A stretch of DNA of 64,000 bases from Pseudoalteromonas sp. GCY (GTDB taxonomy: Bacteria > Pseudomonadota > Gammaproteobacteria > Enterobacterales > Alteromonadaceae): assembly GCF_016695175.1 (NCBI RefSeq), contig NZ_CP068023.1:1813501-1877500 (forward strand), read 5' to 3'. This document shows, piece after piece, positions 1 to 64,000 of the stretch. The notes below the pieces were generated by a model, which worked only from the letters and a program-made list of their open reading frames with translations, searched no databases and had not been told where the DNA came from. Position numbers and translations under genes: made by a program. Numbering within the stretch: the stretch's first letter is position 1; every line of letters begins with the position of its first letter.

Positions 1-1308
1 TATCTCTGTGCGCGCTTCGCTGAGCAATCTTAATGATACAAAGCGTAATACATTGATAATATCTGCTCCACTTAGTGGATATTGCTCTGCAAGTTTGTTT
101 AAGCATACGTTGCTTGACAGGCTAGATTGGTGACAAAGTCCGCTTTGCCAAATTTCCAGTCGCTGTGCAGCCCTTGGTGCTTGAAATTGGACAATCGATT
201 CAAATCGGCGAAAAAACGCGTCGTCGATATTATCTTTATAGTTTGAAGCTAAGATCACCACACCGCTAAAGCTTTCAATACGCTGCAGCAGATAGGCGAC
301 ATTTTGATTAGCAAACTGATCGTTAGAAGAGGTGGTTTTTAAGCGCTTAGTGAAAAGCGCGTCCGCTTCATCAAAGAAAAGGATCCAGTCACGATGCTCT
401 GCAAGGCTAAACAGCTGTTCAAGGTTTTTCTCTGTTTCTCCAATGTACTTTGAGGTGATCAGCGATAAATCGACCTTATAGACTGATTTATCTAGTATTT
501 TTCCAAGTACGCTCGCCGTTAGGGTTTTTCCTGTTCCGGGAGGGCCGTAAAACAGTGCACGGTAACCGGGGCGGAGTTGTTTACCAATTTTCCATTGCGT
601 TTGTAGTGTCTTGCCATATTGAACCCAAGTAATAATTTCGTTTAGCTGATGACGAGTGGTATCTGGTAGCTTTACATCATCCCATTCAAGTGCTGTGTTT
701 ACTTGGGTTGCAGGAAACTGATGACTTGTTTCTGGCCGATATGGCTCTGCAGTAGTGAACATTTGTATAAACTCGGGTTTAAGAACCAGGGGGATGTTTA
801 ATCGTGATATACCCTCAGATTCTCGATGACTGTCCACCATAAGGTTAAGCAATTGGCTGGAGTGGAGCGTTTGAAGGACATCAAACTCCGTGTTGAGATT
901 ATTTCCGTCAAGAATGAATGCCGCCGTGATCCCCGTTGTGAATATCTGCCCTTGAGATTCTTGTATACCAAACTCACTGAAAGGGCGGTTTGTTTGTTCG
1001 TTGATTGACAGGAAAATGTCGAGTACAGGGGCTTTGATAACCGGAACAAATGCTAGAATAATTAATAATCTTTCAATCAGGTTTGGCTTGCTGCGGGTAA
1101 TAAAGTCCGCAAATTGAGAGTCTGAGTTATCTAGCGTAGGTGGCAGTGGAAATTCTTGCTCAGTATTCTCGAGTGACTGTCCAAAGTAATGTGACACACG
1201 ATATTGAATAGCATGCTGCAGCCAGTCGCACTCTTGTTCTACGTCTTTGGCATTTAAAGCCGCTTTGGAAGGAGTTTGAGCTAAAGGCTCAAAGTTAGAT
1301 TGCCACAT
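1..1308 (-). CDS. AAA+ ATPase, eCIS-type (3' end outside window)
   Basis: The reading frame opens at the ATG at 1308 (AAGGAAG just upstream) and stays open to the window edge, so about 436 residues are visible and the C-terminus is missing. A non-catalytic N-terminal region of about 220 residues precedes an AAA+ module: Walker A GPPGTGKT near residue 254, Walker B ILFFDEAD near residue 305, and a later RRFE arginine pair. This layout matches the AAA+ ATPase that accompanies extracellular contractile injection systems (Afp15/Pvc15 type), which is thought to act in particle assembly or cargo loading. That assignment rests on architecture and on the DUF4157 and cargo-like genes beside it. Any eCIS structural genes would lie left of the window and cannot be checked. 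A general AAA+ chaperone is the alternative. Confidence 0.75.
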   Translation of the reverse strand, partial: MWQSNFEPLAQTPSKAALNAKDVEQECDWLQHAIQYRVSHYFGQSLENTEQEFPLPPTLDNSDSQFADFITRSKPNLIERLLIILAFVPVIKAPVLDIFLSINEQTNRPFSEFGIQESQGQIFTTGITAAFILDGNNLNTEFDVLQTLHSSQLLNLMVDSHRESEGISRLNIPLVLKPEFIQMFTTAEPYRPETSHQFPATQVNTALEWDDVKLPDTTRHQLNEIITWVQYGKTLQTQWKIGKQLRPGYRALFYGPPGTGKTLTASVLGKILDKSVYKVDLSLITSKYIGETEKNLEQLFSLAEHRDWILFFDEADALFTKRLKTTSSNDQFANQNVAYLLQRIESFSGVVILASNYKDNIDDAFFRRFESIVQFQAPRAAQRLEIWQSGLCHQSSLSSNVCLNKLAEQYPLSGADIINVLRFVSLRLLSEARTEI

Positions 1309-1451
1309 TTTACTTCCTTATTTTCTAAATAAGCGTTCCACAGTGTAGTTTGTACGGCTGCGAATCTGATTGGCAACTTTAGGGATTATGTTGGTATAAC
1401 AGACTAATTGCTGCAGGTTCTTTTATTTAAGAGGTGGTTGGTTACGTAAAA

Positions 1452-1477
1452 GAGCAGGCGAGTTGGTTATCCTGCTC
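1452..1477 (-). terminator. Rho-independent terminator after the 220-aa gene
   Basis: A 7-bp GC-rich stem (GAGCAGG/CCTGCTC) with a 12-nt loop is followed on the minus strand by TTTTAC. It sits just past the stop codon at 1494 and separates that gene from the AAA+ ATPase. Confidence 0.65.
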
Positions 1478-1493
1478 AGTCTTTACATAAAGA

Positions 1494-2156
1494 TCATTGA
1501 AGTGCCCAGTAAATTGGGTAAGTACCTGAGTTTTCGCCAATCATAATTGTGCGTATTGTGGTGCCACTGTTTGATTCTTCAAATGGAGTATAAGTTGATT
1601 CAAGTACACGGCCGTTAGTTTGCTGCTGTAGCTGCACCTCATCGCCTAAAATACCTATTGAATAACCTGACTGAAATATATAGTGTTCAATTTCTTGTAT
1701 TTGATCAGATTTAGCACCATTGTCATTGTCTTTTAGCTGTAGCCAAACTGTCGTACCGATAGGAATAGAGGCGCTATTTAACAGGTCAAGAACGTTGTTA
1801 GCTATATCAAGAGGATTGTTATTTGTGTTATTGATAGAAGACACATTGAGGATAAACATCGGCATCAATGCCAGCGCGTATCCGTGCTTGTCACTGGTGC
1901 CCGTAATTCTGTCGGTTTCTTGAGCCGTTAGCGCAACATCCCACTCATTGTCTTGTGTGTTAAGGTTGCGCATACAAAAGCTATAACCTTCGCCTTTATA
2001 TTTGTCTGCGACACTTGGCTTCATGGTACCGTTATAAATAAAGCCTTTTGCACCTGGGTGGGCAACACTGGAGTAGGCCAGATTGGGATCTGGCATATTC
2101 GTTACTCTGACATAACTTGGATCGTCTTTTGAACCTAAAGGTTTTTTGGCGTTCAT
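1494..2156 (-). CDS. Hypothetical protein, eCIS/R-body island
   Basis: This 220-residue protein is not recognised. It starts MNAKKPLGSKDDPSYVRV, has no signal peptide or membrane segment, and is rich in Asn, Thr and Gly with alternating hydrophobic residues, which suggests a beta-rich fold. It lies between the GH18 gene and the AAA+ ATPase on the same strand and is followed by a hairpin terminator. The position suggests a cargo or accessory particle protein, but nothing in the sequence assigns a function. Confidence 0.6.
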   Translation of the reverse strand: MNAKKPLGSKDDPSYVRVTNMPDPNLAYSSVAHPGAKGFIYNGTMKPSVADKYKGEGYSFCMRNLNTQDNEWDVALTAQETDRITGTSDKHGYALALMPMFILNVSSINNTNNNPLDIANNVLDLLNSASIPIGTTVWLQLKDNDNGAKSDQIQEIEHYIFQSGYSIGILGDEVQLQQQTNGRVLESTYTPFEESNSGTTIRTIMIGENSGTYPIYWALQ

Positions 2157-2359
2157 AATCTAGTCTCACTTAATGCGTTTAATTAATTCAGGGTGAAAGC
2201 AACCAAATAGATAAATTGGTTGAATTAACTATAAGAGAGGCTGGTTTTACCAACTTGGTAAAAGTTATTTTTCGGTTGGTATATTTTACTTTATCGCTTT
2301 TATTGAGGTAAATGTAGGAAGAAAGGCCGACAAAGGCGGCCAAAGAATAGAAGCAAGAT

Positions 2360-3202
2360 TCAGTTTTTAAGTGCATTTTTGATGGTTTTAATCCAATCGC
2401 CATTTGCGTCACTTGAAAACTGCCAGTTCATAATACCACCCAGCTCAGTGGTGTTTTGAATGGGGTCAATAACCGCTTGAATAATAGTCTCTGCCGGCAT
2501 GTATCCAGAGCCTGCGTCGTGTGCTGTCACAGGGAACCCTGCAATAATTTTCTTCGCAGACATATTCGGTAGCTTGATATAGTCCATATAGGAACTAACG
2601 ATTTGATCTGGGCATGCGCTCCAAGGTGGATTGTTGTAAAACTGAACGTTTAACCAGTCAATATCCTCTCCAACTTGTTCGACTATTTTAAGATAACCTG
2701 CCATGTAACCACCATGCTCTAGGTAAGGAGGTTGCGGGGCGTGGGAAATACAGTAGCGGGGTGAGGGCAGTTGTTTTCTCAGAGACCGTGTTAATGATAC
2801 GAGAAACTGTACGCCGTCATAACTTGCATTCGCGATAAATGCAGCACTATCTTCATAGTCGATATCAATGCCGTCCAGATGATTATTTTTAACAAAGCCC
2901 GCCAAGGAATCAGCCAGCTTGTCTGGATCTTGAGATAACGAGTAATATACGTTGTGATCCATATCGCCACCACCAAATGAGATCAATACTCTTTGCCCAT
3001 TTTGCTGCATGGTTTGTATCGCTTCTATCGTTTGGGCTGTGAAGCTGGTCTCTGTGGCAGCAATTGCACCGCTTAAAATTAGCTTAAACGGATTGTTTGA
3101 AGCCGAAGATAAAAACGCCAAGTTTACTACATCGTAAGGAAGCTCACCGGCATTGGCCAAAGGAATAGCACCTGAATTATAGTAGGTAATGGTTTTAGAC
3201 AT
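2360..3202 (-). CDS. Leaderless GH18 chitinase-like glycoside hydrolase
   Basis: This roughly 280-residue protein has a glycoside hydrolase family 18 barrel. Strand 4 carries DGIDIDYE near residues 107-114, matching the DxxDxDxE signature with its catalytic acid Glu. An early strand reads VVNLAFL, SFGG near residue 70 matches the usual SxGG motif, and MNWQFSSD near the C-terminus supplies the conserved Trp. Family members cleave chitin or related beta-1,4-GlcNAc polymers. There is no signal peptide: the N-terminus is MSKTITYYNSG. Absence of a Sec leader, and a position among eCIS-type genes, suggest delivery by a particle or lysis. AAGGAG favours the second of two adjacent ATGs (3202; the other is 3205). 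Confidence 0.8.
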   Translation of the reverse strand: MSKTITYYNSGAIPLANAGELPYDVVNLAFLSSASNNPFKLILSGAIAATETSFTAQTIEAIQTMQQNGQRVLISFGGGDMDHNVYYSLSQDPDKLADSLAGFVKNNHLDGIDIDYEDSAAFIANASYDGVQFLVSLTRSLRKQLPSPRYCISHAPQPPYLEHGGYMAGYLKIVEQVGEDIDWLNVQFYNNPPWSACPDQIVSSYMDYIKLPNMSAKKIIAGFPVTAHDAGSGYMPAETIIQAVIDPIQNTTELGGIMNWQFSSDANGDWIKTIKNALKN

Positions 3203-3273
3203 CATCGCTCCTTATGAGAAAAAATAATCTGTTTGCGAAAACTAGTTCAGTTTACGGATGTTTGGTATTATAA

Positions 3274-3333
3274 AGGACTACAGGACAAACTCCTGTAATG
3301 GGTGTTAGACCCAGATGCTAGCCGTTGTGAACG
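3274..3333. repeat. Two small inverted repeats downstream of the cargo-like gene
   Basis: Two hairpins lie between the 223-aa gene and the GH18 gene: TACAGGA/TCCTGTA, and GCCGTT/AACGGC with a 3-nt loop. Neither has a strong T-run. They may act as weak terminators or RNA-stability elements for the minus-strand gene ending at 3366. Confidence 0.35.
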
Positions 3334-3365
3334 GCAACGTTTGAACTTATTTGATACATTCCCCT

Positions 3366-4037
3366 TTAGAGTCTAGGTTTCATAAGAGAGGCCAAAAATT
3401 TCGATGCTAAAGATGGATTTGAACGACCCGCAGAATCAATGATCAACTTAAAAATTTCCTCTTCATTTTTTTCTGGAAATCTAGATTTATACTTTTCCAT
3501 TAATTGGTTCATCGTCAACCCTTCCTTTTTCATAAAAACAGATAACATTCTTCCTAGAGGCGTAATTTTCTCTCGCGTATCTTCCATTTGTCTGTTTCGT
3601 ACTTCTATAGCTCCTTCTGTAACAATTTGGTGAAGATTTGGATCCACCTCTTCTCCTTTTTGTTTTGCCTGTTCAGCGTCGTTGAAAATCTCACTTGCCA
3701 CTACTGGAATATTTTTTACCTTGCTTGTGTAGTTCTGTTGTCTCACATTACTATCGTAGCGCAACATGTATAGCAATGCAGCCGTGGATATAGCACCTAA
3801 CACCGGCAAGAGACCCATGCGTTGAATTGGCTGTGATAAGTTTGCCTTCTGAGTTGCTTCGTTAGCGAGTAACAGCTCTTGAGAACTATAATTTTCCAAC
3901 TCTTTCACCTTTTTTTGTTCAACAGCGTTTCGTCGATTATCCGCAAACTCATGCTTAATATGGATTTTATTCTGAGCAACTGAATTAACTGCTAGTCTAT
4001 TTTTATTTTCTTTCGATTTCTCAACTTGTGTATACAT
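3366..4037 (-). CDS. Putative eCIS cargo protein with DNRR...PIQRM leader
   Basis: The function of this 223-residue protein is unknown. Its N-terminal third resembles the leader seen on many proteins encoded beside DUF4157/eCIS loci (typically FVDNRPEA...QRKLQE...PIQRM): here FADNRRNAVEQKKVKELEN is followed by QPIQRM near residue 72. A hydrophobic stretch (LLPVLGAISTAALLYML) comes next and could be one membrane segment. The C-terminal half is charged and helical, ending SLASKFLASLMKPRL. The leader similarity is my recognition, not a search. The start is fixed by ATGTATACACA, shared exactly with the next gene upstream (start 4670), with AGAGGG before it. Confidence 0.65.
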   Translation of the reverse strand: MYTQVEKSKENKNRLAVNSVAQNKIHIKHEFADNRRNAVEQKKVKELENYSSQELLLANEATQKANLSQPIQRMGLLPVLGAISTAALLYMLRYDSNVRQQNYTSKVKNIPVVASEIFNDAEQAKQKGEEVDPNLHQIVTEGAIEVRNRQMEDTREKITPLGRMLSVFMKKEGLTMNQLMEKYKSRFPEKNEEEIFKLIIDSAGRSNPSLASKFLASLMKPRL

Positions 4038-4172
4038 ATCTTAAACCCTCTTAATTTGTATATGGCATTATCACAGCCGCGCTATCGCTAAGTTATTAGA
4101 ATTACAGCGACGTAGTTATATGAGATTCTAGGTAGTGCTCTATATTTAGTTGGTTCGACTCATCTGAAAGCG

Positions 4173-4670
4173 CTACCTTCTAAGTGAGCTTCCAACAATA
4201 TATTTTTCCCTACCGTCTTCAGGGCCCCCTATATAAGTACTCATCATTTCATTGATTGCGGCTTGCATTAGTACCTTTGGCTCGCCATCACCAGGGCCTT
4301 TGTCTTGCACAGCATTTTTCATATTTCTTAACATCTCAGGCCAGTTACCACTGGCTAAGCGACTGTATTGCTTAGTTAGATCCTCGATTGCTTTATCTAT
4401 CTTTTGTCTATAGGCAAGGCGTTCAGCCTCTCTAGCTCGTTGCAGTTTCTTTTGCTCATAAAGATAAAATTCAGCGTCGTTATCTGCGCCAGTGTCAGGC
4501 CCAAAGTTCATTTTCTGTAATGTACTAGGAATATTATTAGTGGGCTTAGGAGTGAATACTCTTTTTAATTTACCGGGCTGCTGAAACCTAAAGCAGCCAG
4601 TATTTGAAGTACTGATATTTGATGACACTTTTTGGTCTCGTTTTAGGGATTGAGCTAGGTGTGTATACAT
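4173..4670 (-). CDS. Hypothetical protein, putative cargo (MYT leader)
   Basis: This 165-residue protein is not recognised. It begins MYTHLAQSLKRDQK, matching the MYTQ start of its downstream neighbour, and the DNA around both start codons is nearly identical. The middle (about residues 65-105) is a charged helix, probably a coiled coil, rich in Lys, Arg, Glu and Gln. The C-terminal part contains DKGPGDGEP and GGPEDGREKY. There is no signal peptide. Start context and position in a DUF4157 island suggest a second cargo or leader-bearing protein, possibly a toxin-immunity or effector-chaperone pair with its neighbour; this is inference. AAGGA lies upstream of the start. Confidence 0.6.
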   Translation of the reverse strand: MYTHLAQSLKRDQKVSSNISTSNTGCFRFQQPGKLKRVFTPKPTNNIPSTLQKMNFGPDTGADNDAEFYLYEQKKLQRAREAERLAYRQKIDKAIEDLTKQYSRLASGNWPEMLRNMKNAVQDKGPGDGEPKVLMQAAINEMMSTYIGGPEDGREKYIVGSSLRR

Positions 4671-4849
4671 ATCTTATTCCTTATAAATTAGGTCTTAACA
4701 TTTAATCTGAAGCCTTGATTATCGTTAATGCAAACATCGATGTATTATCAGTGGCCATGGCGGTTATCAATTTCATTTACATAGGTATCGAACTTGCCTA
4801 ATGAAATAGGTGAACTGCTTAACCGGCATTTAGAGGGTCACTGGAGTAT

Positions 4850-5269
4850 CTACTCAATTTTACCTAAGCGCTGTGCCAATTCTCCCCAGTCCGTTGCTTG
4901 CTGCTCCAGAGTTGGGTCGTCATTTACAGCTATGCCATTTACCTCTGTGGTGGGCTTTACTATCCCCAGCGCTTGTTGAACAACATGACCAAGCTCGTGG
5001 GGAAGGTGTTTCTCTTGACCTGGGGCCAAGTAAATATCCTTACCCTGAGCATATGCATGGGCTTGTACTCTTGAAGGCTTTGACGAGTTGTAGTGCACTC
5101 GCACATTGGCTAAATTAACGCCGGTGAGCTTTTCCATGCCCCGTCTGAGGCGTATTGGTAAAGCGCAGTTCTGAAGAGGAGCGTTTTTCGCTTTTCGCTG
5201 ACTTGCAGGACTCTGCCTTATCGTTCCGGTAGTGTGATGCTGTCTGGTCTTGAGTTGATAAAATGTCAT
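4850..5269 (-). CDS. DUF4157 (eCIS core domain) protein
   Basis: The conserved part covers about residues 40-139. It has LRRGMEKLTGVNLANVRVHY, then HAYAQGKDIYLAPG, then HELGHVVQQ (the HExxH metal-binding motif), and finally a DPTLEQQAT element that supplies the usual third acidic position. DUF4157 domains occur in proteins linked to extracellular contractile injection systems and polymorphic toxins. Here the domain is almost the whole protein (139 aa), with no toxin domain attached. A longer frame opens at 5674 but overlaps the Ala-rich gene and crosses a strong terminator at 5396-5422, so the ATG at 5269 (MTFYQLKTRQ) is preferred. I see no strong ribosome-binding site, so the exact start is uncertain. 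Confidence 0.75.
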   Translation of the reverse strand: MTFYQLKTRQHHTTGTIRQSPASQRKAKNAPLQNCALPIRLRRGMEKLTGVNLANVRVHYNSSKPSRVQAHAYAQGKDIYLAPGQEKHLPHELGHVVQQALGIVKPTTEVNGIAVNDDPTLEQQATDWGELAQRLGKIE

Positions 5270-5395
5270 CGTGTTGTTTCGTGTTTGTTGGATACTTTTA
5301 CTATAGGCATGGTATAGCGGTAACGATTGGTAAAAAGTCTGGAGTCGTTGGTATTTATTCGTAAGGTTACTGCAAATTGAAAGAAGGTATGCATG

Positions 5396-5422
5396 AAAAA
5401 TACCCGACTGAGCCGGGTATTT
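5396..5422 (-). terminator. Terminator of the R-body operon
   Basis: A perfect 9-bp stem, AAATACCCG/CGGGTATTT with a 7-nt loop, is followed on the minus strand by further T residues. It lies directly after the stop codon of the Ala-rich gene and separates the reb operon from the DUF4157 gene. Confidence 0.8.
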
Positions 5423-5429
5423 GTGACTT

Positions 5430-5687
5430 TTATTCAGTAGCTTCAACAGCTCGGGTTGCTTGTTGCTCTGCTTCATCTGGGGTTGAGGTGGCAGGGGCAT
5501 CAAACGCTTGCTGATAGACACTCTGATCTGCTGCGACGACGGCGTTGTTCGCGATATTTTCAGCCTCATAAGGCGTAGCCGTAGCGTAGCCTGTGGACTG
5601 AGCTGCCGTAGCGACCTCAGCTTGTGATACTGCTTGCATTGCTTGTTGTTCTGCATTGAGAACGGATTGTTCATTTTGAGTGGTCAT
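5430..5687 (-). CDS. Small acidic Ala/Gln-rich protein at the end of the reb operon
   Basis: This 85-residue acidic protein is rich in Ala, Gln, Glu, Val and Thr. It contains repeated short elements of the form EAEQQAxxAVxxAE (near residues 15-25 and 70-82), so it has an internal imperfect repeat. No signal peptide or known domain is seen. AAGGATATTCC lies upstream of the ATG. It is the last gene before a strong terminator and follows the HNH gene by 27 bases. Its low-complexity helical makeup resembles that of the Reb proteins, so it could be an R-body subunit or assembly factor, but it lacks the RebB signature. Confidence 0.6.
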   Translation of the reverse strand: MTTQNEQSVLNAEQQAMQAVSQAEVATAAQSTGYATATPYEAENIANNAVVAADQSVYQQAFDAPATSTPDEAEQQATRAVEATE

Positions 5688-5714
5688 GATGGAATATCCT
5701 TACTAATGGTTAAA

Positions 5715-7124
5715 TTATGCACTGTGTAGTGCTTCGAATGGGCCTTCAACCCAAACATCGTTATGAGTAAACAAATTGATGAGCTCTAGCGGCCGCGAGT
5801 CAGCTAGTTCAGATAAAGAAGTTTCCCAAATATTGCGTTGGGAGCGCACTTTGATGAGCTTATGCTTGTCCTGTTTCCAGTTTACTGGCAGAAATACACA
5901 TCTTTCTTTGGCCTTTTGACCGTAGAGTCTATCGTTGGCAGAGAGAAAAACTAAGTTTCGTTTGTGGTTATCCGCAAGGTTAGACTCTTCCACGCAATAG
6001 CGTAATGACGCTCGAAACCAGTTTGGAAATGGCAAACTGGATGGCTGGTTTTGGTGAGTCGTGGTATTGTCTGTGGTTGCTTGAGGACTCTGTTGATTAT
6101 GCCAAGTGTGTAGTGCATCTATAGCCAAACTTCGGTATTGCAAAAGCGGGAGTGAGTCAATAAAGGCTGGCAAATCGTCATTTTTACTTAACTTAAAGCG
6201 TTCATAAGCAAAATGTAATTGGCCAATTGCGTTCAGACGTGAAATAACCAGCTCTGGGCGGTTTAAACCAAGTATTTCAATCGTAGTTTGACCTTTGGTT
6301 AATTGTATTGCGCTATCCTTGTCTAATGACTGAAGCCATCTCGTAAACGCAGGCGATTCCATCAAGTCGTGTGACTCTTGAAGTAATTCGGGCTGTGACC
6401 AAACAAGCTGCTCGGCTTCATTGTGACTGATAGATTTGCTGTCCATCAAAAAAGTAGACAAAACATCAAAGGCATAGGCTCGACCTGATTGAGGGTCAAA
6501 GCGGACAAATTGTCTTGGGTCTTCTAGGTAAGGGCAGACTAGTAAGGGCTGCTCTTGGTCGATATTAATCAGTGGCGCACGTTCGCCAACAAGTGGAAAT
6601 TGACCACCTTTATATTGCTCGTGACAAGCATTACAGACAAAAAGTAGGTTGTTTTGATCATATGCCAATGAAAAGTACGGCGAGCAGGTCGCCACTACGT
6701 CTAAATGTGTTGAAACCGGTCTTTCCAGTAACTCAACAGGCCTGAAGTGGCCAACTTCGCCGGAGTTTGTCGCTAATAAATAGCTTTCGCAATAGGCACA
6801 GCAGCCATTACTGAGTTGTTGCAAGTGAGCTTTCAAATGATCGGATGCAAATAGCGCTGTATCAAAAGCGGCATAGTTAAACCCCACATTAACCAAGTCT
6901 TCTGTTAAGCCTGTCAGCCTGAGCGTGATAAATACTAGGTTATTTACTAAGTCAGGAGCGTAGCCCTCGCTTACTAGCTGCTTTCTATCTTCAATTGTCA
7001 GCGTATGATATTTAGGTGCGTCTACCAGGCGCGCCATGAGTGCTTGCATCTGTTTATTTGCTGCTGCAATTTTTACGTCTTCGTCTGGTAACCAGGCTAT
7101 AGGTTTACAATCTATTTGGATCAT
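5715..7124 (-). CDS. HNH endonuclease, PtuB/TIGR02646-like
   Basis: The N-terminal half of this 469-residue protein has a zinc-bound HNH fold: CAYCESY near residues 99-105, GEVGHFRPVE carrying the catalytic-type His near residue 117, and NLLFVCNACHEQYKGGQFPL near residues 143-162. This arrangement is that of the PtuB-like HNH nucleases (TIGR02646), some of which are effectors of the Septu and retron Ec78 defence systems. The C-terminal 250 residues are not recognised. No PtuA-like ATPase partner is adjacent; instead the gene sits inside the reb operon, 26 bases after the coiled-coil gene. It could be a DNA-damaging toxin released with R-bodies, or a domesticated defence effector. The family call is good; the role is inferred. 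Confidence 0.75.
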   Translation of the reverse strand: MIQIDCKPIAWLPDEDVKIAAANKQMQALMARLVDAPKYHTLTIEDRKQLVSEGYAPDLVNNLVFITLRLTGLTEDLVNVGFNYAAFDTALFASDHLKAHLQQLSNGCCAYCESYLLATNSGEVGHFRPVELLERPVSTHLDVVATCSPYFSLAYDQNNLLFVCNACHEQYKGGQFPLVGERAPLINIDQEQPLLVCPYLEDPRQFVRFDPQSGRAYAFDVLSTFLMDSKSISHNEAEQLVWSQPELLQESHDLMESPAFTRWLQSLDKDSAIQLTKGQTTIEILGLNRPELVISRLNAIGQLHFAYERFKLSKNDDLPAFIDSLPLLQYRSLAIDALHTWHNQQSPQATTDNTTTHQNQPSSLPFPNWFRASLRYCVEESNLADNHKRNLVFLSANDRLYGQKAKERCVFLPVNWKQDKHKLIKVRSQRNIWETSLSELADSRPLELINLFTHNDVWVEGPFEALHSA

Positions 7125-7150
7125 TGTGGTCAGGCTCCCTGCAACTTGTT

Positions 7151-7618
7151 TTATTCGCCTTGCGTGTCAGCACTGCGCTGCATTACATCATGTTGAAAGA
7201 CTTGATTTTGATGCATTAGCTGCTTTTCCATGTTTTTTAGCGTTTCTTCCATCGCTTGTTGTGCGGCCTCAGCACTTTGGCGAGCTGCGACTTCCTGCTC
7301 CGTATATACTTGCTCTATCTGTGCTTGCTGGTCCTCTAATTGTGTTACTTGCGCTTGCAGTAATGTATCTTGGTAGGGCGTTTCGTGAGCGTCAGATTGG
7401 TTTATTTGAGTCTCACTCTCGAGCGCATTATGAATGCTGGCGAGATGTTGACGAGACTGTTCAATTAGCTGTGAAGATTGCTGTAATGACATATCTATAG
7501 TGTGTTGTGCGCGATTAAGCATGGTATCAATGTCGGCTAAAATGCTATTCATTTGTTTCGGCATAACGGCTTGAGAGAGTTCACCAAGCGCTGTAACCTT
7601 TTGATTTTTGGTATTCAT
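7151..7618 (-). CDS. Coiled-coil protein of the reb operon
   Basis: This 155-residue protein is Gln/Glu/Ala-rich. Almost its whole length (about 25-145) has heptad-like helical character, including QVTQLEDQQAQIEQVY and EEVAARQ-like runs typical of a coiled coil. It has no signal peptide or transmembrane segment and matches no family I know. It lies 15 bases after the 335-aa gene and 26 before the HNH gene, so it should be co-transcribed with the R-body genes. A scaffold, chaperone or assembly role is plausible but unproven. Confidence 0.6.
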   Translation of the reverse strand: MNTKNQKVTALGELSQAVMPKQMNSILADIDTMLNRAQHTIDMSLQQSSQLIEQSRQHLASIHNALESETQINQSDAHETPYQDTLLQAQVTQLEDQQAQIEQVYTEQEVAARQSAEAAQQAMEETLKNMEKQLMHQNQVFQHDVMQRSADTQGE

Positions 7619-7633
7619 TGTTCAGTCCTCTTA

Positions 7634-8641
7634 TTATGCAACCAGCGGCCAGTGATTTTGCACACTCAGACACCCTTGGCTATCAACATCAAGCAACGCT
7701 TCGCTGTGATATAGGTCATATAAATAGTGCCGGCACTGGCCGGCCTGACAGACATAGCTGTCTTTTGCTAATGAGTTGATTAGCGTATGTTGAAGCGTTT
7801 CAAGATAGTCATTTGCAGCTTGCACTAAATCGCCCTTACCTAGGTCTATGTTAAGCACGATATTAAGTAAGCCTGCGCTGAAACTGCTAAAGCCCAGATA
7901 TTTTCCACTTTCATGCCATTGCTTAATCGCATTGTGTAGATCAATAGCTTGAAGTTCGTAGGTGACCACAGGAGAATCTAAGTTGGCATTAACCACCGGA
8001 GAGAGGGTAGTAATTGCGTCATTTAGCGCACTAATAGGACTTGGTGAGCGCTTTTTCCACTCAAGGTAAATACATAAATATCGAGCAAATTCACTTAGAT
8101 TTTGTGCTTGCTGAGTTGCCCATTGGCACGCTGGGATAACGGTTTGATTTGATAGTTCATAGTAACGCTCACAATAACAAATAACATGGTATAAGTTGAG
8201 TTGATCCTTAAATGAGGCGCTCCAACCCAGAGCATGGTAACTCAAGTTATAACGTCGATAAAACAGTGCAATTTTGTTCAGAATCGTACTATCTAACAGA
8301 CGGTATTTGGTTAATAGATCAGCTAAAATTGCTTTGCCTTTTTCAGAGTCTCGATTGCTCAAGGTCGCGAGGTCTCTGAGATCATTAGTAGTCAACTCGA
8401 GTAGTTTTTTCACATCGATTGAAATGGGAATATGATGTAAGTAGATCAACGTTGAATTCATCAATCCCAAGTAAAGCTGCTCGATAAATTGCGCTTCTGA
8501 CGAAAAGCGCATTATCTCGCTCTGTTGTATGAGGGCGTTGACACTCTCTTTTCCCTGATTTAAAAATTGGATCAAGGTTTGCGTTTTGTCGGAAAATTGC
8601 GCCAACTGTTCAATTTCTGTGTTATTCACTACGATCGTCAT
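7634..8641 (-). CDS. Hypothetical 335-aa protein of the reb operon
   Basis: No domain is recognised. The protein starts MTIVVNNTEIEQLAQFSDKT and appears all-helical, with many Leu, Gln, Asn and Tyr residues, no signal peptide and no membrane span. Cys residues cluster near the middle and towards the C-terminus (QAGQCRHYLYDLYHSEALLD). The gene lies 39 bases after the sixth reb gene and 15 before the coiled-coil gene, tight enough for one transcript. Its size and cytosolic character would fit an assembly or control protein, but the sequence does not establish that. Confidence 0.6.
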   Translation of the reverse strand: MTIVVNNTEIEQLAQFSDKTQTLIQFLNQGKESVNALIQQSEIMRFSSEAQFIEQLYLGLMNSTLIYLHHIPISIDVKKLLELTTNDLRDLATLSNRDSEKGKAILADLLTKYRLLDSTILNKIALFYRRYNLSYHALGWSASFKDQLNLYHVICYCERYYELSNQTVIPACQWATQQAQNLSEFARYLCIYLEWKKRSPSPISALNDAITTLSPVVNANLDSPVVTYELQAIDLHNAIKQWHESGKYLGFSSFSAGLLNIVLNIDLGKGDLVQAANDYLETLQHTLINSLAKDSYVCQAGQCRHYLYDLYHSEALLDVDSQGCLSVQNHWPLVA

Positions 8642-8680
8642 GTTTGCCTCCCGTGCCAGCGTCAGTGACGTGAGCCCCCA

Positions 8681-9040
8681 TTAGCTTCCACCACTTGGAA
8701 AATTATTGAGTAGATCACTGGCAGAACTACCGACATCGCCAAAGTTTTTCGTACCATTTTCAACCATCTTGTTAGCCGCTTCGATGATACTGTTGTATTC
8801 TTCGACCTTACCAGTCGCCAGCATTTGTGAAATCGCAACCCCCATTGCGGTAGTCGCCATGGTATTGATATTTCTTAGGTTGTCGGTTGCATCTTGAATT
8901 GCAATTGCCGTTGATTGAGAAACTGACTGATAAGCCTTACCGGCACCAGAGAGTTTATTTAGCTCGCCGCTTAAGCTGGCATTTTTGATGATATCAAGCG
9001 TCGCTTGTGTTGATGGCCCGACATTTGTTAACTCATTCAT
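8681..9040 (-). CDS. RebB-family R-body protein (divergent, sixth copy)
   Basis: This 119-residue member of the R-body protein family starts MNELTNVGPSTQATLDIIKN. The central segment (about residues 40-85: VSQSTAIAIQDATDNLRN, then TMATTAMGVAISQMLATGK) follows the RebB pattern of alternating small residues and a late AMG/AxT block. It differs from the shorter copies by a longer Gly/Ser C-terminal tail (GDVGSSASDLLNNFPSGGS). RebB-type proteins polymerise into coiled ribbons that unroll on a trigger such as a pH drop. It is the last Reb-like gene before the non-Reb part of the operon. Confidence 0.65.
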   Translation of the reverse strand: MNELTNVGPSTQATLDIIKNASLSGELNKLSGAGKAYQSVSQSTAIAIQDATDNLRNINTMATTAMGVAISQMLATGKVEEYNSIIEAANKMVENGTKNFGDVGSSASDLLNNFPSGGS

Positions 9041-9081
9041 ATGCTTTGCCTCGGTTAATTTAAGTTATGTTGGGTTTACCT

Positions 9082-9417
9082 CTAGGTGCTTTTTTTGCTA
9101 TCAGGGTCGAGGTATTGGTGCAGGAGTTTTTGTACTACCTCTTCAATTTTGCTTAGATCCAGTTGTTCTTCAGGCGTTATGGGTTTTTCTGGTTTGGGCG
9201 GTGATTGCTGTAGCATTTTTGCACAGCTCGCCGCCGCAGCAGCAGAAGCTGAAGTTTGAGCATTTTGCTGTGCAGTGACGGCGTTATACATCGACATCCC
9301 CATGGTTTCGGTTGCCGCAATATTGAGCATGCCCATTGATTGCATTGGAGCAGAGCCCGTTAATAGGGTATTAACTTGATTCACTGAATCTGAGATTTGG
9401 TCGTTTACTGTACTCAT
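9082..9417 (-). CDS. RebB-family R-body protein (fifth copy)
   Basis: The start at 9417 gives 111 residues beginning MSTVNDQISDSVNQVNTLLT. This is the canonical RebB opening (xxVNxQITDSVxQxNxxxxG), followed by APMQSMGMLNIAATETMGMS. The frame extends upstream to 9480, but that would overlap the previous gene, and AGGAATTAGCAAA sits correctly before 9417. The C-terminal third departs from the family with a Pro/Lys/Glu-rich tail (PPKPEKPITPEEQLDLSK) that may be a lateral interaction or anchoring segment. It should co-assemble with the other Reb subunits. Confidence 0.8.
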   Translation of the reverse strand: MSTVNDQISDSVNQVNTLLTGSAPMQSMGMLNIAATETMGMSMYNAVTAQQNAQTSASAAAAASCAKMLQQSPPKPEKPITPEEQLDLSKIEEVVQKLLHQYLDPDSKKST

Positions 9418-9433
9418 TTTGCTAATTCCTTTC

Positions 9434-9625
9434 TTATCCTGGTTTAACAGAAGCCACGCCAGAGCTGATAATGAGTGCACAGCACTGTGCTACACTCGCA
9501 TTGGATATCATCTGACCTCGAGCTTCGTTCTGCACGGCGTTATCCATCAATAAAGAGATAGAGTTTCCCATTGTGATGGCGGCTACACCGAGCGAAAAAG
9601 TTTGTGCTTCGACAAGGGGTAACAT
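9434..9625 (-). CDS. Short RebB-like protein (fourth copy)
   Basis: With a start at 9625 (GGAG eight bases upstream) this is a 63-residue protein, MLPLVEAQTFSLGVAAITMG onwards. It keeps the core of the Reb pattern (AITMGNSISLLMDNAVQNEA, then an SNASV/QCCAL segment) but lacks the usual VNSQITDSV opening. It lies 16 bases ahead of the next reb gene. It may be a reduced subunit or a capping or regulatory member. Two adjacent Cys residues near the C-terminus are unlike the other copies. Confidence 0.6.
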   Translation of the reverse strand: MLPLVEAQTFSLGVAAITMGNSISLLMDNAVQNEARGQMISNASVAQCCALIISSGVASVKPG

Positions 9626-9706
9626 GGTATTTCTCCAATTTAGCAGCACTTAAGTCTTGGTGAGTAAAGTCGTACTGATGTTGGAGCCATCAGTACGACT
9701 TAGCAC

Positions 9707-9973
9707 TTAACGGTAGACTTTAGTGATGCCTTCCGCCGTAGTTGCCGTATTGATACTCATTAGGGTATCTACGCCTTGCACCAATGCGGCTTGAGCAGTC
9801 ACATTATTATTTTGCTGTCCAGTTGTTGCATTGTGTGCAGCGTTTGAGAGTGCTTGGCTAGTAGCAATCATAAAGTTACCTGTTGCCACAGCAGGTGCGT
9901 CACCGAGTACTTTCGTATTCACTTGTGAGACTGAGTCAGTGATCTGACTGTTTACAGCTGTTGGAAATGCCAT
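9707..9973 (-). CDS. RebB-family R-body protein (third copy)
   Basis: This 88-residue protein has the clear RebB layout: MAFPTAVNSQITDSVSQVNT at the N-terminus, VLGDAPAVATGNFMIATSQA in the middle, an NAAHNATTGQQ block, and MSINTATTAEGITKVYR at the end. It matches the next two upstream copies residue for residue over its first 15 residues. These proteins form the ribbon of R-bodies (refractile bodies), first described in Caedibacter endosymbionts of Paramecium. The ribosome-binding site is AAGGAAG. The divergent middle block implies subunits with distinct positions in the ribbon. Confidence 0.85.
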   Translation of the reverse strand: MAFPTAVNSQITDSVSQVNTKVLGDAPAVATGNFMIATSQALSNAAHNATTGQQNNNVTAQAALVQGVDTLMSINTATTAEGITKVYR

Positions 9974-10044
9974 AACTATCTTCCTTTTAAAGTAGTAAAT
10001 GTCTAGGCTTTAAAGCCCGTTAGTTTGTGACTGAACCGAGTACG

Positions 10045-10311
10045 TTATGCAAAAATCTTACTTGTCGCGATGCCAGTCGTTGCAGTGTCAATGGAGTAAA
10101 GTAAATTTACGCCCATTGTTGTTACTGCTTGCGCAGTAATATTTGCCTGTTGTTGTGCGGCCGTTGCGTTGTGAGCCGCGTTCGCCAATGCCTGAGAAGT
10201 TGCCTGAAAGAGGTTTCCCATAGCGATAGAAGGCGCATCGCCTAGCACCTGTACATTGGCTTGTGTAACAGAGTCTGTAATTTGACTATTTACAGCGGTT
10301 GGAAAAGCCAT
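10045..10311 (-). CDS. RebB-family R-body protein (second copy)
   Basis: This 88-residue copy begins MAFPTAVNSQITDSVTQANV and continues QVLGDAPSIAMGNLFQATSQ, ALANAAHNATAAQQQ and LLYSIDTATTGIATSKIFA. It is very close to the first copy across the whole length, so one is a recent duplicate of the other. This is a classic RebB sequence, and R-body ribbon formation is the expected role. AAGGATAAC precedes the ATG. A 138-base gap separates it from the first copy, long enough for mRNA processing or an extra promoter, although I cannot identify one. Confidence 0.88.
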   Translation of the reverse strand: MAFPTAVNSQITDSVTQANVQVLGDAPSIAMGNLFQATSQALANAAHNATAAQQQANITAQAVTTMGVNLLYSIDTATTGIATSKIFA

Positions 10312-10449
10312 AGTGTTATCCTTATTGTCGTTAACAAGTTCAGCCTAAATATCGTTAGCTGTATTTGTAGGTATCTCACATTCCCAGATAAGCGTCTTCG
10401 TTGAGTCGCTGCTGTGCGCGATGTTGAACAAGTATCGGGGAGCCGAGAA

Positions 10450-10746
10450 TTAACCTAATCCAGCAACCGGCTGTTTTTGTGGTTGAAGAATACTTTTTGT
10501 TGCAATACCTGTGGTTGCGGTGTCAATAGAATATAAAGTAGTCACCCCCATCGTTGTTGCCGCTTGCGCTGTCATTGCAGCTTGTTGTTGAGCTGATGTC
10601 GCATTGTGCGCCGCGTTAGCTAATGCCTGAGAGGTAGCTTGAAATAAGTTACCCATAGACATCGCTGGAGCGTCGCCTAATACCTTTACGTTTGCCTGAG
10701 TGACCGAGTCGGTAATTTGATCGTTTACTGCTGTTGGAAATGCCAT
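10450..10746 (-). CDS. RebB-family R-body protein (first copy, promoter-proximal)
   Basis: This 98-residue protein starts MAFPTAVNDQITDSVTQANV and is followed by KVLGDAPAMSMGNLFQATSQ and a YSIDTATTGIATKS block. It equals the second copy plus a 10-residue Pro/Gln-containing tail (LQPQKQPVAGLG). It is the first gene of the reb run and has the best ribosome-binding site (AAGGTGG). The promoter should lie in the 300 bases upstream, which also separate it from the AAA/AraC regulator. The family assignment is firm; that R-bodies are actually made is inferred. Confidence 0.88.
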   Translation of the reverse strand: MAFPTAVNDQITDSVTQANVKVLGDAPAMSMGNLFQATSQALANAAHNATSAQQQAAMTAQAATTMGVTTLYSIDTATTGIATKSILQPQKQPVAGLG

Positions 10747-11046
10747 AATTCCACCTTTTTAGCTTTAAGTTTGACGAATAAAAAATATGAGTGGTGCTTA
10801 GGTCTAACAAGCTAGATGGAGCTTCCTAAACACTGAGGTTAGTATAGGAAACGCAGGAGGGTTAGAATTGGCAGTACTTCGCATAATTGTTGGTATAACT
10901 CAGGAACTACTTGGTAGATTTATCTGAATCACCAGAGGTGAAATACCAAAAATTGAATCTGGTCGCTAAGAAATATTCTAACCATAGCTATAGATAACTA
11001 AGTGCTGAACACGAGAGGGGCATTCAGCACACGGTTGTACCGTTAT
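10747..11046 (-). promoter_or_regulatory. Intergenic control region of the reb operon
   Basis: This 300-base gap between the AraC-type regulator and the first reb gene probably holds the reb promoter. It contains a small inverted repeat TCACC-AGA-GGTGA (10929-10941) and a GTGCTGAA/TTCAGCAC hairpin just past the regulator's stop codon that may end its transcript. I find no convincing -35/-10 pair or sigma54 box on the minus strand, which would fit a promoter that needs an activator. Confidence 0.4.
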
Positions 11047-12267
11047 TCAGTGTTTTGTACGGTGATCTCGATAGGCACCGGGGCTGACGCCAACGACAGA
11101 CTTAAACTTTCTAACAAAAAAGCTCAGATCGGAGAAGCCGACATCGTCACATACCTCAGTCACTTGACTATAAGGGTCTTCACGCAAAAGCGTCATTGCT
11201 GTCTTGATCCTTATCCGCAGCAAAGTTTGTTTAAATGACTGTCCAACATAACGTTTGAATAAGAACGAGAGATGAGAAGGGCTGACGCACGCATAACTGG
11301 CGACCTCGCTTAGGCTCAGTGGCTTCTTAAAGTTGTCATCAATATATTGCAGTGCTCTTGCTAAAGCGGGATGAGGTTTATTGACAGGCTTTAGCTGTGA
11401 TAACGGAGTAAAGTCGGCTCCATCAAGATTCTCTGAAGGGGTATAACTGTGTTCATCATCGCAGGCTATCAGTGTTTGCATGGCTTGGGTGAAATCGCTT
11501 TCAGCTTGTATTAGTGGGATAAGGTTACCCTTAGTTGGTGCGGGTTTATTTTCCATTGCGGGGAATAGAGTCAACAGAGTCTGTTTAGTGATTTCAGGTT
11601 GCTCACATAAGAACGTCAGTTTGTCTAAACAACGTTTGAGCTGTTTTACGTTATGTGGCCAATCATAACTGGTTAAGACTTCTAGCGCAGGTCCTTGAAA
11701 TTGCAGTTTGGCGAGATGTTTACAAGTATGTTTGTAGTGGTTTATTAAGGCAATGATGTCTTCTTTACGGTTGTAAAGAGGAGGTATGGGTAGCTCAAGA
11801 CAATGATAATGCAACCAACTCAAAAAGGAGTCGGACTGCATGTGTGTGTCTGCAGAGGTTTGTTTTTCCGCGCTAGTTGAGGTGATTAATCGTGGCGCGG
11901 GAGACTGCGGGGAAAGGGTGAGCCAGTAGTCTTTGATTGACTCGGCCTGCACTTGAGTCAGTGCGTCGATATTTTTGAGGTAAATAGTACCGCTTTGAGC
12001 TCGGTTGACAAGCTCTTCCAATAGGGTTGCTGCGCATTGACCTTGCCAATGGTTTACACACGATACAATCATATCTTCAGAATGCGATTTACTCAGCTCA
12101 TGAATATGGCAAGCGGCTAAATGCTTCCCAGAACCGGGTTGACCAACAATATGTATGGGTAAATCACATTGTGCTAAATGCTGAATTTGCTGTTTCAGTT
12201 TGAAAAGTACATCACTACTGCCAATCCAAGGTTGTGCTGAAGGTGTTAATTTTACGAGTGTGGACAT
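11047..12267 (-). CDS. Regulator: degenerate NtrC-type AAA+ domain fused to AraC HTH
   Basis: This 406-residue regulator is read just before the reb genes. Residues 15-235 form an NtrC-like AAA+ domain with Walker A GQPGSGKH near residue 42. The expected Walker B acidic pair is replaced (GTIYLKNIDAL), and there is no GAFTGA loop, so it should not drive sigma54. Residues 300-406 are an AraC-type double HTH: ARALQYIDDNFKKPLSLSEV, then SYACVSPSHLSFLFKRYVG, then FSDLSFFVRKFKSVVGVSP. The domain order is unusual, because sigma54 activators normally end in a Fis HTH. Position makes it the likely activator of the R-body operon. AAGGAAAC precedes the ATG. Confidence 0.8.
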   Translation of the reverse strand: MSTLVKLTPSAQPWIGSSDVLFKLKQQIQHLAQCDLPIHIVGQPGSGKHLAACHIHELSKSHSEDMIVSCVNHWQGQCAATLLEELVNRAQSGTIYLKNIDALTQVQAESIKDYWLTLSPQSPAPRLITSTSAEKQTSADTHMQSDSFLSWLHYHCLELPIPPLYNRKEDIIALINHYKHTCKHLAKLQFQGPALEVLTSYDWPHNVKQLKRCLDKLTFLCEQPEITKQTLLTLFPAMENKPAPTKGNLIPLIQAESDFTQAMQTLIACDDEHSYTPSENLDGADFTPLSQLKPVNKPHPALARALQYIDDNFKKPLSLSEVASYACVSPSHLSFLFKRYVGQSFKQTLLRIRIKTAMTLLREDPYSQVTEVCDDVGFSDLSFFVRKFKSVVGVSPGAYRDHRTKH

Positions 12268-12296
12268 GGTGTTTCCTTATTTCTCATGTTGCAGAA

Positions 12297-12331
12297 AACA
12301 TGCCATTCAAGGTTCATTTGAATGGCATGTT
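12297..12331 (-). terminator. Terminator between the two reb regulators
   Basis: A perfect 14-bp inverted repeat (12297-12310 with 12318-12331, 7-nt loop) is followed on the minus strand by TTCTGC; the stem itself ends in TT, giving a short T-run. It lies between the stop of the HTH/ATPase regulator and the start of the AAA/AraC regulator. Confidence 0.65.
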
Positions 12332-12376
12332 ATGGGGTCAAGGAAACGATATGGATATTTTGACTCGGATATTGGC

Positions 12377-13784
12377 TCAGATACGGGTCACTTGGTTTTG
12401 TGTATTCGATTGATGGTGTTTATACCAATCTAGTTCTAAATCTTTTGCGTGACTTCTCAGAGACTCCCATACGAGAGGGTGCACAAAACTGTAGTGTTCA
12501 GCGTCTTGGGTTATCAATCCACTGCTCAACATTTTGTGTAATACACACAGGGGAGCACGAATTTTTCTATGTTCATTAAATTGGTGAAGTTGTTTCGTAT
12601 CGAAGTGTTGCCCAATTCGCGCTGCAAACTTAAGAGTATTTACAACTTCACATGGCATCGAGTTGAGGCAGTGTTGAGTAAGTTGCTGTAGGGTTTCAGG
12701 AAGTTCTGACTGGGGATGGGTGGCACAAAGTAGTTGAATTAAAAATAATGGGTTACCACATGCCCGTTTTAAGGCAATAGCTGTTCTATGTTGATGTTTG
12801 CACGGAAGCATATCTCGGCTCAATAATGTGTGATGTGCTAGTTGCTGCATCGAACTGATATCTAGTGGCTTTAGATAGATAATATGTGCAGAGGAGAGCC
12901 ATTTGGGAGGATGAGTAAAAGCATTTTTTTTCTGGGCAGACAGGATAAATAAAATACCAAAATGACATTGGACTTGTGTAAGTATGCTCAAAAAGTACCT
13001 GCTTTGCTCGCTTAGAGTGTGTGCATCGTCTATCAAGATCGCTTGCACTTTTTTGTGATCGAGATATTCCAGTAGATCACTGACAACCGTTTTATCAAGC
13101 AACCTTAAGCGCTCGTCTGAAAATTGACGAAGCGTCTGCTTGTGCGCAAGGCTTAAAGACAAGTCCGCCCATTGACGCATACGAATTGCGCTCAGCGGTG
13201 TGCTAGAAACGAGGTCTATTTGATGGCCTATCTCTACTTCACTATGTGCCTTAACAAGTAATAATGAGCGAACAAAATTGGCAACAAAAAAGTGAGGGTT
13301 GTTGTGATTTAAGCAGGAGTTAGTGCTAAATAGGAGGTAGTTTTTCTCCGCTCTTTTTAAGTGGCAAATAAAGGCATTGAGTAACGCGCTTTTACCTATT
13401 CCTGTCATACCCTGTAGTAAGATGGTTTGAGCGCTAGATAACGCCACCGCTCTACTAAAAATGATATGTAATTGATTAAGCTCCCATTCTCTTCCATATA
13501 ATGGAGTGGGCTCGTCGTTTAACAAATAGCTATATAGCCATAAAGGAGATTCAGCTTGATCGATTAATGTATCAATACTGACTTGGAAATACTTTGCTAA
13601 ATTTTGAATAGTTCTGCAGAGTACTCGATTACCAGATTCTGCTCGTTTTATTGTGGAAACCGATACTGGGAAGCGTTGGTTTGTACAGTTTTCAGCAAGC
13701 TTCTCTCTACTTAGGGCTTTTTTTTCTCAGCATTAGTAACGTTGTTTTATTTACCGCAATTCTACCTAGGTTAGGTGTAGTCAT
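12377..13784 (-). pseudogene. XRE-HTH + AAA ATPase regulator, frameshifted at an A8 tract
   Basis: From the ATG at 13784 (AAGGA eight bases upstream) the frame reads MTTPNLGRIAVNKTTLLMLR and runs into eight A residues (13718-13725). Past that tract the HTH continues only in another frame: ALSREKLAENC, VSVSTIKRAESG, TIQNLAKYFQVSIDTLI. That frame then runs open through the ATPase: LLQGMTGIGKSALL (Walker A) and AILIDDAHTL (Walker B). One A fewer would give an intact protein of about 468 residues. The in-frame TTG at 13525 lacks a ribosome-binding site and would remove the HTH. So the gene is broken, phase-variable at the A8 tract, rescued by slippage, or affected by a sequencing error. It lies upstream of the AraC-type regulator and the reb genes. 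No TPR or LuxR tail follows the ATPase. Confidence 0.8.
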
Positions 13785-14150
13785 TATTCAGATCCTTGTC
13801 GTTATGTTATTGATACATCATTATTGTTGCTAGCTGTGTTTGTTGTTAATAATTTATTTATATTATTGCTTCTTTTCTATTACAAGATCTTACAGTGTTT
13901 AATTTATTGTTTGATACAGTTTAAGGAGGGGAGCTTCGGGTTTGGTATGTCATGGAAAAAGTGAGGTTTGCGAGTCAACGCTATATAACGACTAGCACTA
14001 TGTAGTGACTAAGTATTACTGACAAACGGACTAAAAAAGCGCATAATTGAAGGCGTTGCCAGACAAGGTATTTCATGATGGATTTGAAATACCTAAGTGC
14101 TTTTCAAAGACCCTAGAGTACTTAAGTATTATACTTTTAAGGGCAACATG
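13785..14150. other. Intergenic region with inverted repeats
   Basis: This divergent gap between the frameshifted regulator and the NADH dehydrogenase holds no convincing gene. It contains a perfect 10-bp inverted repeat AGGTATTTCA/TGAAATACCT with a 9-nt loop (14066-14094) and a smaller CACTA/TAGTG palindrome near 14000. The dehydrogenase promoter probably overlaps the near-palindromic stretch at 14121-14141, which includes a TATTAT or TATACT -10 candidate. Confidence 0.5.
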
Positions 14151-15455
14151 ATGAATACGCAACTTCCTAAAATCGTGATAGTCGGTGGTGGTGCTGGTGG
14201 TTTAGAACTGGCAACACAACTAGGACACAAACTCGGGAAAAAATGCCAAGCAGAAATCTTATTAATTGATAAAAATCGCAGCCATATTTGGAAACCGCTG
14301 CTTCATGAAGTCGCGACAGGGTCTATAGACGCTGACTTAGATGGTGTTGTTTATTCTGCTCATGCAGCAAAGCATTATTATCAGTTTCAACTCGGCAGTT
14401 TTTGCCATGTAGACTCCACCAATAACACCATCACGCTGAGTGAGCTAAAAGAGGAACTCGGTCATCGTATTCTCCCAGAGCGACAAGTCAACTATGACTA
14501 TTTAGTGCTTGCCATTGGTAGTATTAGCAATGATTTTAATACGCCGGGGGTCAAGGAGCATTGCTTCTTTCTCGATTCAAATCAGCAGGCTGAGCGATTT
14601 CAGCATGCACTTCTCGATAACTTTACACGCTTACACCAAGACGATGACCCGAAACATTCGTTAACTATTGGCATTGTTGGTGGTGGTGCCACAGGCGTTG
14701 AGCTTTCAGCTGAACTGTATCATGTGTCTGACATGTTGAAAATGTACGGGCTGAGTAAAATGACTGCCAAACGCCTTCGTATTGATTTAATAGAAGCAGG
14801 TCCTCGAATATTACCAGCACTACCTGAGCGTATTGCCAATTCAGCTAAACGGGAGCTTGTGAAGCTAGGTGTCACGGTGCGAGAAGGCACTCAGGTAAAG
14901 CAGGCAACTGAAGACAGTTTTATCACTAAAGAAGACGAACAGCTAAAGGCAGACATCAAGGTGTGGGCTGCGGGGGTAAAAGCACCTGACTTTATTAGAG
15001 AGATTGGGCTGTTCGAGCTTACTCGCAATAATCAAATTGAGGTAAATCAATACTTACAAAGCAGTGTAGATGAGCATATTTATGTCATCGGTGATTGCTG
15101 CGCGTTTACGCAAGCGGATGGCACTCAAGTGCCGCCGCGTGCTCAGTCGGCGCATCAAATGGCGCAATGTGTAGAGAAAAATCTAATCGCAACGCTAAAA
15201 AATCAACCTTTACACGAGTTTACCTATAGTGACCACGGCTCCCTAGTGAATTTATCTCGTTATAGCACCGTAGGTAGTTTAATGGGAAACCTAACCAGCA
15301 ATAGCTTTTTTATTGAAGGCAAGATAGCACGATTCATGTACATCTCATTGTATAGAATGCATCAGCGCGCAGTTCATGGTATCGCAAAAACTTTTGCACT
15401 ATGGATAAGCGAAAAGGTGCTCAGAGTGGTGCGGCCAAAAATGAAACTGCACTAA
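14151..15455 (+). CDS. ndh: Type II NADH dehydrogenase
   Basis: This protein of about 434 residues is a membrane-associated flavoprotein that oxidises NADH and reduces quinone without pumping protons. The FAD site is at the N-terminus (KIVIVGGGAGGLELATQLG). The NADH site, TIGIVGGGATGVELSAEL, lies near residue 175, and the FAD-closing motif VYVIGD-like (IYVIGDCCAF) is near residue 310. PPRAQSAHQMA is the conserved quinone-side region. The C-terminal amphipathic helix is the usual membrane anchor. The ATG at 14151 is favoured over 14148 and the further upstream codon because AAGGG lies seven bases before it. Length is standard for the family. Confidence 0.92.
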   Translation: MNTQLPKIVIVGGGAGGLELATQLGHKLGKKCQAEILLIDKNRSHIWKPLLHEVATGSIDADLDGVVYSAHAAKHYYQFQLGSFCHVDSTNNTITLSELKEELGHRILPERQVNYDYLVLAIGSISNDFNTPGVKEHCFFLDSNQQAERFQHALLDNFTRLHQDDDPKHSLTIGIVGGGATGVELSAELYHVSDMLKMYGLSKMTAKRLRIDLIEAGPRILPALPERIANSAKRELVKLGVTVREGTQVKQATEDSFITKEDEQLKADIKVWAAGVKAPDFIREIGLFELTRNNQIEVNQYLQSSVDEHIYVIGDCCAFTQADGTQVPPRAQSAHQMAQCVEKNLIATLKNQPLHEFTYSDHGSLVNLSRYSTVGSLMGNLTSNSFFIEGKIARFMYISLYRMHQRAVHGIAKTFALWISEKVLRVVRPKMKLH

Positions 15456-15757
15456 GTTAAGCAATTTTTAGCATCTCTAAAGTCGATGAAAGTCGGCTTT
15501 TTGCTTTGTTGGCTCCATTTGTTAGCGAGGTAGCCGCTCCGAAATTCCAAGAAGAAAGAATGCCAGAAAAGGCAACAAGTTACGATAAATTGGAACGAAA
15601 TTATGCCAGCATGTTAGCACTGGCATTTTCGATTATGTGGTTGCCTATGCGGGTTGAGTGATTTTTGAACTGGAAAGATCAACAGCCCCCAGTGATATTG
15701 TCACTTTTATGTCCTAAACTAGTGAATGTTATTCACTTTATTAGTTTGGGACTATCA
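15456..15757. other. Intergenic region with terminator-like hairpins
   Basis: This gap holds no gene I can support. A short hairpin followed by CTTTTTG lies near 15480-15506 and probably ends ndh transcription. A better stem, ATGCCAG/CTGGCAT with an internal loop and TTT after it, lies at 15603-15629. Confidence 0.45.
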
Positions 15758-17080
15758 ATGTTTTTTTCAAAAAAACAACAAAACGAAATTGAAGAACTTA
15801 AAGCAGCTTTATATCCATTAGAGCAAGTGCAACAGGGTCTCTATAAAGAAATGTTAGTGCTAAATTTGCTTTACGATGGCCGTATATCTGATGCTAATGA
15901 CAACTTTCTTCGTGAATTAGGGTATCAAGAAGATGATTTACTGAATATTTTCTTCAATGACATCGTCACAGTACAATCGCAAAAATCACCCGAATTTGCT
16001 GCGCTACAAAAAGCAATCGATAACCAAGGTCACTGGTGTGGCGCGCTACAAGTAACCCGGTTTGATGGCAAAGAAGATTGGCTGCGATTTATTGTTCACC
16101 CTGTAAGAGGGCTACAAGACCAACTGCTATATTTTACAGTGTTTGGCTCCGTTTTAACCAATACGATCGCAACATCTCGAGAGAAAAGTGACACGATAAA
16201 TGCCATTCAGCGCTCAATGGCCGTTATAGAGTTTGACCTACAGGGCCATGTTCTAAAGGCGAACCAACAGTTTTTAGGTGTGATGGGCTATAGCGAAAAA
16301 GAGATTGTTGGCCAGCATCACCGTATTTTTTGCTGTGCAGAAGAAGCAGACTCAACTGAATATGAGCAGTTTTGGGAGAAGTTGCGTAGCGGCCAATTTG
16401 TATCTGGACGATTTAAGCGTATAGATAAGCAGGGCACTACAGTTTGGCTTGAAGCATCATACAACCCCATTTTTAATGATGCGAATGAGTTATACAAAGT
16501 GATGAAATTTGCATCCGTTATAACTGAGCAAGTTAATCGTGAGATGGCGGTTTCAGAAGCGGCTGAAATTGCTTATACGACCTCGCAGGAGACAGAACAC
16601 GCGGCGGTGCAAGGTGCAACGGTGATTGATAATACTGTAACGGTCATGAATGAACTTGCAGTACAAATGGAACAAGCGGCTAAAGAAATTTCAGCACTTG
16701 ATCAACAATCAGAGCAAATAGCAAATATAGTACAAAGCATAAGCAGTATTGCAGAACAAACAAATCTATTAGCGCTTAATGCTGCGATTGAGGCCGCAAG
16801 AGCTGGCGAACAAGGACGCGGCTTTGCTGTGGTTGCAGATGAAGTTAGGCATTTAGCTTCAAGAACTTCTAAAGCCACAGAAGAAATCGTTGAGGTGGTA
16901 CAGCAAAATAGAAGCTTAACAAAAAATACCGTAAAAGTGATTGAACAAGGTAAAGAAAAAGCGGAGCAAGGCCTTTCTTTGTCGAATGAATCAGGCAAAG
17001 TGATGAATGAGATTCAACATGGCGCGCAGAAAGTTGTCAGTGCAGTTGAACAATTTGCAGATCAGTTATCATCAAAATAG
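15758..17080 (+). CDS. Soluble methyl-accepting chemoreceptor with two PAS domains
   Basis: About 440 residues with no transmembrane segment, so a cytoplasmic receptor. Two PAS modules sit at about residues 45-150 and 165-275. They include [20 protein letters not shown] and [20 protein letters not shown], the aerotaxis/BdlA-like form that often binds haem or flavin. The signalling hairpin follows, with the highly conserved tip [20 protein letters not shown] and [15 protein letters not shown], which contacts CheA and CheW. The C-terminus is short, without a CheR pentapeptide. The ATG at 15758 is chosen because upstream codons are non-ATG and lack similarity. An energy- or oxygen-taxis role is inferred. 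Confidence 0.85.
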
Positions 17081-17886
17081 TGAGTGGTTGGCATGACGAA
17101 TTGGCCATCGACGTGATAGAAGACGGTTCAAAAGGTATTTTCTATGGCGGGCAAAAGCTGATAGTGCCTAAACATCACATCACGTTGTTGTGATCAACTC
17201 TTCTGAGGTGCACACCGGATTTCCAAGTGTGCCAAGTGGGTGGCGCTATCGAGTGTTCTATTTTGATCTCGCATTTCTACAGCGGCTTTTTTGATAACAT
17301 GAGCGTGCACTTAGAGCCTGTTGTTAATTGCACCATCATTGATGATAATCGTTTATTTTTAGGTTTATTACAGCTTCATCAAGCCATGGAGCAAGCCAGC
17401 TTCACACTGACAAAAGAGTGATTGTTGCTGATGGCCTTAGAAAAAGTGTTCACTCAGTATGACTCAGTGACAAACCCTGAAAGCTCTGCTTTTATTGATA
17501 CTCACAAGCGTGTTTCGTGCAAGAGATTATCTTTTTGATAACTGGCAAGATAACATTTCACTCGATGAGTTAGAGTGTTTAACGGATAGTACTCGGTTTC
17601 AATTAATTAAAGGTTTTAATCTAGCTTTTGGCCTGATTCCACACCAATTCCTCCTGCAAATTAAAATACAAAAGGCCAAGCTGCTTGCCAAAGGCATGAC
17701 TTGTGTCGACACGGTGCTAACCTCTGGCTTGTTTTCAATTTTGTACAAGAACATGCCTTGCGATTTCTGTACTTTGTGTGCTTTCACAAAGGAGAAGTTT
17801 TAACCATGAGTTTGTTTATCATTTGGTTTAGTGCCATGTTCCCGTTAGTTTTCGATAATGAAATTTGGCGCACAGGTTTGGTATAA
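17081..17886 (+). pseudogene. Remnant of an AraC regulator and a LysE/RhtB exporter
   Basis: Several frames together spell a decayed AraC-family regulator. The effector-binding part reads ELAIDVIEDGSKGIFYGG, then VINSSEVHTG, then WRYRVFYFDLAFLQ after a frame change. The HTH part reads FRARDYLFDNWQDNISLDEL, then RFQLIKGFNLAFGLIPHQFL. At least three frameshifts or stops separate these pieces. Straight after, with AAGGAG, a new ATG opens MSLFIIWFSAMFPLVF, the start of a LysE/RhtB-type exporter, but it is cut to about 26 residues at 17886. The pair would once have been a regulator-exporter unit. No insertion sequence is visible at the junction. Confidence 0.75.
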
Positions 17887-17891
17887 GCAAA

Positions 17892-17923
17892 AATAAAGGC
17901 TTCTAAATATAGAAGCCTTTATT
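17892..17923. terminator. Bidirectional terminator beside metG
   Basis: A perfect 14-bp stem (AATAAAGGCTTCTA and its complement) with a 4-nt loop has a T-rich tract at the stem base on each strand. It ends metG (minus strand) and the remnant region (plus strand). Confidence 0.85.
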
Positions 17924-17937
17924 GGTTAATACAGTGA

Positions 17938-19974
17938 TTACATCACTCGCATGCCAGGCTGTGAGCCTTCGTCTGGATTCAAGATGTAGATTTCTTTTCC
18001 ACCAGGGCCTGCAGCTAGCACCATGCCTTCTGACATACCAAAACGCATCTTACGAGGTTTTAGGTTTGCAACCATTATCGTTAACTTGCCGATAAGATCT
18101 TCAGGTGAATAAGCCGACTTAATGCCTGCAAACACTTGGCGCGTTTCACCACCTAAATCAAGCGTAAGTTTAAGAAGTTTGTCTGCACCTTCAACATGCT
18201 CTGCTTTGGCAATTTTTGCGACACGTAGATCAACTTTGGCAAAATCATCGAATTCGATTTCCGCAGCGATTGGCTCTTTGGCAAGCGGGCTATTCGGATC
18301 TGCTGCTACAGATTGACCACCCACTTTCTTTTCAAGACTTTCTTTAGACGACTCGATCATCGCATTCACTTTATCAAGTTCAACACGCTGCATTAGTGCC
18401 TTGAACTTATTGATTTCATGATCAACAAGGGCGTTGTCAACGCTTTCCCAACTTAGCTCAGTGTTTAAGAAAGCTTCTACATTTTTCGCCATACCTGGAA
18501 GGATAGGCTTTAAATAAGTCAGTAATACACGGAATAGATTAAGACCCATAGAGCACACTTGATGTGCACGCTCAAGCGTCTCTTCATTCTTTGCAAGCAC
18601 CCAAGGCGCTTCAGCATCAATAAACTGGTTTGCCTTGTCAGCCAGGGTCATAATTTCACGCACAGCGCGGCTGTATTCGCGGTTTTCAAAATGTGTCGCG
18701 ATTGAATCCTTTGCAGCAACAAAGCTAGTTAGTAGCACTTCGTCCATAATAGAGCCGCTTAGCTTGCCGTCAAATTTCTTAGTAATAAAGCCTGCGCAGC
18801 GACTCGCGATGTTTACCACTTTGCCCACTAAGTCTGAGTTTACGCGTGCCGCGAAATCTTCTAGGTTGAGGTCTAAATCCGTAACGCCGCTGTTTAGTTT
18901 AGCCGCGTAATAATAACGTAAATATTCAGGATCTAAGTGTTCAAGGTAGGTACGAGCCTTTACAAAAGTGCCTTTTGACTTAGACATCTTAGCGCCATTC
19001 ACGGTGACAAAACCGTGAGCGAATACGTTATTTGGTTTACGGAAATTAGCGCCATCAAGCATTGCAGGCCAAAATAGGCTGTGGAAGTAGATGATGTCTT
19101 TACCGATAAAGTGATAAAGCTCGGCGTCAGAGCCTTCACCCCAAAACTCGTCAAAGTTTAGGCCTTGTTTCTCGCAAAGGTTTTTGAAGCTTGCCATGTA
19201 ACCGATTGGTGCATCCAACCAAACATAGAAATATTTACCAGGAGCGCCCGGAATTTCAAAACCAAAATAGGGGGCGTCACGGCTGATATCCCACTGCTGC
19301 AAGCCGTCTGCAAACCATTCGTCTAGCTTGTTCGCCATTTCAGATTGCAGACTACCTGAGCGTAGCCATGTTTTTAGCATGTCTTCGAATGCAGGTAAGT
19401 CAAAGAAGTAATGCTCTGAATCTTTCAAGATGGGTGTCGCACCAGACATCACCGATTTTGGCTCAATCAACTCTGTTGGGCTGTAGGTTGCACCGCAGGC
19501 ATCACAGCTGTCGCCATTTTGATCTTCAGACTTACAAGTCGGGCAAGTACCAGTAACAAAACGATCTGGTAGGAAAATGCCTTTCTCTGGGTCAAACAAC
19601 TGTGAAATCGTGCGCTTTTTGATATAGCCTTTTTCGTCTAAACGAGTGTAGATTAGCTCGCTTAGTTCACGGTTTTCGTCACTGTGTGTGCTGTGATAGT
19701 TATCAAACTCGATATTGAAGTCTGCAAAGTCACGCTGACGCTCAATACTCACCTGCTTAACCATTTCTTCAGGCGTGATACCTTGCTTCTGTGCATTTAG
19801 CATGATTGGCGTGCCGTGCGCATCGTCCGCACATACATAATAGGCTTCATGGCCTTGTAGCTTTTGGAAGCGAGCCCAAATATCGGTTTGAATATATTCC
19901 AGCAAGTGGCCTAAGTGTGTGGGGCCGTTTGCGTATGGTAATGCACTGGTAATGAGAATTTTTCTCTTCGTCAT
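17938..19974 (-). CDS. metG: Methionyl-tRNA synthetase
   Basis: This 678-residue enzyme charges tRNA-Met with methionine. The class I HIGH motif appears as HLGH near residue 22 and KMSKS near residue 329. The zinc knuckle has CPTC and CDAC pairs near residues 143-160. An anticodon-binding helical domain follows, and the C-terminal 100 residues are the tRNA-binding EMAP-like domain ([20 protein letters not shown]) seen in dimeric enzymes. Length is as in E. coli. The gene is divergent from apbC, as in many gammaproteobacteria, and ends at a strong terminator. Confidence 0.97.
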
Positions 19975-20176
19975 AACGATTCCATGAATTTAGCGCGATC
20001 TTTCTAATTGATGGTGTTGAATTGGTTGATTATTCACCGAGTTAACACTTGAATGGACAAGTGTGCTTAGTGACTCACCTTCGTTCAGACCATGAACCGC
20101 GAATTGACTGGTTTTAATGAGTTGAATGTTACATAATTCCGTGGCTATTTTCATCACCCAGAGGAGTTTAATTTGT

Positions 20177-21280
20177 ATGTTTGGACTGGAAAAATGGTTT
20201 GCCAAGGGGAAAAACACCAAACAGGCGATCATTGAGCTTTTAAATGGCTATCGTAGTGCCGCATTACCAGTGGGAATTGATGCAAATTGGGTGATCAAAA
20301 CACAAGAATCAAAGGCGCAAATTCAAGTACAAATTAATTTTCCATTTGCCATCCAATGCGACCAAGATGTTGCTAGTTATCTACAGCAACACTTAGGCAA
20401 GCCCGTTGAGGTGACATCGAAAGTCGTCGTTGTCGGCAGACCAAAATTTAAAGCCATTAAACATATTATTCTTGTTGCCTCAGGTAAGGGCGGGGTGGGT
20501 AAGTCTACCACTGCGATTAATCTGGCGTATGCGCTACGTGCTCAAGGCGCGAAAGTCGGTGTGCTAGATGCTGATATTTATGGCCCTTCACTACCGAGCT
20601 TACTGGCTCTTGAGGATGAAAAGCCTCAGGCGAAAGATGATAAAACCCTATTACCAATTGAAAAGTCGGGCATTAAAGCCATGTCTATCGGCTTTTTGGT
20701 CTCCGCAGAGGACGCCACTGTTTGGCGAGGACCAATGGCTTCTCAAGCGCTTACTCAATTGTTAAATGAAACGGATTGGGGTGAGCTGGATTATCTGATT
20801 GTTGACATGCCACCTGGCACCGGAGATATCCAACTTACCATGACGCAAAAAGTGCCAGCCAGTGGTGCGGTGATTGTCACCACACCGCAGACCTTGGCGC
20901 TTGCGGATGCACAGAAGGGCATCGCGATGTTTGAAAAAGTGCAGCTCCCCATTTTAGGTTTGGTCGAAAATATGAGTTACTTCAATTGTGAGCAATGTGG
21001 TAGCCGCAACCATATTTTTGGTCACTCAGGTGGCACTACGTTGGCGAGTCGCTATGGCGTGCCTTTGCTTGCGGAAGTACCGCTCAACGAACAGATCAGA
21101 ACAGCAACGGAGCAGGGCGAAGATATCATTGCCGGGACCCGTGAGCCTAATTCAGAAAATAAGACTGACAATCATGGTATAGCGGATCACTATGTTGATT
21201 GTGCCCAACTGGTTGCCAGTATGTTATATTACCAATCAGACTCAACATCGGGTGTTGAGATTGTGATGACGGAAGACTAA
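20177..21280 (+). CDS. apbC: Iron-sulfur cluster carrier ApbC/Mrp ATPase
   Basis: This 367-residue P-loop NTPase binds and transfers [4Fe-4S] clusters to apoproteins. The N-terminal 90 residues are a MIP18-like region. The deviant Walker [11 protein letters not shown] is near residue 100, [10 protein letters not shown] is the Walker A' region, and CEQC near residue 270 is the cluster-binding CxxC. The ATG at 20177 is chosen because GAGGAG lies ten bases upstream; an earlier non-ATG codon would extend into the divergent promoter region. dcd begins two bases after the stop codon, so the two genes are co-transcribed. Confidence 0.93.
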
Positions 21281-21282
21281 GA

Positions 21283-21867
21283 ATGAGATTATCGGATACC
21301 CATATTCGAGAAGCGATTGAACAACAACGCATAATCATCGAACCTACACCTAAGCCAGATATGATATCAGGCGTTACCGTGGATTTAAGACTGGGTAACA
21401 AGTTTAGAGTGTTTCAGGACCATGCCGCGCCTTACGTTGATCTCAGTGGTCCTAAAGATCAGATCAATGCCGCGATGGAATCTATCATGAGTGACGAAAT
21501 TGTGTTAGAAGATGGCCAAGCGTTTTTCTTGCACCCTGGTGAGCTGGCTCTGGCAATGACGTATGAAAAGGTAACGCTACCTGCCGACCTTGTTGGTTGG
21601 TTAGATGGCCGCTCGTCGCTGGCAAGGCTAGGTTTAATGGTTCACGTTACTGCGCATCGTATTGACCCCGGTTGGTCTGGAAACATCGTATTGGAGTTCT
21701 ATAACTCAGGTAAGTTGCCTTTGGCACTTAGGCCAAACATGAAAATAGGTGCGATGAGCTTTGAAACGATGACAAGTGCTGCGCAATTCCCTTATAACGA
21801 GCGTAAGGACGCCAAATATAAGGATCAAAATAGTGCGGTTGCTTCGCGTATTAGTGACGACAGTTAA
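21283..21867 (+). CDS. dcd: dCTP deaminase
   Basis: This 194-residue trimeric enzyme deaminates dCTP to dUTP, the main route to dUMP for thymidylate synthesis in these bacteria. The family motifs are present: [16 protein letters not shown], the RSSLARLG nucleotide-binding loop near residue 110, HRIDPGW, and GNIVLEFYN with the catalytic Glu near residue 138. Length and ends match the gammaproteobacterial enzyme. The start lies two bases after apbC, so translation is probably coupled. Confidence 0.97.
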
Positions 21868-22325
21868 TTGAATAGGTAGGCGAGAGGGTTTGTGTGTAAA
21901 TAGTTGGCCTATTACAAACAAATCTGACGCTTACGGTGGGAATAACAACGGCTAGAGAACAAGTTGTTATTCCAAGTTCAGATTAGCCCCTCTGCTTACC
22001 TAAACGGCATGCCATCTTTACATTTTTGACTCCTATCAAATAGCCATAACGATTTAAATTCAATAATATTTTTGCATTTGCTTTGATCCAAACCATACTT
22101 ATTGTAATGCGTTTTTTATGTTGTCGGCGAAAGCGTCATGTAAATGACTGCAGTAGACAAAGTGAAATAGGTATTAGTGCGCGAATGACGTTGCCTCCTG
22201 ATTTGCAAAGAGAATCTCATAACCAATGTTTTCGGATTGGTGTTTTTCTTGAACGTTAACGCTTGGTTTTTTGCATAACGAATAGGCTGATAAATCACCG
22301 CCAAAGTGACTCAAGGAGAATGGGT
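21868..22325. other. Intergenic region with hairpins
   Basis: No gene is supported here. There is a perfect 11-bp inverted repeat GGAATAACAAC/GTTGTTATTCC with a 13-nt loop (21939-21973) soon after dcd, without a T-run. A terminator-like stem ACCAAT/ATTGGT followed by GTTTTTC lies at 22222-22248, just ahead of the next gene, which hints at an attenuator or the end of an unseen transcript. Confidence 0.45.
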
Positions 22326-24791
22326 ATGTGGCTTAGCGCTGCTAGGTATGCCACACTGATGTTTACGATAATTGTGTGTTGCATCTTTGCGATGCCGGCT
22401 ACTGCTGAAACGCAGCTGGCCGCAGAAACAATAGAAGCAAGACCTTTAATTTCAGTAGGCTATGGTGACTTTTCCGAGGCCCAGTTTAGTGTATCGCAAG
22501 AAACGGTAATTATTCCAAAGGGCGTTGCGGTTTGGCTTAGAATCACCAACCTCGTTCGTGATGATCTGTCAGACCAAGTGCTAACAGTCGCACGTCCATC
22601 CATGGGTAGTGTTGAGTTTTTTACCACGGATCCTATTGGAAAATTAATTCAAATCCCCGCAAGTAATAATCATACATCGTTATCCCATTTTTCACCCCAT
22701 TTGGTGATTGATGCAAATAGCCATATTGAGCCGATCATTGTTAAAGTTCAATCACCCTATGTTTCCTTGTCTAGAGTGAGTATCGAACCTTATGAAGTTT
22801 ATATAGAAGATACCAATGCTCATCTATTTTTAACTGGGTTGTTTCTAGGGGTAATGTTTTTATTGAGTATTTTCATGCTCAGTACCGGTATTCTTTCGAA
22901 ACGCGCAAGCCTGCTTTCGGTTGGTGGCTATTTGCTGTCATTAGCCTGCCTTTACGTCACCCATAAAGGACTCGCTGATATCTTTTTCAGCTACCAAAAT
23001 AGTATTCATTTTTTACATTACAGTGGCAGCTTTGTGTGTTTTGCACTTGGCTTCAGCCTTTTGTTTTTTCATCATTTCCTTACTAAAAATAGGCTTGATA
23101 GAAAGCTAAAGCTAACCATCAAGACGACTGCTTATATCTATTTACTCAGCGGTGTCGTTGTGGCGTTTGCGAAAGTGGATTTACCGTTTGCACTTCAGTC
23201 CATAATGGTTATTGGTGCAATTGTATTAAGTACGATGATTTTGGTAAGCCAAGATAAAGACAGTCGTAAAGAAGTTTATTTTTGCTGCGCAATTTGGTCT
23301 CCCATGGTGGCGGTATTAATTGGCTTTGCTGGAAGCCAATTAATACAGCCAAGTGAGCAAATATCAATCGTAAATCATGTCTTGATCAGCCTACATTTAA
23401 TGCTCTTACTACTGTTTGTAGTCTGGCATGATGCGGAAAAGCGGCGTATGTATATTCATTACGCTGAGTTTGATAAAGAGACTGCACTGCCCAATAAATT
23501 CGCCCTGTTTGGTTCGCTCGCTAAGCTTGAAGAGCAAAATAAAGCACATACATTGTTGCTTTTTAAACCACTGATCCTGCCATCAATAAGACTGAGCTTT
23601 GGCTTAACCTTTGCAAATCAGCACATCAATAAGTTATTCAAAGAGGTCTCTGAGCAGATCAATACTTACGGTAGCGCTGCCGTTGCAAATAAAGGAAACA
23701 CGCCTATTTACCGCCTAGAAGACCAAGTGTTTGCCATCGTGCTTGATGGTAAAATTGAGGTCAGTCAAGTTGAGCAATATGTATGTATTTTATCAGCTGT
23801 ATTCGAAGAAGGGGTTGGGTATAAAGACACGCAGATTGTCGATAGTCTAGAGGTTGGTGTAGCAAATTATCCAATGCATGCAAAATCCACTGAGAAGCTT
23901 ATCCAGCGTGCTCTGCAGGCTCTTAATACTAAGTCACACAATGGTCAGCGTTGGCATCTATTTGACGTTGAAAGCTCTATTTCGACTGAGCGACAATTAA
24001 AGCTCACCTCGTTTCTTAAAAATGCGATAGAACATGAACAGTTCAGTTTATTCTTTCAGCCGCAGGTAGATCTCAGGACTGGAAGGGTATTTGGCTCGGA
24101 AGTGCTACTGCGCTGGCTTCACCCTGAACTTGGTTACATACCACCTGATGAATTTATTCCGATTGCGGAGTCTTCAGGGCAAATTTACGAGATCACAGAA
24201 TGGGTGATTGAGCATGCACTTCATTACCAAGCCGAGATAACCAAGTTATTACCTGAGCACGTTATTTCAATCAACGTATCTGGTCGTGATTTGAGTAGAA
24301 GAGAGTTGTCGGTACAGCTTATTACGCTTATCAATGAATTATCACTCGCACCTTCTCAAATAATGATAGAGATCACGGAATCTGTAACGATAGGAAAAGA
24401 AGCAGAGCTTAAAGGGGTGTTAGATGATTATCGTTCAATTGGCGTAAAAGTGGCGATAGACGATTTTGGCACTGGATATTCTTCACTTGCATACTTGAGT
24501 AAGCTTGGATTTGATGAACTTAAAATTGATAAAAGCTTTGTGATGGATATCGAGACATCCAAGAGCAACCAAACGATATGTAAAGCGACGTGTGATATGG
24601 CACACAGTTTAGGATCAAGGGTGGTGGCAGAAGGGGTTGAGGATATAAATAGCTACATTCGTTTGCAGGCCTATGGCTGCGACTTTGCACAGGGCTATTT
24701 CATTTCACGTCCATTACCGTTCACGGAATTTATGAGCTGGCTAAGTAAAGTCACCTATGCCGGCGATATAAAATCTTTCCTAGTTCGCTGA
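22326..24791 (+). CDS. 7TM membrane c-di-GMP phosphodiesterase (degenerate GGDEF + EAL)
   Basis: An N-terminal signal peptide (MWLSAARYATLMFTIIVCCI...) precedes a periplasmic 7TMR-DISM extracellular-like domain. Seven hydrophobic segments follow at about residues 160-370, then a cytoplasmic region. The GGDEF domain is degenerate, with no GG(D/E)EF motif. The EAL domain (about residues 570-815) looks active: SEVLLRW (the ExLxR form), NVSGRD, EITES, AIDDFGTGYSSLAYL and VAEGVED are all present. It should hydrolyse c-di-GMP, probably under control of a ligand at the membrane. AAGGAG sits seven bases before the ATG at 22326. The 3' end overlaps the convergent CLCA_X gene by 41 bases. Confidence 0.9.
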   Translation: MWLSAARYATLMFTIIVCCIFAMPATAETQLAAETIEARPLISVGYGDFSEAQFSVSQETVIIPKGVAVWLRITNLVRDDLSDQVLTVARPSMGSVEFFTTDPIGKLIQIPASNNHTSLSHFSPHLVIDANSHIEPIIVKVQSPYVSLSRVSIEPYEVYIEDTNAHLFLTGLFLGVMFLLSIFMLSTGILSKRASLLSVGGYLLSLACLYVTHKGLADIFFSYQNSIHFLHYSGSFVCFALGFSLLFFHHFLTKNRLDRKLKLTIKTTAYIYLLSGVVVAFAKVDLPFALQSIMVIGAIVLSTMILVSQDKDSRKEVYFCCAIWSPMVAVLIGFAGSQLIQPSEQISIVNHVLISLHLMLLLLFVVWHDAEKRRMYIHYAEFDKETALPNKFALFGSLAKLEEQNKAHTLLLFKPLILPSIRLSFGLTFANQHINKLFKEVSEQINTYGSAAVANKGNTPIYRLEDQVFAIVLDGKIEVSQVEQYVCILSAVFEEGVGYKDTQIVDSLEVGVANYPMHAKSTEKLIQRALQALNTKSHNGQRWHLFDVESSISTERQLKLTSFLKNAIEHEQFSLFFQPQVDLRTGRVFGSEVLLRWLHPELGYIPPDEFIPIAESSGQIYEITEWVIEHALHYQAEITKLLPEHVISINVSGRDLSRRELSVQLITLINELSLAPSQIMIEITESVTIGKEAELKGVLDDYRSIGVKVAIDDFGTGYSSLAYLSKLGFDELKIDKSFVMDIETSKSNQTICKATCDMAHSLGSRVVAEGVEDINSYIRLQAYGCDFAQGYFISRPLPFTEFMSWLSKVTYAGDIKSFLVR

Positions 24792-25539
24792 AGTAGTGAA
24801 AAATGGGCTCAGCGCATCGTTCTCTATGTTCACATGTTGGGTAAACCCCCAGTTTTTCTTGCTCTGAACCTTTAATTCCCGCGGCCAAAAATGAATTTGA
24901 GATATCGCTATGGTAGGCGATAATGGCCTCGAACATCCGAGCTGTTAGCTCCTCAGGCAGTGCGTAATAAATCTGTTTGTTTGCGCTATCAGCAACCTTG
25001 GCTGTATGAAAATACCGATTTGGCTTTTGATGTTGTTCATCTAAAAAGGTATGCGCAAAAAATGTTGCTAAAGCATTGTTCAGTGGGTGTAATACGGTTT
25101 CGGTAGAAAGTAACCAAGCTGATGATGCAAAAGGCTTTTTTGGCTGTGTTATTAAATGCGGGCAGATATAGTGATCAAATGCATGCCACCATTCGTGGGC
25201 AAGTGCGCCACCACCGGCATTTTTTGCCAAGGCGAGTGTTCTAATATTTGCTGCGTAATGCGCTTGAACACCTTGTTGACCGCCTGTACCAAAAGCAAAA
25301 TTAAGCGTCCCTCTAAGGCCAATGACCTGTGGCGGTACTTGTAGTATTTGGGCTAGATCTGCGAGGGCATCATAAATGAAATTGGCGGATAAACGGGTTT
25401 CTTCTGGCGTAACCCAATGACCAATGGTCATGGTTTTAAAACCAAAGGTCTGTTTGATTTCACTGAAATCAACTTGATCGCCGAATCGATAATCGGGTCC
25501 TCGGCGAGCGTATCCGCGCTGTAGTCTCGAACTTGGCAT
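24751..25539 (-). CDS. CLCA_X family putative zinc metalloprotein
   Basis: This 262-residue protein has no signal peptide. The gluzincin-like motif GALAHEWWHAFDHY lies near residue 115 (HExxH type, here HEWWH), preceded by LNFAFGTGGQQGVQAHY. I recognise it as the CLCA_X family of Alteromonadales and Vibrio, whose function is unknown to me; the motif suggests a peptidase or a metal-binding fold. It is ten bases downstream of the DTW gene on the same strand, so the two are probably one operon. Its 3' end runs 41 bases into the convergent EAL gene. Confidence 0.7.
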   Translation of the reverse strand: MPSSRLQRGYARRGPDYRFGDQVDFSEIKQTFGFKTMTIGHWVTPEETRLSANFIYDALADLAQILQVPPQVIGLRGTLNFAFGTGGQQGVQAHYAANIRTLALAKNAGGGALAHEWWHAFDHYICPHLITQPKKPFASSAWLLSTETVLHPLNNALATFFAHTFLDEQHQKPNRYFHTAKVADSANKQIYYALPEELTARMFEAIIAYHSDISNSFLAAGIKGSEQEKLGVYPTCEHRERCAEPIFHYFSELGKILYRRHR

Positions 25540-25548
25540 TTTCTTCCT

Positions 25549-26139
25549 TTAATACCGAGCCTTAACATTGTCAGGCATTAGCTTCATCTGTTCTTTCACC
25601 ATGCCTGCTTGAAGTTTGTAGAGATCTGAAGTTTCGCATTGATCTGCAGTCTCGAGAAATTGAGCCGCGGCTTCAAGTGTTGATAAACTGTATTCATGTT
25701 TAGATTTACGAATAGTATATTTACTCGCATTTACCGAATCGAACTTAAAACTGGGCAACTGGCTTAGCCACGGATTGAGGTTGTAAAGCTTAGTGGCTTT
25801 CTTCCAAGTACCGTCCAATAAGATGATGGCATCAAGCTTTTGACCATGGTTATATTCTTTAGTTAAGATCTTGGCGTGACTGTTTGGGTAAAGCAGTGCA
25901 ACATGGTTTACGTTGCAGAAGTTAATCAACTCTTCAAAGTCAGCGGTATTTTCTCCAACATACAGCGCAAACCTATCTAACTGCAAGGCGAGGAGCTTTG
26001 CCGTATTTTTGGCGACTTTTACTTCACTCGGGTGCTGCATGATAATAACTTGAGTCGCATTTGGTATCACGTTACCAATATAGGAGCATACGCAAGTGTT
26101 TGTGGGAAACTGACAGACTGGACAGGTATTACGTTTCAT
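25549..26139 (-). CDS. DTW-domain tRNA-uridine aminocarboxypropyltransferase
   Basis: DTW proteins such as E. coli TapT transfer the 3-amino-3-carboxypropyl group from SAM to uridine in tRNA (acp3U). The N-terminal Cys cluster CPVCQFPTNTCVC fits the zinc ribbon of the family. The family core IILLDGTWKKATKLYNLNPW is near residue 105. At 196 residues it is slightly shorter than TapT. Which tRNA position it modifies cannot be read from sequence. It is the first gene of a two-gene minus-strand unit with the CLCA_X gene. Confidence 0.85.
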   Translation of the reverse strand: MKRNTCPVCQFPTNTCVCSYIGNVIPNATQVIIMQHPSEVKVAKNTAKLLALQLDRFALYVGENTADFEELINFCNVNHVALLYPNSHAKILTKEYNHGQKLDAIILLDGTWKKATKLYNLNPWLSQLPSFKFDSVNASKYTIRKSKHEYSLSTLEAAAQFLETADQCETSDLYKLQAGMVKEQMKLMPDNVKARY

Positions 26140-26258
26140 GATTGATGAGGTGTTTCTTAATATAAATCACATTTTATCATATCTTGCTCGCATTTACTTT
26201 GCACAAGAAACCAGATTTGGCTAGCATAAGCAATAGAATATTAAATTTAAGGAAAATT

Positions 26259-26603
26259 ATGAGCATCGTAATAGATGAAGGTGCCCTAGAGAACATGCAA
26301 ATGTTATTGGGGGAGCAATTCGAAGATACGGTTCATTTTTGTTGTTCTGAATTCGAGCGGTTAGAATCGGAGTTGATGCTGAATTTGAATCAGGATCAAG
26401 AAGCTGCTATTCGTCATGCTCACAGTTTGAAATCTAACGCTGCTCAGTTTGGGGCTGCCAGTTTGAGCGATTTAGCAAAGACGATAGAGCATGCCCTCAT
26501 GCAAGGGGAGCAGGACATTGTTGATGACTCTATTGAGAAGCTTGCAGCACAAGTCGCGGGTTCAAAAGCGAAACTGCAGCAGTGGGTGAGTGCACAGTCT
26601 TAA
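26259..26603 (+). CDS. Hpt (histidine phosphotransfer) domain protein
   Basis: This stand-alone Hpt protein of about 114 residues carries the phosphoacceptor site HAHSLKSNAAQFGA near residue 50, in an otherwise helical bundle. It would relay phosphate between a hybrid kinase and a response regulator. No partner is adjacent; the hybrid kinase at 46.8 kb has its own Hpt domain. The ATG at 26259 has AAGGAAAA upstream; an upstream codon at 26184 would add a poorly conserved extension. A T-rich terminator follows. Confidence 0.85.
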   Translation: MSIVIDEGALENMQMLLGEQFEDTVHFCCSEFERLESELMLNLNQDQEAAIRHAHSLKSNAAQFGAASLSDLAKTIEHALMQGEQDIVDDSIEKLAAQVAGSKAKLQQWVSAQS

Positions 26604-26630
26604 ATCCAGCACAAGCCAAAGAGCGGAAAT

Positions 26631-26655
26631 AAGGTCGTTTATACGGCCTTTTTTA
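26631..26655 (+). terminator. Terminator after the Hpt gene
   Basis: Stem AAGGTCGT/ACGGCCTT with one G-U pair and a 4-nt loop, followed by TTTTT. Confidence 0.75.
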
Positions 26656-26790
26656 TTGATATTGCTCTTATTCATCCCACTCCAACCACTTCACTTTGTA
26701 AGTTGCTTTTTTGAAGCATAAAAAGTTATCACAAGCATAGAATTTAGACGGCATTGTGATATATGCTTGAGCAAAATGAGGGGGTTATAG

Positions 26791-28005
26791 ATGCTACAAA
26801 TAACAAAAAGTAATAAGCTCAATGGTGTGAGTTACGATATTCGTGGTCCAGTATTGGATCAAGCAAGAAAAATGGAAGACGAGGGCATGAAAGTCCTCAA
26901 ATTAAATATTGGTAATCCGGCGGCATTTGGCTTTGATATGCCAGAAGATATGCACCGAGACATCATAAAAAATTTATATTCTGCACAGGGCTATTGCGAC
27001 TCAAAAGGATTATATTCTGCCCGAGTTGCCGTGTATCAATATTATCAGCAAAAAAGTTTTCCTAATATTAGTGTCGATAACATCTTCATTGGCAATGGCG
27101 TCAGTGAATTGATCCAAATGACCGCACAAGCCTTACTCAATGATGGTGACGAAGTGTTGATCCCCGCACCGGATTATCCGCTGTGGACTGCCGCTGTTAA
27201 ATTATCAGGCGGTAATCCAGTGCATTATCTTTGTGATGAAGAGCAAGACTGGTTTCCAGATATCGAAGATATCAAGCGTAAAATCACGAGTCGTACAAAG
27301 GCTTTGGTGTTGATCAATCCAAATAATCCGACCGGTGCTGTATATGACAAAGCATTGCTTGAGGCATTAATTGACGTTGCCAGAGAACACAAGCTATTAA
27401 TACTGAGTGATGAGATCTACGAAAAGATTTTATATGACGATGCGGAGCATTTTTCAATTGCGAGTCTTTGCGATGATATCCCGGTTATTACTTTTAATGG
27501 TTTAGCGAAAACCTATCGTGCGGCCGGGATCCGCATGGGCTGGATGGTGATCAGTGGTAAGCATTCAGTGATGCGGGATTTGATCACAGGCTTAGAGATG
27601 CTTGCGTCTATGCGATTATGCGCCAATGTTCCTGCACAGTTTGCTATTCAACAAGCGCTTGGAGGCATACAATCCATCGACCAACTCATTGAACCGGGTG
27701 GGCGTTTGTATGAGCAGCGTGATATTGCGTTTAAAGGTTTAAACGATATCGAAGGGATCAGCTGTGTAAAGCCAAAGGGCGCGCTTTATGCGTTTCCAAA
27801 AGTGGACATGAAGCGGTTTAATATTAAGAATGATGAGCGCATGGTACTGGACTTGCTCAAAGAAGAAAAAATTCTACTTGTCCACGGACGCGCTTTTAAT
27901 TGGCCTAGTGCGGATCATTTTAGATTAGTGTTTTTACCACATAAAGATGATTTACAGCCCGCAATGGATAGAGTAAAGCGCTTTTTTGCGCATTACAGTC
28001 AGTAA
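26791..28005 (+). CDS. alaA: Alanine-synthesising aminotransferase AlaA
   Basis: This 404-residue fold-type I PLP enzyme would convert pyruvate and glutamate to alanine and 2-oxoglutarate. Recognisable parts are IGNPAAFGFDMPEDM, the NPNNPTGAVYD cofactor region near residue 178, SDEIYEKILYDD, and FNGLAKTYRAAGIRMGWM, whose Lys near residue 240 forms the Schiff base. The close match of length and N-terminus (KSNKLNGVSYDIRGPVLD) to YfbQ supports AlaA over other aminotransferases. The gene stands alone with its own terminator. Confidence 0.9.
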   Translation: MLQITKSNKLNGVSYDIRGPVLDQARKMEDEGMKVLKLNIGNPAAFGFDMPEDMHRDIIKNLYSAQGYCDSKGLYSARVAVYQYYQQKSFPNISVDNIFIGNGVSELIQMTAQALLNDGDEVLIPAPDYPLWTAAVKLSGGNPVHYLCDEEQDWFPDIEDIKRKITSRTKALVLINPNNPTGAVYDKALLEALIDVAREHKLLILSDEIYEKILYDDAEHFSIASLCDDIPVITFNGLAKTYRAAGIRMGWMVISGKHSVMRDLITGLEMLASMRLCANVPAQFAIQQALGGIQSIDQLIEPGGRLYEQRDIAFKGLNDIEGISCVKPKGALYAFPKVDMKRFNIKNDERMVLDLLKEEKILLVHGRAFNWPSADHFRLVFLPHKDDLQPAMDRVKRFFAHYSQ

Positions 28006-28020
28006 TACCTTGTAAAAAAT

Positions 28021-28050
28021 AAAAAAGCTCGGAAATTTCCGAGCTTTTTT
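28021..28050. terminator. Bidirectional terminator between alaA and the RND gene
   Basis: A near-perfect palindrome, AAAAAAGCTCGGAAA and its complement, gives a stem flanked by A and T runs, so it can end the convergent transcripts on both strands. Confidence 0.9.
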
Positions 28051-28070
28051 GTGGGCTAGTAATGTGTTAC

Positions 28071-31000
28071 TTAGTGAGTATTAGAATTTAGCTCTGGTGT
28101 TGTTTGTTGGCTATCAGCCGAGCCTTTACCTTTAAACCATTTGCGGCCAACGCGTTTGACATCTTCAAGTGCCACATATTGACAAGGGATCAGTACGAGG
28201 GTGATCACCGTGGCAAACAACACACCAAACGCAAGCGATACCGCCATTGGAATGACAATTTTAGCTTGTAGGCTCGTTTCCATGATGATTGGTACAAGTC
28301 CGATAAAGGTGGTCAACGAAGTGAGCAAGATTGCTCTAAAGCGTTTACATCCAGCCTCGACGGCTGCGGCTTTTAAATCAATGCCTTCTTCGCGCGCTTT
28401 ATTTACAAAATCCACCATAACCAAAGAGTCGTTCACCACAACCCCTGCCACGGCAATAATACCAAAGAACGACAAACTACTCATTGTCATTCCCAATATC
28501 ATATGACCGAATACCGCGCCGACTACACCAAATGGGATCACAGACATGATGATGACAGGCTGAGAATAAGAACGTAGAGGAATTGCCAGTAGTGCGAAGA
28601 TAATCATTAATGACAGGGCAAAGTCACGAATTTGCTCAGCAACACTGTCCATTTCTTCTTGTACGCGACCCGCCACTGCACTTTGAACGCTAGGGTAGTT
28701 CTTTAATAGACTAGGAAGATATTCGTCACGAACCTGTTTTGCTATCTCAAATGGTTGTGCGATTTCTGTATCAACTGATGCCCAAACATTAATCGTGCGT
28801 TTGGCGTTTTCGCGGCGAATTCGGTTCACACCATCAACCAATTTTACATCAGCCACTTCTACCAACGGCACTTCTGCACCTTGAGGCGTTAAAATACGCA
28901 CGTCCTGAATGTCACTAATGGCATCACGGTGTTCTTTAGGGTAACGGATCATTACTTTGATCTCCTCACCATCACGTAAAATACGCTGTGCTTCAAGGCC
29001 GTAATAACTGAAGTTTACTTGGGATGCAACATCCGCCAACGTGAGTCCAAGGCTATACGCTAATGGTTTAAGCTCAAGCTGCACTTCATCAGTTGCTGAT
29101 TGCATAGAGTCATTGATATCACCAACACCTTCAATAGTTGCTAGCTTGTCTTTTAGTTTCTGTGCGACTTCGCGGAGCTCTTCTTTGTGTTTACCTTCTA
29201 ATCTAAAGCTAATATCTCCGTCATCACGACCACCATTCATGATGCTATCTTGAATGTTTAGCGATTTAACACCTGGCAGTGCAGGCATTGCATCACGCCA
29301 GCGGGCGCTGAGTGCAAAGGTATCGATTGGGCGTGCATCTGGTTCAACCAAGATCACCATAATATTTGCGCTTGTGCGGCCATTCATATTCACCATGTAA
29401 TCACGGATCATTTTCTTGCCATACTCAGCCTCAATTTCTTTGTCGACATTCAGTACCATTTGCTCAACTTTTTGAATTGACTCAAGCGTCGCGTTTTCTG
29501 ACGAAGATAAGTTCATATCAATCGAGATACGTGGAAAATCATGTGGGATTTTTGGGTTAGCAACAAACTTCACTAAGCCACCAGCAAACATCCCCGCGCT
29601 AACAATTAAAATGGTTAAAAAGCCAACGATAACGGTATAACGGTAGTGAATACAGCGTACAATGAATGGGCGGTACGTGTTTTCAATGAAAGATTGAAGG
29701 CCGCTATCCATTTTTTCCCTGAGGCGGTGGAACGGATTTTTAGGGTTGCTTGGTTTGTCTTTCATTGCTGCTAAATGCGCAGGTAAAACCAGCTTAGATT
29801 CAACCAAAGAGAATAATAAACACAGAATTATCACGCCACCAATTGCTTTAGAAAATGCCGCCGTTGGTCCGGTTGCTAATGTTTGCGGTAAGAAAGCAGC
29901 AACAGTAGTAAGCACACCAAAAGTGGCAGGGATAGCAACACGTTTTACCCCACGAACGACATTATCGAGGCTATGACCATGTTTTTCTATTTCCGCATGG
30001 GCGGATTCACCGACGACTATCGCGTCATCAACAACAATCCCCAACACCAAAATAAAGGCAAAGAGTGAGGCTAAGTTAATCGTTACGTCTAAATAGCCCA
30101 TTGGCATCATTAAAAATGCGCCTAAGAAGCTAACTGGCAACCCCATCATTACCCAAAATGCTAAACGCACACGTAAAAATAGAGCAAGCATTAGCATAAC
30201 TAATACGCCACCTAACGCCATATTTTCTAGCATCATGTTAAGGCGGCCATTGAGGTAATAGGTCAAGTCAATAAAAGGTTCAAGTTCTACACCTTGTGGC
30301 AATGAGCCTTTCTTTGCCTCAAGATAGTTCTTAATGATATCTGCAACTTTGGTGATGTCTTGGTCTTTTGACGCGCTAACTTCATAAACCAGTGAGTTCT
30401 TACCATTGTATTTTGAGTATTGAAGTCCTTCTTCAAAGCCATCGTTAATAGTGGCCACGTCGCCTAAGCTAACCTGTGCACCGTCTGGTAGCGTTAGTAA
30501 GGGGAGTTTTCTAAACTCGTCACCGCGATAGGCTTGGTTTTCAACTCGCATTGAAATATAGCCATTTTCGGAGCGAATTTGGCCAGCAGACATGTTCGCA
30601 GAGAAGCTCTTTACTGCATCCGAAATTGCTCTAAAACTTAGGCCGTATTCGCGCATTTTATCAGGGCTTATCTCAATAGAGATTTCATAGTTCAGGCCAC
30701 CATCAAAGCGTACAAGGTTAACGCCAGGTAACGACAGCATTTCTTCATGAATGCGATTACCAAGCTCTTTAAGATCATGGGGACTCAAGTCGCCATTGAG
30801 CGACAACCACATCACTTCTTGGGTTGCCTTGTCGTGACGTACAATAGGGCGTTCCATTCCAGATGGGAAAGTTGAGACGGAGTCCACCTGCATCTTGACT
30901 TCGTCGAGTACTTCTTTGGTGTTGTACTGCTCGTCTACTTCTATCCAAGTTTGCGAGTAACCGCGATTAGAGTAGGTGATCAAGCGTTTGATCCCTTCGA

Positions 31001-31241
31001 GACCTTCCATGGATTCCTCGATCTTAATCGTGATCCCTTCCTCGACCTCTTGAGGTGCCGCGCCCGGATACACAGCTTGAACACTTATCCAGTTACTATC
31101 GTATTGTGGAAACATTTGCTTGCGGATCGAAAACGCGGTAAGCAAGCCGCCCACAATAATAAATATCATCAATAAGTTTGCTGCAACTGGGTTACGAGCA
31201 AACCAAGCAATTAAGCCTTTTTCTGTACTTTGACTATGCAT
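28071..31241 (-). CDS. RND efflux transporter (AcrB-type)
   Basis: At 1056 residues this is a full-length inner-membrane RND pump of the hydrophobe/amphiphile efflux family, with 12 expected helices in two repeats. The first helix (MIFIIVGGLLTAFSI) and periplasmic PN1 loops (SVQAVYPGAAPQEVEEGIT) are typical. The fourth helix holds LVLGIVVDDAIVVGE with the two proton-relay Asp residues near position 405; a paired GIIAVAGVVVNDSLVMVDFV lies in the second repeat. It exports toxic compounds using the proton gradient with the adaptor protein encoded six bases upstream. No outer-membrane TolC gene is adjacent. The substrate is not predictable. Confidence 0.93.
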   Translation of the reverse strand: MHSQSTEKGLIAWFARNPVAANLLMIFIIVGGLLTAFSIRKQMFPQYDSNWISVQAVYPGAAPQEVEEGITIKIEESMEGLEGIKRLITYSNRGYSQTWIEVDEQYNTKEVLDEVKMQVDSVSTFPSGMERPIVRHDKATQEVMWLSLNGDLSPHDLKELGNRIHEEMLSLPGVNLVRFDGGLNYEISIEISPDKMREYGLSFRAISDAVKSFSANMSAGQIRSENGYISMRVENQAYRGDEFRKLPLLTLPDGAQVSLGDVATINDGFEEGLQYSKYNGKNSLVYEVSASKDQDITKVADIIKNYLEAKKGSLPQGVELEPFIDLTYYLNGRLNMMLENMALGGVLVMLMLALFLRVRLAFWVMMGLPVSFLGAFLMMPMGYLDVTINLASLFAFILVLGIVVDDAIVVGESAHAEIEKHGHSLDNVVRGVKRVAIPATFGVLTTVAAFLPQTLATGPTAAFSKAIGGVIILCLLFSLVESKLVLPAHLAAMKDKPSNPKNPFHRLREKMDSGLQSFIENTYRPFIVRCIHYRYTVIVGFLTILIVSAGMFAGGLVKFVANPKIPHDFPRISIDMNLSSSENATLESIQKVEQMVLNVDKEIEAEYGKKMIRDYMVNMNGRTSANIMVILVEPDARPIDTFALSARWRDAMPALPGVKSLNIQDSIMNGGRDDGDISFRLEGKHKEELREVAQKLKDKLATIEGVGDINDSMQSATDEVQLELKPLAYSLGLTLADVASQVNFSYYGLEAQRILRDGEEIKVMIRYPKEHRDAISDIQDVRILTPQGAEVPLVEVADVKLVDGVNRIRRENAKRTINVWASVDTEIAQPFEIAKQVRDEYLPSLLKNYPSVQSAVAGRVQEEMDSVAEQIRDFALSLMIIFALLAIPLRSYSQPVIIMSVIPFGVVGAVFGHMILGMTMSSLSFFGIIAVAGVVVNDSLVMVDFVNKAREEGIDLKAAAVEAGCKRFRAILLTSLTTFIGLVPIIMETSLQAKIVIPMAVSLAFGVLFATVITLVLIPCQYVALEDVKRVGRKWFKGKGSADSQQTTPELNSNTH

Positions 31242-31246
31242 AAACC

Positions 31247-32422
31247 TTACTCCTCTTTGAGCGCCAGTTGTGTGTTAGCGCCTTGCGAAGGAGTATCGTC
31301 TGTACGAAGTTGCATCCCTTCAGAAGGATAGTCCAGTGCTGAAGTAATGATCTGTTGGCCTGACTCAACGCCGTTATCAACGACGACCATGCCATTGTAC
31401 TCTCTAATAATATTGACCTTTTTGTAGCTCAGCTTGTTATCGTCATCCAATGTCGCAACGCGACCTTCTTTCACTAAGTGATGAGGAAGCATTGTGGCAT
31501 TTTGCACTAACAAACCTTGAATATCAGCATTGATATAAGCGCCAAAACGTAGTGGTTTTACGTTGTTGTGATAAGGCTGCTCGACTTGAGCAACAAGGTA
31601 GGTCATGCGGCTTTTGTTATCGATAACGCCTTCACTGCGGACTATTTCGCCTTTCCAACTCATCGGTTGACCAGCGACTTCTGCTGTGATCACGACATCG
31701 GTGCCAACACCTTGTTGCGGTAAGTATTTCAATTCATTATCGGCAACAGGGAGGCGTACTTCTGCAACAGATGTCGCATTGAGTTTACCAAAGCCATTAC
31801 CGGGATTGACTACACTACCAAGGCTTACGGTGCGAGATTCTATAATCGCATCGTAAGGCGCTTTGATGTAAGTACGCTCTAAATTTCGGTTCGCTCTTTT
31901 CACCGCAGCTTGCGCAGCTTTAAAGCTTGCTAACTTTTCAGCGAGCTGAGGTTTTCTTAAATAGAGTTCGGAAGGTATTTTTTCGTTAGCATTTGCTTTA
32001 ATCCTTTGCCATTCTGCTTTTGCTACTTGCACCTGAGCTTGTTCTATTTCTAGCGCTGAGCTGGCTTGTGCTAAAGCCGCTTCGGCTTCAATCAGCGACG
32101 CTTCATAGTCATTCGGGTCGATGCGAGCAAGTACGTCACCTTCTTTGACAAAGCCACCTTTGACAAACTTGTCAGACAATGAAATGACTTGACCGCTGAC
32201 CTGAGCAACAAGCTCAGTACTGTATTTTGGCATCACGATACCGTATGACGATACGTTGAGCCTCACTGGAGCTGTATGAATAGGTTGAACCTGTACGAGA
32301 GGATGTACTATTTCTTCTTTCTTCTCTTCTGGAGGTTGTTTCATTGCAGACATGGCAACAGCCGCTGCAATTCCCACCGCAAGAACGGCAATTGGTAGAA
32401 TTATTTGTTTTTTACTAGCCAC
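31247..32422 (-). CDS. RND efflux periplasmic adaptor (membrane fusion protein)
   Basis: This 391-residue adaptor links the RND pump to an outer-membrane channel. An N-terminal membrane anchor (IILPIAVLAVGIAAAVAMSA) is followed by a lipoyl half (VSGQVISLSDKFVKGGFVKE), an alpha-helical hairpin (about residues 105-180), and beta-barrel regions including YIKAPYDAIIESRTV. The stop lies six bases before the pump start, so the two are one operon with this gene first. There is no lipobox. A promoter should lie in the 236-base gap shared with the divergent YkgJ gene; no linked TetR or MarR regulator is present. Confidence 0.92.
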   Translation of the reverse strand: MASKKQIILPIAVLAVGIAAAVAMSAMKQPPEEKKEEIVHPLVQVQPIHTAPVRLNVSSYGIVMPKYSTELVAQVSGQVISLSDKFVKGGFVKEGDVLARIDPNDYEASLIEAEAALAQASSALEIEQAQVQVAKAEWQRIKANANEKIPSELYLRKPQLAEKLASFKAAQAAVKRANRNLERTYIKAPYDAIIESRTVSLGSVVNPGNGFGKLNATSVAEVRLPVADNELKYLPQQGVGTDVVITAEVAGQPMSWKGEIVRSEGVIDNKSRMTYLVAQVEQPYHNNVKPLRFGAYINADIQGLLVQNATMLPHHLVKEGRVATLDDDNKLSYKKVNIIREYNGMVVVDNGVESGQQIITSALDYPSEGMQLRTDDTPSQGANTQLALKEE

Positions 32423-32658
32423 GTTAAAATCCTTCCTGTTGAATGATTTTTAATGACCCAGATTAACGGCTCTAGATCATCGATAAGCTTAAGAATACGC
32501 GAATAGTTATGTCGAGGTGTTTAAATCCAGACTGAATATGTAACAAAGCTTTGCGTACCTAAATTTATCGTTACATTCTTAAAAGCGATTGATGCTTTTA
32601 CGTGTAGTCGATTTTTCGATAAAATGCACCACTTATTGTCAAAATTGCGAGAAGCAGA

Positions 32659-32907
32659 ATGGATTGTAGGCTTGGCTGTGGCGCTTGTTGTATAGCACCA
32701 AGTATTTCAACACCCATTCCAGGTATGCCAAATGGTAAACCTGCGGGGGAGCGGTGTATTCAACTAGATGAAAATAATCTGTGTAAACTGTTTAACCAGC
32801 CAGAGCGCCCACAGGTGTGTTTGCAATTTAAGGCCATGGAAGATGTGTGCGGTGACAGCAATGAAGCGGCGATGCAGATCATCACTGAACTCGAAATGTT
32901 AACCTAA
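32659..32907 (+). CDS. YkgJ-family cysteine-cluster protein
   Basis: This 82-residue Cys-rich protein has CRLGCGACCIAPSIS at the N-terminus and later single Cys residues (CIQLDENNLCKLF, VCLQF), the layout of the YkgJ family, which is thought to bind a metal or an Fe-S cluster. The function is not established. It stands alone, divergent from the efflux operon. Confidence 0.85.
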   Translation: MDCRLGCGACCIAPSISTPIPGMPNGKPAGERCIQLDENNLCKLFNQPERPQVCLQFKAMEDVCGDSNEAAMQIITELEMLT

Positions 32908-32932
32908 CTAACCTCAGGTTAACTAAAAAAAC

Positions 32933-32962
32933 GCCCAGAAACTTACCTGCTAAGTTCTGGGC
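32933..32962 (-). terminator. Terminator (minus direction) downstream of rsmF
   Basis: A long stem GCCCAGAA-CTTA / TAAG-TTCTGGGC with one bulged base is followed on the minus strand by GTTTTTTT. It faces rsmF transcription. A second hairpin GGCTCA/TGAGCC with a 4-nt loop lies beside it at 32972-32987. The rest of the 258-base gap between YkgJ and rsmF is AT-rich and featureless. Confidence 0.7.
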
Positions 32963-33165
32963 CTAGGGAAAGGCTCAAGATTGAGCCGTGCGCTAACTAA
33001 AAACACCTTCTAAGACTGTAGGGAGAAGTAGAAAGTACTGTTAAGTTTAGTTAACCTTTCATTCTTTTTACAAATAAATGAATGATTTATTAAGTTTATA
33101 TAAAACAAAGAGTTGTTATTTATATTCATAATTGGTCTTAAAAATATCAAAAGGGTATATTCAGG

Positions 33166-34617
33166 TTATACCCAAGTTATCAACAGGTCGTCTTTAACTA
33201 AATCCCGAGGTAAACTGTTTTTAACTTTATTTTTTTGCCATTTTCCTAATCCGATGGCACTGCCACATAGCGTGAGGATCACTTCTCCCGTTAGTTTGGT
33301 AACTTCATCTAGGCGTATATCCTTGCCATTAAAGTAATCTTTAGCCTGCTCTTTTGTTAGCCCTAAAGTGTTTTTAGATGCTAAGTGACCGAAAGTAGTT
33401 GCAAACTCATGCTCTAGTCTTACCCCATTTTTATGGGTAGTACCGATTAAAATCCCTATGCGAGAATATTTGATCTTATCTTGGATTGCTTCAAAGTTGT
33501 CAGGAAATAGCCACACCTCTTTATCGCGCTGCATCAACTTACCGTCAAGTTGGGCAATACCAAACTGTTTTTTTAGTACGGATAACAAGAGTTGAGTGGT
33601 TTTCTTGTCTAGTTCTTCAAAAGGGAAAGCGCCTTTTTTCTGCTTTGGATTTTTAACGGCAACAGAGTGTAACTTCTTAAATCGAGCAATGAAAAACCCC
33701 TCGCTATCATATAGCTGAGGCCACACATGTAAGTATCCTTCGGACGTTGTTGCTTTTTCAGCACCCTCGAATAAAGTCGATAGGTTTTCGACTGCTACTG
33801 CTTGAGGGTAATTATCAATGAGGTGTTGGCATACTTGCTGATTTTCCAACGGTGTTAATGTGCAAGTTGAATACACTAAGGTACCACCTGGCTTTAATGC
33901 TTGAAATGCGCTGTCTATCAGTTGCTTCTGCACTTTTGCTATTTCAACATTAGATTCAATTGACCAGTTTTTAAGAGCATTTGCGTCCTTTCTAACAGTG
34001 CCTTCTCCAGAGCATGGTGCATCAAGCAAGATGTTATCAAAACATTCATGCATATAATCGCCAAAGATACAGCCGTCAAAATGAGACAACGCAACATTTC
34101 GTATACCCATACGTTTCATATTTGCTGCAAGCGCTTTGAGTCGAGATGACGATAGCTCATTAGCGATTAGTACGCCGTGTCCATCCATATAAGCTGCGAG
34201 TTGCGAAGTTTTCGAACCTGGTGCTGACGCCATATCCAAATTAATATCGTCACTATTGATGGTTGATTTTAATGCCGTTGGCGGCAACATGGAACTTGCT
34301 TCTTGGACGTAGATGCAGCCACTTAAATGGATATCTGTGTTGCCGATAGCAAGATTAGCTTCTTCTTGTTCACTTCTTGATATCCAAAAACCTTCTTCAC
34401 ACCAAGGGATTTGTTCTGCCTGCCAATCGCTTTTTTCGCAGTAGGTTAAGAATTCCGTGATAGACATTTTTAGGGTATTGACTCGGACTGCTCGGCGTAA
34501 AGGAGACTGGCACTTATCTATAAAGTCTTCGATGTTAAGGTGGTCTGGTAAGTAGGTTTTTATGTCGTTTAGAAACGCGCTGGGAATATAAGTTGATTTG
34601 TCCACGCAGTTACTCAA
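33166..34617 (-). CDS. rsmF: 16S rRNA m5C1407 methyltransferase RsmF
   Basis: This 483-residue NOL1/NOP2/Sun-type enzyme methylates C1407 of 16S rRNA using SAM. SAM-binding motifs include [16 protein letters not shown] near residue 128. Motif [12 protein letters not shown] near residue 198 and motif [14 protein letters not shown] near residue 248 hold the two catalytic Cys residues. The roughly 170-residue C-terminal extension (PUA-like plus RsmF-specific part) separates it from RsmB. Length agrees with E. coli RsmF/YebU. Confidence 0.92.
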
Positions 34618-34704
34618 TTTGAAAGCTTTATCTTATTTTACACTTTCATGAGTGAAAAATGCATGTTTGTTGTGGCAATGATGATTATTAAGCATAACTC
34701 ATGG

Positions 34705-34733
34705 CTGACAGTGAAAGGCTATGGTTATATAAT
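34705..34733 (+). promoter_or_regulatory. Sigma70 promoter of the PAS-sigma54 activator gene
   Basis: CTGACA (5 of 6 to consensus) and a perfect TATAAT are separated by exactly 17 bases. The predicted start of transcription near 34740 falls inside a TCGCGA-type operator, which suggests autorepression. Confidence 0.75.
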
Positions 34734-34735
34734 GT

Positions 34736-34751
34736 TCGCGAAATATCGCGA
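34736..34751. promoter_or_regulatory. TCGCGA-type operator at the activator's own promoter
   Basis: TCGCGAAATATCGCGA has two TCGCGA arms separated by four bases, just after the -10 box. The same motif recurs inside the gene and twice downstream of it. Confidence 0.65.
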
Positions 34752-34759
34752 GGATTGCT

Positions 34760-36187
34760 ATGTCTATTATCAAACACTTTTTGGCGGACCCTAAATTATT
34801 ATTGAATGCGGTTGGAGAGGGGATCTATGGTTTTGACCTTTCTGGTAACGCTGTTTTTGTAAACCCGGCGGCAGAGCGTATGACCGGGTGGCAAAGTGAT
34901 GAGCTTTTGGGGAAAAAAATACATCAGTACCATCATCACAGTCATGCAGATGGGAGTGATTATCCTGCTGATGAATGTAACATCTACAAAACGATGTTTG
35001 ATGGTAAAACACGACAGGTAACCAATGAGGTGTTCTGGCGTAAGGATGGGAGTTGTTTTCCTGTAGAATATACCTCAACACCAATCTTTAAAGATCAGCA
35101 AATTATCGGTGCAGTCGCGATATTTCGCGATGTGTCGCAACAGCACAAAACTGAAAATGCACTAAGAGAGGCGTTGAACAAAGTTCAAGTACTTACTGAG
35201 CAACTTAAAGATGAAAATGCCTACCTGCTAGAAACATTAAATGAAAATTGGCAAGACTCAGGTTTGGTGGGTAGTAGCGCAATATTTCAGGCCATGTTGG
35301 CGCAGCTAGAACTGGTTAGTCAGACCGACAGTACGGTATTGGTTTTAGGGGAAAACGGCACGGGTAAAGAGCTTGTTGCCAGAAATCTGCATCGCCTTAG
35401 TGAGCGCTCATCGCAACCTTTCGTTAAAGTAAATTGCGCTGCTTTTTCACCAACCTTGATTGAATCTGAATTGTTTGGACATGAAAAAGGTGCATTTACA
35501 GGAGCGAATGAAAGACGTAAAGGACGTTTTGAACTGGCGGATAAAGGGACCATATTTTTAGATGAAATTGGTGAGTTACCGCTAGAGGCGCAAAGCAAGT
35601 TATTACGTGTATTACAAGAGCGAGAGTTTGAACGTGTAGGGGGAAGTAAGTCGATTCAAGTAGATATACGGATAGTCGCGGCAACCAACAGAGATTTATG
35701 GAAAATGGTCGAAGAGGGAGTGTTTAGAATGGATTTATATTACCGTTTAAACGTTTTTCCTATTCGAGTGCCTGCACTACGAGAGCGTATAGAGGATATA
35801 CCAGTATTGGCCAACAACCTCATCGTGCAGCTCAACAAAAAGCTGGGTAAGCAACTACGCGGGATCTCTAAAAAGGCTATCCATGCGTTACAGCGTTATG
35901 ATTGGCCAGGCAATATTCGAGAGCTCCAAAACGTGTTGGAGCGCGAAGCGATATTATCTAAAGGTCGTTTACTTGATTTATCTCAAGCACTTAACGCTAC
36001 TGAGCAGCATAAACCTGAAGACGGTGAGCTGACTTTAGCGCAAGCGGAAGCTGAGCACATATTAAGAGTGCTAGAAATAAGTAACTGGAAGATCGCTGGC
36101 AGCAATGGGGCGGCTGATAAGTTAGGATTACCCGAAAGTACGCTGAGGTCGAAAATGAAAAAGCTAAAAATTGCCAAGCTTTCGTGA
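34760..36187 (+). CDS. PAS-domain sigma54-dependent activator
   Basis: This 475-residue regulator has an N-terminal PAS sensor (about residues 10-130; [15 protein letters not shown] and AIFRDVSQQ). A linker helix precedes an AAA+ domain with Walker A GENGTGKE near 197, GAFTGA near 243 for sigma54 contact, Walker [15 protein letters not shown] and the R-finger region. A Fis-type HTH ([20 protein letters not shown]) closes the protein. There is no receiver domain, so signals probably reach it through PAS. The next gene, ccoG, carries a fitting sigma54 promoter, and TCGCGA-type sites lie at both places, so ccoG is the likely target. NorR-like in layout but without a GAF domain. Confidence 0.88.
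35115..35130. promoter_or_regulatory. Intragenic TCGCGA-type site
   Basis: TCGCGATATTTCGCGA lies in the PAS-coding part of the activator gene and has the same arms and spacing as the promoter sites. It encodes conserved residues (AIFRD), so it may be coincidental or a true intragenic operator. Confidence 0.4.
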
Positions 36188-36217
36188 TATTTCGCGAGTA
36201 ATCGTGATATTTCGCGA
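36182..36217. promoter_or_regulatory. Tandem upstream activator sites before ccoG
   Basis: Two identical 16-base sites (TCGTGATATTTCGCGA), spaced 20 bases start to start, overlap the stop codon of the activator gene. Their centres lie about 113 and 93 bases before the predicted sigma54 start site, a usual enhancer distance. Confidence 0.7.
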
Positions 36218-36275
36218 GTCACTTGTTTTGTTGAAAATAAAGATTATATAAAACAAGCTATTATAAAGTTTCAGA

Positions 36276-36293
36276 TTGGTCTGAAAGTTGCAA
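36276..36293 (+). promoter_or_regulatory. Sigma54 promoter of ccoG
   Basis: TTGGTCTGAAAGTTGCAA has the invariant GG and GC separated by ten bases (GG at 36278, GC at 36290), close to TTGGCAC-N5-TTGCA. It sits about 60 bases after the tandem activator sites. Confidence 0.75.
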
Positions 36294-36328
36294 TATCAAA
36301 TTTGTGTATTATCAATGTAGCAAATAAT

Positions 36329-37711
36329 ATGAAGTTTGATATCAAAGAAGAAGACATGATCATTAAGCCCTATAAACAAGAAGGGCCTATTTACGTCAGA
36401 GAGCAAAAAGGTTTTTTCCAAAAAATAAGAAGAAACCTTGGCTGGTTTTTAATGTTAACTTTCGTTCTCATTCCTTGGATCCCGTACAACGAGCAGCAGG
36501 CCATCTTGCTTGATTTTGGTAAACAGCAATTTAGGATATTTGGTGCTACCTTTCTCCCTCAAGACTTTATGATTTTAGCCTGGATTTTTATGGTGGGTGC
36601 CTTTGCTCTATTCTTTGTCACGACTTGGTTGGGTCGCGTTTGGTGTGGTTATACGTGTCCACAAACGATTTGGATGCTGATGTTCACTTGGGTTGAGCAC
36701 CGAGTGGAGGGGACTCGCAACCAAAGAATAAAGTTAGACAAATCAAACTGGGATAGCAAAAAAGTCGCTAAGAAAACAGCCAAACATGCTATTTGGTTGA
36801 TAATTTCGGTGTTAACGGCCACTTCATTTATGGCTTATTTTATACCTGCAAAAGAACTGTATCTCGACATGTTTACGCTTGAGTGGACTGGCCTTACTTC
36901 CTTCTGGGTATTTTTATTCGCATTTTGCACCTATGGAAACGCGGGCTTTCTACGAGAAAAAATGTGTACCGTGGCATGTCCATATTCTCGTTTCCAATCG
37001 GTCATGTTTGACAAAGATACATTGGTCGTCACCTATGATAGTGAGCGTGGTGAAAATAGAGGTCGTCGCAAACGCAAAGAAGATCCAAAACAGCTAGGGC
37101 TCGGCGACTGTGTAGACTGTAATTTATGTGTTGAAGTTTGCCCTGCTGGTATTGATATTCGTAATGGCCTGCAATACGAATGCATTAACTGTGGTTTATG
37201 TATCGATGCGTGTAACGAAACGATGAATAAATTCGGCTATCAGCCAGATTTGATTAAGTATCAAAGTGAGCATCAACAAGCAGGTAAAAAGTCCAATCCA
37301 TTTAGGTTAAAAATAGTAGGCTATGGTGCAATTACCGTATTGATAGTAGTTACTATGGTGATTTGGGCATTCAATCGTACGCCAATAGAAGCCTCTGTTA
37401 TTCGCGACCGTAATGCGCTTTATCGCGTTAATTATGAGGGGTTAGTCGAGAACCCATACACCTTAAGTGTAATAAACAAAACACAGCACGATTTAACTTA
37501 CACCGTGAGCTTAAAGGGGCTACCAGATGCGAAATTAACAGCCCCAATCACAACGCATATCGCTGGCGGCGACATGGCATTAATCCCTGTTACGGTGACC
37601 GCTGATGGCTATGAGCTAAAAGGTAAACGGACTCCAATCCAATTCACGATAGAATCGCAGCAAGATGCCAAGATTAGCATCACGAAGCACAGCTACTTCT
37701 ATAAAAATTAG
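36329..37711 (+). CDS. ccoG: CcoG/RdxA-type iron-sulfur protein for cbb3 oxidase copper loading
   Basis: This membrane Fe-S protein, known in cbb3 oxidase assembly as a cupric reductase that supplies Cu(I), has several helices: WFLMLTFVLIPWIPY, FMILAWIFMVGAFALFFVTT, and two more. CGYTCPQTIWM and CTVACPYSRFQ lie between them. Two [4Fe-4S] motifs, CVDCNLCVEVCP and CINCGLCIDACN, follow near residues 255-295. A periplasmic IgG-like C-terminal domain (about 360-460) completes the family layout. The ATG at 36329 is used; MIIKPYK at 36356 is the alternative. No cbb3 subunit genes are in the window. The sigma54 promoter suggests expression on a PAS-sensed signal. Confidence 0.88.
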   Translation: MKFDIKEEDMIIKPYKQEGPIYVREQKGFFQKIRRNLGWFLMLTFVLIPWIPYNEQQAILLDFGKQQFRIFGATFLPQDFMILAWIFMVGAFALFFVTTWLGRVWCGYTCPQTIWMLMFTWVEHRVEGTRNQRIKLDKSNWDSKKVAKKTAKHAIWLIISVLTATSFMAYFIPAKELYLDMFTLEWTGLTSFWVFLFAFCTYGNAGFLREKMCTVACPYSRFQSVMFDKDTLVVTYDSERGENRGRRKRKEDPKQLGLGDCVDCNLCVEVCPAGIDIRNGLQYECINCGLCIDACNETMNKFGYQPDLIKYQSEHQQAGKKSNPFRLKIVGYGAITVLIVVTMVIWAFNRTPIEASVIRDRNALYRVNYEGLVENPYTLSVINKTQHDLTYTVSLKGLPDAKLTAPITTHIAGGDMALIPVTVTADGYELKGKRTPIQFTIESQQDAKISITKHSYFYKN

Positions 37712-37730
37712 TTTACACTCCCCCCGACTC

Positions 37731-37760
37731 AAGGCGCTTGTATTATGAAGCGCCTTTTTT
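37731..37760 (+). terminator. Terminator after ccoG
   Basis: Stem AAGGCGCTT/AAGCGCCTT with an 8-nt loop, then TTTTTT. Confidence 0.88.
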
Positions 37761-37864
37761 GTGTGCATATATGCACAATCTGACGCTAAATTTATGGCTT
37801 TCTCTCTGAACTTTTAGCGTATAAGCTTACTCTTATTGAGAATGAGTTTTATTAGCTGAATATT

Positions 37865-38440
37865 ATGTTTAAAAATACATCACAAAACTATGGTTTGTTA
37901 GCCATCATCTTTCACTGGCTCAGTGCGCTTGTGGTATTTGGCATGTTTGGCCTTGGATTGTACATGGTCGAACTCAGTTATTACGATCCTTTCTACCGTG
38001 ACGGCTTACACATTCACAAAAGCATCGGGATACTGCTGGCAGCTTTGATAGTACTTCGGCTGATTTGGAAGTTCACTAACCCTAAAGTGAGGCCCGAAAG
38101 CGAAGCTACTCCCATGGATAAATTGCAAAACATAATGGCGCATGTCGTTCACGTCGTTTTGTATCTTGGCTTGTTTGGGCTGTTTGTCACAGGTTACTTA
38201 ATCTCTACCTCGGATGGCAGAGCAATAGAGGTATTTAACTGGTTTTCTGTTCCTGGTATTGGGGAGCTGTTTGAAGAACAAAGCGATATTGCAGGCACTG
38301 TGCATTTATACATTGCTTGGGGGCTCATTGGATTAGTGGCGCTACACATTGTGGGAGCGCTCAAACACCACTTTATTAATAAAGATCGTACCTTAGTTCG
38401 AATGCTCAAGGTACCAAATGCTACAAAAGTTGAGGATTAA
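37865..38440 (+). CDS. Cytochrome b561 family protein
   Basis: This 191-residue four-helix inner-membrane protein would bind two b haems and pass electrons between quinol and periplasmic acceptors. Conserved His residues in AIIFHWLSALVVFG, LHIHKSIGILLAAL, HVVHVVLYLGLFGLF and VHLYIAWGLIGLVALHIVGA are the expected haem ligands. It lies three bases ahead of the yceI-type gene, and this b561-YceI pair is common in proteobacteria. A separate promoter lies between it and ccoG, after the ccoG terminator. Confidence 0.88.
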   Translation: MFKNTSQNYGLLAIIFHWLSALVVFGMFGLGLYMVELSYYDPFYRDGLHIHKSIGILLAALIVLRLIWKFTNPKVRPESEATPMDKLQNIMAHVVHVVLYLGLFGLFVTGYLISTSDGRAIEVFNWFSVPGIGELFEEQSDIAGTVHLYIAWGLIGLVALHIVGALKHHFINKDRTLVRMLKVPNATKVED

Positions 38441-38443
38441 AAC

Positions 38444-39016
38444 ATGAAAAAAACAATCATTGCATTAAGCATGGCGGCTATAACCTTATCGGCTGGAGTA
38501 AATGCTGCGGATTATGTAATTGATACTAAGGGTGCACATGCCTTTGTAAACTTTAAAATTAAACATTTAGGATACAGCTGGTTGCATGGTCGATTTAATA
38601 GCTTTGAAGGCGACTTCAGCTATGATGCAAAAAATCCAAATGCATCAAAAATCAATGTAGTGATCGATACCGCTTCTATCGACTCGAATCATGCAGAGCG
38701 TGATAAACATTTACGCGGTAATGATTTCTTAAACGTTAAAGCAAACCCTAAGGCGACTTTTAAGAGTGACTCGATTACTTTTAGCGATGATACAAATGCG
38801 AAGGTGAAAGGAAGCTTCACACTCAATGGGGTAACAAAGAATATCGAGTTTGATGTTCAAAAAGTGGGTGAAGGTAAAGATCCCTGGGGTGGATACCGAG
38901 TTGGCTTTGAAGGCGAAACCCAGTTAAAACTTGCTGATTATGACATCGACTATGATCTAGGCCCGGCATCAACGCACGTTACCATCGGTTTGCACTTAGA
39001 AGGTATTCGTAAGTAA
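38444..39016 (+). CDS. YceI-family periplasmic lipid-binding protein
   Basis: This 190-residue secreted protein has a Sec signal peptide (MKKTIIALSMAAITLSAGVNA). The lipocalin-like YceI fold follows: DTKGAHAFVNFKIKHLGYSW, LRGNDFLNVKANPKATF, GSFTLNGVTKNIEF and the C-terminal PASTHVTIGLHLEG. Family members bind long isoprenoid or amide lipids such as quinone-like molecules. Its start is three bases after the cytochrome b561 stop, so the two are translated together; a b561-YceI redox or quinone-handling function is plausible. Confidence 0.9.
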   Translation: MKKTIIALSMAAITLSAGVNAADYVIDTKGAHAFVNFKIKHLGYSWLHGRFNSFEGDFSYDAKNPNASKINVVIDTASIDSNHAERDKHLRGNDFLNVKANPKATFKSDSITFSDDTNAKVKGSFTLNGVTKNIEFDVQKVGEGKDPWGGYRVGFEGETQLKLADYDIDYDLGPASTHVTIGLHLEGIRK

Positions 39017-39024
39017 TCTCTACT

Positions 39025-39054
39025 AGCACCACGTGTTACTACATACGTGGTGCT
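39025..39054. terminator. Inverted repeat between convergent genes
   Basis: A 10-bp perfect stem AGCACCACGT/ACGTGGTGCT with a 10-nt loop sits between the convergent yceI-type and solute-binding genes. The T-run is poor, so the terminator call is tentative. Confidence 0.5.
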
Positions 39055-39110
39055 GCGCCTTATATTCTAGGAGGAGTCCACTTTTCAAGCGCAATATCAG
39101 TTTTAGAAAG

Positions 39111-39941
39111 TTAGTTTTTAAAAATACTAGCTAGCTGTGGTTGAAATTGCTCTGGTAACCAACGAGACATGGCCAGTCTAAACTGCTCGTTTTTGTGGGC
39201 TTGCTTTAACGCTTCGCTAATTACAGCTATCTGTTCCTTACCAATCGCATTGTTATTACAGCCCGCATATCCAGCAGTTATCTGCGAGGCGATACTCAAT
39301 CTGACTTGTGTCAATTCATCTTGCTTATCAACATGCAATTTGTGGTAGTGGTGTTCGCTTGGGTATCCGAGTATCACGTCGACTCTTTTTTTGAGTAGCA
39401 TGATAGTCAAACTCTCTAACGTATCTCTTCCTGGTCTTACGAGCACTTGCTTGGTAGGTAAACTCGCCAATAGTGCATCAATTTCATGACCAAACGACCG
39501 ATTTGCCGCCACACCTACGGTTAGCCCGTGCTCAGTTACGAGCGTTTCCAAATCAATTGCGCTGTTGGTAATGCCAAGCGACTGTGCGACATCTTTCCTT
39601 AGTGCGGCAGAGGTTGACAATCCAATGGTAGAATACTCATCACTAAAAGCGATATGTCTTTGCCGCTCGGGTGTTTTATAGAGGGAGATCATACAATATT
39701 GGTTGTTGAAATTAGAGAGCTCATGTATCGCCCTCGATGCGGGGAACACTTTATAATTGAAGGTGTAGTCGGGCATCTGTTGTTGGATGAGTTTTATCAA
39801 TAACTCGTCCCGTCCTTGCCCCTCCAAATCGTCAGAAAGGATATAATAAGGCGCGAAGTCTATAGCAATCCAAGTTATTTGTTTTGCAAATACAAAACTG
39901 GATTGAAAGGCAATGAAGAGGAGTAAGATGATTTTGATCAA
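39111..39941 (-). CDS. Periplasmic solute-binding protein (SBP_bac_3-like)
   Basis: This 276-residue protein has a Sec signal peptide (MIKIILLLFIAFQSSFVFAK). The mature part starts ITWIAIDFAPYYI, as in amino-acid-type solute-binding or sensor proteins. The two-lobed fold is suggested by the LTVGVAANRSFG and KKRVDVILGYPSEHHY segments. No ABC permease or ATPase is adjacent, so it is probably a stand-alone binding or regulatory protein of the type found widely in Alteromonadales. The ligand is unknown. Confidence 0.8.
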   Translation of the reverse strand: MIKIILLLFIAFQSSFVFAKQITWIAIDFAPYYILSDDLEGQGRDELLIKLIQQQMPDYTFNYKVFPASRAIHELSNFNNQYCMISLYKTPERQRHIAFSDEYSTIGLSTSAALRKDVAQSLGITNSAIDLETLVTEHGLTVGVAANRSFGHEIDALLASLPTKQVLVRPGRDTLESLTIMLLKKRVDVILGYPSEHHYHKLHVDKQDELTQVRLSIASQITAGYAGCNNNAIGKEQIAVISEALKQAHKNEQFRLAMSRWLPEQFQPQLASIFKN

Positions 39942-40224
39942 ATTGGGTCACTCTTGCTGAACTTACAATAAGCTTAGCACTGTTTGCGATATTGATGATT
40001 AAATTAATGTTTATTTAATTTGTATTTAATGTTTACAGAGGTTGGCAGTATGCTAGCTTTAAAAGAGGTTTTAGTTTTGGGTAAAAGCGTGCTAATTAAA
40101 GCTTAGTCAAGCGATTGAATATAGAGTTTGATTGCAGCGCGTTAATCCAATATAAGTAGATAAGGCCGCATGGCAAGGAAAGTCATACAAGCCAATAACT
40201 ATAAATTATTAATAAGGAAAACCG

Positions 40225-40812
40225 ATGGCTATATTAATCGTTACCGATATTTTCGGTTATACGGATCATATTGATCGTTTTGCTAAATCGCTTGGAAGTG
40301 ACGTGCAGGTGCTTTCACCATTTATAGAAGAACCAAACAGTGTCTCTGAGTCGGATTGTTATGATCTGTTTTTGGCGCAATGTGGTCATCGTTTATATGC
40401 TGACAAAGTATCAGCAGCGATTTCTGAATACAAACCAAAACTTATTATTGGGTTTAGTGCAGGCGGAGCTGCTTCGTGGGTTGCATTGTCTGAACAAGGT
40501 GCATCTCACTCTGTTGAGCAGCTTATCGCATTTTATCCCAGCCAAATACGTAATCATCTAAATATTAAGCCTAGTTGCGATGTGTCTATCTTCTTTGCTC
40601 AAGTTGAATCTCATTTTGACGTTGAGCCTGTTATAAAACAGTTAAAAGATAAAAAAGGGCTAGATTGTATCCGCACGCGATATTTACACGGTTTTATGAA
40701 CAAGCTTTCGGGTAATTATGATGAATACGCATACTCGCATTATCAGTATTTTTGCCAGCGAGAGGCACGTAACTATATCGAGGTTGTGCAACGAGAGGCG
40801 GAGTTTTCATAA
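40225..40812 (+). CDS. Small alpha/beta hydrolase-like protein
   Basis: This 195-residue cytosolic protein has a dienelactone-hydrolase-like fold. The strand MAILIVTDIFGYTDH opens it. The nucleophile elbow is LIIGFSAGGAASW near residue 75 (GxSxGG). A late His (TRYLHGFMNK) near residue 152 fits a catalytic His; the acid is not clear. AAGGAAAA precedes the ATG. It is followed 69 bases later by an acetoacetate-decarboxylase-like gene and then a large FAD oxidoreductase on the same strand, so a shared pathway is likely. The substrate is unknown. Confidence 0.7.
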   Translation: MAILIVTDIFGYTDHIDRFAKSLGSDVQVLSPFIEEPNSVSESDCYDLFLAQCGHRLYADKVSAAISEYKPKLIIGFSAGGAASWVALSEQGASHSVEQLIAFYPSQIRNHLNIKPSCDVSIFFAQVESHFDVEPVIKQLKDKKGLDCIRTRYLHGFMNKLSGNYDEYAYSHYQYFCQREARNYIEVVQREAEFS

Positions 40813-40881
40813 CAACATACGCAAAAGCGGCTTGAGCGAACTACACTAAACACTAACTTATCATACTTTAAGGAGTGAAAG

Positions 40882-41859
40882 ATGTATCCCGAGTTGCCTG
40901 ATTATCAACATTTTTATAGTAATCCGATCGCCAAACCTCCATGTAGAATGCTAAATGCACAAATGTATGGCTTTTTTGTCAAAGGAAAGAAATCAACAAT
41001 CCAAACCTATGTTGATAAAACGCTTAATTCGGTTTCTAGTAGTGAATTTGTATTCAGGGCCTTAACGGATTGGTGCTTATTGACCTTTACTGATATTGAA
41101 AATATCACATCAAAAGTGCCGCCATTTAGTAACTATGGATATATGCAAGAAACCGATGTCATCATCTGGTTACCAATTCTGCAAGTCAATCTCGAAACGT
41201 TAAAAGCAGAGCATCTGTATTGGTATCCTGCGTTTATCTCTGTCAACAATATTAACGCGCTGATAAATGGGCGAGAAATATGGGGCTACAACAAATATTT
41301 ATGTCGCTACGAAATGCCTGATAACTTTGGCGACCCGCTGAACTTTTCCCTCTCTCTGGAGACCTTTAAGGAATTTGATCCCAACGTCAAAATGGCATGG
41401 CATGAATTGTTATCCATTGAACCTGAGGATGACGGGGAGTCATGGCTAAAAGAAGTGTTGGAAGTGGGTGAAGAAATTGCTGAGCTTTTCAAAGATTCGG
41501 TGTCTGATTTAAATGTCGATAGCCAATTTCTTAAGCAGTTCTTATCGGGTTTTACCCACCCGCAAATGGATCAAATATTATTTAAGCAGTTTCCAGATGG
41601 TCATGCCGAGAAGTCTGTATATTCGGCAGTGGTACATTCCCCTTCAGAGGTGAAGAAAATCCACAAAATCGGTTTTATCAAAGATGACTTAAGCCTGAAC
41701 CTACAACGAATGGATGCGTTTCCACTCGATAAAATATTTGGCATTCCATTAGGCAAAAGCGAGGTCAAACTACCTTACTTTGTGAAAATGGACTTCGATC
41801 AGGCAGGAGTAGAAGAAATTGTTTCCAGTGCTCAGAGTATGGCTAATCTCCATCGTTAG
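40882..41859 (+). CDS. Acetoacetate decarboxylase-like protein
   Basis: This 325-residue protein shows the ADC-family core. An NNINALINGREIWGYNKYLC segment near residues 126-145 matches the family's GREIxGxxK motif, whose Lys forms a Schiff base with the substrate. YPAFISV just before it belongs to the same beta cone. It is longer than classic ADC (about 245 aa), with a divergent insert around residues 175-230. Members include decarboxylases and Schiff-base aldolases or dehydratases, so decarboxylation cannot be assumed. AAGGAG precedes the ATG. The gene lies between the alpha/beta hydrolase and the FAD oxidoreductase. Confidence 0.7.
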   Translation: MYPELPDYQHFYSNPIAKPPCRMLNAQMYGFFVKGKKSTIQTYVDKTLNSVSSSEFVFRALTDWCLLTFTDIENITSKVPPFSNYGYMQETDVIIWLPILQVNLETLKAEHLYWYPAFISVNNINALINGREIWGYNKYLCRYEMPDNFGDPLNFSLSLETFKEFDPNVKMAWHELLSIEPEDDGESWLKEVLEVGEEIAELFKDSVSDLNVDSQFLKQFLSGFTHPQMDQILFKQFPDGHAEKSVYSAVVHSPSEVKKIHKIGFIKDDLSLNLQRMDAFPLDKIFGIPLGKSEVKLPYFVKMDFDQAGVEEIVSSAQSMANLHR

Positions 41860-41973
41860 TGTATTTGTGGCATAAAAAACACGATTTTTTACTAAAGCGA
41901 TATTTGCATGTTTAGTTGTCTTCCTATGTGGCTTTAGGTGTTGCTCGTCAACACGTTTGAAAAAGGAAGGTTT

Positions 41974-44217
41974 ATGAGTAAACAAAAAGTAGCAATACTT
42001 GGCGGCGGCGTTTCGGCGATGACAGCTGCGGTATACATGACTGAACAAGAAGATTGGCAAGAGCGCTATGATATTACCGTTTATCAGCAAGGTTGGCGTT
42101 TGGGAGGCAAAGGGGCTAGTGGTCGTAATGCTGAATACGGCGAACGTATTGAGGAGCATGGTCTTCACGTTTGGTTTGGTGCTTATGTCAATTCTTTTAG
42201 GGCAATTGAGACAGTTTATAATAAGCTTGAGCGCTCAAGTGATATCCCCATTCACACTTGGCAACAAGCACTAAAACCGCATAGTTTGGTCGTGTTGCAA
42301 GAATATATCGACCAGCAATGGCAGACTTGGTCAGTAGATTTCCCTGAGATCCCAGGTAATCCAGCAAATGGCACTCTCGATTTACATTTTTGGCAGATTT
42401 TAAAATTACTTGCGGCTTGGCTACACAAGTGGATTGATGATTTGGAATGTGAAGTTGAGAAAACGCACAAATCCACACAACTCAAAACTAAAAAAGAAAG
42501 AGATAAAACGCTGCTTGCTCACTTGGGACAGGACGTTAAAAGCTTTTTTGATAGTATCGAAGATAAAGCCAAGACCTTATTTGATGACGCAGAAAACCAT
42601 GTCCAAGAGGTTGTATCCACACCTAAGCTGTTAATAACGCAACTCAGTAATTTTTTAACGGTGCGTGAAGCTGATCATCGTTTGGAAAATAAGAAAGATC
42701 ATTTAGTTGTTTGGTATATGGTTCGAAAAATTAGGCGTTGGTTGCAGTCTGAAGTAAACGACTTAATTGATGACAACCCTGTCATTAGACGTCTGTATAT
42801 ATGTATAGATTTAGGTGTTGCGATGACCATAGGCATGCTCCGTGACAAAGTCTATTCACGAGGGTTTGGTTATCTTGATCGATACGATTTTAAACAGTGG
42901 CTCAAGCGCAATGGCGCAAATGAATCGCTTTCTGTGGAGTCTGCGCCTGTCCGCGGCTTTTACGACCTCGTTTTTGGCTATGAGGACGGTGATTTTAAAA
43001 AGCCAAATGTCGAAGCGGGAGTTGCGGCTTTGGCTATGCTTCGGATTATGCTGTGTTATCGCGGTGGCGTGATGTGGAAAATGCAAGCGGGGATGGGAGA
43101 TATTATTTTCTCTCCTATCTATGAGCTGCTCAAACATCGAGGTGTTAAGTTTGCGTTTTTTCATCAGGTTGAATCGTTACATTGTGCACAGGATGATGAT
43201 GGTCATTATGTTGATAGTATTCAATTAATTCAACAGGTTAAACTAAAGGAATCGCAATGTTACGAGCCTCTGGAATTAGTCAGAGACTTGCCATGTTGGC
43301 CAAGCTCGCCACTGTGGCAACAAATTGACCCGCAGCAAGTGGCACTACTTAAAGAACATGAGATTAACCTAGAGTCTTACTGGTCTAATTGGGAGGTAGT
43401 TTACCAACAAGCGTTTGGACAGAGATTACCGAGAAAAACACTAAATAAAGGTACTGATTTCGATTTAGTGATTTTTGGGATCTCTGTGGCAGGTCTTGAG
43501 CCACTTTGTCAGCAATTATTGGCTAAAGATAACAGCTTAAAGTTGCAAGCTGAAAAGGTTAAAACTGTTGCGACTCAAGCATTACAGTTGTGGCTCACTA
43601 AAACTGACAATGAACTGGGTTTTCACGATCCTTCTGGCAGTAATGAGCCACCTATATTAAGCGCATTTTCTCAACCCTTTGATACTTGGGCTGCGATGTC
43701 TAATTTACTTGAGGTTGAAGATTGGCCAAATAAACAGCCCAAGAACATTGCCTACTTTTGTAGTGCTTTTACCTGCGCAGATTATCCACCTCCGAGCGAT
43801 CATGAGTTTCCTGAACGCATGAAAGCTCAGGTAAAAGAAAACGCATTGCAAAAACTTAGATTACAGATGCAGCCACTGTGGCCAGAGGCTTATCATGGTA
43901 ACGACTTCGATTGGAACGTATTGTTTGATATTGATAATAATGAAGGTGAAGTTAGGTTCAACACTCAGTATTGGAGGGTGAATGTCGACCCCAGTGAGCG
44001 TTATGTGTTAAGTGTTGTTGATAGCAGTCAATTTCGACTGCCTACGGACGGCAGCGTCTTCAATAACCTCTACATTACCGGAGATTGGATTAAAACCGGT
44101 GTCAATGCTGGTTGTGTTGAAGCTGCTGTGATGGCTGGCATGCAAACGAGCAGAGCTATCACTGGATATCCTCAAAGCATTAGTGGAGAATCAGGGTTTG
44201 AGCCGTTTAACCTTTGA
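41974..44217 (+). CDS. Large FAD/NAD(P)-binding oxidoreductase (phytoene desaturase-like)
   Basis: About 747 residues with an N-terminal Rossmann dinucleotide motif (VAILGGGVSAMTAAVYM), then GWRLGGKGASGRN and EEHGLHVWFGAYVNSF, as in flavin amine oxidase and carotenoid desaturase proteins. The C-terminal FAD signature LYITGDWIKTGVNAGCVEAA closes the fold. A central insert (about 150-300) rich in charged helices makes it larger than desaturases near 500 aa. AAGGAAGG sits well before the ATG at 41974; an upstream non-ATG codon at 41938 is less likely. With the ADC-like and hydrolase genes it may form an unstudied oxidative pathway. No carotenoid genes are nearby. Confidence 0.75.
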   Translation: MSKQKVAILGGGVSAMTAAVYMTEQEDWQERYDITVYQQGWRLGGKGASGRNAEYGERIEEHGLHVWFGAYVNSFRAIETVYNKLERSSDIPIHTWQQALKPHSLVVLQEYIDQQWQTWSVDFPEIPGNPANGTLDLHFWQILKLLAAWLHKWIDDLECEVEKTHKSTQLKTKKERDKTLLAHLGQDVKSFFDSIEDKAKTLFDDAENHVQEVVSTPKLLITQLSNFLTVREADHRLENKKDHLVVWYMVRKIRRWLQSEVNDLIDDNPVIRRLYICIDLGVAMTIGMLRDKVYSRGFGYLDRYDFKQWLKRNGANESLSVESAPVRGFYDLVFGYEDGDFKKPNVEAGVAALAMLRIMLCYRGGVMWKMQAGMGDIIFSPIYELLKHRGVKFAFFHQVESLHCAQDDDGHYVDSIQLIQQVKLKESQCYEPLELVRDLPCWPSSPLWQQIDPQQVALLKEHEINLESYWSNWEVVYQQAFGQRLPRKTLNKGTDFDLVIFGISVAGLEPLCQQLLAKDNSLKLQAEKVKTVATQALQLWLTKTDNELGFHDPSGSNEPPILSAFSQPFDTWAAMSNLLEVEDWPNKQPKNIAYFCSAFTCADYPPPSDHEFPERMKAQVKENALQKLRLQMQPLWPEAYHGNDFDWNVLFDIDNNEGEVRFNTQYWRVNVDPSERYVLSVVDSSQFRLPTDGSVFNNLYITGDWIKTGVNAGCVEAAVMAGMQTSRAITGYPQSISGESGFEPFNL

Positions 44218-44258
44218 GTAGTTAGTCATACTGATGGAGTAGCTCAACTACATTTCAA

Positions 44259-44281
44259 GCCTTGCAATTTGCAGGGCTTAA
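44259..44281 (+). terminator. Hairpin after the FAD oxidoreductase gene
   Basis: Stem AAGCCTTGCA/TGCAGGGCTT (one G-U pair) with a 3-nt loop lies shortly after the stop codon. A T-run is lacking, so it may be a Rho-type or weak terminator. Confidence 0.45.
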
Positions 44282-44421
44282 ACCCCATATTGGTATAATT
44301 TGCATGTGTTATGAACCATAACTTGAACCTTAAAAAGGTAATCGGGTTCATTTGTTTGGGGGTCTTTTTAATTCAGCTATACTGATAGTGCAATTGCATG
44401 ATATAGCTCGGGATTCAAACT

Positions 44422-46662
44422 ATGCCACATCCAAATGTGCTGTTAAATACGATAACACTAACATTACTCTCTGTCGTATCGATGGAAACATCAGCACAAG
44501 TCGAAGAAGAAATCGAAGTCATTGAGGTATACGCTCAAAAAAGAAAGCAGTCTATCAACGATGTTGCTATCGCTGTTAAACCCTTATCCAGACAAGTCAT
44601 TACTGAAGCCGCACTGAAAGATACGACCGAACTGGGTAGTTTAGTTGCGAATGTAAAAATCAGTCAAAATGCAGCTGAGGGCACACCTCCAGCAGTCAGC
44701 ATTCGAGGTGTTGGACTAGTCGATTACAATACGGCTAACACTTCTCCGGTTGGTGTGTATTTAGACGGTATATCTGTTGGGTCGGCGAATAACCAAATTA
44801 TCAACTTGTTTGATATTGAACAGGTTGAAGTGTTGAAAGGTCCACAAGGTACACTTTTTGGTAGAAATACAACTGGGGGGGCAATTTTAGTGCGCACGGC
44901 GCGCCCAACAGATGGTGACTTTGCTTCTGTCAGTGTGGGGGGCGGTTCTGATTCTTTAACAAGAGCACGGACAATGCTCAATTATAGCCTAAATCAAAAT
45001 AGCGCGATGCGACTTGCCGCGAGCCACAATAACTATGAATACACAACGTATAACCTCCAGCCTGACGCTCCTGAAGCGTATATGGAACAAAATGATGTTC
45101 GATTAAGTTATTTTGGCGAGTTTGATAAGTTCAGTGTTTTTGTGAAATTAGATTATGCTCATTGGAATGGACTGGTTCAGCCAGTCGGGAATATCGGATT
45201 ATTCTCAAACCCTTTGAATGGTTCATTATGTTCTCCAGCGCAAGCGGGCACTAGCAACTGCGTTGATGCGCTTGGCTTTAATATTGGCAGTGACGATTTT
45301 TGGGCTGTGCGGGTCAATAATTATCAAAAACATCACAGTATAAGCAAAGGCGTTACAACAGAGGTCGGGTATGTACTGGATGATCGGTCTCAACTTATTT
45401 ATCTTGGGGCTTTCAATCGCTTAGATAGGATACATGGATTTAATTGTGATGGAAGTCCATTTTCATTATGTGAAGGTGAGTTAGGGCTTAAAAATGAAAA
45501 GCTGGTGAATGAGCTCAGATTTGAGCAAAGTATGGAGACCGGCTTTCTAACGGTAGGCTTATTTCAACTAGAAGAGCGTATTTACCAAGATAATTTCAAT
45601 GACTTATTACGTGATTTTAGGGGAACCCCTAATGGTGCAAGTGCGGCGACCTTTTTCTATGACAATGATATCAAAGTAAAATCAATAGCTTTGTTTGGTC
45701 AATATGAATATGAAATCAGTGAACATACTGATGTACTTGTAGGAGTAAGGTACAGCGATGAAAAGGTGAATTATGACTCTTTCTCTTACCTAAATGTGCC
45801 ATTCGGAGATAACCTCGCTGGCATTTTAGTCCCTGCCTACGACATTGAGGGCAAAGAATCCGATAGTAATTTGTCTGGAAAATTGTCAGTTATCCATAAA
45901 GTTAAACCGGATAAAAGTGTTTATTATAGTTTATCTAATGGTGTAAAAAGCGGCGGCTATAACGGTGGCTTCCTTATTTCGAAGGATGCTGCGATACAGG
46001 CAAGTTATGGCCCCGAAGAACTAATCGCTCATGAAATAGGAGCAAAGCTGTTATTTAATGAGCTTAAGCTTCGTACAAATTTGGCCGCTTTTTACTATGA
46101 TTATAAAGACCAACAGGTATTTATGAATCAGGCTTCAGAAGTACCTGGAGCACCGCCTTATCAGTTACTTGAAAACGTAGGTAAGTCAAAAATCTATGGT
46201 GCTGAGATAGAAAACACTTGGTATCTATCGGAGCAAACTCAAATAGGCTTGGATATAGGGTATATACCTGAAGCTAACTTTGAGGAGTTTATCGATCCAG
46301 TTGGTGTTGTATTGACCGACAATCGCTTACCGTTTACATCCGAATGGAATATCTCTGGACAAATAAATTATGCATTTAATTGGGATGAAGTTAGTATAAA
46401 AAGTAGAATAGCATTTGATTATCAAAGCGAATATTACTTTGACCAAAACGAATCTCCCTATGCTAAGCAGCCCAGTTATATGCTTTGGAATGCCAATCTA
46501 CAGATGGAATATAGAGACTGGCAGTTAGGTATTTGGGGTAAAAATCTTCTAGATAAAGAGTATAGCCACCTTAAATTTGACCTAAGTAGCTTTTTGGGAA
46601 TGTTGGAAGACTTTAAAGGTGAGGGAAGAAGGATAGGCATGGATGTAACATATCGCTTTTGA
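44422..46662 (+). CDS. TonB-dependent outer-membrane receptor
   Basis: This 746-residue receptor has an N-terminal signal (MPHPNVLLNTITLTLLSVVS...) and a TonB-box-like EIEVIEVYAQK. The plug has TELGSLVANVKISQ, SIRGVG, GVYLDGISVG and EVLKGPQGTLFGRNTTGGAI. The C-terminal 22-stranded barrel ends with the expected aromatic, MDVTYRF. This plug pattern matches receptors for ferric siderophores, haem or lipophilic and glycan substrates in marine bacteria. The gene follows the three-enzyme plus-strand group after a 204-base gap and precedes a hybrid kinase, so it may import that pathway's substrate. The substrate is unknown. Confidence 0.9.
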   Translation: MPHPNVLLNTITLTLLSVVSMETSAQVEEEIEVIEVYAQKRKQSINDVAIAVKPLSRQVITEAALKDTTELGSLVANVKISQNAAEGTPPAVSIRGVGLVDYNTANTSPVGVYLDGISVGSANNQIINLFDIEQVEVLKGPQGTLFGRNTTGGAILVRTARPTDGDFASVSVGGGSDSLTRARTMLNYSLNQNSAMRLAASHNNYEYTTYNLQPDAPEAYMEQNDVRLSYFGEFDKFSVFVKLDYAHWNGLVQPVGNIGLFSNPLNGSLCSPAQAGTSNCVDALGFNIGSDDFWAVRVNNYQKHHSISKGVTTEVGYVLDDRSQLIYLGAFNRLDRIHGFNCDGSPFSLCEGELGLKNEKLVNELRFEQSMETGFLTVGLFQLEERIYQDNFNDLLRDFRGTPNGASAATFFYDNDIKVKSIALFGQYEYEISEHTDVLVGVRYSDEKVNYDSFSYLNVPFGDNLAGILVPAYDIEGKESDSNLSGKLSVIHKVKPDKSVYYSLSNGVKSGGYNGGFLISKDAAIQASYGPEELIAHEIGAKLLFNELKLRTNLAAFYYDYKDQQVFMNQASEVPGAPPYQLLENVGKSKIYGAEIENTWYLSEQTQIGLDIGYIPEANFEEFIDPVGVVLTDNRLPFTSEWNISGQINYAFNWDEVSIKSRIAFDYQSEYYFDQNESPYAKQPSYMLWNANLQMEYRDWQLGIWGKNLLDKEYSHLKFDLSSFLGMLEDFKGEGRRIGMDVTYRF

Positions 46663-46766
46663 TTTTGTTTGAGCACTATATAGAGATAAGTCACCTGACT
46701 TGGGGGTAGAAAACTTGCAGATCAAATACCGAACCACAGGTAACTTTACTAAGGTAACTGGCTAGA

Positions 46767-49448
46767 ATGCGTTTACTACTGATCATTTTCAGCATAATTC
46801 TGTTTTCTAGTTTCGCCTATGCAGAACAAGCTGTGTTGAAATTGACGCAGCCTTGGCAATATCAAAATCTACACCATGTTGGAAAGGCTTATGAGGCAAG
46901 TTCCAGTACAAGGTTTCCTCAAAGCTGGGATGAGTTGAGTGCATGGGAATCTATTCACGAGCCACTAAAGAAGAGAGCGCTGTTTTCTGGTCGTTATTTC
47001 TTGGTTACTAAAGTCAGAAATGAAACGCCATTGAATGAATTTGTGCTCTATCCATACAATACGGTGTTGAGCAAAATTGAGTCAAGGATATATACACCAG
47101 AAACGGTCTTGCGAGTTTTTTCTGGGGGGAAGGTCGAAAATGAATTTGCATTTCATTATGGTAATCAAGTCACGTTAGAACCGAACCAAGATTATTATAT
47201 CGTTACGCTCTTCGAGAGTGATTTCTTTTACACCCCTGTAAAATTGACCATTGAGCCTCTGAGAGACTTTCAGCAGAAAGTGGTCTATGAAAACCTTATC
47301 ATGACGCTTTGTTTTGGTGTCGGCATTGTTCTTGGGCTATATAACTTATTAATTTACATCGGCTCTAAAGATATTACTCATTTTTATTACGCATTATTTA
47401 CTTGTGTGTGGGTGTTTGCGTGGAGCCATTTCTTTCATATTCCCGACGAGTTATTTGGGTTTTACTCTGCAAACTTGCATTGGTTAGGTTTTGCGCTTGC
47501 GCCATTAACCAACGCGTTATTTTATATCCATCTTTTAAAACTCAAGGATGTTCATCCAAACTATGTGTCGATTTCTATCTGGCTCGGCGTGATAGCGGCG
47601 CTTGGACTACCGTTTTGTATTCTTTTCCCTGGTTTTGGCTTTATTTGGGCAACATTAGTAACGGGGTTAGCGCTCTGTTTCGGACTATTTGTCGGTATTA
47701 AACGCTGGGTTGAGGGCTTTAAGCCAGCTCGCTATTTTGTGATGGCATATATCGCAATGGCGATCCCCAATATGGTGGGCAATTTAACTAACTTAAGTTT
47801 GCTGCCTGAATCGTCGAGTAACTTATATCTTTACGGTTTAATAGGTACTGCGCTTGATGCATTACTGTTGGCTTTCGCGGTTGCGGACAAATTTAGAATT
47901 ACCAGTGAAGAAAATATAGAACTCAATAAAAACCTTGAAGCAAAGGTGTTAAAACGTACTTATGAGTTAGAGCAGGTGGCCTCAGAGCTTAGAGATGCTA
48001 GTGAGGCAAAAAGTCGATTTTTGGCGAACATGAGCCATGAAATAAGAACACCAATGACGTCAATTATTGGTTACGCCGATGGCATTATGCTCGGAGATAT
48101 TAAGCCGCATGAGCGTAATCACGCAATCTCCGTTATTTTACAAAACTCACGTCATGTACTTGGACTAATTAATGACATTTTGGATATGTCTAAAATTGAG
48201 GCTAATAAACTAGAAGTTGAGTTGGTGGAGTCAAACCTTTTTCAAGCAATTGCGCATGTCGATTCGTTATTGGGTAAGCAAATTAGAGATAAAGGGCTTG
48301 AGTTTGCATTGAATTATCACTTTCCACTGCCTGATTTTGTGGTTATTGATCCCACTCGATTGCGGCAGATATTACTAAATCTCACATCTAACGCAATGAA
48401 GTTCACGACGGTTGGTAAAATCTCGATTGATGTGGCGTGTCAAAACGAGCGCCTTATGATCACGGTACGAGATACCGGGATAGGAATGACAGCGGATGAG
48501 CAAAAAGAATTATTTAGTGCGTTTTATCAAGCCGACTCTTCCACATCAAGGAAATATGGTGGGACAGGACTTGGACTAAATATCTCCAAAAGCTTAGCGA
48601 GAAAGTTAGATGGTGATATTTCGGTAGAAAGTGAGGTAGGTTCAGGTACTGCCTTTACTCTTACTGTTGGCCTATATACCACCGAGAAAACAAAGTGGGT
48701 GCAAAGTCTCGCTCAAATTGGCGATGTTCGTGAACAAGGCACAATACCTGATGAAATAAATCAAGAGCTTAAAGGCGAAGTGTTATTAGCCGAAGATAAC
48801 ACAGACAACAGTAAGCTTATTAAGCGTATTTTAGAGCGTATGGGCTTATCTGTGACGGCGGTTGAAAATGGTCAGCTAGCGGTACAGGCGGTACTAGATG
48901 GTGATTTCGATTTGATATTAATGGATATCCAAATGCCGGTAATGGATGGTGAGCAGGCATTTAGCTTTATCCAAGCAACTGGGTGTAGCACACCTGTGAT
49001 TGCATTAACTGCCAACACCATGCAGCATGAAATTGATCGCTATTTAAAGCTTGGGTTTAGTGATCATTTAGCAAAGCCAATAGATAGAGTTGTATTTAGC
49101 CAAAAGATTGCCTATTACTTAGATATTCAAGTTGATGAAGATGTAGATCTACCTGAAGCGGAATTTTATCAGTTAAAACAGCAATATATTTCAGGGTTGC
49201 ATGAGCAAATCATTCAGATAAAAAATCAAGCGAAATATCAAGACTACGAAGCTTTGGCAAAGACCATTCATGCAATTAAAGGTACGGCTGCAATGTTTGA
49301 TTGCATTGATATTCATAAAATAGCAAACGAGTTGGATGTTAAATTAAAGAATAAGCAGCTTGAGTGTATCGACGAGCGAATAGCGGAATTACTCAATGCA
49401 ATGTCTTCTGCGATTGAGTCAGAAAAGCAGGAAACCAAACAAGCTTAG
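46767..49448 (+). CDS. Hybrid histidine kinase: 7TM-DISM, HisKA-HATPase, REC, Hpt
   Basis: This 893-residue sensor begins with a signal peptide. A periplasmic DISMED2-like domain (about 25-165) is followed by seven membrane helices (about 175-385) and a short coiled coil. HisKA has FLANMSHEIRTPMTSI with the phospho-His near residue 423. HATPase N, G1 and G2 boxes are NLTSNAMKF, DTGIGM and GGTGLGL. REC (about 670-790) has LLAEDN, phospho-Asp in LILMDIQMPVMDG near 719, and a late Lys. A C-terminal Hpt site reads IHAIKGTAAMF. A full phosphorelay is therefore built in, but no separate response regulator is adjacent. It lies 104 bases after the TonB receptor gene. Confidence 0.92.
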   Translation: MRLLLIIFSIILFSSFAYAEQAVLKLTQPWQYQNLHHVGKAYEASSSTRFPQSWDELSAWESIHEPLKKRALFSGRYFLVTKVRNETPLNEFVLYPYNTVLSKIESRIYTPETVLRVFSGGKVENEFAFHYGNQVTLEPNQDYYIVTLFESDFFYTPVKLTIEPLRDFQQKVVYENLIMTLCFGVGIVLGLYNLLIYIGSKDITHFYYALFTCVWVFAWSHFFHIPDELFGFYSANLHWLGFALAPLTNALFYIHLLKLKDVHPNYVSISIWLGVIAALGLPFCILFPGFGFIWATLVTGLALCFGLFVGIKRWVEGFKPARYFVMAYIAMAIPNMVGNLTNLSLLPESSSNLYLYGLIGTALDALLLAFAVADKFRITSEENIELNKNLEAKVLKRTYELEQVASELRDASEAKSRFLANMSHEIRTPMTSIIGYADGIMLGDIKPHERNHAISVILQNSRHVLGLINDILDMSKIEANKLEVELVESNLFQAIAHVDSLLGKQIRDKGLEFALNYHFPLPDFVVIDPTRLRQILLNLTSNAMKFTTVGKISIDVACQNERLMITVRDTGIGMTADEQKELFSAFYQADSSTSRKYGGTGLGLNISKSLARKLDGDISVESEVGSGTAFTLTVGLYTTEKTKWVQSLAQIGDVREQGTIPDEINQELKGEVLLAEDNTDNSKLIKRILERMGLSVTAVENGQLAVQAVLDGDFDLILMDIQMPVMDGEQAFSFIQATGCSTPVIALTANTMQHEIDRYLKLGFSDHLAKPIDRVVFSQKIAYYLDIQVDEDVDLPEAEFYQLKQQYISGLHEQIIQIKNQAKYQDYEALAKTIHAIKGTAAMFDCIDIHKIANELDVKLKNKQLECIDERIAELLNAMSSAIESEKQETKQA

Positions 49449-49518
49449 TTTTCTATGGCATATCAATATTTATAGCGGATAGGGATGATAGGAGAGTGAA
49501 AGGGTTTTATACAACACT

Positions 49519-50355
49519 TTATCTTAATGGCTGCAGACTATAGATTTGAGCTTTATTTAAGTCAGGGAAATCCTTCCGCTGCTTATAGTTCGCGTATAGA
49601 TTGGAAAATATGGTGGTTTTGGACAGTTTATCTAGGCTCGCAATAAATAAACGCCCACTGTTACTGTCTCCCGATATTACAGTGCTTTTACAGCACTGCT
49701 GAAATGAGGAAATAAGTGTTCTGATTGTGTTCCTATTGCCCATATCCTGTAGTGCAATTTCTGCTTCTATAAAGAATGCAACCCCACTCCAATAGACTCT
49801 TTGCTGTGCATTTAATGACCACATTTGTTCGCTCACTGTTTTAAGCACTCCTTTATTCAGTCGCGTATTTTTTGCGCCTCGGCTGAGCCCTGAGATTAAT
49901 CTTGTACGAAACTCTTCAATATTAAAAATATCGTCCTCTAGCATAATGACATTTTGTAAATAGGTAGCAAGTCCCTCTGCAAGCCAGAAATCTGAGTGGT
50001 CCAGCAAAGGATGATAAAGGTGAGCAATTTCATGGTACAAGGTCCAATCTTTAATCAGCACTCGGCTTGAGGTAAATCGTTTGATTTGAACTAGAATGGC
50101 GTCGGGTTTGCCTCGTTGAACTGTGCCCCATGGTACTGGCTCAGATGCGAATAAGACCGGTTCGATGATAAATGGAAGCGTTTGCTGTTGTAGTACTCCC
50201 AAGGAATGCTCTGTTGCTTTAACACCGCGTTTTAGCCAAGTTTCCACATGTTGTCGATCACTGCTACTTATCCAGCCTCTGTATTCGATTTCAATTTCGG
50301 TTGCCTGTGTAGATACAATTAAATTGAACGACAGTATTAGCATTAATAATTTCAT
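49519..50355 (-). CDS. Secreted gluzincin-like metallopeptidase
   Basis: This 278-residue protein has a signal peptide (MKLLMLILSFNLIVSTQA). The metal site is YHEIAHLYHPL, an HExxH motif near residue 109, followed 18 residues later by WLAEGLATYLQ, whose Glu is the third zinc ligand of M1-like gluzincins. The protein is far shorter than aminopeptidase N and lacks a clear GAMEN motif, so it is a minimal periplasmic family member of unknown substrate. It is convergent with the hybrid kinase gene. Confidence 0.75.
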   Translation of the reverse strand: MKLLMLILSFNLIVSTQATEIEIEYRGWISSSDRQHVETWLKRGVKATEHSLGVLQQQTLPFIIEPVLFASEPVPWGTVQRGKPDAILVQIKRFTSSRVLIKDWTLYHEIAHLYHPLLDHSDFWLAEGLATYLQNVIMLEDDIFNIEEFRTRLISGLSRGAKNTRLNKGVLKTVSEQMWSLNAQQRVYWSGVAFFIEAEIALQDMGNRNTIRTLISSFQQCCKSTVISGDSNSGRLFIASLDKLSKTTIFSNLYANYKQRKDFPDLNKAQIYSLQPLR

Positions 50356-50489
50356 TATTTTCTCTACAAGGGGTACTTCGTAAATAGACCTGAGAACGCA
50401 TCATTTCATTCTTGATGTTGAGATTATCTCAACTGATCTCTTTAGTTGATTGTGTAAAACTGAACAAAACAACGTTAAAGGGAAATAAG

Positions 50490-50879
50490 ATGAAAATCAC
50501 CGCACTTAGTTTATTGTTATTGAGTCCAGTTGCTTTGGCAAACCCACTTTTAGGTACTTGGGAATTTGTTGAGGGAAAATATGCCACCACAGATGGGATT
50601 GTATCAGCGCAAGCGCCTAGCTTGACGTCGATAAAGCTAATCACTGAGGCTCACCACAGCTACATTACGCAAAGTGAAGGAAAGTTTAAATACGCTGGTG
50701 GAGGGAGTTACAAAATAGAGGGAGATAGATTTATCGAAACCTATGAATATGGAAATGTTACTTCCTTACTTGGTCGAACGATGTCATTCAGCTTCAAGGT
50801 TGATGGTAATTTATGGCATCATGAACTGTATGAAGATGGTAAGTTCGTTGAGAAGGAAGTATGGAAAAAAGTTCAGTGA
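50490..50879 (+). CDS. Small exported lipocalin-like protein
   Basis: This 129-residue protein has a signal peptide (MKITALSLLLLSPVALAN). The mature part opens LLGTWEFVEGKYATTDG and runs in alternating strands, as in lipocalin-like or DUF-type small beta proteins, ending KFVEKEVWKKVQ. The family is not firmly recognised. AAAGGGAAATA precedes the ATG at 50490; the frame extends upstream to a non-ATG codon that would hide the signal peptide. The oxidoreductase gene overlaps its 3' end. Confidence 0.6.
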   Translation: MKITALSLLLLSPVALANPLLGTWEFVEGKYATTDGIVSAQAPSLTSIKLITEAHHSYITQSEGKFKYAGGGSYKIEGDRFIETYEYGNVTSLLGRTMSFSFKVDGNLWHHELYEDGKFVEKEVWKKVQ

Positions 50880-51853
50880 TCCCAAAGAAGATGCGTTATA
50901 TCAGTCACGCATCTTCTCAGCTTCAAATCCGATACACCGAAACACCAACGTTGAGTGCAAAGCAAGTGCTAATCAAGGTGCATGCGTTTGGGGTTAACAG
51001 AGCAGACATTTTGCAAAAACAAGGGAAATATCCTGCGCCTGAAAGCGATAGTGAGATATTGGGCCTGGAAGTGTCTGGAACGATAGTTCAAGTGGCGTCT
51101 TCTGAGCTTGAACATTTACTTGGTGATCAAGTGTTCTGTTTAACCTCTGGCGGCGGCTATGCTGAGTATGTGGTTGCACAAAGTGAATTACTCATGCCGC
51201 TAACAAAAGGCTTGTCACTGAGCTATGCGGCAGGCTTAGCAGAAGTATATCTTACGGCCTATGATGCGATTGTGCGAACTGGGCAGCTAAATTCTAATGG
51301 GGTTTTACTTTGCCATGGCGGTGCTTCGGGTGTTGGCAGTGCTGCCATAAGGATTGCAAAAAGGCTTGGCGCAACGGTCATTACTACCCAAAGTAGCAAG
51401 GAAAAGGCCGACTACGCAAAGTCTCTGGGTGCAGATCACACTATTAATTATTTAGACTATGATTTTGCTGAAGAAATGAAAAAACTTGGTTTGAAAGCGA
51501 ATGTCATTCTTGATCCAGTAGGCGGTGAATACCTCAGAGCGAACCTAAGAGTTGCAGCAATGGATTGTCATTGTGTGATGCTCGCAATGCTAGGCGGAAG
51601 GTATACAGAACTAGACTTTGCCAAGTTACTTGCGAAAAGGTTCAACTTGCATGGAAGCACATTAAGAAATCGCTCTTTGGAATATAAAAGGGAATTAGTG
51701 AAAGATTTTCTGAATGAATTTGGCCCAGACCTGGCAGATCAGATGATGACGATACCAGTGTATAAGGAGTTATATTGGGAGGAAATTGAGCAAGCCCACG
51801 ATATTCTTGAACACAATCAAAATCTCGGGAAGGTAATAGTTAGAGTTAGTTGA
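50861..51853 (+). CDS. NAD(P)H quinone oxidoreductase, PIG3-type zinc-binding dehydrogenase family
   Basis: This protein of about 330 residues belongs to the medium-chain dehydrogenase/reductase superfamily, PIG3 subgroup, that reduces quinones with NADPH. The N-terminal catalytic domain has VKVHAFGVNRADILQK-like residues (IKVHAFGVNRADI) and GLEVSGTI. The nucleotide-binding domain has LCHGGASGVGSAAIRIAKRL near residue 148. Catalytic zinc Cys residues are absent, as in the family. The start at 50861 overlaps the previous gene by 19 bases behind AAGGAAG; ATG 50891 would give a usual-length MRYISHAS start. The two genes are probably co-transcribed. Confidence 0.85.
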   Translation: MEKSSVIPKKMRYISHASSQLQIRYTETPTLSAKQVLIKVHAFGVNRADILQKQGKYPAPESDSEILGLEVSGTIVQVASSELEHLLGDQVFCLTSGGGYAEYVVAQSELLMPLTKGLSLSYAAGLAEVYLTAYDAIVRTGQLNSNGVLLCHGGASGVGSAAIRIAKRLGATVITTQSSKEKADYAKSLGADHTINYLDYDFAEEMKKLGLKANVILDPVGGEYLRANLRVAAMDCHCVMLAMLGGRYTELDFAKLLAKRFNLHGSTLRNRSLEYKRELVKDFLNEFGPDLADQMMTIPVYKELYWEEIEQAHDILEHNQNLGKVIVRVS

Positions 51854-51910
51854 CTGTTTATTTATACAGTTGTTATTCTATCCCTCTTAGTGATTAGAGG
51901 AGTGAATATT

Positions 51911-52339
51911 TTGACGTTCAAAATTGAAGAAAAGGCACCGTGCCCAGAGGAATATTGTAGTTTGCGAATTGCCGCGGGATTATCCGCAAAATCTCTAGAA
52001 GCAGCTACAAGGGGGCTGCCCAACTCATTATATGGGGTTGCAATTCGACATAACGAACAACTTGTGGCAATGGGCCGGGTGGTTGGAGACGGAGGTTGTA
52101 ATTTTGAGGTCGTCGATGTTGCCGTCAATCCGCTTTATCAAGGGCAGGGATTAGGGCGTACAGTAATGGAATATATTGATGGTTACTTAGCAGCAAATGT
52201 TTTGCCGGGCTCTTATGTTTCAATGATTGCGGACGAGCCTGCTTTTTATGAAAAACTGGGTTATCGCCTTGTATCTCCAGCGAGTCAAGGAATGACAAAG
52301 AAGTTCACAGTAGACCCCATTAAAAGCTCTAAAATTTGA
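51911..52339 (+). CDS. GNAT acetyltransferase
   Basis: This protein of about 142 residues is a GCN5-type N-acetyltransferase. Core elements are LVAMGRVVGDGGCNFEVVDV, VNPLYQGQGLGRTVME (the Q/R-x-x-G-x-G/A acetyl-CoA loop) and FYEKLGYRLV near the C-terminus. AGAGGAG lies eight bases before the TTG at 51911, which therefore looks like the start; the GTG codons at 51890 and 51902 overlap or precede that site. The substrate is unknown. No clear partner genes are nearby. Confidence 0.85.
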   Translation: MTFKIEEKAPCPEEYCSLRIAAGLSAKSLEAATRGLPNSLYGVAIRHNEQLVAMGRVVGDGGCNFEVVDVAVNPLYQGQGLGRTVMEYIDGYLAANVLPGSYVSMIADEPAFYEKLGYRLVSPASQGMTKKFTVDPIKSSKI

Positions 52340-52411
52340 ATTCTCAACTTTTTTCTTGGTATATAAGAAATTGCGAGTGGCGTTACTTCTAGATATAGAT
52401 AACTTTTGAAG

Positions 52412-52565
52412 GGTTACAACTGAGTGGATCCGAATTATCGACCCTTGGTGCGGGTTATAGAGAATAGGTAGTGCTTTTTCTTTAAGAGTGGTACAACCGA
52501 GTGGATTCGAGTTATCGACCCTTGGTGCGGGTTATAGAGAGTAGGTAGTGCTTTTTCTTTAAGAG
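52412..52565 (-). pseudogene. Two tandem degenerate tRNA-Val-like copies
   Basis: Two repeats of 77 bases, exactly the length of the adjacent tRNA-Val gene, are placed head to tail directly against its 3' end. Each keeps the 3' acceptor and T-arm half (TGGTACAACCGAGTGGATTC in the nearer unit on the plus strand) and a GGTAGTGCT block. The anticodon arm and 5' half are replaced by a shared unrelated sequence (CGACCCTTGGTGCGGGTTAT...). They cannot fold as tRNAs. The farther copy has more changes in the acceptor/T-arm part. Confidence 0.75.
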
Positions 52566-52642
52566 TGGTACAACCGAGTGGATTCGAACCACCGACCCCT
52601 ACCATGTCAAGGTAGTGCTCTAACCAACTGAGCTACGGTTGT
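52566..52642 (-). tRNA. tRNA-Val (GAC)
   Basis: This 77-nt cloverleaf reads ACAACCG / CGGTTGT for the acceptor, a normal D arm (GCTC...GAGC), the anticodon stem CTACC/GGTAG with loop TTGACAT (anticodon GAC), a five-base variable region, and the T loop TTCGAAT. The CCA end is encoded. Confidence 0.95.
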
Positions 52643-52654
52643 ATAATATGATGT

Positions 52655-52731
52655 TGGTACGACCGAGTGGATTCGAACCACCGACCCCTACCATGTCAAG
52701 GTAGTGCTCTAACCAACTGAGCTACGGTCGT
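52655..52731 (-). tRNA. tRNA-Val (GAC), second copy
   Basis: Identical to the neighbouring tRNA except for a compensated acceptor pair (ACGACCG/CGGTCGT). The anticodon is GAC and CCA is encoded. A 12-base spacer separates the two genes, which are likely one transcript. Confidence 0.95.
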
Positions 52732-52855
52732 ACAATAACATTTGCTTATTAATTGTTTTCAGGTCTGTGCCTGTCAACGCGTTGTAATATATAGTGACTG
52801 AGCTAACGGATCAAGCGGCTTTCCGTAATTTTTTGATTGTTTGCCTTTTTTTTGT

Positions 52856-53851
52856 TCATACTGGAGGGATTTCACACAGCTTGTAAAATTTTTGCCACCA
52901 TTTTACGTGTACTTTTGCAGAATCTTTAAGATTATCCAAGTGTTGTTGAAGCGTGAGCGGATCGGCAAGGTTATTATTTTGATACAATAGGTGAATAGGC
53001 TGCCAGGCAGCGATCAACTCTTCCATAGAACGAGAGAGCATCGCCTGATAAGGCTGAAGAACGGATAAATAATATTTGTTGAAGATATTGTTTATGATCT
53101 GTGCCTGCTTTTTATTTCCACCGCTTTTGCAAATGCCATCTCTTAGCCTAAGTTGTTGTAATTGGCGTGTAGTCGCATTATTCAGCTGAGTCTGTTTACG
53201 GACGCTTGTAACCAAGGATGAGATAAATCGCTGAGAGAGCACCTTTAAAGCGGGTGTGAGTGTGGTTGGGCTGAGATTTTCTGGCGTGTCCATGTTTATT
53301 GCAAGCTCTGCGAGTTCGTTAACGGCCTCTAGCATGTTGCTGTGGGCTGCTGGCAGCTCTAGTGGTACTTCTTCAGCGATTAACAAGCTCAAACTTGCCA
53401 ACTCTCTTTCAAATGTCATCATATGAAGAAAGTAACGTGGAAGCTGTTGTTTCTTTTCCTGTAATGCTTGAGTTAGTGTTTGTTTCAGCTCGTCGCTTGT
53501 GTTTGGGTGCTGAATGCAGTGAGGCGCTTGCTGAATAAATAAGATGTTGTATTTCAAGCGCTCGCTTGGGTAACTTACTTTCCCTAATTGATTATTGTGC
53601 GCAGCGATAAGATTTGTGACTTTGCAGTGTCCAGCGGTCGCGATGTCTAACATAGAGATAGTTAGCTCACTTGTCGGCAATGGTACTTTTTGTACCTCCG
53701 GATTATAAAGTGGCACTGGGAGTACCACCTCTATGTCAGTTGCGCTCGCCAGTCGTTGTTGATAATCAACAGCAATATCGGTCGGCTGCTTGCTGCAACC
53801 GGCCAAAGTAAAAAGTAATAGCGTACTAGCTATTCGCCTGACTAATCTCAA
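52856..53851 (-). CDS. DUF3080 family lipoprotein
   Basis: This 331-residue protein has a lipoprotein signal with lipobox LAGC at residues 16-19. The rest is helical, with Leu, Gln and His-rich segments and several Cys. I recognise the DUF3080 family of Alteromonadales and related marine gammaproteobacteria; its function is unknown. The start overlaps the end of the MATE gene by 26 bases, which implies translational coupling and a possible role in the same envelope process. Confidence 0.78.
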   Translation of the reverse strand: MRLVRRIASTLLLFTLAGCSKQPTDIAVDYQQRLASATDIEVVLPVPLYNPEVQKVPLPTSELTISMLDIATAGHCKVTNLIAAHNNQLGKVSYPSERLKYNILFIQQAPHCIQHPNTSDELKQTLTQALQEKKQQLPRYFLHMMTFERELASLSLLIAEEVPLELPAAHSNMLEAVNELAELAINMDTPENLSPTTLTPALKVLSQRFISSLVTSVRKQTQLNNATTRQLQQLRLRDGICKSGGNKKQAQIINNIFNKYYLSVLQPYQAMLSRSMEELIAAWQPIHLLYQNNNLADPLTLQQHLDNLKDSAKVHVKWWQKFYKLCEIPPV

Positions 53852-55184
53852 ATTTCACCCGTTTGTTTACGCATGTCACCAATAATACTGCCGCCGTACT
53901 CAAGCCAATAATAATACCAATCCAGAAGCCTTGAGGACCCATCGCAGGCGTTATTAAATCTGTCTTTGCTAATACGTAGCCTAAAGAAAACCCAATTAGC
54001 CAATATGATACAAAGGTAACCCAAGATATTGGTTTAGTATATTTGAGCCCTCTTAACACACCATTTGCCGAGACTTGTAATGCATCGGGTAATTGATACA
54101 AACAAGCGAGCACCATAATGCTGGTTGCAAGAGCGGCTACTTCAGTATTGTTTGTATAGAGCCAAACAATCTGATCTCTTCCTATATACGTAATGAGTGC
54201 GACAAATAGAGCAATTAAGGTGGCCAAAAGAAACGCGGTATTCACTGAAAGCTTAAGTTGGTCTAAGGCACCTTGTCCAGTTAGATTGCCGATCCGTATT
54301 GCAATAGCCATCGACAAACTTAATGGCATCATAAACAGCATTGTAGTGACGCTAGCTGCAATTTGGTGACCGGATACGGAAATAGGACCTAGATCTGCAA
54401 TAAATAATGGAATACAAGCAAATAGCGTAACTTCAAAGAAGGTTGCCAATGCAATTGGAAAACCAAGTGCTGCAACATATTTCATCATAGATAGACTTGG
54501 CTTGGTAAAACCGCTGATGAGCGCCTTTCCATCTATGTATTTACTTTTCAAGCTATACACCCATTGAGCAATTGCCATTGACCAAAGCACGATAGATGTA
54601 GCTAGGCCACAGCCCGCACTACCAAGCGCTGGCGCGCCAAATTTACCGTAGATGAAAATATAGTTAGCAACGACATTGATACAAAGACCAACAATACTGA
54701 TGTAAAAAGCAGGCTTTGTTTGCCCGACCCCTTCGGTGACATTGCGGTATACCGTAAAGATCAAAAAGCCCAATAGACCCCATTTCACAAAATCAATATA
54801 GCCTTGAGCCAGGGTCTGAACATTCTCGCTTGCCCCAATATTTGAAAAAACCATAGAAGTAAAGTTCGCTAAAACTAAACCGACGGTAAAAAGTGCTAAA
54901 GCAAGATACAAGCTTTGCTGGAAAAATCGTTTGATCCCTGCGGTGTCATTAGCACCATGGCAATGGGCAACAATACTCGTAAGTGCTAGCAAGATCCCTT
55001 GTAAACTGAAAATCAAAGGGTTCCAAACACCCGTAGCAATAGAAAGAGCCGCTAAGTCCTCAGCACTGACTTGACCTGCCATCATCGTATCAACGACGGT
55101 CATTAAGACTAAAGTAACTTGAGCGAGAAAAACGGGGATCGCAAGTTGAAGCAAGCGTCTGGCTTCCCAAGTTGAAAAATTCAT
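53826..55184 (-). CDS. MATE family efflux transporter
   Basis: This 452-residue multidrug and toxin extrusion protein has twelve predicted helices in two related halves. Helix 1 (LLQLAIPVFLAQVTLVLMTVVDTMMAGQ) carries the conserved Asp of NorM-type pumps, and helix 7 contains the corresponding VTLFACIPLFIADLGPI region. Na+- or H+-driven export of cationic drugs or metabolites is the expected role. It is the first gene of a two-gene unit with the DUF3080 lipoprotein. Confidence 0.92.
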   Translation of the reverse strand: MNFSTWEARRLLQLAIPVFLAQVTLVLMTVVDTMMAGQVSAEDLAALSIATGVWNPLIFSLQGILLALTSIVAHCHGANDTAGIKRFFQQSLYLALALFTVGLVLANFTSMVFSNIGASENVQTLAQGYIDFVKWGLLGFLIFTVYRNVTEGVGQTKPAFYISIVGLCINVVANYIFIYGKFGAPALGSAGCGLATSIVLWSMAIAQWVYSLKSKYIDGKALISGFTKPSLSMMKYVAALGFPIALATFFEVTLFACIPLFIADLGPISVSGHQIAASVTTMLFMMPLSLSMAIAIRIGNLTGQGALDQLKLSVNTAFLLATLIALFVALITYIGRDQIVWLYTNNTEVAALATSIMVLACLYQLPDALQVSANGVLRGLKYTKPISWVTFVSYWLIGFSLGYVLAKTDLITPAMGPQGFWIGIIIGLSTAAVLLVTCVNKRVKFEISQANS

Positions 55185-55359
55185 GGTGAGATACTACTTA
55201 AGGCGTAAAAGCGTTAGTTTATTTTAGTGCTTTGTTTTTAGCAAAACTTTGCGGCTAGCAGTCACAACTATTTTTATCTAGTCGGATATTCAATACAAAT
55301 TAAGTACATCTCTTAGTGCGATTTCGCTACAATCTCAAGGATAAATTAAGAGGGTAGAT

Positions 55360-56001
55360 ATGTTTACAGGAATTGTTCAAACAAAAGCGACGGTGGTGTC
55401 GGCAAAGCAGGTCGATAATATTTTAAAATTAGTTATTTCTGTTGGTGCTAAATACCTCGATAAGCTGACCTTGGGTGCGAGCATAGCAATTAACGGATGT
55501 TGCTTAACGGTGGTGCACTTCGAACAGCCAGAAAATGACGTGGTAGGGCAAGTTTGCTTTGATGTGATTGATGAAACATTGAGACTCACTAATCTAGGTG
55601 AAGTACGCAGAGGGTCACAGGTAAACTTTGAGCGCTCGATGACGTTTGGGACAGAACTCGGCGGACATATAATTTCAGGGCATATTCAAACAAGCGCGAA
55701 GATCAGTGAAATACATCAAAACGAAGGCAACTGTAGGATGCACGTAGCCTTGCCAGAAGCGTGGCAAAAGTATGTTATGTACAAAGGCTTTATCGCGGTA
55801 AACGGTGCGAGTTTGACAGTGGGGGAGCTTGATCACACCGGCTTTTGGTTACACCTAATACCTGAAACGTTAGCGCTTACAAATTTGGGTACTATGGGTG
55901 TGGGAGATACTGTGAATATAGAGGTTGACCAACAAACCTACACGATTATTAATACCGTTGAAAACTACATGAAGAAGCAAACTTTATTGAAGCACAGCTA
56001 G
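55360..56001 (+). CDS. ribE: Riboflavin synthase, alpha subunit
   Basis: This 213-residue enzyme dismutates two 6,7-dimethyl-8-ribityllumazine molecules to riboflavin. It starts MFTGIVQTKATV, the standard N-terminus, and has the two related lumazine-binding halves, with GCCLTVV and GASLTVG as the matched nucleotide-site motifs and GGHIISGHIQ in the linker region. AGAGGG precedes the ATG. Other rib genes are not adjacent, and no FMN riboswitch is visible in the 175 bases upstream. Confidence 0.93.
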   Translation: MFTGIVQTKATVVSAKQVDNILKLVISVGAKYLDKLTLGASIAINGCCLTVVHFEQPENDVVGQVCFDVIDETLRLTNLGEVRRGSQVNFERSMTFGTELGGHIISGHIQTSAKISEIHQNEGNCRMHVALPEAWQKYVMYKGFIAVNGASLTVGELDHTGFWLHLIPETLALTNLGTMGVGDTVNIEVDQQTYTIINTVENYMKKQTLLKHS

Positions 56002-56125
56002 TACCTTGGCCGAGTAATACCCTTTGCGTCTATCTTGAGGCACAAAAAGTACTGGCTGAGGTTGTGCCAACTTGATAGGCAGCCCGCAAATGAGCTGCTC
56101 ATCATCTATAGTGCTTCTGCTTTGG

Positions 56126-56329
56126 TTAAAACACTTGTTCGTCGTCGCTATCAACCCTAAGTTCAAGCTTATTGTGCAGTTGGTCTAAGTGCATATTTAG
56201 GTGTATTGGATTGCAACAAGCCGCACAGTCTTCGTAGTAGTCCTGATCGCCTTCACTCGTATCAAGATTGACAAAAATATGATGTCCACAATGAGGACAT
56301 TCAATACGTTGTTGATATAGGTTTTTCAT
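56126..56329 (-). CDS. CPXCG motif-containing cysteine-rich protein
   Basis: This 67-residue protein has a zinc-ribbon-like arrangement: ECPHCGHHIFVNLD near residue 10 and CAACCNPIHL near residue 35, then an acidic tail. It fits the CPXCG family of small Cys-rich proteins common in gammaproteobacteria, whose function is not established. The ATG at 56329 is preferred because GGAGGG is correctly placed; an upstream codon would add residues without similarity. Confidence 0.8.
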   Translation of the reverse strand: MKNLYQQRIECPHCGHHIFVNLDTSEGDQDYYEDCAACCNPIHLNMHLDQLHNKLELRVDSDDEQVF

Positions 56330-56399
56330 TGGCCCTCCACATGAATTGGCCAAACTAAATACCTTTTAACTATAGCGCATTGTGACGAAAATATGGCAG

Positions 56400-57254
56400 T
56401 TATTTGAGCAGCGCTTGTACTTGTTCTGCCGCGTCCCGTATGTACTTGCCAGCAAACAAGTTTGCTTGCACTAGAAGAGGATATAAGCGATAAATGTCTA
56501 AACGCTCAGCCGCATTTTCTGCGAGTGGATAGATAGACTCGTAACCACGATAAAAGTCATCTGGTAGTGGAGCGAATAACGAAGCCATCGCAATATCAAC
56601 TTCTCTATCACCATAATAACAAGCAGGAGAAAATAGCACGGGTTTTTGATGGCTAAAGCCAATGTTACCATGCCAAAAATTACCATGAACCAGAGACGGT
56701 TGAACTTGGTGCGGAAGGAGTGGCTTAAGCTGCTCCACAAATGTGTCAATATCAGTGAGGATAATCCCTTTTTCAGCAAGCAGTTGCAGTTGCCAACCAA
56801 TTCTTTCCTCAGCAAAAAAAACTTCCCATTTTTTGTGCCACTGATTTGGTTGCGGCAGCTCATGAATATAATTATCTTCTTCTAGGCCGTACATTTCCTG
56901 TTCATGACGTTGGTGCATTTTAGCAAGGCTTTGACCGCACTCAAGCCAGTTTTCATTGCGATGATCAAGTTCTAACCATTCCAGCACAATAAAGCAGAAC
57001 TCAACACTCGTACCTAGGGTAATTGTATCGGCCACAAGGAAATCAGAGTCGCGAATAAGCTTTTCACGATTAGATGCTTCACATTCAAATCGCTCTAAAG
57101 CCTGAATTGGAGCAACTTTGACCAAAAATTGATGGGTATCGTCTGCAATCTTATAAAGTTTTTTAGACCCATAACTTTTTAAGGTTTGCTTTGAAGTAAA
57201 CTCAAAAGTGTCATGGAGAGATTCAGAGATTTGTTGGTTGACTTTGTTCCACAT
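56400..57254 (-). CDS. Fructosamine kinase family protein
   Basis: This 284-residue APH-fold kinase is YniA-like. SLVHGNFWHGNIGF near residue 190 holds the catalytic loop; its usual Asp of HGDLW is replaced by Asn here (HGNFW), as in much of this subfamily. FSPACYYGDREVDIAMASLF supplies the DxD-type magnesium motif. The family phosphorylates fructosamines or ribulosamines on proteins to promote deglycation; in bacteria the substrate is unclear. Length is normal. Confidence 0.85.
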   Translation of the reverse strand: MWNKVNQQISESLHDTFEFTSKQTLKSYGSKKLYKIADDTHQFLVKVAPIQALERFECEASNREKLIRDSDFLVADTITLGTSVEFCFIVLEWLELDHRNENWLECGQSLAKMHQRHEQEMYGLEEDNYIHELPQPNQWHKKWEVFFAEERIGWQLQLLAEKGIILTDIDTFVEQLKPLLPHQVQPSLVHGNFWHGNIGFSHQKPVLFSPACYYGDREVDIAMASLFAPLPDDFYRGYESIYPLAENAAERLDIYRLYPLLVQANLFAGKYIRDAAEQVQALLK

Positions 57255-57379
57255 AAGTTAGATCCAACATATTCACTTACTCTAAAATATGGTTGAAATT
57301 CTCAAGATCACAAATACTTGAGGCCTTTTTCTAAAAAAAATAAAATATCGCGTCTGTCATTTTATCCAAGGGAAGTACA

Positions 57380-58072
57380 TTGAATAAAAATATCATCACC
57401 AATTTACTCGCGATACTGCTAACAAGTACTGGCTTCGCACTAGAAAACGACGTGTTGTTTTCGGTTGGATTGTTTGCACTATCTGGTGCACTGACGAATT
57501 GGTTAGCGGTACATATGTTATTTGAGAAAGTGCCTTTCCTCTATGGTTCAGGGATTATTACGCTTAAGTTCGAATCGTTTAAAGCGTCGATTAGAGCGCT
57601 CATTTTGAGCGAGTTCTTTAGTAGAGAAAAACTAGAAAAGTTTCTCGACAAGGAGCATCCAAAGTTTGACTTGGCGCCGATCGCCAATAAAGTCGATTTA
57701 AATCCTGCGTTCGACCGTTTGTTAAGTGTGATTGAAGCGTCTCAATTTGGCGCGATGCTGCAGATGTTTGGTGGGACTGAAGCTGTACAACCGCTGCGAG
57801 AGCCATTTATAGAGAAAATGCGATTAGCAATAGTGGAGCTCGGTGAACAGCCAGAGTTTGATTCTGCAATTGGTGAGGCGCTCAGTAATGGCCTACTTGG
57901 TGATGATTTACATCAAACCATTGAAAAAGCGGTGGATGAGCGACTTAATGAGCTAACGCCGAAAATGGTAAAGGAGATTGTACAAAACATGATTAAGACT
58001 CACTTAGGTTGGTTAGTTGTGTGGGGAGGCGTCTTTGGGGGTCTATTTGGGTTATTGGCTACAATTGTGTAG
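57380..58072 (+). CDS. DUF445 family membrane protein
   Basis: This 230-residue protein has an N-terminal hydrophobic region (LLAILLTSTGFALEND and LFSVGLFALSGALTNWLAVHMLF) with the GxxTNWLA motif typical of DUF445. A charged helical middle is followed by a C-terminal membrane segment (LGWLVVWGGVFGGLFGLLAT). The function is unknown. The start is TTG at 57380 behind AAGGGAAG. Confidence 0.82.
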   Translation: MNKNIITNLLAILLTSTGFALENDVLFSVGLFALSGALTNWLAVHMLFEKVPFLYGSGIITLKFESFKASIRALILSEFFSREKLEKFLDKEHPKFDLAPIANKVDLNPAFDRLLSVIEASQFGAMLQMFGGTEAVQPLREPFIEKMRLAIVELGEQPEFDSAIGEALSNGLLGDDLHQTIEKAVDERLNELTPKMVKEIVQNMIKTHLGWLVVWGGVFGGLFGLLATIV

Positions 58073-58085
58073 CTGAGCTGAGAAA

Positions 58086-58121
58086 AAGGCGCAGTCAGGG
58101 ATTGCTACGCCTTGCTTTTTT
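58086..58121 (+). terminator. Terminator after the DUF445 gene
   Basis: Stem AAGGCG/CGCCTT extended by an internal GC pair, then GCTTTTTTG. It lies between convergent genes. Confidence 0.75.
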
Positions 58122-58143
58122 GTTTACAAACATGTCGACATGA

Positions 58144-58488
58144 CTACTTAGATCCTGAGACAAAAATGGTCTTTTTATCTAGTTTAGCGATGTCTTTAAT
58201 ACTGGTTTCTACATGACTGTCTACACCAAGGAAGTCCGCAGCCTTATTAAACCCGTAGGTTGCTGCAAATTTGCCAACTGGCATATCATTGCAGTGTAGT
58301 TTTTCTTCTACAACACGTCTTTTTAGGTGGTTCTCTTTAATGGTGTGGAACAAGTGAATCTTATTGTCTTTGACTACCGACATACAAACTTTAGTCGCTT
58401 TACTATTATCCGCAGCAACAAAGTCTGCAGCAGATGCGGTACCTGCGATCAGAAGCGAGGTTGCACATACTAAATTGAACAGTTTCAT
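58144..58488 (-). CDS. DUF3718 family exported protein
   Basis: This 114-residue protein has a signal peptide (MKLFNLVCATSLLIAGTASA). The mature part has VCMSVVKDN and a KLHCNDM Cys, as in DUF3718 proteins of Alteromonadales, where two Cys residues are conserved and may pair. The function is unknown. AAGGAGCTAACC precedes the ATG. Confidence 0.75.
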   Translation of the reverse strand: MKLFNLVCATSLLIAGTASAADFVAADNSKATKVCMSVVKDNKIHLFHTIKENHLKRRVVEEKLHCNDMPVGKFAATYGFNKAADFLGVDSHVETSIKDIAKLDKKTIFVSGSK

Positions 58489-58931
58489 GGTTAGCTCCTT
58501 GGCTATCTCTAGGACACGTTCTTAGTATTACTAAAGTTGCCGCAGAATGCTGTAAATCAAGTAATTCCGAATGTAATAGAGTATGTCAAATGTGTGCAGG
58601 CTTTCTATCTATCTGTAAAGTATTAAATTATTTTGTTTCTTAGGATACAAATAGCAAAAACTTTTTTCACCATAAAATACTATTATCGATAATTTAACAT
58701 TTCATTCTTAGATTTACTTCCTCTTTGTTACTTGTGCCTCTTGATGTGTCAAAACGTGTCAATATTGACGCTAATTTACATTCCGTTGTGGCAACTAAGG
58801 CTTTTCTAAATTACTCACTGATGACAATATGCGATATAATATCCGGACGTTCGTCGTAATTACTTGTCACTAAAACTCATAATTGCGTAAAGTGCGATGG
58901 CATGAGTTAAAGTCACAAAAAAACAATAGAG
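58489..58931. other. Divergent intergenic region with palindrome
   Basis: This 443-base AT-rich gap holds no gene I can support. It contains a perfect 12-bp palindrome GTCAATATTGAC (58758-58769), preceded by two nearby GTGTCAA copies, and a TATAAT at 58834 that could serve the amidohydrolase operon. The palindrome is operator-like but its regulator is unknown. Confidence 0.45.
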
Positions 58932-60323
58932 ATGACAAAAATGTATAAATTTGCTCCCTCCATAGTCGTAGCTGGCATTGCCGCGGCTTTGATGGGCTGT
59001 CAGGATAACGGCCCACAAAAAGAAAAAGTTACCATAGAGAAAAACCCTTATCCAAGTACTTACAAGCCTGTACCTTCTCAGTCAACCCTAATCACTAATG
59101 CTACCGTTCTTACCGGAACGGGTGAAAAAATAGAACAAGGTGATGTATTTATTGTTGACGGTAAAATCAAGCAAGTTGGTAAAGACCTATCTGTCACCGC
59201 AGATATTACCATTGAAGCTGAAGGTAAATGGGTAACACCTGGCATTATCGATGTACATTCTCATTTAGGGGCTTACCCCAGCCCAAGTGTAGAATCGCAC
59301 AGCGATGGCAATGAAATGATTAACCCTAATACTTCTCAGGTATGGGTTGAGCACTCTGTATGGCCGCAAGATCCAGGCTTTAACCGAGCTAGAGAAGGTG
59401 GGATCACCACGCTACAAATCTTACCTGGCTCTGCAAACCTATTTGGTGGTCGTGGTGTCACCTTAAAGAATGTACCAGCACCAACAATGCAAGCAATGAA
59501 ATTCCCAGATGCGCCATATGGGTTAAAAATGGCATGTGGTGAGAATCCAAAGCGTGTATATGGCTCCAAAGGTGTCGCCCCTTATACTCGTATGGGTAAC
59601 ATGGCAGGATACCGTGAAGCTTGGATTGAAGCTGGTGAATATAAGCGTGCGTGGGAACAGTACGAAGCCGAATATGCTGCTGGATTGAATCCGGATGCAC
59701 CAAAACGTGATATCAAGTTCGATACGCTTCGTGGTGTGCTAGATGGCGAAATCTTGATCCATAACCATTGTTACAAAGCGGAAGAAATGGCAATGATGAT
59801 CGACTTGTCTAAAGAGTTTGGTTATCACGCTGGGACCTTCCACCACGGTATTGAAGCATACAAGATTGCAGATCTATTAGGTGAAAACGGTAACTGTGCT
59901 GCGCTTTGGCCAGATTGGTGGGGCTTTAAGATGGAAGCCTATGATATGGTTCAGGAAAACGTTGCAATTGTTGATGCAGTGAAAAACTCATGTGCAATTG
60001 TTCATTCGGATTCAGATACCACAATCCAACGCTTGAATCATGAAGCCGCAAAAGTGATGAACACGGCTAACCAGTCTGGCTTTAACATCAACGAGCAGCA
60101 TGCAATTAAGTGGATCACCTCGAACGCTGCTAAATCGTTAGGCATTCAGGATAAAACTGGGTCGCTTGAGCAAGGCAAACAAGCCGATGTAGTAATTTGG
60201 AACACCAACCCGTTCAGCGTGTACTCTCGTGCAGAGCAGGTCTTTGTAGATGGTGGTAAAGTCTATGACCGTCACGATGAAAAATATCAAGCGGTTAGTG
60301 ATTTTATGTTAGGTCAAAAGTAA
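58932..60323 (+). CDS. Amidohydrolase lipoprotein (active-site type)
   Basis: This 463-residue protein has a lipoprotein signal (AALMGC near residue 23). The amidohydrolase barrel has the metal-binding HxH in GIIDVHSHLG (His109, His111), further His residues in IHNHCYKAEEM and FHHGIEA, and the metal or general-base Asp in IVHSDSDT. Family members hydrolyse cyclic amides or N-acyl or imidazolone-type substrates; the substrate is not predictable here. It is the first of two adjacent amidohydrolases 12 bases apart. Start alternatives: 58932 or Met4 at 58941. Confidence 0.85.
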   Translation: MTKMYKFAPSIVVAGIAAALMGCQDNGPQKEKVTIEKNPYPSTYKPVPSQSTLITNATVLTGTGEKIEQGDVFIVDGKIKQVGKDLSVTADITIEAEGKWVTPGIIDVHSHLGAYPSPSVESHSDGNEMINPNTSQVWVEHSVWPQDPGFNRAREGGITTLQILPGSANLFGGRGVTLKNVPAPTMQAMKFPDAPYGLKMACGENPKRVYGSKGVAPYTRMGNMAGYREAWIEAGEYKRAWEQYEAEYAAGLNPDAPKRDIKFDTLRGVLDGEILIHNHCYKAEEMAMMIDLSKEFGYHAGTFHHGIEAYKIADLLGENGNCAALWPDWWGFKMEAYDMVQENVAIVDAVKNSCAIVHSDSDTTIQRLNHEAAKVMNTANQSGFNINEQHAIKWITSNAAKSLGIQDKTGSLEQGKQADVVIWNTNPFSVYSRAEQVFVDGGKVYDRHDEKYQAVSDFMLGQK

Positions 60324-60335
60324 GGAGTTGATGAG

Positions 60336-61565
60336 ATGAAAACCATGAAACTAACCATGATCACTAGCGCCTTGCTAGCTCACTCTGTTGCTTTTGCCAA
60401 TGTTACCGCAATTACTAATGCAACGATCCATACCGCGACAGATACTGGCGTACTTGAGGGTGCGACTTTAGTTATCGAAAACGGTAAAATAAAAGCGATT
60501 AACCCAGATAACGTGACTGCTGATGTAACGATTGACGCCAGCGGTAAGGTTGTTACTCCAGGTTTTATCGGCTCAATGAACCAACTTGGTTTAGTTGAAG
60601 TTGGTGCTGTTGCTGCTTCTCGAGATGCTGGTGATGACGATGCCGGCGTAGACTTTGACGCAAGCACCGCGTTTAATCCACGTAGTAGTTTAATTGCCTA
60701 TGCAAGAAAAGGCGGTGTAACGCAAAATTTTGTTGCACCTTGGGGTGGTAAAAGTGAGTTTGCAGGGCTTGGTTTTGTTGTTGACTTATCTGGTGAATTT
60801 AACAGTGTGACCGACAAGCAAACAGCGTTAATTATTCATCTGGGTGCCAAAAGCAAAGGGTCTCGTGCAAAAGCGTTAGATAACGTTGTTAAAAAGCTTG
60901 AAGCACAGCAAGAAAAGCTCGCTAAGAAAGATAAAAAAGACGAGGGAAAACCGAGTTCAGAAGAACAAGTGTTAACTCAAGTGCTTGCGGGTGATATGCC
61001 TGTGATAGCAACACTTTCAAGAGCGTCGGATATTCTTGAAGCGATTAAGCTAAAAGAAAAGTTTGGTTTAGATCTGATTATTCAGGGTGCAGATGATGCG
61101 GTAGTGGTCGCCGAGCAATTAGCTGAGGCGAAAGTACCTGTTATTTTGAGTGCGGTATCAAACTTACCAGCTAGCTTTGACTCAATGCATGCAAGTCTAG
61201 ATAACGCAGGTAAGCTTGAAAAAGCGGGTGTCAATGTCATCCTGTCAATTGGTGGTGACGGTAGTCATAACGTCTACCAGCTACGCTTTGATGCGGGTAT
61301 TGCTGTAGCAAATGGCATGAGTCATGAAGGTGCACTTAAGGCGCTTACCGCCAACCCTGCGAAAGCACTGGGCATTGATGGCGGTGTGATTGAAGCTGGT
61401 AAACGTGCAGACATCGTAATGTGGAGTGCGGATCCTTTCGAATTCAGCACCACAATCGATAAAATCTGGATCAATGGTGAGGAAGTGTCTACTGAATCAC
61501 GCCACGATAAACTAAGAGACAGATATACGACAGATTCTGATATGCCAAGGGCGTATACGAAGTAA
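60336..61565 (+). CDS. Amidohydrolase-fold protein lacking metal ligands
   Basis: This 409-residue secreted protein (MKTMKLTMITSALLAHSVAFAN) is homologous to the previous gene over the barrel and the C-terminal ribbon (ALTANPAKALGIDGG; GKRADIVMWSADPFEF). But the metal-binding HxH is replaced (GFIGSMNQLG), the later His positions read LSRASDI and QGADDA, and the final Asp motif is LSIGGDGSHN. The enzyme is thus probably inactive for metal hydrolysis and may be a partner or regulator of the first protein, as two co-translated genes. A bidirectional-looking terminator follows. Confidence 0.8.
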   Translation: MKTMKLTMITSALLAHSVAFANVTAITNATIHTATDTGVLEGATLVIENGKIKAINPDNVTADVTIDASGKVVTPGFIGSMNQLGLVEVGAVAASRDAGDDDAGVDFDASTAFNPRSSLIAYARKGGVTQNFVAPWGGKSEFAGLGFVVDLSGEFNSVTDKQTALIIHLGAKSKGSRAKALDNVVKKLEAQQEKLAKKDKKDEGKPSSEEQVLTQVLAGDMPVIATLSRASDILEAIKLKEKFGLDLIIQGADDAVVVAEQLAEAKVPVILSAVSNLPASFDSMHASLDNAGKLEKAGVNVILSIGGDGSHNVYQLRFDAGIAVANGMSHEGALKALTANPAKALGIDGGVIEAGKRADIVMWSADPFEFSTTIDKIWINGEEVSTESRHDKLRDRYTTDSDMPRAYTK

Positions 61566-61583
61566 CGTTGTCAAGAGTAGCTT

Positions 61584-61620
61584 AAAAAGCCTAAAATTAT
61601 CTAAGGTTTTAGGCTTTTTT
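61584..61620 (+). terminator. Terminator after the amidohydrolase pair
   Basis: Stem AAAAAGCCTAAAA/TTTTAGGCTTTTT with a 10-nt loop, then a T-run. Confidence 0.9.
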
Positions 61621-61709
61621 AAATTATGAATAACTCTGCATGGTGTTGCTATTTCTCAAACAGGTTTTTGTACTCGCGAATTCAAGTCCGAAGTGCTCTA
61701 CTCGCTAAA

Positions 61710-61817
61710 TTAGGCTGCTTTGCGTAATTCATCGAATATCACCGCTGATTTCCTAAACCCTAGACATTTTCTCGGCCTCGCATTGAGCGCCTGTTTTATA
61801 TGCGCAATTTGCTTAGA
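61710..61817 (-). mobile_element. IS30-family transposase C-terminal remnant
   Basis: Read on the minus strand, the bases spell KQIAHIKQALNARPRKCLGF and continue RKSAVIFDELRKAA before a TAA at 61710. The RPRK-CLGF-x-TP/SA-EVF-like ending is the hallmark of IS30 transposase C-termini. In-frame stops precede it and no terminal inverted repeats are seen, so only a decayed tail remains. The rest of the 517-base gap (61566-62082) has no gene I can support and becomes strongly AT-rich on its right side. Confidence 0.75.
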
Positions 61818-62082
61818 CTTTCACCCCAGTTTGCGCACTTTTCCATTAGCCTGAAAAGCAACTATATAGGCGCCTGTTTCTTTCTGTTACTAGTCGCGAA
61901 GTTTAGATTGAGATTATCAGGTGTCGCCACAAAGAGTTGAAATCTCTATCTTAATTATATTTTTGTACAAGCTGTAATAATAATCTCAAATCTTTAATTT
62001 TCTCTTTTTATTAATATTGACGGTGTTTGATTTTTAGTCTATTTTTGGTTTGATTTTGAAATAAATATTTAAGGATAAATAT

Positions 62083-62980
62083 ATGGAAAAGACATTTGAA
62101 ATCAATAATTTTTTAATCTACTTTGCTTTTGTATTAGTCTTCAGCTGTAATACTCAGGCCAACTCTGAACAAAACACTGATCTTAAACATCTCATGACAG
62201 CCTGTCATGGGTGTAGTGAAAGCTATAGTCAATCTGCCGCTAAAAGTGCATGGGAACCGGGGGAAAGTGGCACTGTTTTCGTATTTAATTACCCTGCAAG
62301 AACACTTAAAAAGTATTATGTATATTATGAGTGGATCCAAGTTGACCCTTATCAGCGAGTTCCAATAAAGAGTGAGAGCTGAAGTATTATCGTCTGGAGA
62401 AAGAGAGTATGGGCAAAATATTGTTCAAGTCTTTAATGATTTTAAAGAACGCTCTTTAACCTATGAAGTATACCAAGGTTCTCTCCATACTGATATAGTT
62501 GTTAGCTCAAGTCCTTATGGTAATAACGCTTTTGACTTTGTTCGGAGTTCACAAATGCGAGATGAGCTATTTGATACGCACTTTCGGCTTGGATACAATA
62601 GAGTGTCAACCTTAGTTAATAGGGTTACTTCTGCTCTAAACATAAAAAGGTTTGCTATACTTTCAGAGAAGTTTGATTTTAATATCATTTTTCCAGATGG
62701 CTCATATGTAAAAGTTGAACCTAACCTACATAGACAAACCTATAACATAGTTGAAGTTAAAGATGGAGACGGCAACACCATCCCTGTCACGCCCCCCAAT
62801 ACACCACAGTATTATCAGCATAGGCAATGGGCTCGTTATGAAAATTTTAAAGAGTATATGTCAGAGCTAGGCCTAAGAATGCGACAAGCTGAATTGTCTC
62901 GTTCTTGCCCGAGAATAAAGACGAGTTGCACTATTTCCTCTGACAATAGTCGGATGACCTGCTTAGCGTCTTGTAGTTAG
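62083..62980 (+). pseudogene. CHxC tandem-family exported protein, copy 1, frameshifted
   Basis: Two frames join to make one homologue of the next gene. Frame 1 (62083-62382) gives an exported N-terminus with CHGC at residues 41-44 and GTVFVFNYPARTLKKYYVYY. Frame 2 (62369-62980) gives the rest, including FDFVRSSQMRDEL and IIFPDGSYVKVE, both shared with copy 2. A +1 shift is needed between 62369 and 62382. The second part ends with a Cys-rich tail (SCPRIKTSCTISS...CLASC) absent from copy 2. It may be a decayed gene, a sequencing error, or a programmed frameshift. Confidence 0.7.
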
Positions 62981-63026
62981 TCAGGGACTTTGTAACTCAT
63001 TAATATTATATATAAAAGGAATAATT

Positions 63027-63728
63027 ATGAATATTAACTTTAAGATCTCATTTGTATTTATCTTATTTTTCAGTTTTATTTGCCATTCAAGCACAGAGAA
63101 ACTGAGTAGTAATCAATTTAGATTATTAGGTGGTTGCCATGGATGCCAAGATATTGAGGCTAGAAGTGTTGCAATAGAAATATTAGGTATAGGCAATAAT
63201 GGCATTGTTTTTATTTATGATTTTGTAAATAGAAACCTGAGCAAGGTCGAAATTTATCATGATAAAGCGAGTGTTGAGGGTGAGCAAGTTTACATACCAC
63301 AATACAGAGTGCTTTCATTAACTGAAAAAGAGTCAATGGCGCTTGAACCACTAGAATCATTATTTCTGGAAAGCTTGAATTATGGTAGCTATTTGAGCGA
63401 GTCTCCCTACTTGATAGCAGCTCATCAGGTTGAAGGGGATTGGAGCAAGGATAATGCAAATGATTTTATCTTAACATCGGCGATGAGAAGTAGCTTAAAT
63501 AAGGAAATTATTGTTAATCTAAAAAGTCGTATCAAGCCTTTGCTAATTTCAATTAGAGATATTTTGGATATGGATACCAATGAACTTGTAGATTTAAAGC
63601 TCCTTCATAAATTAGTGTTTACCGATGGAAGTTATGTGCTTGCGGTTGAAAGTGAGCAAAGTGACGGCGAGGATTTTAAAGTACTTAAAGCTTACGATAG
63701 CCAGCATAACGTGTTGAAAACGTACTAA
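63027..63728 (+). CDS. CHxC tandem-family exported protein, copy 2
   Basis: This 233-residue protein is not recognised. A hydrophobic N-terminus (FKISFVFILFFSFICHSS) is a signal peptide or anchor. Conserved blocks shared with its neighbours are LLGGCHGCQDIEARSV (CHGC at residues 37-40), GIVFIYDFVNRNLSK near residue 60, NDFILTSAMRSSL near residue 145, and LVFTDGSYVLAVE near residue 205. The function is unknown; the paired Cys could bind metal or form a disulfide. AAAGGAATAATT precedes the ATG. The region is more AT-rich than the rest of the window. Confidence 0.7.
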   Translation: MNINFKISFVFILFFSFICHSSTEKLSSNQFRLLGGCHGCQDIEARSVAIEILGIGNNGIVFIYDFVNRNLSKVEIYHDKASVEGEQVYIPQYRVLSLTEKESMALEPLESLFLESLNYGSYLSESPYLIAAHQVEGDWSKDNANDFILTSAMRSSLNKEIIVNLKSRIKPLLISIRDILDMDTNELVDLKLLHKLVFTDGSYVLAVESEQSDGEDFKVLKAYDSQHNVLKTY

Positions 63729-63763
63729 GAGAACTGATTCCAAATGCTTAATTAGGAGCTAAT

Positions 63764-64000
63764 ATGAAAAAATATCTTTTAGGGCTACTATTAATATTTC
63801 TCTCATTAGTGAGCTTTATAGCATACTGTGGTTTTCAAGCTAAATATAATGTCTTAACCAGCTGTCATATGTGCTCCGAGCTAAAAAAACAAAGTGAGGC
63901 AATTAGAGCGCATAAGGGGCAATTAGGAGAAAAGGTTTATGTCTATGACTATAGCTCACGAAGCTTGTCAAAATATCAAATAGCATCTAAGTTGGTATTG
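63764..64000 (+). CDS. CHxC tandem-family exported protein, copy 3 (cut by window end)
   Basis: The first 79 residues of a third homologue are visible: MKKYLLGLLLIFLSLVSFIA (signal or anchor), VLTSCHMCSELKKQSEAIRA (CHMC at residues 34-37) and KVYVYDYSSRSLSKYQIASK, matching the block after the CHxC motif in copies 1 and 2. TTAGGAGC precedes the ATG. The 3' end lies outside the window. Confidence 0.65.
   Translation, partial: MKKYLLGLLLIFLSLVSFIAYCGFQAKYNVLTSCHMCSELKKQSEAIRAHKGQLGEKVYVYDYSSRSLSKYQIASKLVL

Follow-up and report, generated by a model that had tools for sequence, protein, structure and literature searches.

R-bodies are elastic protein ribbons that rupture membranes. According to the parts of a 2013 survey drawn on here (PMC3583457), they do not kill by themselves, and the toxin they deliver was still unidentified at that time. 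Its Group 1 R-body loci, represented by those on Azospirillum and Eleftheria plasmids, consist of reb genes followed by an HP1.4-sized gene, HP1.3-, HP1.2- and HP1.1-like genes and a short coil-like gene, as does the island described below. The reb cluster of P. aeruginosa PA14 with RapA has its own regulators (RcgA and FecI2) and an R-body-associated non-Reb protein, and it contributes to host ribosome cleavage; the island resembles it as an R-body locus with dedicated regulators and differs in its cargo module, which is not among the parts described in the passages of that report used here (PMC8322103). With the cargo-loading module of eCIS, which are injection machines resembling phage tails, the island shares a homologous AAA ATPase, DUF4157 followed by cargo ORFs, and an N-terminal leader on some cargo. 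Pvc15 carries tandem AAA domains according to the cited portion of PMC11495950, whereas the island ATPase (457 aa) gave a single Pfam AAA match.

The window analysed is a 64,000-nucleotide stretch of the genome of the marine bacterium Pseudoalteromonas sp. GCY (G000). The island runs on one strand through the reb genes, an HNH gene, DUF4157, a cargo slot, GH18, a DUF1906-like gene, an eCIS-type AAA+ ATPase, a seventh RebB gene and three PatG-domain genes. It overshoots the left edge of the window by 3.7 kb and ends at C2:1809820 (window position −3680). The ORF listing and Pfam searches recovered, on the minus strand, every gene named in the first-pass annotation. All island genes given below lie on this strand.

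Regulators and R-body core

The first gene of the island (12377..13525) encodes a STAND-type AAA_16 ATPase (Pfam AAA_16, 3.8e-13), a probable regulator found at the equivalent position in all eight island genomes. The next (11047..12267) encodes a sigma54-AAA/AraC hybrid transcription regulator (HTH_18, 2.3e-20; Sigma54_activ_2, 6.9e-13). By their Pfam matches, these are the two regulators that had been proposed beforehand.

Three RebB homologues follow at 10450..10746, 10045..10311 and 9707..9973 (PF11747, 1.8e-30, 5.5e-31 and 4.3e-27, respectively), then a short Reb homologue (9434..9649, 7.3e-08), HP1.4-like from size and order alone, an HP1.3-like Reb homologue (9082..9420, 7.1e-17) and a distant, HP1.2-like one (8681..9040, 0.0035). 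Five of the six RebB-like genes claimed for the window thus scored above the Pfam cut-off; the sixth (8681..9040) reached only E = 0.0035, yet has relatives in the plasmid R-body loci. In blastp searches against these loci, its product matched Azospirillum and Eleftheria proteins with 2e-32 and 1e-33, and that of 9082..9420 with 4e-14 and 2e-15. Outside the window, between the ATPase and PatG genes, RebB 7 (C2:1812624-1812896) gave a strong match and joins the five above the cut-off in the RebB-family cluster. The product of 7634..8641 (p335; AlphaFold2 model with a pLDDT of 87) shared 25% identity (E = 8e-18) with a 359-aa Azospirillum protein encoded at the matching place and was assigned as an HP1.1-type R-body partner. 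The next gene (7151..7618) encodes a 155-aa Gln/Ala-rich, coil-like protein present at the matching position in other islands. The HP1.1-, HP1.2- and HP1.3-like neighbours were thus placed in order by blastp to both plasmid loci and HP1.4 by size and order; the plasmid genes themselves were equated with the HP proteins by size and order, as given in the cited part of the survey text (PMC3583457). Judged from its genes, the reb cluster belongs with the Group 1 R-body loci of Raymann et al. (2013).

The plasmid loci continue into other tails (a 1707-aa protein; NUDIX, Rv2525c-GH-like and 583-aa proteins), in which Pfam and blastp searches found no match for DUF4157, AAA or PatG. No tail is present in G836.

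Predicted cargo-handling genes and the hypervariable slot

The tail of the island begins with a 469-aa HNH nuclease-like protein (5715..7124), whose gene is present in nine islands. Its NCBIfam matches to PtuB (1.2e-08; 35.1 bits, cut-off 150) and the retron HNH family (TIGR02646, 2e-07; 31.2 bits, cut-off 52) were both below the curated cut-offs, and the Pfam search gave none. A conserved 85-aa protein (5430..5687) shares 49-64% identity with homologues in five relatives. The stand-alone DUF4157/eCIS_core protein (4850..5269; PF13699, 5.5e-12) has 139 aa, a HELGH motif and a score of 46 bits against a cut-off of 22. A 274-aa ORF was rejected as the DUF4157 gene; its initial part overlaps the conserved 85-aa gene, so the 139-aa version is likely the real one. 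Beyond the slot lie a GH18 enzyme (2360..3205; PF00704, 1.2e-18, 68 bits; motif DGIDIDYE), in which no signal peptide was seen by eye, and p220 (1494..2156), whose relatives are named DUF1906 or GH25-domain proteins and which has a counterpart at the matching position in other islands. The ATPase (1..1308, with its last 65 bases left of the window; PF00004, 1.3e-28, 100 bits) is 36-38% identical over nearly its full length to the AAA proteins of the eCIS loci in G094 and G062, and its second and fourth matches on plasmids sit within annotated eCIS operons. The DUF4157, GH18 and eCIS-type ATPase assignments of the first-pass annotation were all borne out. The three PatG-domain genes extend from RebB 7 to the left end. 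Within the genus, PatG_D was found in the eight island genomes and one relic, and in 0 of the remaining 99 genomes.

The hypervariable cargo slot (3216..4873) could not be aligned to that of G045 and is entirely different there, whereas the flanking DNA on either side is about 97% identical (96.6-96.9% at the nucleotide level). In the host, the slot encodes two cargo candidates, p165 (4173..4670), starting MYTH, and p223 (3366..4037), with an MYTQ leader. An ORF of an eCIS locus begins with a sequence similar to residues 1-69 of p223 (E = 2e-7, 15 sequences compared), and the leaders of three slot proteins from relatives match it as well. The leader proposed for both candidates is thus corroborated for p223; that of p165 matches no other cargo leader apart from MY. 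Among the four slot proteins and the eCIS-locus protein, similarity is confined to the leader in 8 of 10 pairs. The 14 cargo ORFs of the island genomes are mostly unrelated to one another, with two homologous along their whole length. An MY start, a pattern picked after viewing the slot proteins, occurs in 11 of the 14 and in 5 of 186 background ORFs; two of the other three have MY at an inner start and one begins MAFYQ. This count leaves aside conserved neighbours (DUF4157, 83-85-aa and 172-174-aa proteins, an HNH-end copy and GH18), ORFs below 80 aa, one G093 ORF across an N run and mobile-element pieces, one of which (in G009) starts MY. Pfam searches of nine of the 14 slot proteins (with the G032 GH18 alongside), together with p165 and p223, revealed one resembling a toxin deaminase below the cut-off (25.6 versus 27 bits) and two others with insignificant matches (E = 0.022 and 0.039).

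Polymorphic toxin cassettes likewise combine a constant start with an exchanged remainder and displaced duplicate modules, one of which is found in the island of G032. Where such cassettes use one long carrier protein, the island has small individual ORFs bearing a short leader.

Recurrence of the island and eCIS genes in the same genomes

The island order recurs, with some exceptions, in seven further Pseudoalteromonas genomes, giving eight with the host, and strand and order are maintained at 36-100% protein identity. The arrangement is therefore not due to chance. In Alteromonadaceae bacterium M269, the order matches along the stretch analysed (L075) as far as it reaches, with no GH18 match in it. 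These comparisons show that a predicted Group 1 R-body locus and a cargo module homologous to eCIS parts are joined as one conserved unit, as first proposed. The first-pass annotation had named two findings that would speak against it, an order that does not recur and a lack of eCIS structural genes to the left. The order does recur, so that half of its refutation test fails; as to the other half, inspection by eye of the ORFs of at least 110 aa over 39.5 kb to the left of the window brought up no recognisable eCIS structural gene.

The island occurs in 8 of 33 Reb-positive genomes of the genus. Its lack in the other 25, together with the Azospirillum and Eleftheria tails without the module and the missing tail of G836, weighs against R-body delivery. 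On a Photobacterium GJ3 plasmid, reb, PatG, DUF4157, an MY-start ORF and AAA are present in a different arrangement, in a stretch that includes a phage tail collar gene and gave no matches to p335, HNH, GH18 or p220. RebB matches were also obtained in 16 genomes of other genera (one of them below the cut-off); six of these contain DUF4157, in no case near reb. Within the genus, 14 of 27 DUF4157 genes are near Pvc16_N, nine in the island and four elsewhere.

Unlike an eCIS, the island has no sheath or gp25, and profile searches for the T4_gp19 inner tube and the Pvc16_N/DUF4255 terminator gave no matches in G000, G045 and G093. In the other five of the eight island genomes, tube and terminator are present elsewhere. 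The two devices first pictured are thus not both found in the host: the second is absent, and sheath and gp25 occur solely in a P2-like tail locus (C2:1.17 Mb), with a further gp25 in a T6SS locus (C2:2.03 Mb). Because three island genomes have neither tube nor terminator, the release of eCIS particles by R-bodies is not the general function of the island; a better fit is that R-bodies deliver cargo of the eCIS style.

Possible functions of the island

We give about even chances to the island being an R-body toxin-delivery operon, in which a module of leader, DUF4157 and ATPase, derived from eCIS, deals with interchangeable toxins; loading is the step that we infer. More tentatively, R-bodies may be the membrane-breaking vehicle for leader-tagged exchangeable toxins selected by the eCIS-derived ATPase, DUF4157 and the island-specific PatG and RebB 7 proteins, which would make this a so far undescribed system. 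The two regulators would turn the unit on. ATPase and DUF4157, modelled on Pvc15 acting on eCIS cargo, would recognise the leader and hand cargo to the R-body or keep it stable beside it, and RebB 7 and the PatG-domain proteins may dock the ATPase to the ribbon. After uptake of the cell by a eukaryotic grazer, the R-body would extend, rupture the cell and vacuole membranes and free the cargo, with HNH, GH18 and the DUF1906-like protein as putative constant effectors and the slot proteins as variable ones. We know of no lumen in R-bodies for packing, which counts against cargo loading.

It is unlikely, but deserves consideration, that the island tail stores cargo for a contractile machine encoded at another place in the genome (an eCIS, or the T6SS or tailocin of G000), with reb aiding release by breaking the producer or captor. 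The eCIS tube and terminator in five of eight island genomes point this way, as does the more frequent than random co-occurrence of Reb and eCIS in the genus (eCIS in 17 of 33 genomes with Reb and in 8 of 75 without it, counts not corrected for kinship). In G026, G032 and G033, with an eCIS elsewhere, the island supplies the genome's sole DUF4157 genes. Both observations are compatible with a true eCIS link, which may therefore still hold in these three genomes. In G000, which possesses a T6SS and a P2-like tail locus, the T6SS-type gp25 lies about 0.2 Mb from the island; T6SS effectors may be unlinked, and DUF4157 is known in T6SS effectors, as stated in the cited part of PMC11297309. Against a cargo store, three of the eight genomes that keep the island have neither tube nor terminator of an eCIS, and the eCIS of G094 and G009 have their own AAA and DUF4157, with separate copies kept in the island. 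In addition, the eCIS-type AAA is, to our knowledge, not part of T6SS or tailocins.

That unrelated modules simply travel together as a weapons island appears improbable. Flanking ORFs, judged by eye, place the island in at least four chromosomal contexts, relics are present in G007 and G052, and some slots hold transposase-like and RT-like pieces. However, order and strand are maintained across the eight genomes, RebB 7 sits between the ATPase and PatG genes, and a rearranged subset reappears in Photobacterium. An anti-phage or self-killing system, with the STAND-type ATPase as sensor, a PtuB-like HNH protein and R-bodies as membrane-breaking suicide device, is very improbable, since the PtuB/retron HNH matches are far under the curated cut-offs and the variable slot, DUF4157, GH18 and eCIS-type ATPase are left unexplained.

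The identity of the R-body toxin is the outstanding question of the field. The island supplies toxin candidates, a leader open to testing with a reporter, and two genomes that differ naturally in the cargo slot. It also suggests that the cargo-handling parts of eCIS may function independently of an eCIS particle. If an eCIS-derived module indeed serves R-bodies, the vehicle of this cargo machinery is exchangeable, be it a phage tail or an R-body ribbon.

Layout of the island and its R-body half

The island of Pseudoalteromonas sp. GCY (G000; 5.47 Mb, two contigs, completeness 100; window at G000:C2:1813501-1877500) begins at window position 13525 and runs leftwards on the minus strand. It starts with a STAND ATPase gene, a sigma54-AAA/AraC regulator and six reb-type genes, followed by genes for p335 (335 aa), a 155-aa coil-like protein and an HNH protein. 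Next come an 85-aa gene, DUF4157 (one copy in the genome), two genes in a hypervariable cargo slot (encoding p223 and p165), GH18, p220 and an AAA ATPase gene whose last 65 bases fall beyond the window edge. Approximately 0.54 kb further on is a seventh RebB gene (1.6e-30), and then come three genes whose products contain PatG_D and PatG_C domains, reaching C2:1809820 (PatG_C below the cut-off in the 264-aa product). The adjoining ORFs on both sides are on the opposite strand. The window also holds a tandem pair of tRNA-Val (gac) genes (52566-52731).

The 119-aa, 112-aa and 335-aa proteins of the reb half matched proteins in the same places of plasmid reb loci from Azospirillum brasilense (E = 2e-32, 4e-14 and 8e-18, respectively) and Eleftheria terrae. 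By size and order they fit HP1.1-HP1.4 of the Group 1 loci in the consulted part of Raymann et al. (PMC3583457), which makes this half an ordinary R-body locus of Group 1. The tail, i.e. the island beyond the reb half, does not appear in the Group 1 account in that part of the source, and a 2026 survey (PMC13430693, in the section consulted) states that it omitted non-Reb neighbours. For the AlphaFold2 model of p335 (pLDDT 87) no trustworthy fold match was found. Two other Group 1 loci end differently, L101 (19511-24634) in a 1707-aa protein and L102 (19168-22687) in NUDIX, Rv2525c-GH-like and 583-aa proteins, which are possibly their own cargo.

Conservation within and beyond the genus

Among 108 Pseudoalteromonas genomes, one per species, 33 contained RebB, and in eight, including GCY, a DUF4157 gene was located 5-8 kb from the reb cluster. 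A tblastn search with the island proteins gave the same gene order in all eight, the slot genes excepted; those relatives of the island that carry a name belong to Pseudoalteromonas. Further deviations concerned G032, with a duplicated DUF4157 and HNH end and a different GH18 ORF where the window's GH18 had no match, and to the 85-aa gene, unlisted for G045 and G094 because an overlapping match took its place. The island occupies at least four chromosomal contexts, as judged by eye from flanking ORFs. A ninth island, in Alteromonadaceae bacterium M269, keeps the order from STAND to AAA, where its stretch ends, with no GH18 match in the available stretch. A 172-174-aa gene ahead of GH18 is kept in seven of the nine islands and missing from G000 and G045.

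PatG_D was found in nine of the 108 genomes, namely the eight island genomes (three copies each) and G007; 24 of the 25 Reb-positive genomes without the island gave no match. The reb loci examined, from ten of these 25 (L064-L069, L085-L087, L110-L111), all lacked the tail. G007 (L110/L111) carries a relic, in which STAND, AraC and the last PatG gene remain and the middle is lost, and G052 (L087) a second one, with the regulators retained and the interior lost. In G046, a single reb gene (L067, 9664-9963) is flanked by the amidohydrolase and NDH-like neighbours that also border the window's island; this is an empty or decayed island site. A second reb type (L064, L065 and L066 in G041, G014 and G024) has 7-9 RebB matches, a different AraC-type regulator (27-30% identity) and no DUF4157 or AAA match.

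Photobacterium is, in part, a third lineage with island components. A 37-kb stretch of plasmid pGJ3-1 (Photobacterium sp. GJ3) carries reb genes together with an AraC-type regulator, an AAA gene, two genes with PatG domains, an ORF that has MY at codon 8, and DUF4157, whose core shares 67% identity with its G033 counterpart. The set is ordered differently, on both strands and with a transposase-like ORF in between, and no match to STAND, p335, HNH, GH18 or p220 was obtained in the stretch. Because a gene for a phage tail collar is present as well, a connection to tails of some kind is possible; no sheath, tube or baseplate genes were recognised among its ORFs. In this Photobacterium GJ3 locus (L113, 19571-22787), an 857-aa protein and the phage tail collar protein are encoded beside the PatG-domain genes. 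The PatG search of plasmids gave five records including Photobacterium; of the other four, the three that were inspected had no RebB annotated nearby, and in two of these three an S8 peptidase adjoins the PatG gene.

Cargo slot and eCIS-type components

Residues 19-445 of the island ATPase align with the AAA proteins of loci for phage-tail-like contractile injection systems (eCIS) in G094 and G062, where a DUF4157 gene follows approximately 0.3 kb after AAA. Island ATPases were 35-38% identical to the eCIS type of 457 aa; for the ATPase of the window, identity to the 650-aa type was 27-29%. In an unrooted tree, a single branch (support 0.994) parted the nine island ATPases from five eCIS ones. 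Among 72,556 plasmids the best ATPase match was that of Photobacterium; the second and fourth (Azospirillum thermophilum, Aureibacter) lie inside annotated eCIS operons, and the third in a record unannotated at that place. DUF4157 occupies 27 places in the genus: 14 within 30 kb of the eCIS terminator Pvc16_N, nine in the island and four elsewhere. According to the sections consulted, the ATPase Pvc15 loads cargo via a 50-70-residue N-terminal signal peptide (PMC11495950), and DUF4157 is a proposed cargo chaperone (PMC11297309). By sequence, the island ATPase and DUF4157 appear to be borrowed eCIS-type cargo parts.

G000 and G045 share 96.6-96.9% identity over 7.7 kb and 10.1 kb flanking the slot, with no alignment across window 3216-4873. 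From the nine islands, 14 slot proteins of at least 80 aa were counted, after conserved neighbours and presumed mobile-element pieces, among others, had been set aside; a simple longest-ORF caller supplied both these and the background ORFs. Eleven of them (13 with inner starts) begin with MY, and so do 5 of the 186 ORFs in the background (for 11, p = 4e-12, the pattern having been picked after these proteins had been viewed). Over its first 80 residues, p223 has 93% identity to a protein of P. maricaloris. Five proteins, namely p223, three slot proteins from other genomes and, from the eCIS locus of G085, an ORF adjoining DUF4157, resemble one another solely within the first 36-109 residues; the likeness holds for 8 of 10 pairs (E values from 2e-7 to 1e-4, set of 15) and shows a common leader. 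The G032 and G093 slot proteins are homologous over their whole length. A leader is only suggested for the others because they share just the first few residues. One of the 11 slot proteins scanned is similar to the XOO_2897 deaminase family, with a score slightly below the cut-off; the others had no significant Pfam match.

Relation to eCIS and proposed function

The eCIS search covered tube, terminator, sheath and gp25. Neither the tube T4_gp19 nor Pvc16_N was matched in G000, G045 and G093; both were present in the other five island genomes. In G000, the sole sheath gene and one gp25 gene lie in what we take, from the surrounding ORFs, to be a P2-like tail locus (L077, G000:C2:1157001-1177000), and the other gp25 gene in a presumed T6SS operon (L100, G000:C2:2018001-2038000). 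No capsid genes were noticed in the 20 kb that make up L077, whose tail genes are followed by an ORF presumably resembling LodA and a FAD protein; it is perhaps an R-type tailocin.

The conserved unit consists of R-body genes and cargo parts otherwise found with eCIS, and it is kept in genomes without detected eCIS tube and terminator. Against a clean break from eCIS, Pvc16_N was commoner in island genomes (5/8 versus 20/100, p = 0.016) and in Reb-positive genomes of the genus (17/33 versus 8/75, p = 1e-5), both uncorrected for kinship, and in the eCIS-bearing G026, G032 and G033 every DUF4157 match belongs to the island.

R-bodies, which unroll, are believed to pierce the phagosomal membrane; alone they are insufficient for killing (PMC3583457, part consulted). 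The Pseudomonas aeruginosa reb cluster promotes host ribosome cleavage; nuclease delivery by R-bodies is suggested there as unproved, the nuclease also being active from Escherichia coli without R-bodies (PMC13189344, part consulted). For the island, we infer that cargo may travel with the R-body: the ATPase would stabilise leader-tagged proteins and transfer them to the ribbon or the ribbon core. Since PatG_D is island-specific in the genus, RebB 7 and the PatG proteins are candidates for the link between ATPase and R-body.
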